From: Erodium maritimum
Taxonomy: Eukaryota > Streptophyta > Magnoliopsida > Geraniales > Geraniaceae
Direction of reading: 5' to 3'
NCBI GenBank assembly: GCA_963921825.1
Contig: OY997589.1
Span: 74,508,523-74,572,522, forward strand
DNA length: 64,000 bases
The translations under genes and the position numbers were made by a program. Numbering within the stretch: position 1 is the first letter of the stretch; each line of letters opens with the position of its first letter. Shown piece by piece: positions 1 through 64,000 of this stretch. The notes below the pieces were generated by a model. It had not been told where the DNA came from. It did not search any database and saw only the letters and a program-made list of their open reading frames with translations.

Positions 1-372
1 TCTCCTCTCTTGGAATTTTCGGCCAACACTAGTAAATAGGCAGAATTGTGCTCCAAACTAGCCTTTAACCTAGGGTAGAAAAGACCACCTTGTCCCCTAG
101 CTCCCTTCATTCTCTTTTGGCCCATATGAGGGCAAATGAGTCTTTCTAGACCCATTTCTTCTCCTCCAAGCCACCATGGACAAGTGTCCATGTGGGGTCC
201 ACCTTTACCCTTAATAATTCCAGCACATTTAAATTAATTCGATTTAGCTTCTAATTAGACCCCGTTTGACCCGCGGTTGACTTTTTCACAAAAGTAGTCA
301 TTAGAAAGGAAACGACCCAACTAAGCTAACCGTAACGACGGCTAAGCTTTTTGGGTCCCGAAAAGGTTATCA
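1..372 (-). mobile_element. Ty3/gypsy-type LTR fragment, family A (A0)
   Basis: This is the end of an LTR whose upstream part lies outside the window. It aligns by eye with the last part of the solo LTR at 12502-15162, including the block starting GGAAACGACCCAACTAAGC at 308-359 that recurs in every gypsy LTR of this window. It stops before the usual ...GGTTCTTACA end and joins copia-derived sequence near 373-385, so it is truncated on this side. The sense strand is inferred from the complete relatives. Confidence 0.7.
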
Positions 373-384
373 GCGAAAGACTAT

Positions 385-1428
385 GCTAAATTCCGCCAGT
401 ATCAAGATAATTTAACGGACTCATTTAATCATGTCATGTCTGCTACCACATCAGGTAATCCTGGTACATGTCTTCTTTCATTACATTCCTCCACTCCATA
501 GGTCATTGATTATGGGGCTACAGATCATATGCCAGGTAACTCAGCTCTTTTTGATACCTTCCACTCTCGTTCATCTTATTCCAATGTTATTTTAATTGAT
601 GGTTCCACATCCCCTATTCTTGGTTATAACACTACTACTCTTACCATGTCTGTTTTGTTTTTCGATGTTTTGAATTACCCAATATTTCTTTCAATCTAGT
701 GTCGGTTAGTAAGATTAGTCGTGCCTTACACTATTTTGTCTCATTTTTTTCCGGATTGTTATCTCTTTTAGGACCTTGAGACAAAGGAGATTATTGGTAA
801 ATGACATGTTTCGGGAGGGTTTTATGTCATGGATATTCCAGAGAAAGTACTACGACCAGTTTCCAGTTCTTTTTCTACTCACTTGACCGTTTTGAAGCTC
901 ATTATCGATCTGACCATCTGTCCCTCCCCATATTGAAGCGTATTTTCCTCATTTCCAGAAGGTACAATATTTCAATTGCTAAGCATGCTAGTTTGCTAAA
1001 CACCATCGTCTACATCTACCCCTCAAGTCAATAAAAGAGCCACTGTTCCTTTTGAGTTAGTTCATTCGGATGTTTGGGCCCCTCCCCGATTGTTTCTAAA
1101 ATAGGGATTATATATTTTGTTTCTTTTGTGGATGATTTTTCACGAAAAACTTGGCTTTATTTTATGAAAAATCAGTCTGAATTGTTTTCTCATTTTACTG
1201 CATTTCGTGTTGAAATCAAAACTCAATTTAACACAATATACATATTTTGAGAAGTGATAATGCTAAATAATATTTTTCTGGTCCATATGCAACTTTCATG
1301 GCTCAAAATACATTCTTCATGAATCATCTTATGTTGATACTCCGGCGCATAATGGGGTTGGCGAAACAAAGAACCGACATCTTCTTGAAATAGCTCGATC
1401 TCTTTTGTTTCAGGCTCATTGTTTCCGA
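385..1428 (+). mobile_element. Ty1/copia polyprotein fossil (protease to integrase)
   Basis: In scattered frames the plus strand reads copia pol signatures in the right order. These are a protease-like stretch with VIDYGATDHMPGN near 500-540, a GAG-pre-integrase region, and integrase core pieces such as VPFELVHSDVWAPP near 1045-1085 and VDTPAHNGVGETKNRH near 1335-1380. No reverse transcriptase, LTR or primer site is attached. The element is old, with many breaks. It is bounded by an LTR fragment on the left and a LINE fragment on the right, so it is a rearranged remnant. Confidence 0.75.
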
Positions 1429-3360
1429 GCTCGTTAAGTATTTGAGGAAGGAGAATGAGGAGGTCGCAATTTTCAAAATCTATTTTGAGAAGGCTTACAA
1501 CTCCATTAGTTGGGATTATTTACAATCGCTTCTCTCTGTTATAGGGTTCAGGTCAAGGTTAAAGGGGTGGATGGTTGAGTAACTTCGAGCTCATATTGTA
1601 GTGCTAGTGAATGAGTCACTGTCCCCGGAGTTCGGTATGAGGAAGGGTCTGAGGAAAGGGTGTCCCCTATGCTGTTGTTATTTGTATTGGCAGTAGAAGG
1701 CTTACATTACGTTTTGGTGGGTGGCGAGAGGATGAATGATTTTCGGGGGTATAAGTGTGGGATAGATGTCCTTCTATTTCACTCCTCCAATTTTCTGATG
1801 ATACCATTATTTTCATCCGGGTTAATTTGGAATCGGTGTTGAAACTGAAGCACGTTTTATTGGGTTTCCAATTTTCTCGGGGTTGAAGATCAATTTTTCT
1901 AGATCTAGTTGCATCATGTTTAATTCGATATTATTGGATGAGGTGTCGGTGGAATCTGTGTTGGGGTGTGACATTGGTTGTCTCTTCATTCCAGCTTGGG
2001 AGCGGACCCGAGGAAGTTGAGTACTTGGGAACCGATTATTGCCAAGTATAAGAGGAAGTTGAGTTTATGGAAAGCGAAGTTTTTGAGTTTGGGAGGGGGA
2101 TTACTCTAATCCATTAGACCTTGTCTGCCCTTCACCTCTATTATATATCAGTGATGAGGGTTTCGACTGGTGTCATTCAGGAGTTGTAGAAGTGGTAGAT
2201 GTGGTTCTTGTGGGGAGGTACGTAGGGAAAGAGAGTCAGTCATAAAGTGAGGTGATCGGTAGTGTGCACCATGAAGGAAGCTGGTGGCGGATTGGGATTA
2301 AAAAGTTTGGCCAAGATCAATCATTGTTTGTCGTCGAAGTGGTGGTGGAGATTTGCCCTTGAGGTGGATTATTTATGGAAAATGGATTTTTTTTTGCAAA
2401 ATACGGGTGAGAGGACTCTAATTAGTACATAAGGAAGTTGGAGGTGGATGATAGGACTTTGTGGGTGGCCCATATCCAAGTGTTGGCGAGGAAGGAAAGT
2501 TTCCAGGCATTGTTTGGTAGTATTGGGTTGAAGTGGACCTAAAGTTGGGCAATAGAATTCGTGTTTTGGCATGATGTGTGGAGTGGAAAAGTTCCTCTTA
2601 AGGATAGATTCCACCAACTTTACCATATCTCCAAGGATCTGAATGGGAGTGTTTCGAACTTTTGGGTGGATGGTAGGTGGGTGTTGATGTTTACCTGTGC
2701 ACCACATGGTTGGGTGCTTTGGTTGCAAGAGGACTTGGAAGACGTTCTGAGGCCTTTTTATGTCACGTAATGGATGGAGGATTCATGTGCATGGGTTCCT
2801 GGAGGTAAGTGGTTCTCTATGAGGAACGTGTCGAGGTTGTTAGAGATGCAGGTTGACAGGCAGTCCTGGGCCAAGGTGTTATGGACGTGGGGTACCCCTT
2901 GAAGGTTGCGACTTTTGAATGGTTGATGTGTTAGTAGGCTATCCCAACGTTGTTGTTCTTTGAGGAGCGTAGGGTTAGTATCCCACTGTAGAAGTGTTGC
3001 TGTCTTTTTTTGTGGTTTGCCTTTTAAGGACCGTATGCACCTCCTGATCTGATGCAGTTCATTGGGCTAATCTAGGTTGGGGTGATGAGTTGTTGCGGTT
3101 TTTAGTGGCTTTCCTTTTGGGGGCGTGGGGACTTAGTTCTCAGGGTGGAACTTATTGGTCCCGAGGTTTGCGCGGAAGCTTTGGAACCCAATATGTGCTT
3201 TAGTGATTTAGGAGGTTTGGTTAGCTCAGAATAGGACCGTGTTCAAAATAAGGGTACTATGGTAGCGAAGGTGCATGTAGCAGGTTGGGGGTAGCTAAGG
3301 GTAACTTATGAACTTCTTAAGTCTTGTAATATTGGACTCGTTGCAAAAAGTTAATACATA
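1429..3360 (+). mobile_element. Plant L1-type LINE ORF2 fragment (RT and zf-RVT), decayed
   Basis: The plus strand reads like the C-terminal half of a plant LINE ORF2, spread over several frames. FKIYFEKAYNSISWDYL near 1475-1525 is the RT palm. A degraded version of the R-Q-G-C-P-L-S-P motif follows near 1640-1690, with a thumb-like stretch after it. WHDVWSGKVPLKDR near 2565-2610 is the entry to the zf-RVT domain. Many stops and frame changes show it is dead. Endonuclease and ORF1 are absent. The 3' end is placed near 3350, where the sequence becomes A-rich before the BAHD gene, but no clear poly-A or target duplication was found. Confidence 0.7.
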
Positions 3361-3490
3361 CATAAAAGGTAGGATTTGGAAACCCTACTATATGTTACAT
3401 TACACACAACATGTTCAAACAAATACTCCATAAAATCAAATTATTACGCAATCTTACAAACCAGGCACACTGACACATTTCATATCATAA

Positions 3491-6017
3491 CTAATACTCA
3501 AACTTGTTGAAATTGGTGATCAAATCGTGCACATATTTCTCTTCTATCCCGATCCGAACGAGAAACCCTCGAGCAGGTGCACCTAGATTCGGCATCAGAA
3601 AAGCAGTGTCCGGGACAGGAGTAGACAAAAGTGTTGCGCTAGAGACCTCCCCATAACCAAAATCAAGTGCATGGAATGGAAACTTCAACCAATCCGTCAC
3701 AGTGGTCAATTCGCGCATAGACGGGAAGAACTTATCCGGGGACTCCAGAGCTCTTACGTACAATTTGATGTATTCGTCCGTAATTGCATCTTTGGCAGCT
3801 TGAATTTTCCTAATCGTGACGCATAGTGGCTCCGCGATCAAGTCTCCAACCAGACATGACACTGAGCCAAGGATGAAGGCATTGCCTGTGAAGTTCTTAC
3901 CTAGTGATGGCTGGAGCTTGCTCCTTGCATCCACAGAAAATTGCAAGCAAATGTTTGTGTTGGGTTGCATGTCAAGAGCCTTGACCCTTGCCTGAAAATA
4001 GATAGATAATCAACACAAATCGTTATTAATTGATTATTGCTAACTTTGGGACGATCGGACCACGTCTTAATTCTTTTTTGGTATGTCATGTCAAAGTAGA
4101 CTATTTATACAAGTCCACGAGCACTGGATATCCTGAGTGGGAGTCGGACTATATTCTGGAGTCCAGGACCTCGCTTCTTGTAATCGATATTGACAGTAAT
4201 GCATCTAAACCTCGTTACCGTTTCAAAAAATAAATAAATTAATAACTAAAAACTATATAATCAATAACCTTTAATATCTGAAACTATATCCAAATATTTG
4301 ATATATAAATTGCAAATATGGTCTCCCACTGCATATTGCAAATAAAACTATATATCAAAAGTTTCCACAATTTATGATTTGTGCTTGTATATGTACTAAC
4401 TTATTTCAAGAGGATGTCTCATGCATATATATGCTTATAGTTCTTCTTCTTTAATCCATTGATTATCTCAAAGACAGAATTATATAGATAAACAATCATC
4501 AATTTATATGCATGTGTGAACTAAATATGGTATTAATTAATTACAAATTTACAAAATTTACCTTCCAAAGATGAGCACACAAGACATCAAAGGTGGAACA
4601 TTTAGAGAGCTTGCCACTTCCAATTGCCATAGCTTTCCGAGCCTCAACAACTTCATTTTCCATGGAGAGAGTGATAAGTTGGAGGCCAATCTGGCTGAAT
4701 TGGGCTAGTGCAGTTTCCCAGGTTGTGTCATCTGATGCCATTGCTTGCATTGGGATACCATAGAGGTCCTGAATTGCAGCAACATGGTGTTTCTCATAGA
4801 TTGACGATGAAAACGAGGGTGAAGAAGATGCAATAGGAGATTTGATGGCATGGAACAAGGCCTCTCTTGAGTGGTTAGGGATAAGAAGATCTCCAGACTC
4901 ATCTTTGCCACTTGATATATGAGCCCAAGATGCCAGAAAGTTGAAAGCTCATATGCCATCAAACAAAGCATGACTTCCTCCAAACCCTACTGAATGTCCT
5001 ACACAAAAGCAAATCTTGTTATCTGCATATATATGTATATATATCACCCTTATGTTTTATATTAATTGATGAAATTTAAGAACCATTTTCCAATTGTTAT
5101 TCATGATACCGTGTATAGGAGAACATTTTACAACACTGAAAATAATCAAATTTAATTTAATTAAACCCTCCTTCAAACTGCAGTTGATTATGGTGAAAAT
5201 TAACAACACATCCTCCTCAAATAATAAAATTAATGGACAAACAACTCAAATTGAACTTAATTAAACACTCCTTCAAATTGCAGTTGATTAATTATAGTAA
5301 AAATTAACAATTCATATAATCAAATTAATAGACAACCAATAACAACTCAAATTGAACTTCATAAAACCCTCCTATAAATTGTAGTTGATTATAGTGAAAA
5401 TTAACAACACAGCCGCATCAAATAAATAGACAATCAAGTAATGGGCTAAAAAAAAACTTTCAAACTCTTCAAGAATCAAGTAATTACCCATAATTGAAAA
5501 GGAAAGAACTCATAAATAGCACTGAATCAAAAGCTAGGGTTTGCTAAGATTTCATGGCCAAACAATATTCTATATGCATGTATACCTGCACAAGAACAAG
5601 CGGGTGTTGAGATATGTGTTGGGCTTGTGGGAGCTGAGGAACCAGCTTTTCATAGCAGGGTTTATACTCATGCAGAGTACCAAACTCCTCGAGCTTGGTA
5701 TCAGTCATTGCAGTGATCATGACAACGCCTTCATCGTTGCACTCGATCTCTAGCTTCTTTGTTTCTCCATTGATTCTCAGCCTCCCAGCAGCTGGATACC
5801 ATGGAACCAACACCTTCTCAAGAGCTCTTTGAGCTCTCACCTCAAAACCATATTCTTCTTGTTCCTGAGGTGATGCTTCAGGAGCTTTGTAAAAGAAAAT
5901 AGTGTATAGAATTGCAGGAGATATCCTATCCAGGCCTGATAGTTCAATGATTACTGGTTTCGACGGCTCGGATGGCCTGAGACTGGCAGATTCCCTTTGG
6001 ACAACATTTAGATCCAT
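3491..6017 (-). pseudogene. BAHD acyltransferase, probable pseudogene (3 exons)
   Basis: This belongs to the family of cytosolic enzymes that move an acyl group from an acyl-CoA to an alcohol or amine. Exon 1 is 6017-5586 (ATG to CAG|GTATAC), exon 2 about 5010-4562, and exon 3 3991-3494 with its stop at 3491-3493. Exon 2 carries the catalytic HALFD motif (HxxxD, 4958-4972) and exon 3 carries DFGYG (3650-3664), a variant of the DFGWG structural motif. The total of about 450 residues matches the family. An in-frame TGA at 4951-4949 directly follows HALFDGI, where relatives usually have a glycine, and would remove two thirds of the protein. The 5' edge of exon 2 is uncertain because the best acceptor does not keep the frame cleanly. 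The rest of the reading is well preserved, so the loss is recent, allelic, or a sequence error. The substrate cannot be told; it resembles the HCT/HHT-like clades. Confidence 0.8.
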
Positions 6018-6130
6018 TATGGATTGAGAATTTCAATGGAGAGTACAGAGGAATGATGAGATGCATATAATTGGGTATCAATTAGCAAAACCCTAGGGTA
6101 TACTTATACTGAAAATTACACAAACCCTAA
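6018..6130 (-). promoter_or_regulatory. Candidate core promoter of the BAHD gene
   Basis: On the minus strand GTATAAGTATA (6099-6109) lies about 85 bases upstream of the ATG, a normal TATA distance in plants. There is no other support. Confidence 0.3.
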
Positions 6131-7700
6131 TTCTGTAGGCTGACTATAGGGCTAGGGATATGGTTAGGGCAAGTTAATATTATTTTGGACAGTTGTGTAG
6201 TGGAATGAGCTTGGAAATCCATATTCAGTAAAAAAAATCAATTTATTTGATATGGAATGATCTGTCCCAAATTCTAGAACTTAATTATGCAGAGAGCAAG
6301 AACAAGTCTGCAATTTATGTAAAGCTTGGAGTATAATACTTCACTTATGGAAAATGATTTGGCATGCAGTTTTCTTGGTGATCTTGAGTTGTTGTTTTGT
6401 ATCATGTGTAAGAGACAGAAAGATAGATTAAAATGTTCCAAATAAATATGATCAAACCTGATATTGTCTTGTTGAATCTAGTTATTATGATTTATCTCAT
6501 TGTTATGGTTACTATTGCTTGCATCGTCGATCTATACAGTTAGGGCTTCTTTATAGTGTGAGGACAAAAAGAGCTTTATGTATTGAATTAATTAACATTA
6601 TCAGAAATTAAAGCTGCATAATTTGTAGGAGGCCATGGATGATAAAGTTTGCAGAAAACATGAATCTGGTCTTCACTTATGATATGTTTCATGTTAATTA
6701 ATTAGCTATAAAAGTAAGATTTATACCACATGGAGTTGTCTTATACATGTCCTATAGTTTATACAATCCACATTGTTGTTACATTTTATGTATATTTAGT
6801 GATGTAGGAGGAGAACTGCATGGTTACGTGTGAAATTGTTTTTCTCTTTTGCACGATTGTTTCAGTAAATATTAGTTTAACAATTCTTTAGTTACACGTT
6901 GGCTAAGGCTCCAACAATTGACAGTATTATACTGTGTAATTTCAAAATCTATATGGAAAGGTGTCTTGGAATATTTGTTTACCCAGAAAGAAGAGCATGA
7001 CTCGTTGTAGCTAGTGATCAACTAGTACATAAAATATATATTTCAAAGTAGTATGTATCTAATTCAATTTATTAAAGAAATATGGAAAAACATATAGTTC
7101 CAAAGCAATTTATTCTTAACTAATGTAGAGTCAAGAGTGCACAGCGGAATAAGAGTTCCTAATTATCGAATTCGTTGATTTACGATGACAACCGACTATG
7201 ATAGATTGAGTTTCAAACTCGTTTTGTTTATTATTTCTCAAAATATCTCTTATAATCAAAACACCACGTGCTTATATAGCAAAACTAAATCCCAAAATTC
7301 TAATATAAAAAGGAAACTAAATCTCCAAATCCTAATACAATAAGGAAACCAAACCCTAAAGTCCTAATACGAATAAGAAAGTCTCAAAACCCTAAAACTA
7401 GAAAGGAAATAAACGCTCGGACTCCAAAAGTACGAATTTTCTTGGGAGCCCATTTCGACCCGAAAAATACTACGATATTGGCGGACTCAGACACTGACAC
7501 ATTTTCGGGTTCTCCAACTAGTGCATCAATACATCTTCGATCTGGACTGCATCATTAACTTTCAAAATAAAAATGAGTTTTATTTTTGGGTTAGGCAGAA
7601 AAGTGGCATGAAGCATCAGATTGATAAATGGATGTTAGTCTTTTCATTTTGTGTAGACCAAGTAAATGAAATTTAATTTTGGTGCATTCTCACTAAAATA
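6131..7700. other. AT-rich intergenic DNA with a decayed repeat (about 7120-7560)
   Basis: No coding region is supported here. From about 7120 to 7560 the sequence changes character: it has several near-repeats of a unit like AATCCTAATACAATAAGGAAA and a GC-richer tail, and looks like part of an old retroelement LTR or other repeat. No ends, TSD or coding domain were found. 6131-7100 looks like ordinary flanking DNA upstream of the BAHD gene. Confidence 0.35.
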
Positions 7701-9656
7701 TCGAAAGATGAATGAAAAATAAAAAAAATGTCTCTTCAAGCCCCCTTGTTCTTTGTGCTTATTCCTCTCACGTCCTCTCGTCACTATCATAATCGATCTT
7801 GGGAGCAAGGTCGAGCTTCCATCGCCCATTTTCAAGCTTAAATACAACCCCGACGAGCTTCAACTCCCCTCCGATATCACTTCAAGCCTTATAAACCAAG
7901 ATCATAGAGGTCTCCATTGGCGGGGGATAAGACAAGTTCGTGGATGATGACGATATCATCATTGAGGTCCCGGTTAGCACGGTTCCAACCGTTGGTAATG
8001 CCAAATTTTGGCATGCCCTCACCGGTCGTCTTCTTGTCGAAAAACGGGTAAGACCTAGACACCTTTGTGGTTTAATAGAGGCTATGTGGGACGTTCGAGG
8101 TATGGTGATTCAACCCCTCACAAACCATATTATATTCTTTTTCTTCCCCTCTCAAGACTCTTTGTATATCATTCAGGCCAGGGATCTATAGTCTTTCCAC
8201 AGAACAATCCTACTCCTCACGTTGTTCCCACCGAGGACCAAGTCGGAAACTCTTGTTTTCCATCGTTTCGCAGATCCGTGAGAGCCTTCGGTAACCCGAT
8301 TGAGGCTTGGACAACCCGTATGAGAGACCTCATTATCAAAAATCTCGGTGAGGAAGTTGAATTCAGAGCTTAATCTCACTGGCGGGGATGGAATATCATC
8401 CTATGGCTTCGAATGGAGTTGGACGCCACTACACCTCTCCAACGTCACATTTAACATCATTTTGACGACTTCAAGGATCTCACCACCGTCCGGCTTCACT
8501 ATGAAAAGATCATAGATTTTTGTTACCATTGTGGCCACTTAGGCCACCTAAGCATGAATTGCATGGAGGTTTTTCTGGCGGTAGAGCGACTTGCAACAAG
8601 ATTCTCCGATACACTTGAAGCCCCTATGGGTACCCAACCCGACAGTTACTTTTGATCCGGTTGGGAAGTAGCTCAGCCACCGAATATGGGTCTGACCATC
8701 AAGAAGATAGGAAGGATGGCTTCCACCTTGGACCCACATGTCAAGGTGGCATTACCAGAGACCTTCTTGTAGAATACCTGGTTCGATAATCCAGCACCGG
8801 CCATAAATCGAGGATCAGATTCTCCAAATTGTTGATCAAAGGAAATCCGACCTACAGTCTTGCCTAATGTTTAAATAAGTAGGTGTGCCACACCATTGGA
8901 ATTGGGAGGACGAGAAGATATCGGGAAGCGATCAACAGTACCTAACCCGTCTCCGATACTTATCAAACCTATAGTCTTGCCTAACCTAGGTCAACAAAGT
9001 AATTTGACAACCTTGGGGGCCAGCCAAAATTAGATGATATCGCTAGAAATTCCTCTTCCACCACCGCCATAGTTACCAAGTTTTTTTTTGCAGTTGCCCC
9101 AACTCAAGGATGAGACACCTTAACAGGGGGGTCCCCTTCAATACAAGAATGTGAACGAGCTTGAAATAGAGAAGGCAACTCGAGTCGTGGCCCTAAAAGA
9201 CATAACAAAGAAAAGGTTGTTTAGCCTGACGGATGTCTACTTAGATGCAAAACACGGCTACCATCCCTCATCCTCCAGAATATCGACGAAGGCTACAAAA
9301 CAGCCTCGTCGGGAGCCATGCTTGACGGCTAAAAGGGAAAGAGGAGCCTAGAACTACCCTCTTAACCCAAGTGTGGGGCAATCTAGCCAGGTCATGTTCC
9401 TTGGGGTGAAATATCTCGCCCACCAACAAGGCTAGACAACGACCCAATTGGATATTTAGATCTTTGGTCTAGGTTTATGTATTTATTTTTAGGTTGTTCT
9501 TGCTGCTTAGCAGAGCTTTTTTGGTCATACCATGACCTTTATTCTGAATCATTGTAAAGAGCTCAATTGTGGTTGTGCTGAGAAGGATCCCATCTTTGGT
9601 TGTATCCACTTTTCTATTTGCTCTATCTTGGAGCTTTTAGGTCTTTAATAAAATAA
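7700..9656 (+). mobile_element. LINE ORF1 fossil (DUF4283-like, CCHC), 3' end hit by a MULE
   Basis: The plus strand reads a plant LINE ORF1 protein in broken frames. DDDIIIEVPVS near 7943 is followed by a DUF4283-like region including FWHALTGRLLVEKRV, then YEKIIDFCYHCGHLGHLSMN near 8500-8560, a CX2CX4HX4C zinc knuckle. Frameshifts and stops are frequent, so it is dead. No ORF2 sequence follows: the stretch after about 9350 is a non-coding tail that ends in an A-rich stretch. The 9-bp target duplication of the neighbouring MULE lies inside that tail. It joins the ORF1-without-ORF2 pattern seen elsewhere in the window, though deletion by decay is possible for such an old copy. Confidence 0.7.
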
Positions 9657-9840
9657 GGGAAAACTACAGATACCTACCCAAAATCATGACCATTTAACCG
9701 ATGTTTACTCTGAAGTTTAAACGTAACAAATACATACCCTGAAGTTTAGAAGTGTAACTCAGACCCCCTTCCGTCAGTCAACTCAGTCAGTTTACTGTTC
9801 ACTTTTCAAAAAATACCAAAAATGCCCTTAACTATTACTC
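9657..9840 (+). repeat. MULE left terminal inverted repeat (best-conserved part)
   Basis: It matches the reverse complement of 11181-11364 with only a handful of differences by eye. Weaker inverted similarity continues inward for several hundred bases. Confidence 0.88.
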
Positions 9841-10655
9841 AAATTTACACCCCCTACCTTCTAACTCTAAATCCTAATTTTTTTAATTCTTTTTATTTAC
9901 AAAAATAGTTTTATTTTACAACAAATTAGTTTTTATTTTAGTAAAATAAAATTTTAAAAATAATTATTTTACAAAAATCAGATTTTATTTTTAAAAAACA
10001 GTTTTTATTTTCAAAAAATCAGTTTTCTTTTTTGAAAAATCACTTTTAATAATAAATCTGATTTTGTTTTATTTAGTTTAATAATAAATATGATTTTTTT
10101 TTAAATTTTATATTTTGAATTCTATTTTACATGTTTTTCAATTTTTCAATTTTTTTCAATAAATCTGATTTTTCTACTTATTTCTTTATACAAATCAGTT
10201 TTTATCCTTAAAAAATCAGTTTTTATTCATCTCCTTCCCCACTTTCTTCGTCTTCACCATTTCAGATCTCTCTCTTCCCCACTTTCTTCCTATGTTCATC
10301 TTCTTCCCTTTTCCCGACCAAAACCCGCCGCCGACCAAAACTCAGGGTCGAAACGAGCCCCAAATTCGATCGGAGACACGGCAAAGGGAGAACACGAAGA
10401 GAGACCGAAAAAAGGGGGATCTAGGGTTCAGGAACGAAGAAGAGAAGAGGAAAAAACAACGAAACAAAGACAGATCTGAGCCAATCCTCAACCAGGGAGT
10501 CGAGGAAAGGCTTCCCACTCCAGATCTGTTGAGAACCGGCTAGATCGAAGAAGAGAGGAGGACCCAAAGACCAGTGGAGGGATTGGAAGGGGAAGAAAAG
10601 GAAGGGGAAAGTGGGAGGAAGGAGAAAGGAAGACCCAAAAAACGAAAACGAAGAA

Positions 10656-10803
10656 GGTACTCACCTGTTCCAGTTATGGCTGGAGCCACGGCCTTCACCG
10701 ACGAGCCCAAGGAAGAAGAAAGGTTCGAGTGTTCTGAAGAAAACTAGAGAGAGAGAAACCTAGAGAGAGAAGCTCTCTAATAGATGGTGGGTTAGTTATA
10801 TTT
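10656..10803 (-). promoter_or_regulatory. Candidate captured promoter and first exon inside the MULE
   Basis: Read on the minus strand, an AAATATAAC box (10795-10803) is followed by a CT-rich leader and then a perfect plant donor, CAG|GTGAGTACC (10656-10667). That is the order of a gene 5' end: TATA box, CT-rich leader, exon, donor. No ATG is visible before the donor, so the exon would be 5' UTR. It is an inference from short signals; no protein homology supports it. Confidence 0.35.
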
Positions 10804-11180
10804 AAAAAGAAATAATAAAAGGGAAAAAAGAGAAATAAAAGAATTAATAAGAATTTGTGTAAAAAAATTGTTTTATGTCTATTAAAAAAATTAATAACAA
10901 AAAATGATATTTAGAAAAACATAATTTTTTAAATAAAAACTTATTTTTTAAAATAAAAACTGGAAAATCATATTTATTGAACAAAATTGGAAAATTGAAA
11001 AAAATATAAATTGAAAAAAAAAATCAGATTTATTATTAAAATAAATAAAACAAAATCATATTTATTATTAAAACTGATTTTTTGAAAATAAAAACTGTTT
11101 TTAAAAATAAAATCTGATTTTTGTAAAATAATTTTTTTTCGAAAACCTTAATTTAACTTTGATTTAAAGAATATAAAAAA

Positions 11181-11364
11181 TAAACAGGGTTAAGGGTATT
11201 TTGGGCATTTTTGAAAAAGTGAACAGTAAACTGACTAAGCTGACTGACGGAAGGGGGTCTGAGTTACATTTCGAAGCTTCAGGATATGTATTTGTTACGT
11301 TTAAACTTCAGAGTAAACATCGGTTAAATGGTCATGGTTTTGGGTAGGTATCTGTAGTTTTCCC
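11181..11364 (-). repeat. MULE right terminal inverted repeat
   Basis: Inverted partner of 9657-9840; it ends in GGTATCTGTAGTTTTCCC, directly followed by the 9-bp duplication ATAAAATAA. Confidence 0.88.
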
Positions 11365-11389
11365 ATAAAATAAAATTGTTCTTATACAA

Positions 11390-11770
11390 ATATATATGAG
11401 ATAGATGTTGTTGGGCCCCTTGATAAGTGAGATTGTAAAAATATATGGTCATACGAATCGATAATGAGTTATCACTCACAGTCCACTTGGGATGAAGAAA
11501 CTAATGATTGAATACAAAAAGGATGACAATCTTATGCCTTATATTTGATCGCAATAGGCATATACAAAGGGATTAAGATATTAACAGTAAAAGGTTGAAT
11601 CAGATTATCGATCTTAGTATAAATTTGGGTAGTCATAATGTCTTGCTAGAGATCAATTACATATGAGGATTTTGTGCCCACTAGCAACGTTATATGAGCC
11701 TATATAGTCACACATAACGACACGCCCAAAATAGAATGGATTTTAGAAGACCAATTAAATTAATATAATC
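11390..11770 (+). repeat. Decayed LTR relic related to solo LTR C
   Basis: The stretch with AAGGATGACAATCTTATGCC aligns loosely with the inner part of solo LTR C (about 30440-30690), with shared words in the same order. It is far more diverged than the C copy and no ends can be set. Confidence 0.55.
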
Positions 11771-11829
11771 ATATTATATATTGATGTAATATAATTATTC
11801 ATTACTCGTTTTTCTTTTTTAATACAACT

Positions 11830-12501
11830 AGATTATATTTTTTTAGCTCAAGGAACTATTGTATTAAAACTAATAGAGTTGGTACACAGATCGGGGCCCC
11901 AGAAGGTCCCTCTAAACAAACCCTATGACAATTCGCTACAAACGGATTTCAGAAAACATAAAATAAACTAAGAACTGATACTATCGAGAACCGTTCAAGG
12001 TGGTGCCTATATACTCCTTGATCCCATGGAAATGAATCGTTTCGTCATGATAATAACCATACCTAAACTCAACATTAGTGCTGGGAGGATAAGGGCGATT
12101 AAAAAATCCCTCTCAGGCATAATCCATGAATGGTTGTTCAACATTCCTTCTGGCGAGGTTGTTTACCAGCTCTCGCCTATTCTTCTTGTGGTTCTCCAGC
12201 AACTCCTCTCTTCTTAATAGCCTCTTCAAATGGGATAGTCTAAGAAATGCAGGGAGGAATGTGAAGCTCCACCAAACACGCCTCCAAAGGGGCCCTTATA
12301 CGATCCCGAGAGAGTACCTCGCCTACTAGGTTGTTAGGTAGGGTATTCGAGGACACTATCGAGCCTCTTCCTCGATGAGACGACTCCTTAGGTAGGGTAT
12401 TCCAGGAAAATGGAGCAAACCACGACATCCACTCCAAGGATTGTGGTGTCACGGGGCTCGAATCTATGGAAAAGTTCTGCCCAAGTTTGTCTTTCTTCTT
12501 C
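11830..12501 (-). mobile_element. 3' part of a minus-strand LINE, cut by solo LTR A1
   Basis: This is the downstream piece of a LINE whose ORF1 zinc-knuckle region lies at 15163-16400. The join is the insertion point of the solo LTR. The minus strand ends in ...TTCCTTGAGCTAAAAAAA near 11838, like a LINE poly-A end. No ORF2 domain (endonuclease or RT) is recognisable, so this copy also seems to lack ORF2. Confidence 0.45.
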
Positions 12502-15162
12502 TGTCACGCCCCAAATCCGGTTTTGACCAGACTCGAGACGTGAACTAAAAAAAAAATAATAAAGGTAATAAAAGTAAATTTAAACAACATAAATCTCTGA
12601 ATTTAGTTCCAAATCAACAATTCCGGTGTCACGAGTCAAACGCTCGAAATCCAAAATAAAGAAAAAAAAAACAAGGTTTAGTTCAAAAAGAGGAAGTACG
12701 TCTCTACTAAGCAAATACACCCGGACTCTCGATAAGCTCCCTAGCTTTGAGACCGAATCACGCTCAAAACCTGTAAGAATTAGTAATGAAGGGGATGAGC
12801 TTGCGCTCAGTAGGGGAAAGCAGTAAAGGAAAGAGCTTCTGCTCCGTCACCACAAATACTCGTCCAATAAGGCATACTAGTAAAACAACGACACAACATA
12901 AATAAACAAGAGAACACCATTAATGACGCTAGATCCAAGACACAGAGAACCCACATACAACGGAACTGTTTGCAACGACACCAACTACGAACGCCACGCA
13001 AACCCGAAATCAAACAGTCATAAGGTAGGTACACCATAACACGCCGGTTACACCGCACGGCTCAACATATCGTACCAGAACACAGCATCGGTCTAGATAT
13101 CTTCCCGGACACACATCATCGGGGTGGAACAAACACATCATACCGGAATACCGCCTCGGTCTAGATGTCTTCCCGGACACACAACATCGGGGTGAAACAG
13201 ACACATCATACCAGAATACAACCTCGGTCTAGATGTCTTCCCGGACACACAACATCGGGGTGAAACAGACACATCATACCAGAATACAACCTCGGTCTAG
13301 ATGTCTTCCCGGACACACAACATCGGGGTGAAACAAACACATCATACCGGAATACAACCTCGGTCTAGATGTCTTCCCGGACACACAACATCAGGGTGAA
13401 ACAAACACATCATACCGGAATACAACCTCGGTTTAGTATCTTCCGCAACACGGGGTACGAATTACACCACACATACCATACCAAACATATCATACCAACA
13501 TAACTTACCGAGCACACCATATCGGTCTATCATTCACCCGATCATATCACAAGACAACAATTCATATCAACATTCATCACATTCCTATAGCATAACATGA
13601 TTCTTAAATTAACCACGGAACATACTACATATCAACATTACAAATTACTACTAACCACAACAAACACAACCAGCACACAATCCTATGGCACGACCTGGCC
13701 ACATGTGATTCTACAACACGACAATTCCCACACTTCCGAGCACGACCTGGCCCGCAAGTGGTTCCATATGTTAAACGGTTATTCTAGTTATTCACATCCT
13801 ACATGTCAGTTTACAATCATTCCGGTTGTTCATATCTTATATGCATTCTAGTAACATTCCATAATTAGTAACGATATTTACTACTCTTCCCTACCTCAAT
13901 CGCTATCCAAATGCAAGCCAACGCGAGTCGCCTAGTAGACTCCTTCTCCGTGCTCAGGAACAACGTCTCGGATCATAAAGTAGTACTAGAATTAATAATC
14001 ATTCAAGGGCGGTTTAAGGAGGAAAACACCTGTATTACCCCTAACAATTAAAACAAGGGCCAAAGGGTAAACTGGGCCGGAACAAGGCTCGTTCCGGGCG
14101 GCTCACAGGCCCGGCATTCGGCCCGGTCCGTGCTTCTCAGAGGGCCGGTCAGGGACCCGGACCGTACCCCTCAGAGGGCCGGCCAGAGGCCCGGACCGTG
14201 CCCCTCAGAGGGCCAGTTAGGGACCATCTCCGTGCCCCTCAGAGGGCCGGTCAGAGGCCCTCTCCGTGTCGTTCTGGGTAGCCTCCTTCTTCTTCTTCCC
14301 TCAACTCCGTCCCCACGAAATTATACCTCCAAGACTCCATTGTTAACCTCTAAAACCTCCAAAATCAGTCCCAAAAACCTCCATACTTCCATACCCAAGT
14401 GGGGTTTCATCAAAACAATCAAAGCCCACATGATTTCTATCCAAAACTTCCACTTTTCTTCACAAAACAATCATCTAAACAATAAACATCTCAAGCCCAT
14501 AGAAACCCAACCTAGTTCATGCTTTTTCTATCAAACCCATAACCCAAACTTCATTGAAAGTGGGGTTTTAGTGTTTACTTACCTTAGGAATGAAGAGGAG
14601 ATGAGAAGGAAATGAATTTGGAGAAGTTTGGTGTTGAAAATCACCCAAATGAGCTTCCTTTCTTCACTATCTTCTTCTTCAAGCAATGGAGCTCCCACAC
14701 TCTCTCCCTTGTGTGTGTATTTCGGCCAAGACAACAAATAGGCTGAAATGTTGCTTCCAATTTAGCATTTAACCTAAGAGTAAAAGGTCTAGTTTGCCCC
14801 TTATGTCCCCTTTTTTGTTTAGGCCCAAAATGAGGGCAAATGGTCATTTCTACCCCTTTCTTCTCCTCTAAGACACCATGGACAAGTGTTCATTTGGGGT
14901 CCACCTTTACCCTTAATAATTTCCAACACAATTAAATTAATCCGATTTAGCCTCTAATTTGACCCCGTTTAACCCGCGTTTGACTTTTTCGCAAAAGTGG
15001 TCATTAGAAAGGAAACGACCCAACTAAGCTGACCGTAGCGACGGCTAAGATTTTTGGGTCCCGGAAAGGTCCCCAATGACTCCCGGAGTCATCGGTTGAC
15101 TTTTCCGACAGAAAGTCAACTTTAGCCAAAATTCACCGGTTCGACCGGGGGCGGTTCTTACA
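12502..15162 (-). mobile_element. Solo LTR A1, Ty3/gypsy type (2.66 kb)
   Basis: The plus strand starts TGTCACGCCCCAAATCCGG and ends GGGGCGGTTCTTACA, the two ends of a gypsy LTR read backwards. Flanking pentamers are TCTTC and TTTTC, a target duplication with one change. No internal region is attached, so it is a solo LTR left by LTR-LTR recombination. It sits inside a LINE ORF1. It contains a 68-bp tandem array and GC-rich direct repeats (about 14100-14270). Confidence 0.88.
13066..13445. repeat. 68-bp tandem array inside solo LTR A1
   Basis: About five units of 68 bases, each containing CTTCCCGGACACACAACATC, follow one another head to tail with few differences. The last unit is more diverged. 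Homologous arrays occupy the matching place in the other gypsy LTRs of this window. Confidence 0.9.
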
Positions 15163-16400
15163 TTTTCTCTAAGAGTGAGCTATCAAATCGAGGTATCAGC
15201 GAGAGTTTTATATCAAATTCTCGCGCCACAAGCCTGATCCTCACACAATTATAGTAAAAGACTGGAAATCGCTCATATATCAGGCTCACCCGTATCAGAT
15301 CCAGGTATTCCTTGAAATGTAGGATCAAGGATCGTCGTATAGACCTAATGATAGAGAAACAAAAATGAACCCGAACTGTTTCGCCCCAACAGAAGCCCCA
15401 CTGATCACATGGAACGTGCACCGAATCTCCTAAAGTCGCTCCAATGATTTCTCATGTAGCTCAAGTTCGAACCAAGCGTAGACCTCGTGCTTGGACCCAT
15501 AATTAGATACGGTCCATATAGGTTGTCTCTCTCTACCATTGCTCGTTCTCTCGAACCCAGTCCCTTGCCTACTTCGAAGCATAAAAGAATAAGAATACAC
15601 TGGGTTTGAGGTCCTTAACTACAAGGCCCCCAGCCGAACGTCCCCACGCCTTTGCGAAAACTTTAAGCATAAATTCTTTCTGGTATGATCGGCTTTATAG
15701 TAGGCAAACAACGACTCCAAATTTCTAACGAGCAAGGATACCCATATCCACCGGGGTAAAGGGGATATCGATGACGATTTCTTGTAGCAGCGTCATGTGT
15801 GCAATAGTTAGAAGGCATGGTGGATCAAATGGAGGAAAAGATAGGGTTACAGATTTAGGGCATAATGTCCCCCACAGTCGTAGGATACGAGATCTCCATG
15901 ATAACGGGTTCACCTTCCTTGAGCAGAGACTTGGCTCGGGGATCAGGGTCTCCCCCAATCTCCCTCACCGGGGATCACATGAGGGCGACATCGACGACAT
16001 CAGGTTTGATGGTTCCTGACGTGGTTTATACTTCCTTGGTTTTTTTATGAAGGAGGACGGGAGCATCCTCCTAGACGAGAAGACCACCATAGAGGAATCT
16101 AGTACTAACAGAACCAGAACGTCCAGAGAGGAAGCGATGTCAGTAGTTGACGACAAAAGCGCTGATACGAAAGGTAAGGCCGATGGTTTCATTGGCTTCT
16201 TCCTACCCTTTTTAAGTAGACAGATTACTCAAGGGAGGGCCTTGGAAGGCATAACTAGAGCGGGAAATGCGGTGGAGCTGCAACAAGAGACAGAGCATGA
16301 GGATTCATTAGGGGAGGAGGCACAGAGACAACGACACAAGTTTCAATCACCAAAACAGACGACGTTATTGGTAGAGTACGAAAGGCTAAAAGATTTCTAG
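15163..16400 (-). mobile_element. LINE ORF1 fossil (DUF4283-like, CCHC), 5' piece
   Basis: On the minus strand, 15421-15163 reads VRVHFCFSIIRSIRRSL, then VSLIYERFPVFYYNCVRI, the classic end of the plant LINE ORF1 DUF4283 domain leading into a zinc knuckle with lost cysteine spacing. Upstream pieces (about 15958-15725) are in other frames. The rest of the element lies on the far side of solo LTR A1 at 11830-12501. It is dead, with several breaks. Confidence 0.6.
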
Positions 16401-16667
16401 AGACACTTGCACACGCAACAGAATTTGGTTTTAGTATTCAATCCAACTCCTTTCTTCCTTTAAACTTTGTTATACAATTAAATTACATTAGTTTATTGTC
16501 TTAAAGAAGGTAATAAAAATATAGAAATAAATAAGTTTTTTTTCGAAATTGAATTAAAGGATGTTAATTCATTATTATTTGAATTTCATAATTTTAGTTT
16601 GAAGTAAAATTAAAAAAATCTTTTGGCTTCACGTTTTACTGAAAAATCTCATTTTGGTTATTTTTAG
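16401..16667. other. AT-rich spacer, nothing recognised
   Basis: Low-complexity AT-rich DNA between the LINE fossil and the small MITE. No ORF or structural signal was seen. Confidence 0.5.
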
Positions 16668-16972
16668 GGGTTAATTACTTTTAATACCCCTTATGTATTG
16701 GTAACACTCCATTGGTACTCTGATGTATAAGTAACGTTTTGGACAAAATTTTGGTCAAGTTTACGTCATTTTGATGATATGTGACCACTTCATAAGGGGT
16801 ATTAAATGTTCTGTTATCAATACATAAGGGGTATTAAATGATCTGTGACAAATTCATAAAGGGTACTAAATGACAGTTACCAAAACAGATGGACTGTCAT
16901 TGAACGTTACAAAACGCATGGGTAGAACATGTATGTTACCAATAGAAAATAGGTACGAAAAATAATTAACCC
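16668..16972. mobile_element. 305-bp MULE-type MITE
   Basis: The ends GGGTTAATTA (left) and TAATTAACCC (right) are inverted and the similarity continues for about 22 bases. The nine bases outside are TATTTTTAG on the left and TATTCTTAG on the right, a 9-bp target duplication with one change, as made by Mutator-like transposases. Inside are short direct repeats around AAGGGGTATTAAATG. It codes for nothing and needs a transposase in trans. Confidence 0.75.
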
Positions 16973-17563
16973 TATTCTTAGGTTAACACTTTATTTCTCT
17001 CGAATAAAATGATAGTCAAGCCATCTAAAATAATAAGCATTGAAAAACTAGAGAAAACAAGAAAACAAATGTTGATGCTAGCACACATGTTTTAGGGGTA
17101 TATTGTTGGTTTGCATATCTATAGAAATGGATCTTGTTAAAAAACGTCTTGATCACAAAGAGTAGAAACGTTATTTAACTAAAAGGTTTATGTCTTGAAC
17201 CAGATCCGAATTCTGTCAAAGGTAACAAATTCAGTTTCATTTTGTCGATTTTTACGAATTATGTGGATCTAAATTTATTTTTAACTATTTTTTTTTAATT
17301 TTCGTTACTTGTATGCACCCTAAATTCCACCCTATGAACCAAGAATTTAATTGGAATTGATTATAGAAACACTATAAAACCACGTGATTGATTCTGTTTG
17401 TTATAGTTCTTCTGTCTGATGGGTCAAGCCCAGGCAGTAGCACAAAAATTGGCCCAAACTTGGCCCATATTACAACTAATTAAAATTAAGACATAATATG
17501 AGAAGCTAGTACAACAAATAAATACAAAAAAAAAAAAATTAAATTAAGGGAAGAATAAAAAAA
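16973..17563. other. Spacer and 3' flank of the LEA gene
   Basis: No coding region is supported. The part next to the LEA stop codon is its probable 3' UTR. No transposon ends were seen. Confidence 0.5.
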
Positions 17564-18445
17564 CTATTTCATCTGGTTGAGCCTAGCAGCAGCAGCCACA
17601 GAAGCCGCGACTCCCGCCGGATGTGTCGTCAGGTAAGGATCATTCCTCATTTCAGCTCCCGTCACCCCCTCTGCGTCTCTTCGAGTCGCCGCCTTATCAG
17701 CCGGTAACTTAGCTGTCGCATCCTATTCCAAACCCATGTATACTAATTAACACTAAAGATTTTAATTAATAATGATTGAGATTTGAAGGTAGATTACCGC
17801 GACAGCGGAAGCTAGCTTGGTCTTGTCCTCGTCACGTGTGACACGAGCGTTATGAGTGGCGGCCGACTGGGCAGCGGCCGCCACGCCGCCCGGCACAATG
17901 TTGGTTCGACCCGTCGCTCTCACTTCCGCCGCCTGTATTGCGGCGGCGTCGCTCCACTCCACCGGCTTGTCTCCTGCTGTTATCCCCGACGCTTCCAACG
18001 CTTCGCCGATCGTGATTGCTCCACCGCCCGCTCTTCCCCTTTCTGGTTTCGACGCCATTTCCGTCAAAAGCGCCGCCGGTTCTTGTTTGTTATATTGTCC
18101 TATTACCTGTCCTCCGAGAGATTCGGTAACTATACGGCTTCCACCAACACCGGGAACATCGGTTTCTGTGATGGTAACGCCCTGTTCGGCGGATACAGCA
18201 CCGGCATCATCGTGACCAACAATACCGGCGCGTTCATTATGTGCGGCGGCGGACTGCAAGACGGAGGCGATGCCGCCTTTCTGGGTGTGGCCGAGCATGA
18301 CGTTCTCCGCCATCTGCATTAGCGACGCGTCTTTAGGAGCCACGGCCTTCTCCGCCAGCTGGCCCTCCACGGAGAAGAGGTCTCCGTACCTGATCGGTTC
18401 TTGGTGCTCCTTCTCCGCCTGTAGCTGAGCCATCTTTGGGTTCAT
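17564..18445 (-). CDS. Seed maturation / LEA protein, D-34 (SMP) family
   Basis: A late-embryogenesis-abundant protein of the SMP (D-34; ECP31/RAB28-like) family. These are hydrophilic, largely disordered proteins made in maturing seeds under ABA control and thought to protect the cell during drying. Exon 1 is 18445-17798, the intron 17797-17723 (GT...AG, phase 0), exon 2 17722-17564 with TAG. The product is 268 residues, normal for the family. Three SMP units are visible: around residues 17-75 (IRYGDLFSVEGQLAEKA, then GHTQKGG), 135-205 (ITIGEALEA, then WSDAAAIQAAEVRATG) and 217-268 (ADKAATRRDAEGVTGAEMR, then HPAGVAASVAAAARLN). The first ATG is used; a second at residue 5 (MAQLQ) is also possible. 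No damage is seen. Confidence 0.93.
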
Positions 18446-18461
18446 TTTATTACAAGTCTAG

Positions 18462-18508
18462 TGTTATATTATAGATGTACGAGACATGCAATTTTCGGAG
18501 ACGTGGTT
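18462..18508 (-). promoter_or_regulatory. LEA promoter: ABRE core, RY motif and TATA box
   Basis: Upstream of the LEA ATG are an ACGTGG ABRE-type core (18501-18506), the RY core CATGCA (18485-18490) and a TATA-like TATATTATA (18464-18472). ABRE plus RY is the known signature of seed genes driven by ABI5-type bZIP and ABI3/FUS3-type B3 factors. The TATA box is only about 20 bases from the ATG, so the real start may use another box or a very short leader. Confidence 0.55.
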
Positions 18509-19069
18509 TTAGGAGTAAAAAGTGGGAGTGGTTTCAGGATTAATTGTTGGCTCATCTGGTTTAATTCATTAGAATCACTGTTTCAAAAGATGTTAAATTG
18601 ACCGCATTGTTAATTTTACGTAGGGCAAAAGAATGATGGGAATTGGATCGAGTATACATACACGTCTGTCTCTTGAATTTCAAATACAAACAATGGCAGG
18701 GGTAAGTACATCATATGATCATTATAACATAAACAACATTATCATAAAGTGTAATTACAACCGAATGTCCTGATCTTTAGATCTCGTGATTTCTCCATTT
18801 TGAAATTTTTTAATGCTTTTTTTGACGTTGATGATTGGACTTGGTAGTATGATGTTCTACAGTTTGGAAGTGTGTTGTTTCGTTTTGTTTGATTTGTTGT
18901 TTCATGAGACGTTACTACATTCTATAAAAATGTTAGGTATAAAGATTCCTTAGATGTGGATATCTTACTAAAAAAACTTGAATGCTAGAAAAAATCGTAT
19001 ATTACGGAAAAAGATTTTATAGACAACAATGAGACTCCAGGAAAAAAAATAAGGAGGAGATAATACTGA
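18509..19069. other. AT-rich DNA upstream of the LEA gene
   Basis: No coding region is supported. The part up to about 18700 may hold more of the LEA promoter (a further ACGT core near 18660). Confidence 0.4.
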
Positions 19070-19262
19070 CTATGATAATAGTTGACGTGAAGAAGTCAAG
19101 CAAAGTTTCAAAACCTTCAAAGTAGTTATCTCCATCACTACATTATTTGTTGTTGACCAAGAATGGAGAGCCTCCATGTTATACAGATCCAGTTTAGAAT
19201 GATGATTCAATTAAGTGTGAGTCTGTTATGGATAAAGATGTGAAGTTTTTCTTATAAATAAT
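19070..19262 (+). mobile_element. Short copia RT-entry scrap
   Basis: A short stretch reads LLLTKNGEPPCYTDPV, then NDDSIKCESVMDKDVKFF. This is like the sequence before the copia reverse transcriptase, where relatives have ...EPESYxEAMxxxDSxKWxxAMxxEM. It is an isolated old fragment with at least one break and no other element part nearby. Confidence 0.5.
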
Positions 19263-19908
19263 GAAACTTGGTCGTTATATAGCTTACCGGCTCACCTAAA
19301 ATTACAGCAAGCAAGCACCAGATACATGCCACAAAACCAACCAAAACCAGAGCATGGAGAAGGACGATGAAGACAAAGGTGGTGACGACGGAGGGAGAAA
19401 GAGAGTCAAGGGCCAATATCCAGAGATCCAACGATCTCTAAGCACGCTCGCCATAACACATGTTACTCGAAAAGGATGGTGAGAGCAAAATGAGCGGTGG
19501 CGCGAGTAGAGGCGAGTACGGAATAGAAAGGGGACGACAACCGTTGAAGGGCCAAGCGCGCAAATTAAGCTCACGGATCCGTTTCGAAAGCGACACCAAC
19601 AGTCAGCATTGGAGATAGCAGGTGGAAGAAACTCAAACTACCCCGCAAACCACCCTGCAACGCACATGAAGAAGAAAGAGTAGTGGGAGCAGACGAACCC
19701 TCGTTTTGGCTCTAAAGGATGGGCCATAGCTCTAACAGGATGCAAGGAAGAATGCAAGAGCAAGAGGCAGAAGGACCGACGACTTCCAAAGAAGTCAAGA
19801 AGGCACCAAGATAACCGTCAACCATGAAACGAAAGAAGGAAGATGGTCAAAAGCAAGGGTTGGGGTTGGGAGGTTTCTCAGCCCTGTCAATTTTTTATAC
19901 TGTTTTAT
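19263..19908. other. Unassigned GC-richer DNA before solo LTR A2
   Basis: Purine-rich sequence with no convincing ORF or domain on either strand. It could be a LINE leader or other repeat, but nothing specific supports that. Confidence 0.3.
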
Positions 19909-20671
19909 TGTCACGCCCCAACTCCGGTTTTGACCGGACTCGAGACGTGAACTAACATAAAAAGTAATTAAAGTAATTTAAAATCCAAACGAGTATCAAA
20001 TAACAGTTTAAACCTCCAAATATCCACACGAGTTAACAACTCAGTAAAACACGTAGTAAAAGAGTTCAGTAAAAGATAAACTGTACGTCTCTAAAACCAA
20101 TCTAGACAAGACCCTCGCTGGCTCCCAAGCGCCGAGAATCCCGCTAGCACAGATCCCGCTCAAGACCTGAAAAACAACAAGGTAAGGGGTGAGCTTTCGC
20201 TCAATAGGAAAAGTAGTTAAGGTTATGAACATATGTTCACCACCACGAGTAACCGTCCAATTAGGGCATACTAGCAAAGCACAACCCTAAAGACCTCCAC
20301 ATAAGTTTACCAAACACTGAACACTTTCGCAAGGCCAAAACGACATTTAAACAACGCACACAGTCAAACGTCTAGCATACAACACACATCAGATAAAACA
20401 CAAAACTAGCACAGCAGTTCCCAACATCACAGGCTATCACAACCCGTTCCACTTATATCGTACCGTAACACACAGCATCGGTCCCGATACCTTCCCATCA
20501 CGTAGACTCTGGGTAACATCCCAGACCGGAAATCCCTCAGTCGGACGTCTTCCCGTCACGTAGACTCGGGGCCTTATGCATACCGACCGGCACATACCTC
20601 AGTCGTACGCCTTCCCGGACCACATAACATCGGGGTAATGATTACACCATCCTCGTCCTCGATACCCTACA
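19909..20671 (-). mobile_element. Solo LTR A2, left part (interrupted by element B)
   Basis: It starts TGTCACGCCCCAACTCCGG, like A1, and is preceded by TTTAT (19904-19908). The same pentamer follows the other half at 35628-35632, so the two parts are one LTR of about 2.7 kb split by element B. No A-family internal region is present, so this is a solo LTR. Confidence 0.9.
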
Positions 20672-23465
20672 CTGACCGGACTCGAGACGTGACCAGATTT
20701 AAAAGTAGAAAAGCAATAAATAACTGACATAAACTTTTAAAATAACAAGATAAACCTTCGCAAATCATCCTCTTGTAAAAGTTCAAAATCTCCAATGAGT
20801 CACAACTCAACATAAAGAGTAAAATAGATAATGTTTAGTACACACGACCAACATAACTCTAAAATAAAACCCCACGACGTCCAAAAGCTCCCGAGCCTTG
20901 AACTCACTAGACATCAGGTACGCCTGTAAAACAGTAAGAAACCAAAGGGTGTGAGCTTACGCACAGTAGGAAAAACCTTAACAACTCAACCCTGAGATCA
21001 ATACTATACTGCTTAAACAGATAACTCAATTAACAATATAATACGATTAACAATGAAATATTAAATAAACAAGATAGAACAAGATAAGCACCGTACTCTT
21101 AAAGATAACAGTAACTTGAAGGGTTCCATAAAAATATTATAATGCAACATAACGATTAATGGGAGTAACTGATATCACGCCAACCAATTGCTTTCTCAAG
21201 CCTCCTATCCATGGATAGATTCTGGGATCACATCGGTTCCCATAATTCCGATCCACCAGAGTACCCATATCATATCAGATTTTCCCTCGGTCCAGAGGAG
21301 GCACATACATCGGGGCACCGGAAACCATCCCATAGGGACGCTCATCGTCGGGATTCTCGGAAATGCCTCCAAAGGACCATAAGTCATAGGGAACCAAGGT
21401 AGTGCTCCCGTAGGATGCACACCCTTAGGTGAAACCTCAATAACCCTCTCTCATGAAGTAATCCAACCAGCTGCCCCGTAGGGTCCAATAACCAATGCCC
21501 TCAGGCTCCAATAATCAATCCTCATAATATCCAGTAACCAATGCCCTCAGGCTCCAATAATCAATCCTCATAATATCCAGTAACCAATGCCCTCAGGCTC
21601 CAATACTCAACCAATATCTCACAGTATCTGTCAAACTCCAACCACCACAACGGCACCGGATTACCCCCCCCCCCCCCGGTGTAGTACTGAACCGAACAAC
21701 CAAGCATCAAATCACACATTCACCATAACACACCAAAGACATCCATTCAATCCTTCCACTTACCGTATACTTACCTATCACGATCCATCGGTCCATCGAT
21801 CACCTGATCGTGCTCCTTGGCACAATCAGTCATACTCGATCATCCGTTCAAACATTTAATCATTCAACATTCAATCAACCAATCATGTAAACATTAGATC
21901 AATCAAGTATAAAATTAAACTAGTTTCATTAGACTCTTGATTTATCCTGATAACTAGCAACCAAGCATGTGAACCTAACACAACAACTAATCCGAGGGCT
22001 CATCGCGGCCTCTCTACTGGTAAATCAATTCCCAAGTATTGAAAACGAGTTACACTAGTTATTCTCATCCTAAGCATGTATTCTAGACAAATCCGGTTAT
22101 TAGTAATTGAAAGACGATTATTCTAGTTATTCCCATCCTATAAGCCATTCTAGGACCTTTCCGATTTTATTAACCTAACATGCATACTAACCGTTTAAAT
22201 AAGAAGTTAAGACTTTCCCTACCTGGTGGTAATCCTCTATAACTCTGTTGTCAAACTCGTTAGTCACAACTCCGTTCTTCTCACGGGTTCCGGCATGATC
22301 TTCGTTCTTCTAGCTCGAGTCCAAGTTCTTCCTTCCTTCCTTGCTCGGTACCACGGTCGTAGACCACAAAAAAACTCTAATCAAGATCTAACCAAGAAGC
22401 CAGCAAAGACCCAAAAACAACTCTTGAAGTAGACGAAAAAGATCGAAAATGGGGTTTTAAGGGACCAAAACTGGTCTGCCACGGATCTAGTCACGGATCC
22501 GTGGACTGGCCCGTCACGGAGCCGTGTCTGGCGTCGTCACGGTCTCCCTCACGGAGCCGTGACATCCTCCGTCACGGGTCCGTGACGCCTGGTACTGTTC
22601 ACCCGTCTGCTTCCTCCAGCTTCGGGTTTTCACGATTTTTACCCTCCAAACCTCCATGGATGACCTTTTAAAGCTCCAAAAAACAGTTCCTAAACGTCTC
22701 TACTTCAAAACCCACCATGGGTGTTCATCAAAACTCCAAAAACACGAATTAAAACCATCATCTATCATCAAAATCCTCCAAAACCTCAATAACCAAACTC
22801 AAGCTTCAAAACCCAACAAGTTCTTCCATTCTCCACCAAAACCCATGAACCAAAAGGTGTAGAAACTAAAATAGATGAGAGATTTACCTTGAGGATGAAG
22901 AGTATAAGAGAAATCAAGTGTTTTAGAAGGGATTTGGATAGAATATAGATTTAAGCTTCCATTTTTCCTCATTTCTTCTTCTTCAAGCCTCCTAAACCAA
23001 TTTTCTCATTTCTCTCTCTCCCAATTTCGGCTGCCTTGGTATTTGTGCTGAAATGAGCCTCACATTGGGTCTTAAACCTAGAGGGAATAGTGTCCAAAAT
23101 ACCCCCTTACCTTATCTCTTCCCAACAACAACTAATAAGGGCATAAGGGTCATAATACACCCAATTCTTCCCTTCCAAGCAAGCATGGACACTTGTCCAT
23201 GTGTGGACCACTCCTAGCTTAATTAAATTTCAGCACACAAATTTATCGGATTTCGCTCTAAATCGAGTCACAATTGGCCGATAAAAGTCCCGGGTTGACC
23301 TCTTCCAATATTACAGTCAACGGAAAGGAAACGACCCAACTAAGCCAACCGTGATAGTGGCTAAGTATTTTGGGCCCCGGAGTCATCGGTTGACTTTTCC
23401 GGCCGAAAGTCAAACTTCGTCCAAAGTCACCGGTTCGACCGGAGTCGATCGGGGCGGTTCTTACA
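20672..23465 (-). repeat. Element B 3' LTR
   Basis: About 2.8 kb, ending GGGGCGGTTCTTACA on the plus strand. It lacks the outermost TGTCACGCCCC end present in its partner. It contains three copies of a 46-bp unit (about 21490-21606), a poly-C run near 21665, and four CACGGnnCCGTG palindromes (22492-22584). By eye it matches the 5' LTR at about 97%. Confidence 0.88.
22492..22584. repeat. Cluster of four CACGGnnCCGTG palindromes in LTR B
   Basis: CACGGATCCGTG (22492-22503), CACGGAGCCGTG (22515-22526 and 22550-22561) and CACGGGTCCGTG (22573-22584). The partner LTR keeps the cluster near 32655-32785 but several palindromes are changed by C/T or G/A differences. Confidence 0.85.
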
Positions 23466-23486
23466 ATCTACCCCCTTAAAAGAATT
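23466..23486 (-). other. Element B polypurine tract
   Basis: On the minus strand TTTTAAGGGGGTAGAT lies directly before the 3' LTR start TGTAAGAACC, the expected place and composition for plus-strand priming. Confidence 0.8.
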
Positions 23487-25950
23487 TCGTTCTCGAAATT
23501 TAAACCGAAATACTTATAGTTCGAACATGTGGGAATACTTCGCGCAAATTTCATCCTCGCGTTCCCTAGTCGATTCAGCTCTTTGGTGTTTCTCTTGCAC
23601 TCGTACGAGTGGGATAGTCTAATCCCGTAGGACCTTCTCCCGTGCATCCAACGTCCTAACTGGTTGTCCTTCATAAGAGGCGTCATCCGCTAAATCGATG
23701 TCCGTTCGTTCGACAACGTGGAAAGGTCCGTAGCTGGACCGTTGTTGTCGTGCAAGGCTATACGCCACGGCTCCAACTTTCCCAACATCCTAAAGATTCG
23801 ATAAAACGCGGGGCTAGATTGCCCCCTCCGCGGTTGAACCACAATAGTCCCTTCTTCGGGTTCGCCCTCAGGAAAGCGTGAACACCACCACATAGTTCAA
23901 GGAGTCGATGCCGTGAACAAAGTAAGTCTTCCGTCGAATTTGTGTACCCTTTACTCGTTCCAGAACCAACGCAACCTTCACTTACTCGTGCTTCACTAGA
24001 TTACGTTAGTTACTCAACGTCACCCTTAGTGGTGCAAAACTGTCTTACCCAACTTCACGAAACACGCGCAACGTTTCACCAACTCAAGAATACCGAGTAA
24101 TAACACAAGTCGAGAAACAACCAAACACTTACGAAAACTAAGGTGAAGATTTCGTATCTCACACCGGAAATTCCGTCGTCAAGTGTATCCTGGTGGAACT
24201 CTCTACAAGTCAACAAAGTCGGAAACACACACAAACGTAACTCAACCAATTCCCCTTAGTGATTGCCACGGGATTAATCCCAACAAAACTCAAATATTAA
24301 CAAGTCAAGGTCAGCCACAACCAAATTACAAGGAAATAATACGCACTTCATTCAACAAAACAAAAGACCTCGCTAACACTATAGGATCTGGAACAATCGT
24401 TCGTTTCATCACACCTCATGGAAAGGTATACGTACCTCGAACAAGTGAATAAAACAAGCACCGACCTCTAGTCGGAAGTCAGCACGCCTCAAATCGTACT
24501 ACCATTAGGAGCTCACGTCATCCGAAGTGCGGCATACTTGCCCAATCCTAACGACATGTCACATCTGGTAAAACCGTTCAAGATTCTCAACCTGATAAGA
24601 TTCAACCACTCAACAAGTATCACGATCCTAGAATAAGGAGAAACTAACAAATCTCAACTACGGTCGATCACGAAAGTTAACCAACTTGCTATAATTCTCT
24701 TACCATCGATACCAGTTCACACTTCTGACAAAACCATCTTACGAGTCGCTTCGTATTAGTCATTGCATCTGCGAGACCACGGTTCTCAAACCCGGTGCAC
24801 GATTCCGCACAACCACGAACTCTACTAACATCTTGTTGGACGAACGACGCACAACGACAAGAACGGTGGAACCTCGTACTGGCACTCTAGCCGAAAGTAG
24901 GTGTCCTTCAACACACCAAAATAAACGTACAATAAATACACTCGACAGCGAAACACAATCCAAGATTTATCAATAAAGTTTATCCCGATCGGTGGTAATC
25001 CTCATACCGTTGACACTCGTTCATGAGCTGTCGATCAAAACAACTTATAGTTAAGTCCACCCAAGTCACCCCATCAGGAGTAATCATCAAGCACTGTGAT
25101 CTCGATAATTTGAACAGTTCAGACACTAGCGCGATTCCTTCCATCGTTCCTCGAACAACTCAAAACCAACAACGATTAACCCTTAACTCTCCTTGTGCCC
25201 CTGCATGGCACAAAATCCGACCTACCACACAACGCTTCATTCGGTGCCATCTTGTTACTGGCCTGGAAGCTTGTGGTAGTCGCCCTCGACTCTCTGTTGC
25301 CGGGTTTCAACGTGAGGTGCTCTCACTTCTATGGCGTAACCTTATGGTTATGCTTAGTCCTCGCGGGACGTTTGGCGTTCGTTCTTCTCTAGCTGGCAAA
25401 GGTACACCTTGGTATCCGGTTCTCGTTCTCCGTATTCTTCTCCGCTGGGAAAGTCGTCTGATCAACTCTCGGTGTTATTTGCCTATTCCGTGTGAACTGG
25501 CGGCGAACCGTTTAGTCCCTCCGGGAAGAACGTAGGGAACACACTTCAATCTAATCTCTTACGTAAGGCACACACTTGTGCAACTTTTCGCTCGTTAACC
25601 GGGATTTTGAAACAAATTGTTTCGAAGGTTCGAATCTTATGAACTAAATCTTCTAGCGGAGGTAGAAGAAGCTGGAGATTACTACTCCTGTGGGTTATGG
25701 GCCCACCACGCTTCCGCTGCGCTACTCTGATCTCATCGTATCTCGGTCATCTATTGTGACCGTTCGGACCGTTTACTGGTCAAGGCCGCAACCTTTCACT
25801 GCTCGGGCATTCGCTGCCGATGACATTCGATGAACATCTGTTGTTTCACCCATCGATTGTTAAAACTCGATCAGTACTCTCGACGAGAGAAAAGACCTTT
25901 CAGTATGACAAGGTTTGTTACTCCTCCTTCAAACTCAACCTGATACTAAT
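23487..25950 (-). mobile_element. Element B pol remnant with chromodomain-like tail
   Basis: Near 23690-23630 the minus strand reads DDASYEGQPVRTLDAREKV, the usual start of the C-terminal chromodomain region of Tekay-like integrases, and the PPT follows shortly after. Upstream the pol region is so decayed that protease, reverse transcriptase and integrase motifs were not read with confidence, and it is shorter than a complete pol. There are many breaks. Confidence 0.6.
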
Positions 25951-27104
25951 CGGTACTACCATACCTCTAGTCGGTGTGTTAAGATACGGGTAGGGTTTAC
26001 CAGTTTTAATTTCGTTCCAACAGAAAATAACCACGAAAAAAAATACGACCACGTGCAAATCTCGAGTGTTAGTAAACACAATCCACAATGTAAATCGTAA
26101 ACGGGCGCTCTAAGCGATCTCAAGATCGGTATCAAGTCCCTCAGCTTGGGACCCGGCACTCGCGTATGCTCGGCCCTGCTGAATCGGAAGTCCTCCTCTC
26201 GGTGGTGGTGGAAGAATCTGCTGCTATGATAGCATGTCCTCTTATCGACTCCCGTAGGCCGACCTGCAGGACGATGAGTGAATACAACATTCCATGGGCA
26301 GTTCCGGCCCAGATGTCCACGCTGTTTGCACGAAGGACAAAACTGTGACATCGAGGCAGGTCCAACCGACGCTGCTGCCCCAACCCGTAGTGCCCCATCG
26401 GACTGGGTCTGTGGTTGAAACAATCCTGAGGTCCTCTGCCTCTTAGTATTACGACTCCTTGACGACCTTAGGAAGTCACTCGTCCTCGGCGTGGTCCTCC
26501 GCGCTCTGGCGGTCTCCCAAAGACACTTGTTAATCCTCATCCTGAAGGTAATAACTCGATTTGCGACAGACGGGGTGAGTCCTATCTCGAACGCCTGTGG
26601 TGGCTCTCCTTGGTTTGCACCATCTCGGCGCGATGCGGTACAGGGACGTGAACCTCGCCTCATACTTAGAGACGATCATCCCTCTCTACTGCATATCCAT
26701 CAACTGCTGGTGTTGGTCCTCTCGAACGGATCGAGGGAAAGATACTGTTCCAGGAACAATCTAATGAACAGCTAAAAGTTACCTCCAACCCTGATCTGCA
26801 CATGCTGCCACCAGTATCATGCTTCTCTCTTAAGCTGAAATTTCACGAAAATATTCTCAGATGACCAACCGAATACTCTCGAATTAACAAAGTTGCGGGT
26901 AATCCACTCCAACCATACTACAGCTGCCTCGGGGTCTGAACCCCCGGGATTGATTGGCGTACTCAAACTACGAAAAAAATTTGAGAGCCTGGCCGTGTTG
27001 CGGTGCATCTGGCCTGGCCTCTCGATAGTGACGACGTTGGCCGTAGGCACAGACTGCAGTCTCCTGCTGAGCGCTGCTGGTACTGCGCGAACAACCTTAT
27101 TCAT
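25951..27104 (-). mobile_element. Element B gag remnant
   Basis: On the minus strand a gypsy gag core is seen near 27030-26880 (GGSDPEAAVVWLEWITRNF, like the DP-x-AxEWLxxM-x-x-F signature). A zinc knuckle CPSCKQRGHLGRNC (CX2CX4HX4C) lies near 26345-26300. Gag packages the element RNA. It is broken in several places. Confidence 0.75.
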
Positions 27105-29160
27105 AGGGGTCGTCTGAGTCGACTCTGCGACTGGAGGAACGCTCGATGGTGACCCTACCGGTCTACCTCAAAACTCTTTTGCCCTGTGGAAGCCGCACCC
27201 TAGCGTTCGCTATCCCTGCCAGACTAACGGCTGGTGTCTGGCTCCGCCCCACAGCGGGGCGATTCCTGGTCCCTCTCGGACTGTAAACACGGGACATCTC
27301 GTGTTCTCGTTGCATTTAAAACGTAAGTACTCATAAATTAATTTAACTCAAGTGGTTCGATTTGCCATAAAGGGACGTTCTCATGCGTCTTAAAGGGATC
27401 CCACTTGGATCGCTAGTACAAAGTCTCGTTTAGAACAACCGGTTCGATCAAAACACATGGACGTTCACGCGCGTCCCACAAAGATAATAAAAAGATCAAC
27501 CGCACTTGGCTTAGTAGATATATAAGTAATACTTTATATATAGGCAGAAAAGGCCGCAACTTAGTGCGTCTCACAACAGCAATCAACGGTGTTCAATCAA
27601 ATCAATCAACTCCCATAGGAGGAACAATCTCAATCAATTCACACAATTCGCAAAGCAACAAGCATACCCCTCGATTGGGTCTCTTCCCAACACTAGGGTC
27701 TAGAATCGCAACACGGTAAATCTCACAATTTATGTCCTCAATTCTTTTCCATAATCTCCATCCCTTACTTATTCCTTATAACAATCATGTCGATCTCACG
27801 TCGTTACAACCCGATTCAGGTGTCCCCGAATCTCGTTGTAACCACTTGACATCCCTCTATCACGTTCGACTATAGTGGCGCCCCTAAGTCAGCCCGTGAT
27901 AGTGCAACCACTTCAGTTTCTACCGAGAACTCGGCATGACCCGTTTGTATTTTTTCTAACCATCCGCTTAAGCGGGACATTTATATAATAACCTGTACAC
28001 AGAGTCCTACCCATAAGGTACACACAAACACCTCAATTATACAACATCTTGAACACTACAGTAACCCACGCGGGTCTTAGCAAATATCTCAATATTACCC
28101 GGTTAAATTTAACCCTTCAGGTTTTACTTATCAATTAACGGCCGACTCAAACGGCAAATCCTTCAATAATCATTTAACCAACGTGTCATAACCAACCCGA
28201 GCATCGCTCGTTCATCCGATCTAAACCCGATCTTAAACTCAACCTCAATCTCTGTCTCGATTGACTTTCCATCTCAAACTCAATTTCAAATTTAAGTTAA
28301 GCCTTAGCTTCAAACTCAAGTCACTTTCAAACTCACTATCGATTTTGACTCAATATCTATTTCAACTTTAATTCTTAGAGAACCTTGTGCACTTAAACAA
28401 GTCGACAATTACTAATTTATTTTCACGAGGCATTCGATACTTAGAGTTCTCATGCTCCGCAAAGTACACAACACAATCAATACACAGAGTTCTCATGCTC
28501 TTCAAAGTACACAACACAATCAATAAACAAAGTTCTCATGTTCCTCGGAGTTCTCAGTGTACGGAATTCTCGTGCTCCCCAATGTACCACGGGGTGCTCG
28601 TGCCCCAAAATTCTCAATACCATCGGTACACGGAGTGCTCGTGCTCCGAAATACTACGGGGTTCTCGTGCCCCAAAATCTTAGAGTCGTTTCACGCTTTA
28701 CCGACTTCTAGTCGGAAGGTGGGTACACCTTAACAAAATCACCCCTCAAACAGCCGTAGTACACTCTTAGCTTAGCAATTCACACTATTGCCACAAAACC
28801 ACAAAAACTCCAATTAACAATCTTTCTTAACGAATGATTTACTCAACAACCAATTTATAACGGCTCGATAACCGCTCGTTAACCCAATACCGATCTCAAC
28901 CGTTCGGCTTCACCGATCATTGTATCTTACAGTCACTATGGTAAGGGTACCAATCAAGCAATGTAACCATCATAACAAAGAAATTCAAACTTAAGCAGCA
29001 GTGAACAATCAAGATTCTTGTCGTTCCTACTCTACGCATCAAATATTTTAACTGGCGTCACTGAGTACACGACTTAGACCTCCTAACTCTACCCACCTAA
29101 TTGACGTTGGTCCGAGGTTTTGAAAACAAGTCCAAAATTTAACCTGTTTCAAATGAAACC
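27105..29160 (-). mobile_element. Element B leader (non-coding), with a tandem array
   Basis: About 2 kb between the primer site and gag, long for a gypsy leader. No coding region is supported. Around 28436-28680 a loose tandem repeat of a unit like GAGTTCTCATGCTCC is visible. Confidence 0.6.
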
Positions 29161-29177
29161 AGGCTCTGATACCAAAT
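29161..29177 (-). other. Element B primer binding site (initiator Met tRNA)
   Basis: The minus strand reads TTTGGTATCAGAGCC just inside the 5' LTR; TGGTATCAGAGC is the common plant retroelement site complementary to the initiator-Met tRNA 3' end. Confidence 0.88.
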
Positions 29178-32100
29178 TGTCACGCCCCAAATCCAGTGCT
29201 GACCAGACTCGAGACGTGACCAGATTTAAAAGTAGAAAACCAATAAATAACTGACATAAACTTTTAAAATAACAAGATAAACCTTCTCAAATCATCTTCA
29301 GTAAAAGTTCAAAATCTCCAATGAGTCACATCTCAACATAAAGAGTAAAATAGAAAAACGTTTAGTACACACGACCAACATAACTCTAAAATAAAACCCC
29401 ACGACGTCCAAAAGCTCCCGAGCCTCGAACTCACTAGACATCAGGTATGCCTGTAAAACAGTAAGAAACCAAAGGGGGTGAGCTTACGCTCAGTAGGAAA
29501 AACCTTAACAACTCAACCCTGAGATCAATATTGTACTGCTTAAACAGATAACTCAATTAACAATATAATACAATTAACAATGAAATATTAAATAAACAAG
29601 ATATAACAAGATAAGCACCGTACTCTTAAAGATAACAATAACTTGAAGAGTTCCATAAAAATATTATAATGCAACATAACGATTAATGGGAATAACTGAT
29701 ATCACGCCAACCACTTGCTTTCTCAAGCCTCCGATCCATGGATAGATTTCTGAGATCACATCGGTTCCCATAATTTTGATCCACCAGAGTACCCATATCA
29801 TATCAGATTTCACTCGGTCCAGAGGAGGCACATACATCGGGGCACCGGAAACCATCCCATAGGGACGCTCTGTTAGTCTTAGTGCCCGTAGTTCAATCCT
29901 AAATGTCCAAATGTATATATCATCGTTAGCAATAAAATTAAAGCGGCTTTATATTACTTATGTGTTGGAGTAATATATCGATGTGTGCTCTGATCTATGC
30001 CCACCATGCGAATAGAACCATAGATCGAGATAGATCACACTCGATGGGTCCCTAGTCAACAAAGCTCCACTAGAAGCGACTAGTATGAAAGATGGCTCTT
30101 TATGGCTTACGTTCTGTTAGTCATTGGAATGGGATTCCGGAGTCTGATCATAGATATCATGTGGGACATGATATTGGACGACCCGCCCTGAATATGTGCC
30201 ATAGATTAAGTCATGAACATATTCAGTGTTGTAGCTTGTCATGTATCCTTAGACCAAGGAGTCTTTGTGATCGCTATGTAGTCAACAACTGAGTTTGACC
30301 TGAGCCTAACGTTGTCCGTAACAGGGCTTCCATAACGGCCAGGATTGGCTTGGGGACGGGCTACATGAGTGACACGAAAGGCGGCTAAGGGATTTATCCC
30401 TCATACTGAGGTATGGGAAAGATATCGGTTCTCGGCCGCTTGATCGAGAGTGACTGAAAGAATAGCATGGCCATGCACATGATAGTGGGTATCATATCTT
30501 CAGTCATCTCACATATCAAGGAACGGTGATTGAGAATAATAAGGATGACGGCTCTATGCCTTATCTCAATCAGGATATCGGAGATAAAAGGATAATGACA
30601 GGGACGACGGAAAGGTTAGAATCGACAGGGTCGATTCGTTATGTAGTGTCAGGCAATACTAAAGTCTCGCTAGTTGCCACTTAAATAGGATCAAGTAAAA
30701 TGGGATTTTACGTTGATCTATTGACATGCATAAACCTAAGGGTCACACCGGAGGATGAAACTCATTGACACATTTATGGAGAATGGCCAAACGGGAGTTG
30801 TCTCGGGACATGACCAAAACTGGGTTTTGGGTCATGTGCCCGTACGTGAATAGGACTTTACGGATCGAGACAAGGCTTGGAGTCTTGGGATTGATCGCGT
30901 CGGATAATGTTGGACATTTCCGGTATGGAAGGCTTGGAGGCGATGAGCGAATCACGGGACCTCGTTGGAAATGGCCACGGGCCATGTTCCAAGAGGCCCA
31001 TGAAAGGCCCATGCAACCAAGGCCCATAGAACTAATTAATCAAGTCTTGATTAATTAGTACTAAGTAAGCAAGACAAGGATTAAGGTGTTGGTGATTCAC
31101 CACCTAACCCAATCTTGTCTTGCCATACTTTGTCCTATTTACACCTTACTTGACACCATACTTGTCCCATGCCTTTAGTTGGACAAGTATGGGTTTTGTT
31201 ATGTTTAAGTCATCTTTTTTCAACATAACAAACACAAGACAAGAATAGGAAACACATTTTCTCTCCCTCTTCCATGGCCATTTCGGGTTTGGCTAGTTTC
31301 CACCTCCATTTTTGTGTTCTTGAGTCCTCAAAGAGAAGAACTACGTGGCTTTGATTCCCATGTGGATACGTAGGCGTCTTGGAGACTCAAGCCAATCATT
31401 CGTTAACCGGTGTTCTTGTTTTGGTAAGAAATAGTGCTGAATTTTTCTCTTGTGAATCCATTCTTTGTTAGTTGTTTCATGGTTTAATCGTATCTTGGTT
31501 TTCATTGATTTTCCGCTGCGAGTTGGTTCATCTCCAACCCTACCTCGAGACCCAACACGCTCATCGTCGGGATTCTCGGAAATGCCTCCAAAGGACCATA
31601 AGTCATAGGGAACCATGGTAGTGCTCCCGTAGGACGCACACCCTTGGGTGAAACCTCAATAACCCTCTCTCATGAAGTAATCCAACCAGCTGCCCCGTAG
31701 GGTCCAATAACCAATGCCCTCAGGCTCCAATAATCAATCCTCATAATATCCAGTAACCAATGCCCTCAGGCTCCAATACTCAACCAATATCTCACAGTAT
31801 CTGTCAAACTCCAACCACCACAACGGAACCGGATTACCCCCCCCCCCCCCCCCCGGTGTAGTACTGAACTAAACAACCAAGCATCAAATCACACATTCAC
31901 CATAACACAACAAAGACATCCATTCAATCCTTCCACTTACCTATCACGATCCATCGGTCCATCGATCACCTGATCGTGCTCCTTGGCACAATCAGTCATA
32001 CTCGATCATCCGTTCAAACATTTAATCATTCAACATTCAATCAACCAATCATGTAAACATTAGATCAATCAAGTATAAAATTAAACTAGTTTCATTAGAC

Positions 32101-33676
32101 TCTTGATTTATCCTGATAACTAGCAACCAAGCATGTGAACCTAACACAACAACTAATCCGAGGGCTCATCGCGGCCTCTCTACTGGTAAATCAATTCCCA
32201 AGTATTGAAAACGATTATTCTAGTTATTCTCATCCTAAGCATGTATTCTAGACAAATCCGGTTATTAGTAATTGAAAGACGATTATTCTAGTTATTCCCA
32301 TCCTATAAGCCATTCTAGGACCTTTCCGATTTTATTAACCTAACATGCATACTAACCGTTTAAATAAGAAGTTAAGACTTTCCCTACCTGGTGGTAATCC
32401 TCTATAACTCTGTTGTCAAACTCGTTAGTCACAACTCCGTTCTTCTCACGGGTTCCGGCATGATCTTCGTTCTTCTAGCTCGAATCCAAGTTCTTCCTTC
32501 CTTCCTTGCTCGGTACCACGGTCGTAGACCACAAAAAAACTCTAATCAAGATCTAACCAAGAAGCCAGCAAAGACCCAAAAAAAACTCTTGAAGTAGACG
32601 AAAAAGATCGAAAATGGGGTTTTAAGGGACCAAAACTGGTCTGCCACGGATCTAGTCACGGATTCGTGGACCGGGCCGTCAAGGATCTCCTCACGGAGCT
32701 GTGCCTGGCGCCGTCACGGTCTCCCTCATGGAGCTGTGACGTCCTCCGTCACGGTACCCGTCACGGGTCCGTGACGCCTGGTACTGTTCATCCGTCTGCT
32801 TCCTCCAACTTCGGGTTTTCACGATTTTTACCCTCCAAACCTCCATGGATGACCTTTTAGAGCTCCAAAAAAACAGTTCCTAAACGTCTCTACTTCAAAA
32901 CCCACCATGGGTGTTCATCAAAACTCCAAAAACACGAATTAAAACCATCATCTATCATCAAAATCCTCCAAAACCTCAATAACCAAACTCAAGATTCAAA
33001 ACCCAACAAGTTCTTCCATTCTCCACCAAAACCCATGAACCAAAAGGTGTAGAAACTAAAATAGATGAGAGATTTACCTTGAGGATGAAGAGTAGAAGAA
33101 AAATCAAGTGTTTTAGAAGGGATTTGGATAGAAGATATCTTCAAGCTTCCATTTTTCCTCCTTTCTTCTTCTTCAAGCCTCCAAAACCAATTTTCTCATT
33201 TCTCTCTCTCCCAATTTCGACTGCCTTGGTTTTGTGCTGAAATGAGCCTCACATTGGGTCTTAAACCTAGAGGGGATAGTGTCCAAAATACCCCCTTACC
33301 TTATCTCTTCCCAACAACAACTAATAAGGGCATAAGGGTCATAATACACCCAATTCTTCCCTTCCAAGCAAGCATGGACACTTGTCCATATGTGGACCAC
33401 TCCTAGCTTAATTAAATTCCAGCACACAAATTTATCGGATTTCACTCTAAATCGAGTCACAATTGGCCGATAAAAGTCTCGGTTTTACCTCTTCCAGTAT
33501 TACAGTCAACGGAAAGGAAACGACCCAACTAAGCCAACCGTGATAGTGGCTAAGCCTTTTGGGCCCCGGAAAGGTCCTGAATAACTCCCGGAGTCATCGG
33601 TTGACTTTTCCGACCGAAAGTCAAACTTCGTCCAAAGTCACCGGTTCGACCAGAGTCGATCGGGGCGGTTCTTACA
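29178..33676 (-). repeat. Element B 5' LTR, interrupted by solo LTR C
   Basis: It runs from TGTCACGCCCCAAATCCAG to GGGGCGGTTCTTACA on the plus strand. Without the C insertion it is about 2.8 kb, like its partner. It has two copies of the 46-bp unit (about 31709-31782) where the partner has three. Confidence 0.9.
29871..31557 (+). mobile_element. Solo LTR C (1.69 kb), probably copia-type
   Basis: TGTTAGTCTTAG at the start and GAGACCCAACA at the end give TGTT...AACA termini. CGCTC flanks both sides exactly (29866-29870 and 31558-31562), and the partner LTR of element B shows the empty site with one CGCTC (about 21345). No internal region or ORF with a known domain is present. The superfamily and strand are guesses from the ends. 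Confidence 0.88.
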
Positions 33677-35627
33677 GGCATACTCTCTCAGTGTAGGTAT
33701 CATACCGGACACACCTATTCTTGGGACACGCATCAAGAGAATAACACGCATCACAATGCCGTAGTTCGACCACGGTATACCAACCGAGCCAACTCATCAT
33801 AACAAACATATCGGTCTATCACTCACCCGATCATGTCACAATCAATGGTTCACATCACATCACACATGGCACACTTGCCCAAACATAGCAACAACATGTT
33901 ACACCGATTATATCTTATTATGACTCTCAATCTAATCAACGGCTACAACACGTATCATGCATCTCCATCATAGATCATGGCATCACAATCAACACGCAAC
34001 CTAAGGCTCGACATGGTCATTCTACCCGCACGGTAATTTCCCAAGAATTGAAAGCGATTATTCTAGTGAATCACATCCTATATGCATTTAAGACTCTTCC
34101 GTTTATTATCGTAATTGAAAGCGGTTATTCTAGTGAATCACATCCTATATGCAAACTAGGATCTTTCCGGTTATTATTATCTTAAAAGCATGCTAGTAAC
34201 TTTCCATAATTAAACCGGTATTCGCTACGTTCCCTACCTCAAAAGTAATCAACTCTCAACTCCTAGCTGCTGACGACCTGGCTAGCTTCCTCCTCCACTT
34301 CACGATGTCCAAGTGCCTCCTCCTTCGTCACGCTCGGGTTCAAAGTGTTGGATTACAAAACAAAACTCGAATCAAAACTAGCTCAAAAACGTTCTTAACG
34401 AGGGATAATTAAACTAGCCCGAAAGTCCAATCATGGGCTGAAAGAAAAATGGGCCGAAACGAGACCCAACTCGGATGGCCCACTGGCCTGGAATCCGACC
34501 CGACCCGTGCAGCATACCGGCCCGGTACCCTAATCGACCCGTGCCATAGACCGGCCCGGAATTAGACCCTGCGCGTGCCACAGACCAGCCCGGAACCAGA
34601 CACGGTCCGCACCGCGCTCCGGCCCGGGACCAGACACGGTCCGCGCAGAGTTCCGTGCCGGGACCTGGCCTGTTCCAGGCGGCGTTCCGTGCCGGAATCC
34701 AGCCATCACCGTGCCCCGTTCCGTAACAGATCTGGGCAGACCCTCTTCTTCTTCCCCAACTCGTTTTCTAACGAATTTCAACATCTAAACTCCATTGATG
34801 AATCCTCAAATCTCCAAAACAGACCCCAAAGCTTCAGTAAATCAGTACCCACAAAGGGGTTTCTTCAAAACTACTTAAAACCAAGTTTAAACAATCATCT
34901 AACTCAATTTCTTCTCCAAAAATCATCATCCACCATTAAAGCTTCAAACCCCAACCATGGTTCTTCATTTTCTTCAAAACCCATGAGCCAAAATCACCCA
35001 AAACGAAAAAGAAAGAGGGATTTACCTTGAGGATGGGGAATAGATGAAGAAACAAGTGAAAATGGAGGGATTTGGGTAGGAAATGGGTTCAAGGTACCCT
35101 TTTTCCTCCTTTCTTCTTCTTCAAGCTACCAAAACTCCCTTTCTTCTTCCTCTTTCTCTCAAATTCGGCCAAAAGCATAAATGAGCTGAATTGGTCTAGG
35201 TTTTTGTGCCTTTAACCTCCCTTCGAAATCCCCAAAATGCCCCTTTACCCTTATCTCTTCAAGGCAACTCAACTTCGGGACATATGGGTCTTTTTAACCC
35301 TCTTTCTTCCCTTCTAAGCTTCTAAGGACAAGTGTCCAAGTGGGAACCACCCCAAACTTAAATAATTCCAACTCTATTAATTAATCAGATTTAGTTTCTA
35401 ATTGGACCGCGGTTGACCGAAAAAGACCCCGGGTTGACTTTTCCCAATATTATAGTCATTTGAAAGGAAACGGCCCAACTAAGCTAACCGTAACGACGAC
35501 TAAGCTTTTTGGGCCCCGGAAAGGTCCCAAATGACTCCCGGAGTCATCAATTGACTTTTCCGACAAAAAGTCAACTGTCGCCGAAAACCTCCGGTTCGAC
35601 CGGGATCGACCGGGGACGGTTCTTACA
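33677..35627 (-). mobile_element. Solo LTR A2, right part
   Basis: Continuation of the LTR that starts at 19909. It ends GGGGACGGTTCTTACA and is followed by TTTAT (35628-35632), the same pentamer as before 19909. It includes GC-rich direct repeats (about 34500-34740) and the conserved GGAAAC...CAACTAAGC block (35465-35513). Confidence 0.9.
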
Positions 35628-35699
35628 TTTATAATTCGATTGACGTAAAAACTCAATTGGATAAATGAAAAATTCAAAGTACTTTTTAAGAGTGGTGTT

Positions 35700-36304
35700 A
35701 TGGATGCAGTTCAAAGATATAATGATAAGCTAAAGAACTAGAAGGAAAGCGAGAGATGCAAAGTATTCAAAAAAATGCCTCCCGACCTGCCTCCCTCTCC
35801 TCCTCCGAAACGCCCCCTCCTCTCTCATGTTCATCTGCAACCTCCGGTAGATTTCTCCCAAGAACAATTGTTCGATTTCTTCTTAGAGTTTGGCCAAGTC
35901 AGTCGAGCTTTCATCCTTTCCAAACAGACCAAATCTGGCAAACGTTTCGGGTTTGTTTTCTTCCTCAACAAGGAGGATTTAGTCTCTGCTCTTGCTTCTT
36001 TGAATCTCTCTTGGCTGGGTTCGGCTCGTCTGATCGTGGACTACTCTGTTGGCCATGTGCGTAGCCTCTATCAACAACCGGTTGCTCCTGCTTTGCAACC
36101 CCTCGTAGGCCCTTCCAATGCTCCTCCAGGCTCCCGCCCCTTCAAAGATGTCGTCTCCAACACCCGTTTCCCAGTGGGTTCAGCGGCTTTACTCTCCTTC
36201 TCTGACTCCCCCAACCCAAGTCGTTCTTCTCTTCTCGCTTCCTCAGTCATCGAAGTGGCCTCGAGTTGCATGACAGTTGACGCCCTGCAGTTTTCACACA
36301 GAAA
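35700..36304 (+). mobile_element. LINE ORF1, RRM part
   Basis: An ORF starting at ATG 35775 encodes a proline-rich start followed by an RRM (about residues 30-95: FFLEFGQVSRAFIL ... GKRFGFVFF ... ARLIVDYS). RRM-type ORF1 proteins are typical of plant L1 LINEs and bind the element RNA. The reading is open up to the point where an LTR-like insert begins (about 36305). Confidence 0.75.
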
Positions 36305-37620
36305 ATAGCACGGCAAGCGCACCAGTCGTCAAGTAGTATTTTGGGATTTTTAGTTCCGGATTATAGTACCCAAGGGAGCACAAGAAAAACAATTCCTATT
36401 TGATGTTCGTTGTTAAGCTATTTCGTTAAAAAGACGGTTTTTGGTTTTGAAAGATGCAAAAGTAAACAATAATTTAAATGTGAACAATTATTTAGGTAAA
36501 TCAAACGAGAGTAGAATCAGAGAAAAATGAATCCAGGGTATGGGTTCATAGAGACCAATTCCAATGCATTAAATGACGATGAACAATATGTAGTTATCTG
36601 ATTTTAAGGGCAACAAATTATCTCTCAAACTAGTCCTAACTTCTCACGTTATTTCGGATCCTAATGGAATCTAACCACCTAGTTCTCACGAATCAAGATG
36701 TAGGAAGACCCAAAGCACTACGTTCTTTGATAATTTTACGAATCCTATGCTTGTTGCAATTGTGTTAACCTAGCTATCACTAGTCTAGATTTAAACCCAA
36801 TTTGTATAATATTTCTGACCCAATTACAATCCACCTCTCACGAGTGTCAGATTGCAATTCCCACCTTCTATCAAGCCTACCCGGGAGATAGAGCATTAAG
36901 TTCAAATCTAATACAAACCCTAAATGAAATCAACCAACACAAAATTCATTCATACATTCAATACATTCAATCATCATATTGAAAGAGTAGTGGAAATACA
37001 ATACCAATGTAGAATTAGAATGGTTGAGTTCAAGCCCTATTTCTTCTCCCTCACACTCTCTTCTCATACAAAGCTTGCTCAAGTTGCTTCTCTTCCCTCA
37101 AGATTAAATGTTCACCAATCTCCACCTTCTAGCTCTCTGGGATTGTCCCCAAAACAAGTTATTTCTCTCCAAATTCGTGATCTTCTATATATAGGACTTC
37201 AAGACCCTTTTTTACTTCTCAAATTCGGATTTGGAATAGGAAAATTTCCTTTTTGAAGTAGAAAACCCGTATGGAAGTTTTCAATCCTCGCGCGGGCCTG
37301 ATAGAGGGTCGGAACGGCTTTAGGCTTTTGACAAAAGTGGTAGATCTCTGAATTCCCTTCGATTTGACATAAAATTCAAGGCAATCTAAGTTTGTATGAA
37401 GAAGTTATGCACTTTGCAAGATCAGTCAACTTCCAAAACTCCTAAAACCGGGGTTTCCTCTATTTTAGCCCATTTTTCGATCAAAGCACCTACAAAACAC
37501 AACGAGAGACACAATACGAGTAACAAGAGAAAAGTGGTCCAAATTATCCAATCCCGGGACTAAAATGCTCAAGAATATGGGCTAAAAACATCTAGAATCG
37601 ATGCAATTTATGTCCACATC
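36305..37620 (-). mobile_element. LTR-like insert inside LINE ORF1
   Basis: About 1.3 kb of different composition splits the LINE ORF1. Read on the minus strand it begins near TGATGTGGACATAAATTGC, which resembles the start of Tat/Athila-type gypsy LTRs, and its far end carries GCACGGCAAGCGCACCAG. No target duplication could be matched, so the edges are approximate and identity as an LTR is inferred. Confidence 0.45.
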
Positions 37621-38870
37621 AACAACTTCCTTCATTTGGTCTGCCTTATCTCCTTCCCTGCAAAGCCAAATTCATCTATCTGAGCTAAAAGGTAGAGCTT
37701 ACCTTATTTCCTTCTTCTATGAAGAAGTCTTCCCTTCAATGACTGCTGGTAACTGGGCTGAGCTTCGGGAGCACTTCATCGATTTTTTTCTCAAATGTCA
37801 GGTCCGTGCTCAACGGTGGCTGTTTTCGGTGGATCTCTTTCGCCGGAATCCCATTCTCTGGCTGGTCTCTATCGATAGCTCACAACTTCGCGGCCTTTAT
37901 CGGAACTCCAATCTTCATCATCCTCGTTCCTCCTCGTTTGCTCGACTAGACCTGGCATTTGTTCTCATCTTCACGCATCGTCTAACCCCGGAGATTCAGG
38001 CCATCAATGATCTTTTCTGATCATTACGACTAATCTCGACCCCCAGCTCGTCGCTGATTTCTCCATCCCATGCGTTTCAAAGTTGGACGGTCTTGAAGAT
38101 GGGGAAATAGTTCTATCTGATTGGGAAGGGGAAGAAATAAGGGCAAAGGAACTAAACTCGCTTCCTTCGCCGGCTCCTAGCAGTGGCGGCGTTCCCTGCT
38201 CCCAGACAGGCCATCGGAAAAGTGCTTCACCTTGAAACAAGGGATCTTCTCGGAACTCCCTCGACCCGTGGCTTGCGTTTCTAGAGAGGCTTGTCTCTTC
38301 GTCTTCTGCACACCAATTTCCCATGCATGCACGTGCGTCTTCCCTTGAGAAGACTCTTAATGCTAACAAGGCCTTTGATTTTGGGCCTTTTGACCCTTTA
38401 GCCTCATCCCCTTGTTAGGGCTTGACTAGGCCCAGTCCGAAGGGCCCAGCTCCTCCCTTGGGCTTCAAACCTGGCTCTTCAAGGGGCCTTCCTCGCTCGT
38501 TCTCGTCCTTCATTACTGACCTTTACTCCCACATGGTTGACTTAGAATCGCGCCTTGCTTGACCCAAATGAAAAAACAAGCGAGTTTGAAATGGTCGTCT
38601 CAAGCACCTTAAGGCGTTTAAAGATGTTAGTCCTTCTCGCTCTCTTCACAAGAAGTCGGAAGCCAAGCGAGCATGGGCAATGTGTAAGTCGATGGGATTC
38701 ACCTCCTCTCACAGTGATAAAATCACCATCAAAATATTTCAGGATCATATCTAAGCGGGCTTTTTCGCCCTGTTTTCGTTTTTCTTCTTCCCTCGATCAT
38801 AATTTTTCTTTGGACTGTATCGTTGGGTTGAATAAAAGGGTTGTTTTGGCCGATAAAGAAAGAAGAGTAG
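37621..38870 (+). mobile_element. LINE ORF1 C-terminal part and 3' tail
   Basis: It continues the ORF1 protein: 37621-38020 reads LREHFIDFFLKCQVRAQRW, then LDLAFVLIFTHRLTPEI, as in the region after the RRM in related LINEs. From 38020 on, frames are broken. The element appears to end near 38867 at GGCCGATAAAGAAAG, like the CCGATAAAAAA tail of the LINE ending at 46763. No endonuclease or RT was found between ORF1 and the tail. Confidence 0.55.
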
Positions 38871-38884
38871 CGTTATGACTTAGA

Positions 38885-39140
38885 AAAGGGTATGCCTCCC
38901 TTAAATATGTTGGCGTCATTCATGACATGTATATAAAGGTGTTTCAGCTCATGTGCAGACTAACAATAGCTTAATAAGTGAGTTATCGGTATCAACTTGA
39001 TTTACATCAGGTAATCGTCTATGAATCCCTTTTTGTTTGTTACGATATTGGACCCACTAGAAAATCAAATGGAAGTGTCGTGTGTTGTACTATTTGCAGA
39101 TGATGTCGTGGTGTTGATTGATAAGACAATAGTATTAACA
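38885..39140 (+). mobile_element. RTE-like LINE reverse transcriptase scrap
   Basis: Pieces read KYVGVIHDMY, then a short gap, then CVVLFADDVVVLIDKT, with the FADD active-site motif. The spacing and wording fit the RTE-type RT (...IIQDMY... PWCMLFADDIVLIDET), not the L1 type. It is an isolated fragment cut by the copia LTR on the right. Confidence 0.6.
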
Positions 39141-39365
39141 TCAGAATTGGCACTTCATCTTGATTACTCCCATTCCACTGATTCCGTCTCCTTGATCCTC
39201 TCTATTCTTTCCTTATGAGTAGAGTTGACTTCTCTCATTTAATCTCTGTTATTTCCTTCCTTGTATAACCTGTAGCATCATGTATAAATATGTTATGTAA
39301 TTCATTGTATTGATCAATTCAATCAGAATACATTTTACCTTTCATTGCTTGTTTGATATTCTTCA
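39141..39365 (+). repeat. Copia 5' LTR (left edge uncertain)
   Basis: The short sequence before the primer site, ending ...TTTGATATTCTTCA, has TATAAATATG (about 39282-39291) as a possible TATA box. Its left end was not resolved, and it may be truncated. Confidence 0.5.
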
Positions 39366-39377
39366 TGGTATCAGAGC
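39366..39377 (+). other. Copia primer binding site (initiator Met tRNA)
   Basis: TGGTATCAGAGC follows directly on the LTR end ...TTCA, the standard position. Confidence 0.88.
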
Positions 39378-39391
39378 AAAACGGCTCTAAC

Positions 39392-41750
39392 ATGAGAGAC
39401 GACGTAGCTAGCAATGGTGGAGGATCCGGGACGGCTGCCAACTCTATTGGGACAGGCCTCACTAACACTTCCCCATTCTACCTACACCCATCTGATAATC
39501 CCGGTATGGCGTTGAATGCTTCTGGCGACAATTATTTTGCTTGGCGTTGCCACCTACGTGACGCCCTCCAATACAAACACAAGGTTGGATTTGTGGATGG
39601 ATCCATACCTAAACCCGATGTCCAATCCGGGAATTTTCAACTGTGGCTCCAGTGTAACGCATTAGTAAAGTCCTGGCTGCTCAATTCCTTGAGTAAGGAA
39701 CTGCAGCTTGGTTGTGTCCACGCTGAAACAGCAAGGCAAATTTGGGTCGACCTTGAGCAACGATTCACCCAAGGTATTTCCCCACGTGTCTATGCATTAC
39801 GACGCACCATTGCTCTACTGCAACAAGAGAGACGATCAGTCTCAATCTATTATGGTAAGCTAAAATCAGCATGGGACGAATTACAGGGTTTGCGTCCTAT
39901 CCCTACTTGTACTTGTGGCCTTTGTACCTGTAATGTCGCCCAGAAAATGCAGGTTCTGAGGGAGGAAGAACAAGTGTGCGACTTTCTAATGGGACTCGAT
40001 GACGATTACACGACTGTCAGATCACACATACTGAGTCTCGAGCCCTTACCTGGCCTTGGCCGGACATACGTTGTCGCTGCACAGGAAGAGATGCAACGAC
40101 AGGTTACGGCGTCACGGGCTCCTCCATTCGACGCCGCTGCGATGGTTGTCCAACACCAGGTCACGGCGTCACGAGCCCCTCCATACGACGCCATGGCTTT
40201 CCGCCGCGAAGACAAGGACGTCCGGCACCGTCATGACAGCCGAGCGAACCACGGTCGGACCACGCTGCGAGGAGACAGAGCCGTCCGCCACTGCAGCCAC
40301 TGTGGAAAAACTAGTCACAATTCTGACACATGTTATGCCATTGTAGGGTACCCCGACCACTGGACTAAGCCGGAACATGGGACTGCCGGTGGTGAGCGAC
40401 GCGGACGCAGAGGAGAAAAGGGCGGCTTGGAGCGTGCGATTGACAGAAACGCGAGCCCTAACTTTGCTCTGTTGGGTGCTTTGAGAGACCAAGATGGGCC
40501 GGCGAAGGATGGAGGCCCAAACGCGAACCAGGTCCTATCAAATGCTGGTGTAGAAGCCCTTGCTGCTCAACTCACTCAAGCCCAAAAGGCCCATCTTATC
40601 AGCCTACTCGGTGGACCAGAAAACGGCAAGAACACCACTGCTTTTGTTGGAACTTCATCTACAAATCCCTCAGGTCCTTCCAATCTGAATTTTTTCGGTA
40701 ATATCACTTTGCCTTGGATAATTGATTCTGGTGCCACTGATCATATTACATGTGATCATCATCAACTACGTAACATTATTCCTCACATTAAATCCCCATC
40801 TGTTGAGATGCCGAATGGTAAAACCGTACCAATCAAAGCCATTGGATATGTTAGCATTAATAAAAGTTTGACACTCGAACATGTCCTTGCAGTACCGCAA
40901 TTTTGTTTCAACTTACTTTCCGTAAGTCGAATCACGCGAGATATGAACTGTGCCCTCATTTTTTATTCCACTTGTTGTATAATTCAGGACTTACTCTCGA
41001 GGACGCTGATTGGGACGGGTAAAGTGCGGAATGGACTCTACTACTTGGAACCGACTAAAGCGGGGAAGGAGTTAATGGCTCATGGGAAAAATGACACGCA
41101 ATTGTGGCACCGACGCTTGGGTCACATACCGGCCAACCGACTCCATTTGGTTCCAAATTTACCCATAGCATTAAATAAACACGGATTGGGACTTTGTGAT
41201 GCTTGTTCCAAATCCGCACAAATAAATCTTTGCAACCTTTTAATTTAATGCATTGTGATATTTGGGGTTCTTATCGTACACCATCGATTTCTGGATGTCA
41301 TTTCTTTCTAACTATTGTGTATGATTACAGCCGTGCAACATGGGTCTACTTAATGAAACACAAATCAGAAACCAAAGTACACTTGTTGCGCTTTTTCCAT
41401 TGGGTACGTGGCCAATTCAATACGAACATCAAGATCTTACGCACAGACGGCGGGATGGAGTTCCGCCACCATGAGCTTCTGGCCTATTATGACACAAATG
41501 GTATGGAGTTTCAAACAAGTTGCACCAGTACACCACAACAAAATGGAGTGGTAGAGCGAAAACATCGACACGTACTCGAGGTTGCTCGCGCACTTCGTTT
41601 TCAAGCCTGTCTACCGCGTCTCTTTTGGGGAGAATGTGTCCTCACCGCCACATACCTCATCAATAGAACCCCACTCGCGATCATTGACGACAAAACTCCG
41701 TACGAGCTTCTCTTTGGTAAGAAACCAACTTATGAGCATTTGAGGAGTTT
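39392..41750 (+). mobile_element. Ty1/copia gag-protease-integrase fossil (Ale/Retrofit-like)
   Basis: Parts in order: an N-terminal gag start (SPFYLHPSDNPGMAL), a UBN2-type gag core (YFAWRCHLRDAL ... WLLNSLSKEL), a CCHC knuckle CSHCGKTSHNSDTC near 40290, a protease WIIDSGATDHITCD near 40715, GAG-pre-integrase LWHRRLGHIPANRL near 41104, and an integrase core (MHCDIWGSY ... RTDGGMEF ... TPQQNGVVERKHRH) reaching ELLFGKKPTYEHLR. The reading is largely open with about one break. Reverse transcriptase, RNase H and the 3' LTR are absent, because the element runs straight into another LTR. The gag start wording suggests the Ale/Retrofit lineage. Confidence 0.85.
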
Positions 41751-41751
41751 T

Positions 41752-43447
41752 CGGAGCTCGAGTGCTCGAACCCGATTCGTCGTAATCCCGCTTTTAGCCC
41801 GCCCGAGTTTAAAAGACAACTTTCGGTTTTAAACTGGACAATTCGTAACAGTTAATTTAACATCGGTACCGTTTTAAATTTGTGGCTTTCGTGTTAAATT
41901 AGAGTCCGGCTTCGATCGAAGAGGAGACCGAAGTTAAGCCTAGACGCGGACTTCGCCCTAGAAGACTGTGTTGGCCCGGTCGTCAGCAGCTAGGAGACGC
42001 TGCTATGGTATCGTCTTGAGGTAGGGAAGTAGCGGATACCGGTTTAATTGCGGAAAGTTACTAGTATGCATGCTAGGATTAATAAAACTGGAAAGATGTT
42101 TATATCAGATAATAACCGGACGAGTCGTAGTAACATGTAGGATGCGAACAACTAGAGTAGTCGATTGAACTGTGAACCCTTATGTTTCTGTCTTGAGAAT
42201 TGATGTGCTGGTAGATCGGCCGTGTTGAGCCGTAGGTTGCGTGTTGTTTGGTTGCTTGATTGTTGTTTGATATGCCTGCAGTCCCCTACTTGATCGTTGT
42301 CGTTAGGGTTAATAGACAAGATTAGTATAACCGTTGAGCTTGTTGTTGTTATGTATGGGCGAGTGTGCCGTGGTTGTGTTGATCTGAACCCTTGGTTGTG
42401 TGATGGTCGGGTGAGTGATAGACCGACGTGACTGGTTGTGGTAAGATTGTTGGGCTTGGTAAGCCGTGTTTAATTATGACACTTGTAATATTATCTTGTC
42501 GTGTGTTCCGAGAAAAGACGTAACTAGAGTGATACTTGCACCGTGGGATAGTTCTGGGGTAGTGTGTCGCGAGGCCAAGGATGGCGTGTTTGATACCTGA
42601 GTCTACGTGACGGGAAGATTATGGCCCTGAGTCTACGTGACGGGAAGATTATACCCGAGTCTCTGTGACGGGAAGTTTATGGCCCTGAGTCTACGTGACA
42701 GGAAGACGTTCGACTGAGGGATTTTCGGTCTAGGATGTTACCCCGAGTCTATGTGACGGGTAGGTGTTGGGACTGAGGTTTCGTGTTACGGTACGACATA
42801 AATGGCTGGGTGCATTCGGTGGTGTTGGGAACTGCCGTCCGGGTTATGGGTTTGTTCTGTTGAGTGTTCCGGTACGATATGAGGGTGTCGGGCTGTGGAC
42901 AGCCGACCGAGTAGGGGACTGCGGTACAGGACGTGTTATGCTTTTACAGTTTACTTTATGTTTGATGGCGTGTTATTTGGTGTGCTGGTTGCTATCTGTG
43001 CTGTTTGTCGTTATGGTTGTGAGCGCGAGTTGGTCTTGAGTTGAGGATTGTGGTTACGAGTCCCGTTGGATATTAGTTGTGTGCTGTACTAGTATGCCCT
43101 AATTGGACGGTTACCCGTGGTGGTGAGCGCTTGCTTATAACCTTAACTACTTTCCTACTGAGCGAAAGCTCACCCCTTACCTTGTTGTTTTTCAGGTTCT
43201 AAGCGGGAAGTGTACTAGCCGGATGCTCGACGCTTGGGAGCTACGAGGGTCCTAGGCTAGGTAGTCTAGAGACGTACCGTTTTATTTGAACTGTTTTACC
43301 GTTGGTTTTTACCGAGCTGTGACTCGTGTGATGTTTAAAGTTTTTAAAATTATGAGATTTAGACTTCTTGGCTTTATTTTCGTTTAAAATTATTATTGTT
43401 TTAGTTCACGTCTCGAGTCCGGTCCAAACGGGATTTGGGGCGCGACA
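41752..43447 (+). mobile_element. Gypsy LTR fragment, family A-like, opposite orientation
   Basis: It ends ...GTCTCGAGTCCGGTCC, then GGGGCGCGACA, the reverse complement of the TGTCACGCCCC start seen in A1/A2/B. Its other end is missing and the copia fossil abuts it. Inside are ~34-bp tandem units. Confidence 0.75.
42590..42720. repeat. Short tandem array in the LTR fragment
   Basis: About four units of roughly 34 bases containing CTGAGTCTACGTGACGGGAA lie head to tail, in a position like that of the arrays in A1 and D. Confidence 0.8.
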
Positions 43448-44103
43448 GTCGACAATGGTGACAACCACCGATGCGCCGTCTATTCAAGGCTGAGCCACCC
43501 CTAAGTTGGTCCCGCTCGTGCACGCTACCTCGTACTGCCTCCCACAAGCTTCTCCGCCATCCCAAATCGCCTCATTGGCAGCCGCGATCATCATCGTGTC
43601 CTCCTTACCTCCGTCCCCATTACAAGCAGACGCTCTACGTGTTATAAATTATTAAAATATAATTATAATTGAGCTTTCAATTATCCGCTTAAACTTTTAG
43701 TTGAGTTAAAATATAATTAAAATGTGATATAAGAATCTGGTATCTCCCAGAGTTAACTTACGATTGTATATGGTGTATAAGGTTGCGGTTCCTTTGTCTC
43801 CTGAAATTGGTGCCATTGAGGAAAATAATAGAGCTGAAACTAGCAAGAGGTGGTGCAGTGTGGTCATTGTATGTTGTGGTGATGATGAAAGAGCATGGTG
43901 TGGAGGTGGTATTTATAGCTGATAGAGGTTTGGAGTATATTGCTCAATCAATCAATCAAAACACATATTCTAAACAATCATATTTGAGTGTAGCATGATA
44001 TGCATATAGAGTTAAATTCATTGGAAGATGATACCAAGAAATGTGAACTTCATAGTGTGAACATGGTAGATTGTTTTCGATAGTTTCACTTGACATTGTG
44101 TCT
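43448..44103. other. Unassigned DNA, pre-insertion site of the LINE at 44124
   Basis: No gene is recognised. It contains a short open stretch (43783-43998) with no known domain. It is continuous with 46784 onward before the LINE inserted. Confidence 0.4.
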
Positions 44104-44123
44104 AAAATGTATATCAAACTGTA

Positions 44124-46763
44124 GGTAAGGATGTGCCCTCTCTCCTCTAATCTTTGTCTTGGTTGCAGAAGGCCTAAATCAGATCATGAGAGCTTCAGTC
44201 CAAGCCAATTTGTTAAGAGGTATTCAAATGATAACAGAAGGCCCACAGATATCCCACCTACAATTTGCAGTTGATTCTATCTTCTTCATACAAACCAAGG
44301 AGGACATCATTCCAAATTTAAAATATGCTCTTCACATGTTTCATCTCTCTTCTGGTTTGGCAGAAAACTATACAAAATCATAAATCATTCCTTGCAATCT
44401 CAATGAGGCTGAGATATTACAGTTAACATCCATGCTGGGATGTAGTCAAACCTCCCTCCCTTTCAACTATTTGGGATTTCCCCTTGGATCTAATCCAAAG
44501 AGAATCAAAACCTTGGAACCTATTCTCAAGAAGAACAAAGCAACCTTGGGTCTTTGGCAGGCTAAATTGCTCTTCTTTGGAGGTATAATTACTTTGATAA
44601 AGTCAACTCTAGGAGCCCTTCCTCTTTATTACTTCTCAATCATTAGAGCTCCTAAAGGAGTTATTGAGTCTCTTGAGAGATGGAAAAGAAAACTTCTATG
44701 GTATGGGAACCTAAATGCTAAAACCTTCTGCAAACTGAGCTGGAACACAGTCTGTAAACCAAAGGAAGAGGCAGGTTTGGGGATTAAAAATCTCACCCTT
44801 ATGAATATATCTTTACTCTCCAAGTGGTGGTGGAGATTTGCCCTTGAAAGGGCCTCCCTTTAGAAGCTTGTTATCTGTGGAAAATATGGCTGGAACACAT
44901 CAGAATGGGATTTGTCAAACTTCAGTGAGCTTGGACAAGGAAGCTTTATGCAGCATATCTTATCTCTAAATGACGATCCTAGGTTTTCAGGGCTATTTGG
45001 TTTATCTGAACTCTCTTGGACACTTGGGGATAGGCATAGAATACTTTTCTGGGATGATATTTGGTGGGGAGAGATTCCTCTTAAGACTCTCTACCCTAGA
45101 CTCTACCTCTTATCCCAAACCAAGAAATTGTTAGTTTCAGATGCTTACATAAACTCCTCCTGGGATTTAAACTTCAGAAGGACCCCTAGAGGCAGAGCTG
45201 AATTTGACTAGATGACTCTTCAATTCATTTTAAATGGTGTGCATTTTCAAAATAGACAAGAATCCTTAGTGTGGCTGGGGATCCAAGGGGCTTTTCAGTA
45301 AGGAAATGTACACTTTGTTGTAGCAACAAGCTTTAACCTCTTCATCTGATTTCAACTGGTCAAAGCATATATGGACACCTGGAATACCTCCCCAGATTTC
45401 AGCTTATTGTTGGCTAGCCTTCCATGAAGCAATCTCATCCAAAAGCTTCCTTGATTCCAGAGGAATGAATCTCTCCCTGCAAGATCAACTCTGTAAGTAC
45501 TGTAATTGAGATTTTGAGGATGGTCCTCACCTCCTACTCCATTGCCCTAGAGCTTAGCAAACGTGGTGCCTGATTATACATTGGTGGTAAATCACTTGTG
45601 TAACTCCAGCCAATCTAAAGAGCTTATTAAGTTCTTGGCATACCCTCATAACCTGCAAAAACAAAACCCCTTGGAAAAACATAGCTCAAATTTGCTGGTG
45701 GCAATTATGGTTGCTAGGAATTCCTTATTATTCAATGGTGTAATTACTCAAGCCCCATAAATCTTCTTAAAAATAAAACACCAAGCCTACAGTTGAGAGG
45801 TGGCCAAATTTCGGAATTCAAAGGTCTATTTCTCTTTCAGTCAATGGGAACTATCCCCTCTTTCATGCAGTGCAATGAGATCATTACAGTAGGAATTGGG
45901 CTGTTGGGGCACGGTTTATTGGGCGGAAAGGAAGCTTCAGGTGTTTTTTGGACCGCAAGTTTCTTCTTATTGGTGTTGGTTGTTCCCATTTTCTGTTCTC
46001 TATTGGCTCTATATACTATTCTGGTTATTTCCTCCTTTTGGGGTGGGGTTTGGGTTGGGTGCTTGGGTGGGTTTGGGGAAGAGTGGTGAGTTTGGTAAGG
46101 TAAGTTTAGGTTGTTGTGTTTCCTCTGTTTGGGAGTGTGACTTCCTTCTTTTCTCTATTCTTCTTTGAGTGTAGGGTAGTCTCTTTCTAGGTTGAGTGGC
46201 TCCTTGGCTTCTTTTTTCTTTTGCATGTCTCCTTTGGTTCTTCCTCTGCTCAACAAACCTGGACCCTATTCTGCTCCATGCTCTTATCATTGGAGAGCAT
46301 ATTATCATCATACTTCAGATCAACTAGGAGCAGTAAAGCTCCCTCGACAACAGAAGCTCAGATTCCATCTCAGATGATCTCCCTTGGCAACAGAAGCTTT
46401 GATTTCATCATTCCCTTCAGTCTCAATTCCTCAACCCATCAATGTTCATTCTTTGGTTCCATTAAAGGATCAAACTCAATTCTGAGGCCTCTACATATCA
46501 TCCTCTAATTATCCTCGAACCATACTCTTACATCAATCGGGGCTTCTTGGAGTGCAAGGAAAGACTGTGTTGATTGGGCTTTTTCTCTCCAAGTCCTTGT
46601 TGTTCTCTTTTGGTTTGGTGGTTAAGTTGCTTTTACGTCCTTAGTTTTCCTCTTATAATCGACATATGATCGATTAGGGTTTTTTTTTGTTTGAACTGTA
46701 GCTAGTTCTTGTTCCCTTTTTTCCTCAAAAGAGGGTTCTTAATGCATTAGATTTGCCGATAAA
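44124..46763 (+). mobile_element. 5'-truncated L1-type LINE with 20-bp TSD
   Basis: The insert starts inside the RT (GCALSPLIFVLVAEGLN) and continues through a thumb region (PFNYLGFPLGSNPK ... LWQAKLLFFGGIITLIKS) and the zf-RVT region (GDRHRILFWDDIWWGEIPLK), then a long non-coding tail ending GCCGATAAAAAAA. AAAATGTATATCAAACTGTA lies exactly on both sides (44104-44123 and 46764-46783). The RT active site reads FAVDS instead of FADD, and several stops and frame changes follow, so it cannot work. The exact TSD shows a simple target-primed insertion. Confidence 0.92.
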
Positions 46764-46783
46764 AAAATGTATATCAAACTGTA

Positions 46784-47632
46784 CACAAATCTATAGTAAA
46801 TTGAAACGAGAACAAGACTCATACATGAACTACTCGTAACGAAATGTATTTAAGGATCGTCACCTATCAACTTGAGCCTTGAGTAAAACTTTAGTTGTTT
46901 GAATCTTGTAACTGTTTGATAAGCGTTTGGGATTCTTCACCTATCAAATTGTGTTTGAATGATGTGAATTTTCCTGTTAATTATTTGATAAGCGCTTGGG
47001 GCTCTTCAACTATCAATTATAAAGTTTTATTCTTGTATTGAATACTTTAACATCATATAAATTAAAAAGAAACATGTTGATAAAGGATGTTGAGTGATTA
47101 GATCTTGAATCTGGCCTCTCAGCCAACCAAGTCAATTGGAGGTCTTGGGGAGGGTGAGTCTTGTGGGCAGTGTCGACGGTGTTAGGGCTACGATCGATGG
47201 AGGGGCGTTGGATGCGGTCTACCCTAGGCAGTGGTCACGAGTTAGGTTCGGGGATGGAAAGGAGAGCGATCGTAAGAGGACTATGGACGGACGTTTGGCC
47301 TTCTTCTAGCATCGAAGAGGCTTTATATGCTCCTGAATCGGCGTCGGTGGCATATATCGAGGCACTCGTGCCGTTAGAGGCACATGAGGAGAAACTTCGG
47401 GGACCACGGAAGGTTGTGCATGGTCGATGGTTGTCAGGGCCGATGTTTCATAGTGTGTTGGTGGTGTGGAGGCTATGAGGAAGGTGGAGCAATGAATCTA
47501 ACGAGGATCGGTGAGAAGAGATCAAACAACGAGCGACTGGAAGTGAGAAAGTGCATAGAATCCTAGAGGTCAACTTTTTATTTCAAAATTTTTATTTGTA
47601 ATTATTACTATTCATCATATTGAATTACATTT
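46784..47632. other. Unassigned DNA with a repeated ~34-bp motif
   Basis: Two near-copies of a unit, 46914-46947 and 46983-47016, begin TTTGATAAGCG and end CTATCAA; each begins and ends with inverted TTGATA/TATCAA. Further right, a GC-rich stretch (47161-47478) is open but shows no known domain. Confidence 0.4.
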
Positions 47633-50310
47633 TTTTTTATCAGAAATTTTTGAAATTTTATAAACCAAGCCTTTGAAATAAAGGACTTGATCAAGGGAAA
47701 CCCTCAGAGTGAACTTACAAACAATGGCGACTTTACAAAGTCCCAACCAAGTAAACTAAGGATTCAAGTAACCAACTTATATGGACATTGATCCACAACC
47801 TAAACGTTAATTACCACAACTGCTACTAGAAAACAAATAGCAGCAGAGGAACTACTAAACAGTTTCAAATTCCTACCCCACTACACAAAATTACAACAAG
47901 AACAAATTTTCAAACACAAGAAAAAGACCTATGTACCAAAACCCTTTATGATCCCCACCAAACCAACCCCAAAATCAGTGAAACACAATAAGCCACCCCA
48001 CAATCTTCTCAGCAGAAATTGCAAAAGCACCAGCAACACCGTTACAACCAGCAAACCAACACCACACAATGTACCAGAAGAGGGAGGCGACCCAAAAACT
48101 CTTTTTCCTACTCCAAGGGAAAGTAAAGAGAATTATCTATCGGCTCCAACAAGACAATAGCACCAGCCACAAAACAAGCCTCCAGAAATCCAAAGGTTGG
48201 AAAGGTGAACAGTTCCCAAGACTAGCTAAAAGTGATCTTCTTCCGAATTTTTCAAATCACGAAAGTCATCCTCATAATTAGTCTCCAGGTCCAATGTAGG
48301 ATTTAATTCAATTTCCAAGTTATCAAATTGCTCAGCCACTAGTTCATCTGCAATATAAGCATTGATACCCAAAGTCTTGCAATATTCCCAAGTCCCTGCT
48401 CCTTCAGGTTTGAAGATATGATTATTTTTCTTAACAGTCACTAATGGAACAGAGGATTGAAAAGTGCAGTTTGTTGCTTTAACCTTGGACTTTGATCTTG
48501 TACAATAAGCAACGGGAAGAGTAGACTTGTTCCTCTTCTTCTTAACAGTGGGCCCTCTAATATCAAACAAGGTTTTGGTTGGACTTGTCCCCAATGAAAC
48601 AGACACAGTCGTCGGAACAATGTTAAATGAGGGTGTCTCGAGTTTAGGACCAACACCTTCAACATTAAAATCTTCCTTGAAAGACAGAGGAAGGGAAGGC
48701 ATTAAATCTTGTTGGCTGCACAATGATTTCTCTTTGAGGAATTCAGGGAAATCCGATTCTTGGAAATCCTTCTCAAAAGTTGAAACCAAATTAATGTATG
48801 CACGAGATTGGCTAGGACCAATAATCTTCTGTAAAAGTCCTTCACTCTCCTTAGTAGTATCAACTTCGACCGATGAATCAGTAAGGTTGGTGGTATCTTC
48901 AGTAAGTGATACATTGAAATCACTTGACATTGAGTTGCTCCCAGATTCCTTATCAGATGAGAAAGTGCTAGTTGTTGTTGACAGATGTTTGACCCCAGGA
49001 ATGGAAGGTATAATAGAAATGTCAACTGAACAAGCCATGACATTGAATTCCTCCTCTTCCAATAATAAACATGTTTCTTTATAAAACTTCAAATATTCTT
49101 GAGAATGGATCAAAACAAAAGCTGCATCCAAATGTGTATACAGATAAGAGCCCAGACCCCGAGTAATCTCTCGAAATGACTCAATACACCATCCAAGTAT
49201 AGGGATTTCATAAAGAGCAACCCAATTAAATTTTCCTCTGGACTTGCACAAAGCAGCTTTGTCTGGAATCATTGTCATCCAAGCCTTTAACCATAACACG
49301 TTGTTCTTCAAAATCTCTTCCTCAAAGTTTTGATCTTTGCAGTAGACCAGAACCACTCTGTTTCCCAACGATTTAATAATCATTTCGAATCCACCTCCAG
49401 TCAAAATCTCTTCCATAATAGTTTCAACTGCAAATTATCATGTAGAACAGCAAGTTGGTCGTTATCCAACCATTCCTTATGTGCTTCAACAATCAAACCT
49501 TTAGGACTAGATTTTAATACCTCTGAAACCATTGTGTCTTTCTTCCTCCAGTTAAAATTTGACTGGCCTCTTAAGTTTAGATTGAAACCACTCTTGTTCC
49601 GATCTCTGTTCCAAGACTTTGTCACAAACAATCTAAACCCCTTTAATACAAACCCATTGAAGGTCTGTATAGCCTTGATGACTACTTCAGTAGTCCTAAA
49701 CTGAATAAAACCGAACCATTTCCCCCTTAAATTTGGCCTGGATGGAGTTTGAACTTGCACCATGTCACCAGATTCACGAAACAGGTTTTCCAGCAACACA
49801 TGAGAGGTTTGAGAAGGCGAATTAAGTATGAATATCCGATGATTGTCTTCCTCCTGTAAACCGACATCCAACGATATGACTCTTCTCAAGTCACAACCCA
49901 ACCCTTCATGGTAACCTTTGAAACCACCCCCACCACATGAGTTTATTTCTCAGTGTTCAAAACTGGTGTTCTCTCAAAGCCTGGAGGTTGTGCAATGGAG
50001 GAGGAAGAAGCCATATGCGAGAAAATCTGACTAAGACCGACGAAATAATCATGCCAAATCGGAGCCATGAAGAGGCCCTCCGGAGGAGGAAAAGCCCGTA
50101 GAAGAGGGAGCCAAGAAATGCGCGATAAGTACTGAAAAGAGGAGAAAACCAACCTTGAATGAAGAATTGGCCCGAAGATGAAAGAAACGACGACGAGTCG
50201 GCGACTGACTAGTAGAAACGGACCCAGAACGCGCCGGAGGTGAACTGTAGAAGCAACCCTAGGAATTGGGGGCGCGTGAGGCGCGTTCTTCCAATTCAAA
50301 AACTTTCTAC
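47633..50310 (-). mobile_element. ORF1-only LINE (minus strand)
   Basis: The order on the minus strand is a GC-rich leader, an RRM ORF1, then about 590 bases of non-coding tail ending CTGATAAAAAAAAA at 47633. No endonuclease or RT sequence is present between ORF1 and the tail. ORF1 is much better preserved than in the older copies. A target duplication was not resolved, so the 5' edge is approximate. Confidence 0.75.
48226..49985 (-). pseudogene. LINE ORF1 (RRM, DUF4283-like), frameshifted
   Basis: Likely an RNA-binding ORF1 protein. The start is near 49985 (MASSSSIAQPPGFERT), with a frame change near 49943. An RRM follows around 49850-49640 (HRIFILNSP ... GKWFGFIQFRT ... KGFRLFVTKSW). A second frame change lies near 49401-49416, after which 49416-48226 is open for 396 codons. 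That part has a DUF4283-like core (RVVLVYCKDQNFEEEIL ... FNWVALYEIPILGWCIESF), a serine-rich linker, and a C-terminus GTWEYCKTLGINAYIADELV ending in acidic residues. That C-terminus matches the one at 61525-61727 (GTWDYVKKVGVKAL), so the two are related families. Confidence 0.75.
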
Positions 50311-50676
50311 CTTGAAATTAAATTATTAATTTTGTCATTAAATTTTTATATTATAATCTGAATGAGTATTATAAGGCCCAATAAGCAGTTAATACTTGTA
50401 AATGTGATAGCCTAGCTTTGGTTGAACATTTGGTTTTACTAAAAACAAGGTTTTAAAAGTTGTTAGGTGCTAGTCGAACGACTATAATTTTGGAGGATTA
50501 ATTGGAGACTAGACGGATATTAATCAGGGACTAATCAAATTTGTATTTTTTTTATTTTTAATAGCTATATTACTATGTATAGAAACAAAATATGAATTTC
50601 TTTATATTAAAAATGGTAACAAATATTTAAAATACTTAAAAAATAGCACCAAACAATAAAGAAGCATAACTCTTAA
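50311..50676. other. AT-rich flank, probable outer MITE arm (left)
   Basis: Around 50449 the sequence GTTTTAAAAGTTG, then AGGTGCTAGTCG, resembles the ends of a common plant MITE. An inverted partner appears near 53190-53252. This would make the Harbinger element an insertion into an older small TIR element of about 400 bases. Confidence 0.35.
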
Positions 50677-50931
50677 GAGCATCCACAACGCTGGCCGCGG
50701 AGCTGGTGAGGAGTTGATGGCGGTGAGCAGTCGACGGCGGGGAGCTGGAGGTGAGCTGGCGGGGAGTTTCTTTTTCAGCGCTGGCGGGGAAAAGAGACGT
50801 TGAGCTCGCCGCCAACATTTACTGCTTGCGTTGAGAGTCGTTGGGCCTCGTTGACAGCACCGACCGTTGGACCTCCACACGCTGGCGACACGTGGCAAGG
50901 CGCTGGGAGCTGCTGAATTTAATTTTCTCCC

Positions 50932-50941
50932 TTTATAAATA
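50932..50941 (+). promoter_or_regulatory. TATA box of first SANT/Myb ORF
   Basis: TTTATAAATA lies 87 bases upstream of the ATG at 51028, with a CT-rich leader between. Confidence 0.6.
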
Positions 50942-51027
50942 GCAAACCCCCATATTTTCAAACGCATCAACAAAATTCTCTCAACCTACTACTCTATTCT
51001 TTCTCCACATTTCATTTTTTTTTTGCA

Positions 51028-51995
51028 ATGGAATTTGATCTCAACGACTGGGGTAATATGGTCACCGAGTTGGGTGGCGACATGTTTGAAACGCCAACTC
51101 AACAATTCTTTCCTTCGATCCAAGTATCCGGAGCGACAACCGAACAATCTCCAATGGTTATCGAATCCAGCGACGGTGATTCGAGCAAACAACCAAAAAA
51201 GCCGACGCGAAGACTGTGGACCGTCGGTGAGGATGAGCGTCTTGTTCGCGCTTGGATGCACCATTCCTTCGATTCAATTCTCGGGAATGGGAAGCATAAC
51301 ATCAAGTATTGGGGGGCCATCGCCGAAGAAGTCTTTGCTATGCGTGGACCGGATGATCCTAAGCGGAGCTTGAAGCAGTGTAAGGACCATTGGGGCCAAG
51401 TGAATCCTAAAGTGACGAAGTTTATGTGGTACTATGTATGGTGTATGAATGACCACAAGAGCGTCCGTTCCGATGATGAAGTCACGGCATTGGTCGAGGA
51501 AATGTACTTGAAGAAAGAAAAGGCTCAATTTGTGTAGAAACTTTGTTGGAGGCTCGTCAAAGGCGAGCACAAGTGGACGGCTAAAAATTTTGCCGTTGAC
51601 ACGGACGAGGGTGAAGGCGAAGGCGAAGGCACACCGGTAGTAATTTCAATCCACCTACCGACTCGGGCAAGAGCACTCGTGAAGATACGCCTGGGGAAGA
51701 CAGTGAGCACACCACGGGGATGTCCGAAAGTCCGGTGTACAAGCGGATTATAGGTCAGAAGGCAGCAAAAGCTGCGAATCTCAAAGGTAAAGGCCTTGTA
51801 TCAACAAAGAAGGAGCTTGTCAAGCGTGTTGATGCGGCTCATTTAGCTGCGAAGGAAGCAAATCCAGCGAAGCTAAAACTCATATCCTTCGATCGATTGG
51901 TGCAAGAGGACGCCAAGGACAAGTCGGCAATGACCGCCCCTAAGCTTGAGGCATACTTTGCGACCCTTGAGATGTTCCGCAATTTGATGCAGTAG
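51028..51995 (+). pseudogene. Harbinger SANT/Myb-like ORF (first copy), frameshifted
   Basis: PIF/Harbinger elements use a Myb/SANT-type protein to bring the transposase to the nucleus and to the element ends. From ATG 51028 the frame is open to 51537 and carries a trihelix/SANT domain around residues 62-125: RRLWTVGEDERLVRAWM, YWGAIAEEV, then KQCKDHWGQVNPKVTKF. The C-terminal part continues in other frames to 51995, including SPVYKRIIGQKAAKAANLKG as in the NAM-associated tail of these proteins. At least one frame change and a stop near 51535 break it, although the DNA-binding part is open. Confidence 0.75.
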
Positions 51996-52255
51996 TTTCG
52001 CCTCATGGATTATCTGGTTGTCTCCCCAATGTTTGTGTTTTTTTTCATTAATGAATTGTAGCCCTTCTGTTTCGTTCAATGCATCTTTTTTAATTAAAGG
52101 TCGGTTTCATTTTCGTTCGTTTTTTTCATCGTATTTCATCGGTCTGATTTTCTGTTGTCATTCGTTATTTAATTATGTGTTGAATCATACTTTGAATTGC
52201 ATTTGAGGAAAATTTCAATTGAATTTACCCTCCATTCCACTTGCCTTGGTTTGTG

Positions 52256-52265
52256 GATATAAATG
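52256..52265 (+). promoter_or_regulatory. TATA box of second SANT/Myb ORF
   Basis: GATATAAATG lies about 115 bases upstream of the ATG at 52381. Confidence 0.5.
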
Positions 52266-52380
52266 CCACCTCTTCCATCAATTATTTTCACACCTCTTCA
52301 CTTCAACACCTCTCTTCCTCCAAAAACACCTCTCTTCCTCCAAACCCCTCGCTAGCCTTCTATTCTCTTTCGAAGCGCCA

Positions 52381-52773
52381 ATGGCCGACAACGCAGCAGC
52401 CAACCCGTGGCACCATGAGGAGGAGATGGTTTTGGTGCTATGTTGGCTACATGACGCCCGTCCGGGGCCAAATAATAGGTATTGGCCGAAAGTGTTCGCC
52501 AACTATGTCGGAAATGCACCGGCCGACACCCTGCGACGCACACAGAAGCAGTGCAGGGACCATTGGCAGAGGCTATCCCTAAAGATGTACCGTTTTCAAT
52601 TTATGTTACTGTGAAGCACTACATGCTCGCCTTCCAAGATAAAACGAAGTTCTTCTTCGAACTGCAGCGGCGGACCGGTATTATGTCCAACATGGCCACC
52701 ACTTCACGAAGTTCTCGCTTTGGGAGATCGTTAAAGACCACCCGAAGTTCCTCCAGTACGTTCACGAACTGTA
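52381..52773 (+). pseudogene. Harbinger SANT/Myb-like ORF (second copy), frameshifted
   Basis: From ATG 52381 it reads NPWHHEEEMVLVLCWLHDAR, YWPKVFANYV, then TQKQCRDHWQRLSLKMYRFQ, a second SANT domain clearly different from the first copy. The frame changes just after it; another frame then reads FTKFSLWEIVKDHPKFL up to a stop at 52771-52773, with one internal stop. It has its own TATA box, so it is a separate gene and not a downstream exon of the first. Confidence 0.75.
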
Positions 52774-53084
52774 AATCGTGAACATGCTATGTTGGCTTTC
52801 CCGTTTCGGTGATAATAACGTGTACTTTCCTGTTTCGGTGATAATAACGTGTACTTTCCCGTTCATGAGCTTGTCGAGCTTGTTTGTGTTATTTTCTTCT
52901 TGTTCTCAATAAAAAAAATTGTTTAATTATTATTTTAATTTACACCGCTGGCGGCTACCCGTCGGTAAAAAAATCCTCCACTGCATGTTGCTGGCGTGTC
53001 CTGCAGGCGGTGAGCTAGCGGTGAACTAAAAAACAATATTTTAATGCTCACCGCCAGTGCCGACGGTGAGTGTTATGGATGCTC

Positions 53085-53263
53085 TAATATCATCAAAACC
53101 AAACAACTATGCAAAACCATCTAATTATTTTAATTTAATCATTATAATATACAAATTTGTTCTAAGTGTCTTGATGCCTAATCGCATCAGTTAAACATAA
53201 AATAGGGCTTAGACAGACGCCTAAACAATGCCAGTCAAATTTTTTAGAACACTAACTAAAAGC
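53085..53263. other. Right flank of the Harbinger, probable outer MITE arm
   Basis: Reverse complement of the left arm motif (TTTAGGCGTCTG, AAAATTTGACTGG). No gene. Its end coincides with the LINE target duplication that starts at 53264. Confidence 0.35.
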
Positions 53264-53304
53264 ATAAACTCAATTTTGTGAAACTTGGAAAGACTGACAA
53301 AAGG

Positions 53305-54322
53305 ATGGTCTCTCTCACGACTCCTCAACGTAGCCGGAGATCCAAAGCTTCGGTCACTGGATTGTTAACGGAGGTCACAGCGACGCTAGGTTCAATCGTG
53401 ACGGCTTTGAATCTTGTGTTAACAATCACAGAGGGATCGATGAAGACGCTCGGGCGATCAAAGAAGCCTCATGCCGCCAAGGTTCGGAAAGTTGTGATTG
53501 AGAAGAAGATAGCTTATATTCTTCGTATCACCAGGAGGAAGAGGCGACCGTCTGGTGGGGTTGATGATGCTGTACCACTTGTCTCTGGTGCCAAGGTTTC
53601 AGCTACAGTTTCTGGTGCAGCAAGTGTCGAGGACACCAAGGTCAGCGCTTCCCACTCGAATGCTCGGGTTTTAGTTCGCGGATCGATTTCAGAGGATCAA
53701 CAGGCCGTTGTAGAGAAGAGAGTATGTCGCCTTCGCCGGCCTCGGAGGTTTGGTAAGTTCTTTGAACAAAGAGATGAAATTTTTGTTCACATTTTACCTT
53801 TTGAAGCCTCGGAAGGATGGACACACAACGTCTTCAGTCCATTTGGGAAGATTTTATCCGTCAAGGTCTCCAAACGCCCAAATCGAAGTAACCGATATTT
53901 CGGTTTTGTACGCTTCGAGTCGATAGAGGCAGCGGACAAGGCGGTAGAGGTCATGAATGGATTTAACCTTGAAGGATACATTTTGTTCGTAGCCAAGGCT
54001 TGGCATCGTAGGACTGTGGATAATTCGGTGCCGGATTTACACCAGTCGAAGGCATGCTTTGTTTCCGATGTTCCGAAATAGAGCACTCTCGGCTGGCCAG
54101 TTTCGCCAGTTATTCAACTTTCAGAGATCAACTCGCCGGAGAAGGCTTCTGCTGGGACGTCGCCGGTGTTCGAAGCTTCGCCGGAAGAGACTGATCATGG
54201 CACGATTGGTTCGATTTCAAAGCTCCTGTATGTTACGGAAGAGATCAATTGCAATCGGGTTTCCCCCGTTTCTTTAGATTCTACAGCTGTTGACGAAGAT
54301 CGTACTCGATTTGGGGCAGGTG
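53305..54322 (+). pseudogene. LINE ORF1, N-terminal part with RRM
   Basis: The first ATG is 53305. A basic N-terminus is followed by an RRM around 53780-54005 (EIFVHILPFEASEGWTHNVF ... RYFGFVRFES ... EGYILFVAKAW). A TAG lies in frame at 54079-54081; the same frame is then open to the solo LTR D (VSDVPK before it, FEASPEETDHG after it). The sequence continues in the same frame beyond the solo LTR, at 57345. Confidence 0.8.
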
Positions 54323-57300
54323 TGTCACGCCCCAATTTCAGTAAAACCGAACTCGGGACGCGAACGTTTAAAATAATAAAACAATTGAAACCTGTTTTGA
54401 ATAAACACTTTAAAATCACCATTTAGTTAATCAAAATAATATTTACAACTCAAAAACGTCCCAACAATTGGACAAAGTACAAGGTATCCGTCACTAGACT
54501 CAAAAGATAAAACCCGGACTCCGCTCCTAGCTCCTCAAGCTTCGAGAGCTCACCTAGTCCGTCCCGTGATCGGTACCTGTAGGAAAAACAGCTAGGGGTG
54601 AGCGTTTGCTCACCACCACGGATTACAGATGGACTACAACATAATTAACAGACAATGTCGGTAACACCAATAACAAACTCACATCGGGGAACACTATCCC
54701 CAACCCAAGTACTCCGACTGACACACACCCACTGTTACCTTCCTCGACCGACTCAACACTCTGACACGTAAAGTAGACCCAACACAACAATCACGACCTC
54801 TTCCAAGGACTCAAAAGACCACCACACAACACCCAAGATCACAAAGGATCGCACACCAAACAAGATCACAAAGGATCGCATACCAGCTGCTCAGTAACCT
54901 CCCTCAATCACGCGCTTTGCCGAACTCTCAGGCCAGGCGGTCGACCTGTATCAGTAACCTATCTCTCTCACGCGCTTCCCCGACACAAAGTCGGGCTAGG
55001 CGGTCGACCTGTCACGCTCACAACCCCAAACCACACACGCGCGGCCAGGACCCCTTTACTGACGGGCGGGCCCCCTACCCCGTCTGAACATGCAGACGCG
55101 TGTGCTCGAGGACCCCCGTTTCATGAAGCGGGCCCCCAACCTCAGGTAACCACAATCACAATCACAATCACAAACAAAGTTCAACAAACAGCAACAACAC
55201 AAGTTCAGCACTCCACAGGCACTCATGGCCACCCAAGACACCAACCGTAAAACACGGACTCAACAACCCCACAGGCACTCACGGCCTCCCAAGATACACC
55301 AACAGTAACTCACGGGCTCAACAACCCCACGGGCACTCACGGCCACTCAAAACCACCAATAGTAACTCACGGGCTCAACAACCCCACGGGCACTCACGAC
55401 CTCTCAAAACCACCAACAGTAACTCACGGGCTCAACAACCCCACGGGCACTCACGGCCTCTCAAAACCACCAACAACTCACGGGCTCAACAACCCCACGG
55501 GCACTCACGGCCTCCCAAGACACACCAACAGTAACTCACGGGCTCAATAACCCCACAGGAACTCACGGCCTCCCAAGACACACCAACAGTAGAGACACGG
55601 GTTCAACAACCCCACGGGCACTCACGGCCTTCCAAGACACACCGACAATAAAGACACGGGTTCAACAACCCCACGGGCACTCATGGCCACCCAAGACACA
55701 CCAACAGTAAAGACACGGGTTCAACAACCCCACGGGCACTCATGGCCACCCAAGACACACCAACAGTAACGACACGGGTTCAACAACCCCACGGGCACTC
55801 ATGGCCACCCAAGACACCAACAGTAAAACACGGGCTCTCATGGCCACCCAAGACACAACAGTAAAACACGGGCTCTCATGGCCACCCATGACACAAAATA
55901 CACAATCAACCTCCGGCATAACCAATGCCTCCAACAGTCCTAATATCAACAGTTTCACAATCAACCTCTGGGCATGGTCATATGCCTCCAATACTCCTAA
56001 TATCGATAAGTTCACAACTAACCTCCGGGCATGGTCATATGCCTTCAGTAATTCTAACATCGATAAGTTCTCTGCTCCTACGACACTACTAAGTGTCACA
56101 TGCTTTTCTAATATTCGCTACGTTCCCGTATCATGCCTTTCTAATATTCGATAAACCTACTTAACCACGACACCCCGGTGTCACATGAATTCTACTGTTA
56201 ACTTTCCCTACTCAGGGCCGATATCCGGCTACTTTTCCCTACCTCGTATATGTTCTCCAAAAGTGCCCAAATAAGCCCCGGCGTAATCTCAGTCACTCGC
56301 CTAGCTTTCCTTTGCCTCGGTCCGCAGCACGATCTAAAAGAACACAATTTTAAGGCACTTTTAAACTCGCAGGAATAAACTGAAATTCAATAAACTTAAC
56401 GCCCAAATGTAACCCCGACAATGTCGATCACTCCCAAACTTCCCAATTACTCGACATTGTCGATAAATGACCCGCAAAGGCCCGATTCGCCCGACATGTC
56501 GAATGCCCGGGTTTTGGAAATATCCTTCCGGGGCTCCAAAAATTCCCGTTTTCGTTTCTACGGTCTTAGAATAATTCAAGGGTCCCAATGCACTTGACGG
56601 AATCGAATTCCGACTTCCGAGTCATTTAATTAACGTTTAAAGTTTCTAAACCCGTCAATTACAACTTTCACATTTTAATTCCAAATCTCGATTCGGTTGT
56701 GGATAAATGGTCTGGGGAACGTTCTAAACCACCCGAACACAAAACCCGATCACCCGATCACCCGAGCCGTCTCCCTCTCTCTCTAACTTCTCTCTTCTTT
56801 TCTATTCTTTTTCTCTTTTTTTTTCCTTTGAATTAGTTGTGGCCGACCACCCCTCTAAACCATCACCTTTCGTTTTCCCCCCAAAACCTAACACCACCAC
56901 TTGTTTGATAAGTGCCAAGGTGGGTCCCACACCTTTTTGGAACAATATCTAGAAGATATTTTCCAATCAGATTCGCGAAAATCGGACGTTTCGGGCCCCG
57001 AACGGGCACTTTTTCCAAGAAATTACGAAACTTGACAGGCTACAAGGAAACGACTCAACTAAGACCGCTGCGACGACGGCTAAGCTTTTTGGATCCAAAA
57101 CGGTCCTTGAATGGACTAAAACGTCGCTCGGTTGACTTTTCCAGCGAGAAGTCAACATTTCCCAAAACGATCAGAAAGTTGCCCTGAGTCCCCCGGAACT
57201 CACTTTGGTCGATATCGGGGTCAACTTAAGTCCGGTATGACCCTCGGGGTCAATTCTAGGTTCATTTAAGTGTCTGTCTTAAAATATTTAAATTTTCCTG

Positions 57301-57344
57301 CTTTTCGCAGGTTTGACTGGCGTTGACCGAGAGTGGTTATTACA
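54323..57344 (-). mobile_element. Solo LTR D, Ty3/gypsy type (3.0 kb)
   Basis: It begins TGTCACGCCCCAATTTC and ends GGTTATTACA on the plus strand. AGGTG flanks both sides exactly (54318-54322 and 57345-57349). It is related to A and B but distinct in sequence. It carries a long tandem array and the shared GGAAACGACTCAACTAAG block (57046-57092). No internal region is present. Confidence 0.93.
55205..55900. repeat. ~57-bp tandem array in solo LTR D
   Basis: About eleven units of 54-60 bases, each with AACCCCACGGGCACTCACGG or a close variant, follow head to tail, then shorter units near 55800-55890. Confidence 0.92.
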
Positions 57345-57879
57345 AGGTGATTCCCGTGATTCGGGGGAAGAGGACTCCCGTGATTCTGGGGATGACACTG
57401 ATCGCGCGTTGATGAAGCCTGTTGATGTCGACGCTGTTACGGTTCCTCAGGTCCAGTGTATTGTAGATGGGCTTGTTTCGCAGGCCTGTCTTAATACAGA
57501 TGGGCCTCAGGTGACTGATCCACAGCTTAATGTCGAGGGATCTGGCCCAGCCCAGGTTTTGCAGCTGGTAGAATCTGAACCAAGTCAATATTCGGGAATG
57601 GTTCAACCCTCTCAAAAGGCGGCCTCGCCGTGGAAGGACGCTCTTGTCAAGAAACGGGAGAGTCGTCCGCCTAAACATTTAACGGAATATTACACTTTAT
57701 CGTGCAAGCCGATTTCCGCTAGAGATCGGGATAGAGTGGTTCGCCCCGTTGACATTGGGAAACAAATTGAGCAAGCTAGAAATGGAGAAATTCAAATCGT
57801 AGGGTCGTCTCAGGGTCCCGACGCATGGACTGCAATCCGTGAATTGGCTGCCAAGAAGAAGGCCGCGTCGAGCCGTTGA
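57345..57879 (+). pseudogene. LINE ORF1, C-terminal part
   Basis: Continuation of the ORF1 cut by solo LTR D, open to the TGA at 57877-57879. It is acidic near the start (DSGEEDSRDSGDDTDRAL) and basic at the end (LAAKKKAASSR). It lacks the DUF4283-like core, so this ORF1 is a different type from the one at 60003. Including the part before the LTR, the protein is about 517 codons long. Confidence 0.8.
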
Positions 57880-58096
57880 CGTTTTGACGGGATTCTCTTT
57901 TTCTGGTTTTTTGCTTCTTGTTTTTCTCTTTTTAAGAAAATGTTAGGCCTTTTGGTTCCCCTTATGTTGGAACCCCCTTGATATTTTGGTTGCTACCCTA
58001 CTTCTTCTTGAATCAGGGATCTCCGTCTCCTTTTCTGGACTCGGTTATATTAATAAATTTTCGAGCTTATAAAAAAAAAATAAACTCAATTTTATG

Positions 58097-59384
58097 TTTA
58101 TCAATGAGATGGTTCAAGTTCAACTTCATTCAACTGGGACTTTGACCCAGTGGTCATAATTTAATTCACCCGCCAGTAAACTTTTTTGCTTGTTCTGAAT
58201 CATATGTTCAAAATGAAACCTTAGATGCAGACAGAAGAAAAAACAAATGCTCAGCCTAGGTTAGCTGGGTCTGAACAACGTGTTTCCTTAGTCTGAGAAA
58301 TAAATGAGAAGTATACCTATCAATATAAACTTACTTGCTCAGTACGTTTGGATTTGCCAGAAAAAAACAAGTAATATTGTTGATTAAGCTGATTGAGATC
58401 TTAATCATTTCATCTCAGATTTGATCGTGAAAGTGTGAGGTTTTGGAAATTTATTATTGTAGTTTGTAGATATGATATTTTTTTTAGTGGATTGTAGATG
58501 TGATATAAAAATACTTTTATACTGTTTTTTTATATTTATTTATGGAATGGGCCATAGGCATTAAGTAGGTAACACAAAAGGGCAAAGCAAAAGCAGACAA
58601 AGAAAGCAAAACAGTGACATGAAACCCTCCTCCCCTTTTATATCAAAATCAAATGTACCTCTAATTCTTTTAGCTCCACCCATTACATAAATAAGTATTA
58701 TTAGGCTTATGCATCTTTTAAATGTAGGTCCATTTCGAAAGTTATATTTCTCGACTTTGGCGTTTTGTTCTTTTTCTTGTCACACTTTTTATATCATCCG
58801 AAAATATTTGATTTTTTACTCCATGATGGATTGGATTTAGTCGAGCCCCTTGTCATTGTGCAACCAAATTTTATAATAATTGGTTTTTTGATCGCCTGGT
58901 GAATAAAATAAATGTTTTAACTAAATCAATAAACTTCAATGGATATCCAACAAAAATAATCAATATTTTATTTATCGTAAATATGTAGAGTAAATGGATG
59001 GGGCCATAAAAGGCACAGGTATATGCAGGAGCTATGTTGCACAAGTGGGAAAGGAAATTATGGGAGTTTAGTCCAAGTCTGACAAACGACAACTTCGATT
59101 TTGTTTGGGCTATAAATGTTCTAAAAATATCTTAAATAAGAGTACGTACATTGCAACGGCTCATTAGCTACATATGAGGTGCGGTGCAACGGAAATAAGG
59201 ATCGTTAAGACGATGACACAGTGTAGGAGACATAACGGGCACGACACAACGGATTTGATGTAGTCTATTTAGTCGAACTACTGTGTTGTAGGTTCGATGC
59301 TTCCCTAATCAAAAGGAGCAACGACTAATCAACATCTTCTCACGTGGCGTCACGTGTCATCTCTTATTAATAACGCCACCCATC
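58097..59384. other. AT-rich intergenic DNA
   Basis: No coding region, RNA gene or transposon end was recognised. Two CACGTG/CACGTGT boxes near 59341-59357 could be promoter motifs of whatever lies to the right, but the LINE at 59402 now separates them from it. Confidence 0.45.
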
Positions 59385-60002
59385 AATTATTACAGATTCT
59401 AAAAAAGCAGATTCAGATGTCACAGTTGAGATGGAGACTGCTAAAATATCTCTAGCCATAACAAAACCATATTGATCAAGTCGAAAACAAATCGAGCCTA
59501 GGTCGTGTCCGCCGCCGCGCCGTCACATCTTCTCCGGGTCGTCTCGTCTCTCCGGCCACGTCTCGACAACCTCTTCTCTGGCTCGTCTCGACAGCCTCTT
59601 CTCCGGCTTGTCTCGACAGCCTTTCTCCGGCTTCGTTTCAGTTTTTTTTCTCCGGCCAATCTGAGATAGGGACGGGAGAACGCCCGGCTTCTGAGCTTTG
59701 CAGCGCCGCCATTCGCAGGCCATGTCTTCGTTACAGTTTACAGGCCGTCCATTTCCTGTTACGTCGTAAGTCGCGGTTTGTCCTCGCTATCAACTCTGAA
59801 CCGAGTCTGCAGGAAACATCGCCAGATATACACCACCTTCAGTGAAGCCATAGGAGAGCTGTGACTAAGGTTCTTCAATCTCTATGTTGATCTCTTTGTT
59901 GATCTAGAACGCGCCAGCACACGCGTCCCTTCTAGGTTAGCGGTTTTTGCCGGCCGTCTTCGTTGCTTGCCCATTCTGCCACGATCGATCTCCGGGTTTT
60001 CT

Positions 60003-61727
60003 ATGCTATTGAAAGATTCACTGCTGTGGATTCCCAGGTCGGCTCAGAAACGCAAGATGAAGAGGGATAATCGAAAGGGGAAAGCGCCTATGGTTGAGAA
60101 GTTTGTGAAGAAAAGAGCTGGAACCAGTCGTATTCAATCGAAGGTGGTAGTTCCAGTTGGTAGCTCGTCTTCTCAGCCTAGTTTTCGCTCTTTAAATTTG
60201 GGCTCTGATCGATGGCCATTAGAGGGCAGGGTTTCCTCGATTGTTCAGAGATTGGAAGCTACGAAGCCATTTAGCCCTGAAATTGGTCAGACTACAAGGG
60301 CGGCTCCCGTTGTACCCCAAGAGGTCCCAACTGATTCACACGTAAATGGGGGAAGAAAGCTTTTCGTTTGCAATATTCCTCCCGGACGGGATGATGCTTG
60401 GCTGAAAAATCTGTTTGGATCGGAGGGAATTGACCATTGCTTTGTTTGTCGAAGATCGAACCGCAATGGGAAGTTTTTTGGCTTCGTGACAATGAAGCCA
60501 GGTCTGTCTAAGGGCATTATCGAGGCCTTTCATGGTACTTCACAAGATGGGTACAAGCTCTTGGTCGACTTTGCAAAACCAGCGGCGAAATCAACATCCA
60601 GATCGCATAGTTTTCAGAAGGAACCACTTAAAGAGAGAGCACCTACTCCGATTGTGTATGGCTCCTCAGTTGATGGATCCCGAGATATGGATCTCTCGGG
60701 TTTTCTTGTTCTGGCTCATGCAGATTGGAACACCGCTCAATATTTGGGTGCTCTACGGTCACAGGGACTGGAAGACATTGTGCTCAGATCTTTTGGCAAT
60801 CGTATTTTCTTGCTTACGGTGCTGAATCCTGCTGTTAGGGATTTTCTTGAGTTGGAGAATTGGGGTACTTTGAAACCTTGGTTTGACATTTTAAATAATT
60901 CCAGAATTCTAGTCACGGTTGGTGGTTTTTTCCAGTGGGTTAAGGTGGAGGGTATCCCGTTCCATGGAAGAACGATTGAGTCTGCAAAAGCTATAGGGAG
61001 CTCATTGGGGACCTTACTGCATTATGTCTGTGATTTGGAACTGGAAACAGCTGGGTTTGATTCAATTTTTTTGCTGATTCACAGAAATACTAAAATTGCT
61101 ACTATGGAGTTAAACTTTGCTCTGAAAAATTCTGTGTTCCCGTTGCTCGTTACTGGAGTGCTAGCATCGGCAGTCCCAGATTCTTGTCACCAGTTAGTGA
61201 ACTTACCAGAGTCTTCCTCAGAACAGGTTGGTGATATTCAAGTTGATAAGGTTTCGGATAATTCTGAAAATTCGAAGGCCTGTTTACATCCCAGTTTAAA
61301 CTCGATTGATTTTGTCAAAGACTCATCTACTTCCAAGGGTGTAACCTCCATTAGGACTTTGGAACCGGAAAAGTCTCCCAGCCCGAAGTTGCGTGTGTCG
61401 CAAGTCATCCAAGTTTCCAAAAATCAGAAGCAAAACCGCTTGTTTTCGAAAGCTCCCGTTGTTTACACCACTCCGGTTTTCACTCAAAAGATCCCCAATC
61501 GTAGTTCACCTGAGACAAGGCAAGGTACTTGGGATTACGTTAAGAAGGTCGGAGTTAAAGCTCTGAAATCATCCGAGTTTGTCATTGACCAGTTTAACAA
61601 CTTGGATTTGGAGTTATCAGAGCGTCTTGATCTGGAAGGGAATGAAGATGATAACTATGATGATGTGTGTGAGGACGAGGATTTAGACTCTTTAGAGTCT
61701 ATTCCTTCAAACCTTTTGCAAAACTGA
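60003..61727 (+). CDS. LINE ORF1 protein (RRM, DUF4283-like), intact
   Basis: Open for 574 codons from the first ATG at 60003; the frame is open further upstream only with non-ATG codons, and M at 60057 is an alternative. It probably coats LINE RNA and helps it back to the nucleus. The basic N-terminus (KRKMKRDNRKGKAP, NLS-like) is followed by an RRM around residues 120-195 (KLFVCNIPPGRDDAWLKNLF ... GKFFGFVTMK ... GYKLLVDFA). Next is a DUF4283-like core (ILVTVGGFFQWVKVEGIPFH), a serine-rich linker, and a C-terminus QGTWDYVKKVGVKAL with an acidic tail. No damage is seen. It is a transposon protein, not a host gene. Confidence 0.88.
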   Translation: MLLKDSLLWIPRSAQKRKMKRDNRKGKAPMVEKFVKKRAGTSRIQSKVVVPVGSSSSQPSFRSLNLGSDRWPLEGRVSSIVQRLEATKPFSPEIGQTTRAAPVVPQEVPTDSHVNGGRKLFVCNIPPGRDDAWLKNLFGSEGIDHCFVCRRSNRNGKFFGFVTMKPGLSKGIIEAFHGTSQDGYKLLVDFAKPAAKSTSRSHSFQKEPLKERAPTPIVYGSSVDGSRDMDLSGFLVLAHADWNTAQYLGALRSQGLEDIVLRSFGNRIFLLTVLNPAVRDFLELENWGTLKPWFDILNNSRILVTVGGFFQWVKVEGIPFHGRTIESAKAIGSSLGTLLHYVCDLELETAGFDSIFLLIHRNTKIATMELNFALKNSVFPLLVTGVLASAVPDSCHQLVNLPESSSEQVGDIQVDKVSDNSENSKACLHPSLNSIDFVKDSSTSKGVTSIRTLEPEKSPSPKLRVSQVIQVSKNQKQNRLFSKAPVVYTTPVFTQKIPNRSSPETRQGTWDYVKKVGVKALKSSEFVIDQFNNLDLELSERLDLEGNEDDNYDDVCEDEDLDSLESIPSNLLQN

Positions 61728-61735
61728 TATCAAGA

Positions 61736-62118
61736 AGTTCCTCTCATGGAATATGAGAGGAACAAACTCCGTTCAGAGACGACGGAGTGTTAGTGGCACC
61801 ATCAGGCGAGTGCAACCAGAATTTGTTCTCCTACAAGAAACAAAGGTATTTTCTCCTGCATTTCTTAGGAGTTGTGGTTTTCTTGGTATTTGGGAGCACT
61901 TGTTCTCTTCATCTGAAGATGCATCGGGTGGCTTGTTATTTTGGCTTTTGTGGTTGCGTCGACATGGTTTATTATATAGCTCAGTAGAGGAGCCGGTGAA
62001 TGACACCTACTTGAAGCTGCAGACACTTAGTTTTTCACTGTTCAGGGCAGGTGGTTTGTTGCAACCGGTTACGACCTTTGTGGCTTGGCAGAGTTATCCG
62101 ACAGGGTGTTTTGTCTAA
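61736..62118 (+). pseudogene. LINE ORF2 stub (endonuclease N-terminus)
   Basis: Directly after ORF1 the sequence reads FLSWNMRGTNSVQRRRSV, then PEFVLLQETKVFSP and EDASGGLLFWL, the start of an AP-type LINE endonuclease (SWNxRG and QETK motifs). After about 80 residues the similarity ends and the frame runs into the 3' UTR. The rest of the endonuclease, the RT and zf-RVT are missing, so the copy cannot make its own RT. Confidence 0.82.
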
Positions 62119-62329
62119 TTCCTGTAGCTCTTCAGTTTATGTCAGTTGCTGATATTGGTTTGCTTGTTTGTTTTCTTTAAGCAGACGTTGTTATTTACTT
62201 CTTTTTATAGTTTCGGTTTTTGGCAGGAATGATCTTCATGGTCTATTCTTCCTGCTTTCATTGTACTCCTTCTCAAAGTATAATGAAATTTCTCATCGCT
62301 TATCAAAAAAAATTATTACAGATTCTATC

Positions 62330-64000
62330 CCAATAAAAACTCACTATTCTCCACCAACTTTTGTCACACCAATTTCAAATCTTCTCTACATTCGTATACC
62401 CTCTCCATCTCTTATTTCTCCCCATCTTTTTTTATGGACGACTCGTACCATTCGTTTTTCCATGATCATGATTGTATCGCGCCAAAAGATCAAAACCAAC
62501 TTTAGCGTGGAGGATGTTGATGTCGTTGTTCGAGTCAAACATCCCAAAAAACACATGCCAAACCCACAAATCACAGGACGCTACCGCTTACAGCATAATG
62601 GTTGGATCCCCGTGGTGGTCTCCCCGACTGTAGGCTCCTTGCAATGCGGTTGGACAATTCTTCCACTCCCAATGCATGCAGCCAACCAATCATATTGTGG
62701 AACACTCGGTCGTAACCCGATTCGAGTAATCGCTGCATGTCTTTTGGATTTGGCTTCCACTCGTATTCCTAAATGAAAACCTCAATAAAGGATTTGGCTT
62801 TCGGGGCCATGAGAGAATGATCAAAGTGATGGATCATCTAAAGGGCAGTAGGGACGTTCCAAGGGCATTCTAGTTCTACGAGGCCTATGAAGCCTCAGTG
62901 AAAACACAAGTATAGTAGGTGTGCATACTTAAGTCAGGCCCGAGTTGGATTTTGGTGTCCCGGGATGAGTATCAATATCGTTCATCGAATAGAGGTTGTA
63001 AGTTCCTTCTAGAGTCGGACGTTCAGGGTGCCTCCCCATGCAAGACCTACCTCGTCCGTACGAAAGTCCACAAAACCGCCTAGGGCCTCTTCTATCTTGA
63101 AACTTGTCTCTATTGTATGTCTGTCCCAAGGAAAGTCCGAGACAAGGGCCCACGTCTAAATCCTAAAGAACGATAGAGTGGCTAGGTTGATGCCCGGTCA
63201 GAGATCCTCCAGGATTAGGGGTACACGGCTGAAAGATCATAGTTCTTCTCTCAAAATACTATCCTTCTCCGCATGGGAAATGAAGTAGAATCTGTTGATG
63301 CCCCAACCAAGGTCCTAAATGACCAGGCTGTCATGATGCCAGATTTTTTCATAACCCCTTCTATGGATGTCCGGTCATAGCTCTAGGTTGTGAACAATCT
63401 CCTTGCAAGGCCAAATGCGGCGTAAGAACGGGCTCGGTCCGTCATTGGGTTCCTCGGGATACAAATGACGGTATCCTTCTCTTCCTTCATTTTTAGGTCA
63501 TCGAAGCTCTCTTGAAGAATCATGGTGTATCCAAAGGAAGTATGTGTTCCTTCTTGGGTGTGCAAAAGTGGCAGGATTGGCAGTCATGGGGATGAGAGTG
63601 GGAGGGGGGCATTTTCCGTGGCCGTTGACTAGATTGTGCTAACCAAGCCAGTTAGCCCGAGAGGAGGTGATGGAGGATCGACTTCCTGTCCAGTAATTAG
63701 GGAAATTCAGTCTTGTAGGTGCCTTCTCATCCCATATCGGATGTCAGTTATGTGATCTTCCGAATCGTGGAGGAAACCTTACTTCCATGTTGGAGGCGAG
63801 GAGCCGGTGAGAGCAATGCCATCAGGTCGACTCCCAGGTGGACGATTGTCGCTGCTATGGTCTTGCATGTGGTGGCAGACCAAGGCACTTGTTATGGGAT
63901 TTCTAGGAGGCGCATAGTTTTTCTACTAGAAGTTATCGAAGAGAAGGGGTGGGAGTTTCTGGGGTTTCTTTCTAGAGTATGGATGTTTTATAACCTTGTG
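62330..64000. other. Right flank of the young LINE, unassigned
   Basis: The sequence is continuous with 59384 before the LINE inserted. From about 62434 to 62776 there are open stretches in different frames, the longest ending at 62776, with no domain that could be named. From about 62800 to 64000 the DNA is GC-richer and has stops in all frames. It resembles old retroelement DNA but no motif supports a family. Confidence 0.3.

Follow-up and report, generated by a model that had tools for sequence, protein, structure and literature searches.

HAL1 (half-L1) of mammals is reportedly due to an original paper by Bao and Jurka in 2010. It has ORF1 only, ends in poly-A, is flanked by target site duplications (TSDs) and depends on the reverse transcriptase (RT) and endonuclease of full LINEs; it belongs to the mammalian L1 lineage and is multi-copy, with nearly 2,100 copies in human (PMC5322556). 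L1 is named as its likely helper (PMC4161310). The elements described below differ from HAL1 in having plant ORF1 types, in apparently belonging to several unrelated lineages and in being present as one copy each in the window, that is, the whole 64-kb stretch of DNA that was analysed. HeT-A of Drosophila carries only a gag-like ORF1 and forms telomeric arrays, unlike scattered TSD-bounded insertions. HeT-A is a non-autonomous retrotransposon, and the SIDEs (R2, R2/R1) of Drosophila are internally deleted non-LTR elements which use RT in trans (PMC3414825). SIDEs differ in that they keep only their ends, have no protein gene and are located in rDNA.

Among plants, the full element of the BNR type of L1 carries an ORF2 with endonuclease and RT. 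An RRM in ORF1 is said, by the title of a 2009 paper of Heitkam and Schmidt, to mark these BNR-type elements. Celine of poplar has DUF4283 in its LINE ORF1, but the full element possesses ORF2 with endonuclease and RT (PMC11288735). The SpIREs of human L1 are shortened LINE RNAs retrotransposed via target priming, but their deletions fall inside the 5' UTR, or extend from it into ORF1, and not in ORF2 (PMC5860796). No ORF1-only LINE family of plants was among the matches listed, which were judged by titles and abstract openings with most of the subscription literature outside, so that absence from print is not implied.

The window (all coordinates are positions within it, and plus and minus refer to its strands) contains about nine LINE pieces, none of which has ORF1 and RT together. 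Six carry ORF1 with no RT found (A to D clearly, E and F weakly), having been selected in the first-pass annotation for the absence of ORF2; three carry RT with no ORF1 found, namely L, M and a scrap at 39.1 kb. Since 5' truncation yields RT-only copies and never copies consisting of ORF1 plus tail, it is insufficient alone as the cause of this pattern. A Harbinger-like element is also among the features of the window, and seed-plant genes (SMP) lie nearby.

Pfam scans were made on translated frames with stops as X, at E limits of 0.05 to 0.5. They covered the plus strand outside 1-360, 3600-7690, 9660-16440, 42300-43400, 47700-50330 and 58080-59400, with one of three frames in 39360-42300 and 53278-54321, and the minus strand outside 39350-43400 and 63200-64000, with one of three frames in 2500-3600. 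Searches by tblastn with the LINE pieces and a motif scan took in the whole window on both strands; the motif scan is insensitive, the RT of L having gone undetected by it. At this coverage neither a full-length nor a partly deleted LINE intermediate was found in the window by tblastn or Pfam.

Element C (59402-62310, plus strand) is made up as follows.
59385-59401, plus strand: exact 17-bp target duplication on the 5' side of C
59967-61727, plus strand: uninterrupted ORF1, 586 codons from the first TTG
61733-61941, plus strand: ORF2 stub, N-terminal endonuclease only, with an Exo_endo_phos match at 61741-61941
61942-62310, plus strand: 3' tail with A-run, the ORF2/tail junction being placed approximately
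62311-62327, plus strand: 3' target duplication of C, pairing with 59385-59401

Its ORF1 product has an RRM-like part, a DUF4283-like part and an acidic C-terminus, with RRM_1 at E 0.026 and DUF4283 at E 0.031, neither of which reaches the Pfam cut-off. The stub matches profile positions 1-76 of 225 of Exo_endo_phos (E 8.4e-4; 19.6 bits against a cut-off of 24.5), and its frame is open to about 62117. The start of ORF2 is found in C alone, and of the approximately 80 codons originally proposed about 67 endonuclease codons are retained. Because it combines an exact 17-bp TSD with an open ORF1, C looks young.

Element A is decayed.
47630-50310, minus strand: element A, a decayed ORF1-only LINE comprising ORF1, tail and A-run
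48226-49901, minus strand: ORF1 of A, with an RRM at about 49632-49835, a weak DUF4283-like part and a C-terminus collinear with that of C

RRM_1 is matched at E 3.2e-7 and DUF4283 at E 0.0044, the latter under the Pfam cut-off; a frameshift lies near 49410. The ORF1 proteins of A and C align with a score of 240, against 65 for the best of 200 shuffles; the aligned part opens at the RRM and comes within 3 residues of the end of A and within 14 of that of C. The RRM of plant L1 elements is above the Pfam cut-off in A, B and D and below it in C, yet C is collinear with A. The 3' A-run of A occupies 47630-47638, and its 5' end at about 50310 is not fixed by a TSD: none was found, 37 of 500 random 28-mers from the window scoring equally well. 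Neither RT nor endonuclease was matched in A by Pfam or tblastn.

Element B (53278-58079, plus strand) had been read as a single LINE at 53281-58079. The element is real, but about 2.99 kb of it (one copy of the 6-bp GCAGGT duplication counted) is a later nested insert, without which B proper measures about 1.8 kb.
53264-53277, plus strand: exact 14-bp target duplication on the 5' side of B
53278-54321, plus strand: 5' part of B, a short leader and N-terminal ORF1 with an RRM at about 53779-53979
54322-57312, no strand assigned: nested insert in ORF1 of B, GCAGGT at both edges, later than B
57313-57879, plus strand: C-terminal ORF1 part of B, a 188-aa ORF
57880-58079, plus strand: poly-A-bearing 3' tail of B, in which the plus strand shows no match to ORF2
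58080-58093, plus strand: 3' target duplication of B, pairing with 53264-53277

The start of the insert resembles the TGTCACGCCCC repeats of the window, matching them over about 65-126 bp; a tandem array of 57-59 bp lies inside it, and no Pfam domain was found in its six frames. Besides the insert, the ORF1 of B is interrupted by one in-frame stop at 54079-54081. It matches RRM_1 (E 6.8e-14, Pfam, one frame scanned). DUF4283 was not matched by Pfam (5' part in one frame), and the ORF1 may therefore be of another type or itself shortened; the C-terminal part had no Pfam match.

No RT was found by Pfam in A, C and the 3' part of B (three frames of the element's strand), nor in the 5' part of B (one frame). 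Searching A to C by tblastn with the RT pieces of the window, on both strands, gave one weak opposite-strand match in the tail of B (57903-57715; E 0.022, with 29% identity across 63 aa). This match is taken as chance. The reading of A to C as copies that keep ORF1, a tail and poly-A and lack ORF2 holds to this extent, the stub of C apart. Of the two 17-bp TSDs claimed with it, that of C is exact, and that of B is exact over 14 bp and reaches 16/17 if one mismatch is allowed.

Three older elements had been said to follow the same plan.
35703-38862, plus strand: element D, an older LINE with an RRM in ORF1 at about 35850-36023
7690-9656, plus strand: element E, a decayed ORF1 of DUF4283-CCHC type (zf-CCHC_4 E 9.8e-5, under the cut-off)
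11838-16471, minus strand: element F, a decayed ORF1 of DUF4283-CCHC type (DUF4283 E 0.02, weak)

D does follow it. Its RRM_1 match has an E value of 9.2e-10 (Pfam), no RT was found in three frames (Pfam), and the end of ORF1 passes into a short LINE-like tail lacking a clean A-run. By eye, other sequence interrupts it at about 36310-37625. A TSD-like pair of 13/15 (35688-35702 and 38863-38877) was equalled in 8 of 500 controls. E and F are only compatible with an ORF1-only plan and are too decayed to be counted firmly; neither has an RRM match (Pfam), and no RT was found in three frames of E or three minus frames of F (Pfam). Position 9656, given earlier as the end of E, is the edge of an inverted-repeat element inserted into E and cutting its 3' part, so the element's own 3' end is not there. 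No TSD was found for E (225 of 500 controls score equally). F has an A-run at 11838-11844, a nested repeat at about 12501-15166, a zinc-knuckle-like stretch (by eye) and a TSD-like pair of about 13/16 (3 of 500 controls as good).

An ORF1 with a LINE 3' end and no RT is therefore seen in A, B, C and D, E and F being too decayed to judge, and poly-A together with a target duplication in B and C. None of the six has the ORF2 with endonuclease and RT of an autonomous plant L1-clade LINE, C having the stub only. Completeness of ORF1 appears supported for A and C, and in B and D we infer it from the stop plus tail. The pattern thus occurs with RRM-type ORF1 (A to D), and the DUF4283-CCHC type (E, F) may share it. 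The comparison with HAL1 proposed at the outset fits this recurring architecture. HAL1 proper, by descent from a mammalian L1 ORF1, is not what is seen: ORF1 matches either RRM, with DUF4283 weakly besides, or zf-CCHC_4/DUF4283, as it does in plant LINEs.

Two RT-bearing LINEs are absent from the first-pass annotation.
44124-46763, plus strand: L, a 5'-truncated LINE with no ORF1; it retains the RT end of ORF2, its zf-RVT and a long 3' tail
1400-3340, plus strand: M, the remnant of an old LINE, its RT matched by L in tblastn (E 9.9e-33)

In L, RVT_1 is matched at E 1.4e-3 (under the cut-off) and zf-RVT at E 3e-15 (Pfam). Bounded by an exact 20-bp TSD (44104-44123 and 46764-46783), L shows LINE RT activity in this genome. 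M, in which no ORF1 could be found, is not itself matched by any LINE profile of Pfam at E 0.1; the sign of RT in the scrap at 39.1 kb is one motif recognised by eye. A scan of both strands for a TSD plus A-run gave four matches, these being L, B, C and a low-complexity site at 9973, and the same design applied to 20 second-order Markov controls gave one match in total. The ORF1 proteins of C, A and B and the RT of L had no relative in a viral contig collection, nor ORF1 of C in plasmid and genome contig collections; by description these collections are viral, plasmid and prokaryotic, and the result is weak evidence.

The elements had been called a family, and this did not stand. No pair among A to F has a blastn match of ≥80 bp, the nested repeats of B and F aside. 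The ORF1 proteins are 24-39% identical in stretches aligning with E up to 0.01, too diverged for dN/dS in the lack of a close pair. Of 21 pairs of 3' tails, including that of L, each compared with 300 shuffles, none was significant, the best being D with L (24 of 300 shuffles as good). Hence no two copies in the window have a common ORF1-to-tail junction. No second copy of any of A to F was found within the window, and a family is thus not demonstrated. 

On this analysis, the most likely account, to which we give about even odds, would be that the elements are non-autonomous derivatives of several unrelated plant L1-type LINE lineages, which gave rise to ORF1-only RNAs copied in trans, as is thought for HAL1. 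Source copies in which ORF1 is joined to the 3' end of a LINE would yield polyadenylated RNA, which the ORF1 protein may coat in cis. Endonuclease and RT from full LINEs elsewhere would act on this RNA in trans, and new copies would arise at new sites by target-primed reverse transcription. Insertion in the short form, RT in trans, ORF1 in cis and standing sources are the parts of this account which we infer. Against it are the lack of a TSD in A and E and of a clean A-run in D, and the 3' end of E, which was not located. The ORF2 protein of L1 acts preferentially in cis, on the RNA that encodes it, and it is for this reason that families of internally deleted L1 are said to be unseen (PMC3414825); this speaks against easy help in trans. 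Premature polyadenylation within a full LINE was ruled out for A, B and D, in which no endonuclease match lies downstream of the ORF1 stop (three frames).

The copies may possibly, with a rather modest likelihood, be one-off products: splicing, RNA recombination or template jumping would have removed ORF2 from the RNAs of full LINEs, each of which then retrotransposed a single time, giving unique junctions and no family. The window shows no common junction, the endonuclease stub of C looks arbitrary, and spliced L1 RNAs do retrotranspose in human, accounting for 131/6,609 (~2%) of annotated full-length L1PA1-6 (PMC5860796). Yet A, B and D keep the ORF1 stop and then nothing recognisable of ORF2, which should be rare for random junctions, and for a rare event four or more such copies within 64 kb would be many.

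The TSDs of B and C had been taken as proof of insertion in the shortened form. They tie the two ends to a single insertion, but they would survive a later internal deletion, and short-form insertion is therefore not proven. That the insertions were normal ones of full-length LINEs, from which genomic deletion afterwards took ORF2, TSDs untouched, we nevertheless consider unlikely. Such losses occur: bdelloid Hebe copies, which retain the 5' end, have internal deletions of 12-200 bp with microhomology (PMC2861651), and most helena copies of Drosophila simulans, including young ones, are internally deleted (PMC2330053). A, E and F are decayed, as this would have it. However, C, with its exact 17-bp TSD and open ORF1, probably had little time to lose several kb, in A to D it is ORF2 that was hit, with ORF1 and tail spared, and no intermediate turned up within the incomplete Pfam coverage. 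Retrocopies of mRNAs from host genes descended from LINE ORF1 are very improbable: poly-A mRNAs are believed to serve plant L1 RT as templates (PMC3747384), but C contains the start of ORF2 and ORF1s without DNA similarity would require several such genes.

Copying in trans of ORF1-only RNAs from several lineages can be put more broadly, and more doubtfully: plant L1-type LINEs would repeatedly shed all of ORF2 and keep ORF1 together with the 3' end, in the RRM and the DUF4283-CCHC classes alike, and such satellites, with RT in trans and ORF1 in cis, would make up a large share of LINE copies in some plant genomes. If ORF1-only LINEs do recur in plants, ORF1 would serve its own RNA apart from an adjoining ORF2, the question raised by HAL1 in mammals, and plants would give several independent origins for comparison. 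Annotations of ORF1-type proteins (DUF4283, RRM) as host genes would then probably need rechecking.

Three LINEs in the window (A, B and C) carry ORF1 and a tail with an A-run, and the first-pass annotation was borne out in taking them for LINE copies, with RRM_1 matches in A and B. These, the older copies D, E and F, and the pieces bearing reverse transcriptase (RT) are as follows.

LINE pieces in the window
~49901 to 48226, minus strand, ORF1 of A (RRM_1, E 3.2e-7; weak DUF4283 match, E 0.0044; Pfam)
47630-47638, minus strand, A-run of A, after a tail of ~586 nt
53278-58079, plus strand, B
54322-57312, nested insert splitting B
59402-62310, plus strand, C
35703-38862, plus strand, D
~36310-37625, interruption in D
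7690-9656, plus strand, E
11838-16471, minus strand, F
44124-46763, plus strand, L (RVT_1, E 1.4e-3, below Pfam's own cut-off; zf-RVT, E 3e-15; Pfam)
~1400-3340, plus strand, M (tblastn match to L, E 9.9e-33)
39093, FADD motif of an RT scrap (by eye, from a motif scan)

In B the RRM is matched at E 6.8e-14 with no DUF4283 match (Pfam), and ~190 nt separate the ORF1 stop from the start of the A-run. The ORF1 of C runs uninterrupted for 586 codons, counted from the first TTG; C also has a tail and an endonuclease stub (profile positions 1-76 of 225; E 8.4e-4, below the Pfam cut-off). The ORF1 alignment of A and C stops no more than 3 residues short of the end in A and 14 in C, scoring 240 against a best of 65 among 200 shuffles.

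A scan of both strands for exact repeats of at least 13 bp adjoining an A-run gave four matches: target duplications (TSDs) of 20 bp at L, 17 bp at C and 14 bp at B, and one at 9973 inside a low-complexity inverted repeat. Twenty Markov controls gave one match in total. Of the 17-bp duplications proposed for two elements, that of C is exact, but that of B is 14 bp exact, or 16/17. In a relaxed test against 500 random 28-mers from the window, equally good controls numbered none for B or L, two for C, three for F (pair ~13/16) and eight for D (TSD-like pair, 13/15); no TSD was found for A (37/500) or E (225/500).

The older copies had been assigned to the same pattern. This holds for D, in which an RRM-bearing ORF1 (E 9.2e-10, Pfam) passes directly into a short LINE-like tail with no clean A-run, but E and F have decayed too far for a complete ORF1 to be proved in either. 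E has a zf-CCHC_4 zinc knuckle (E 9.8e-5, below the Pfam cut-off), and F matches DUF4283 weakly (E 0.02, Pfam) and has a knuckle-like stretch judged by eye; both therefore likely carry a plant ORF1 of the DUF4283-CCHC type, in contrast to A-D. The 3' end of E is hidden by an inverted-repeat element inserted from 9657, a Mutator-like element (9657-11364) with 179-nt inverted repeats 93% alike and, by eye, a 9-bp duplication, ATAAAATAA. The inserts in B and F (12501-15166 in the latter) both begin with TGTCACGCCCC and have ~126 bp in common at 72%, in two different ORF1-bearing LINEs.

A blastn of the window against itself gave no match of at least 80 bp between any pair of A-F outside the nested repeats of B and F. 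ORF1 protein identity is 24-39%, only in stretches aligning at E up to 0.01, and none of 21 tail pairs, L included, stands out from shuffles (best D-L, 24/300 shuffles). The lack of DNA matches, the low identity and the unlike tails point to about six different lineages in the window, one copy each. The architecture is seen to recur; amplification of any single element is not seen within the window. The observation of ORF1-only copies, proposed as a plant counterpart of mammalian HAL1, is partly confirmed; their description as a family is not supported by the window (blastn, ORF1 identity, 21 tail pairs), which holds no second copy of any element and no significantly similar tail pair.

ORF1 and RT lie in separate pieces. 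L, which the first-pass annotation lacked, is 5'-truncated and with its exact TSD spans 44104-46783; Pfam gives M no LINE match in its own right. L, M and the scrap at 39093 showed no ORF1. A-F showed no RT, either in the Pfam frames scanned or by tblastn with the window's RT pieces; the sole RT-like match of that tblastn within them (E 0.022) falls in the tail of B, on the opposite strand. In the rest of the window, the frames covered by Pfam, which leave gaps, held no other LINE domains. The usual fate of LINE copies is 5' truncation, which can give L and M, not ORF1 plus tail.

The window also holds genes that mark it as seed-plant DNA (seed maturation protein, Transferase family, Plant_tran). 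At 50677-53084 lies a PIF/Harbinger-like element, recognized by eye, with similar GAGCATCCA ends, TAA flanking both sides and Myb/SANT-like domains in two stretches; no transposase was matched in six frames (Pfam). It is another transposon with an accessory gene and without its enzyme. A Plant_tran fragment (PIF/Harbinger-type transposase, 62492-62695, minus strand, E 2.7e-23) lies a little past the 3' TSD of C. Direct repeats at 20651-33676, 93-96% alike, are possibly the LTRs of a minus-strand element; a primer-binding-site-like stretch adjoins 29177 and a zinc-knuckle-like ORF occupies 25956-26663 (both by eye), with no Pfam domains in six frames of the interior. A weak DPBB_1 match (E 8.2e-4, below cut-off) lies at 43445-43585, minus strand.

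The ORF1 kinds found here are those of plant L1s; the plant L1 BNR reportedly has an RRM in ORF1. Celine has DUF4283 in ORF1, and its copies are described as full-length, 5'-truncated or slightly deleted, the passages drawn on here mentioning no ORF1-only class (PMC11288735). Closest in architecture, from the portion of the account used, is HAL1 (PMC5322556); non-LTR elements that are likewise non-autonomous include SIDEs and HeT-A (PMC3414825, in part).

The best reading, which we give an even chance, is that RT acting in trans mobilised these ORF1-only LINEs. B and C have the 3' ends, A-runs and TSDs that target-primed reverse transcription leaves. Since the elements have no RT of their own, they would most likely have used that of full LINEs, and from L it is clear that RT of this kind was active here. 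Insertion in short form had been deduced from the TSDs; these alone do not show it, internally deleted LINE copies being known in the excerpted accounts of Hebe (PMC2861651) and helena (PMC2330053). We infer that the RNA was already short before insertion, which is favoured because C looks young and ORF1 and tail are spared. L1 ORF2 protein acts preferentially in cis, and part of one paper offers this as the explanation for the absence of L1 families with internal deletions (PMC3414825); this counts against easy help in trans, but HAL1, as far as the source excerpt goes, shows that such help can happen (PMC5322556). One-off spliced or jumped RNAs, like the SpIREs of a source used in part (PMC5860796), are a less likely origin: the endonuclease stub of C is neutral, and A, B and D keep ORF1 to its stop with nothing recognizable of ORF2, which favours standing sources. 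The sources of the elements mobilised in trans may be standing ORF1-only elements, HAL1-like.
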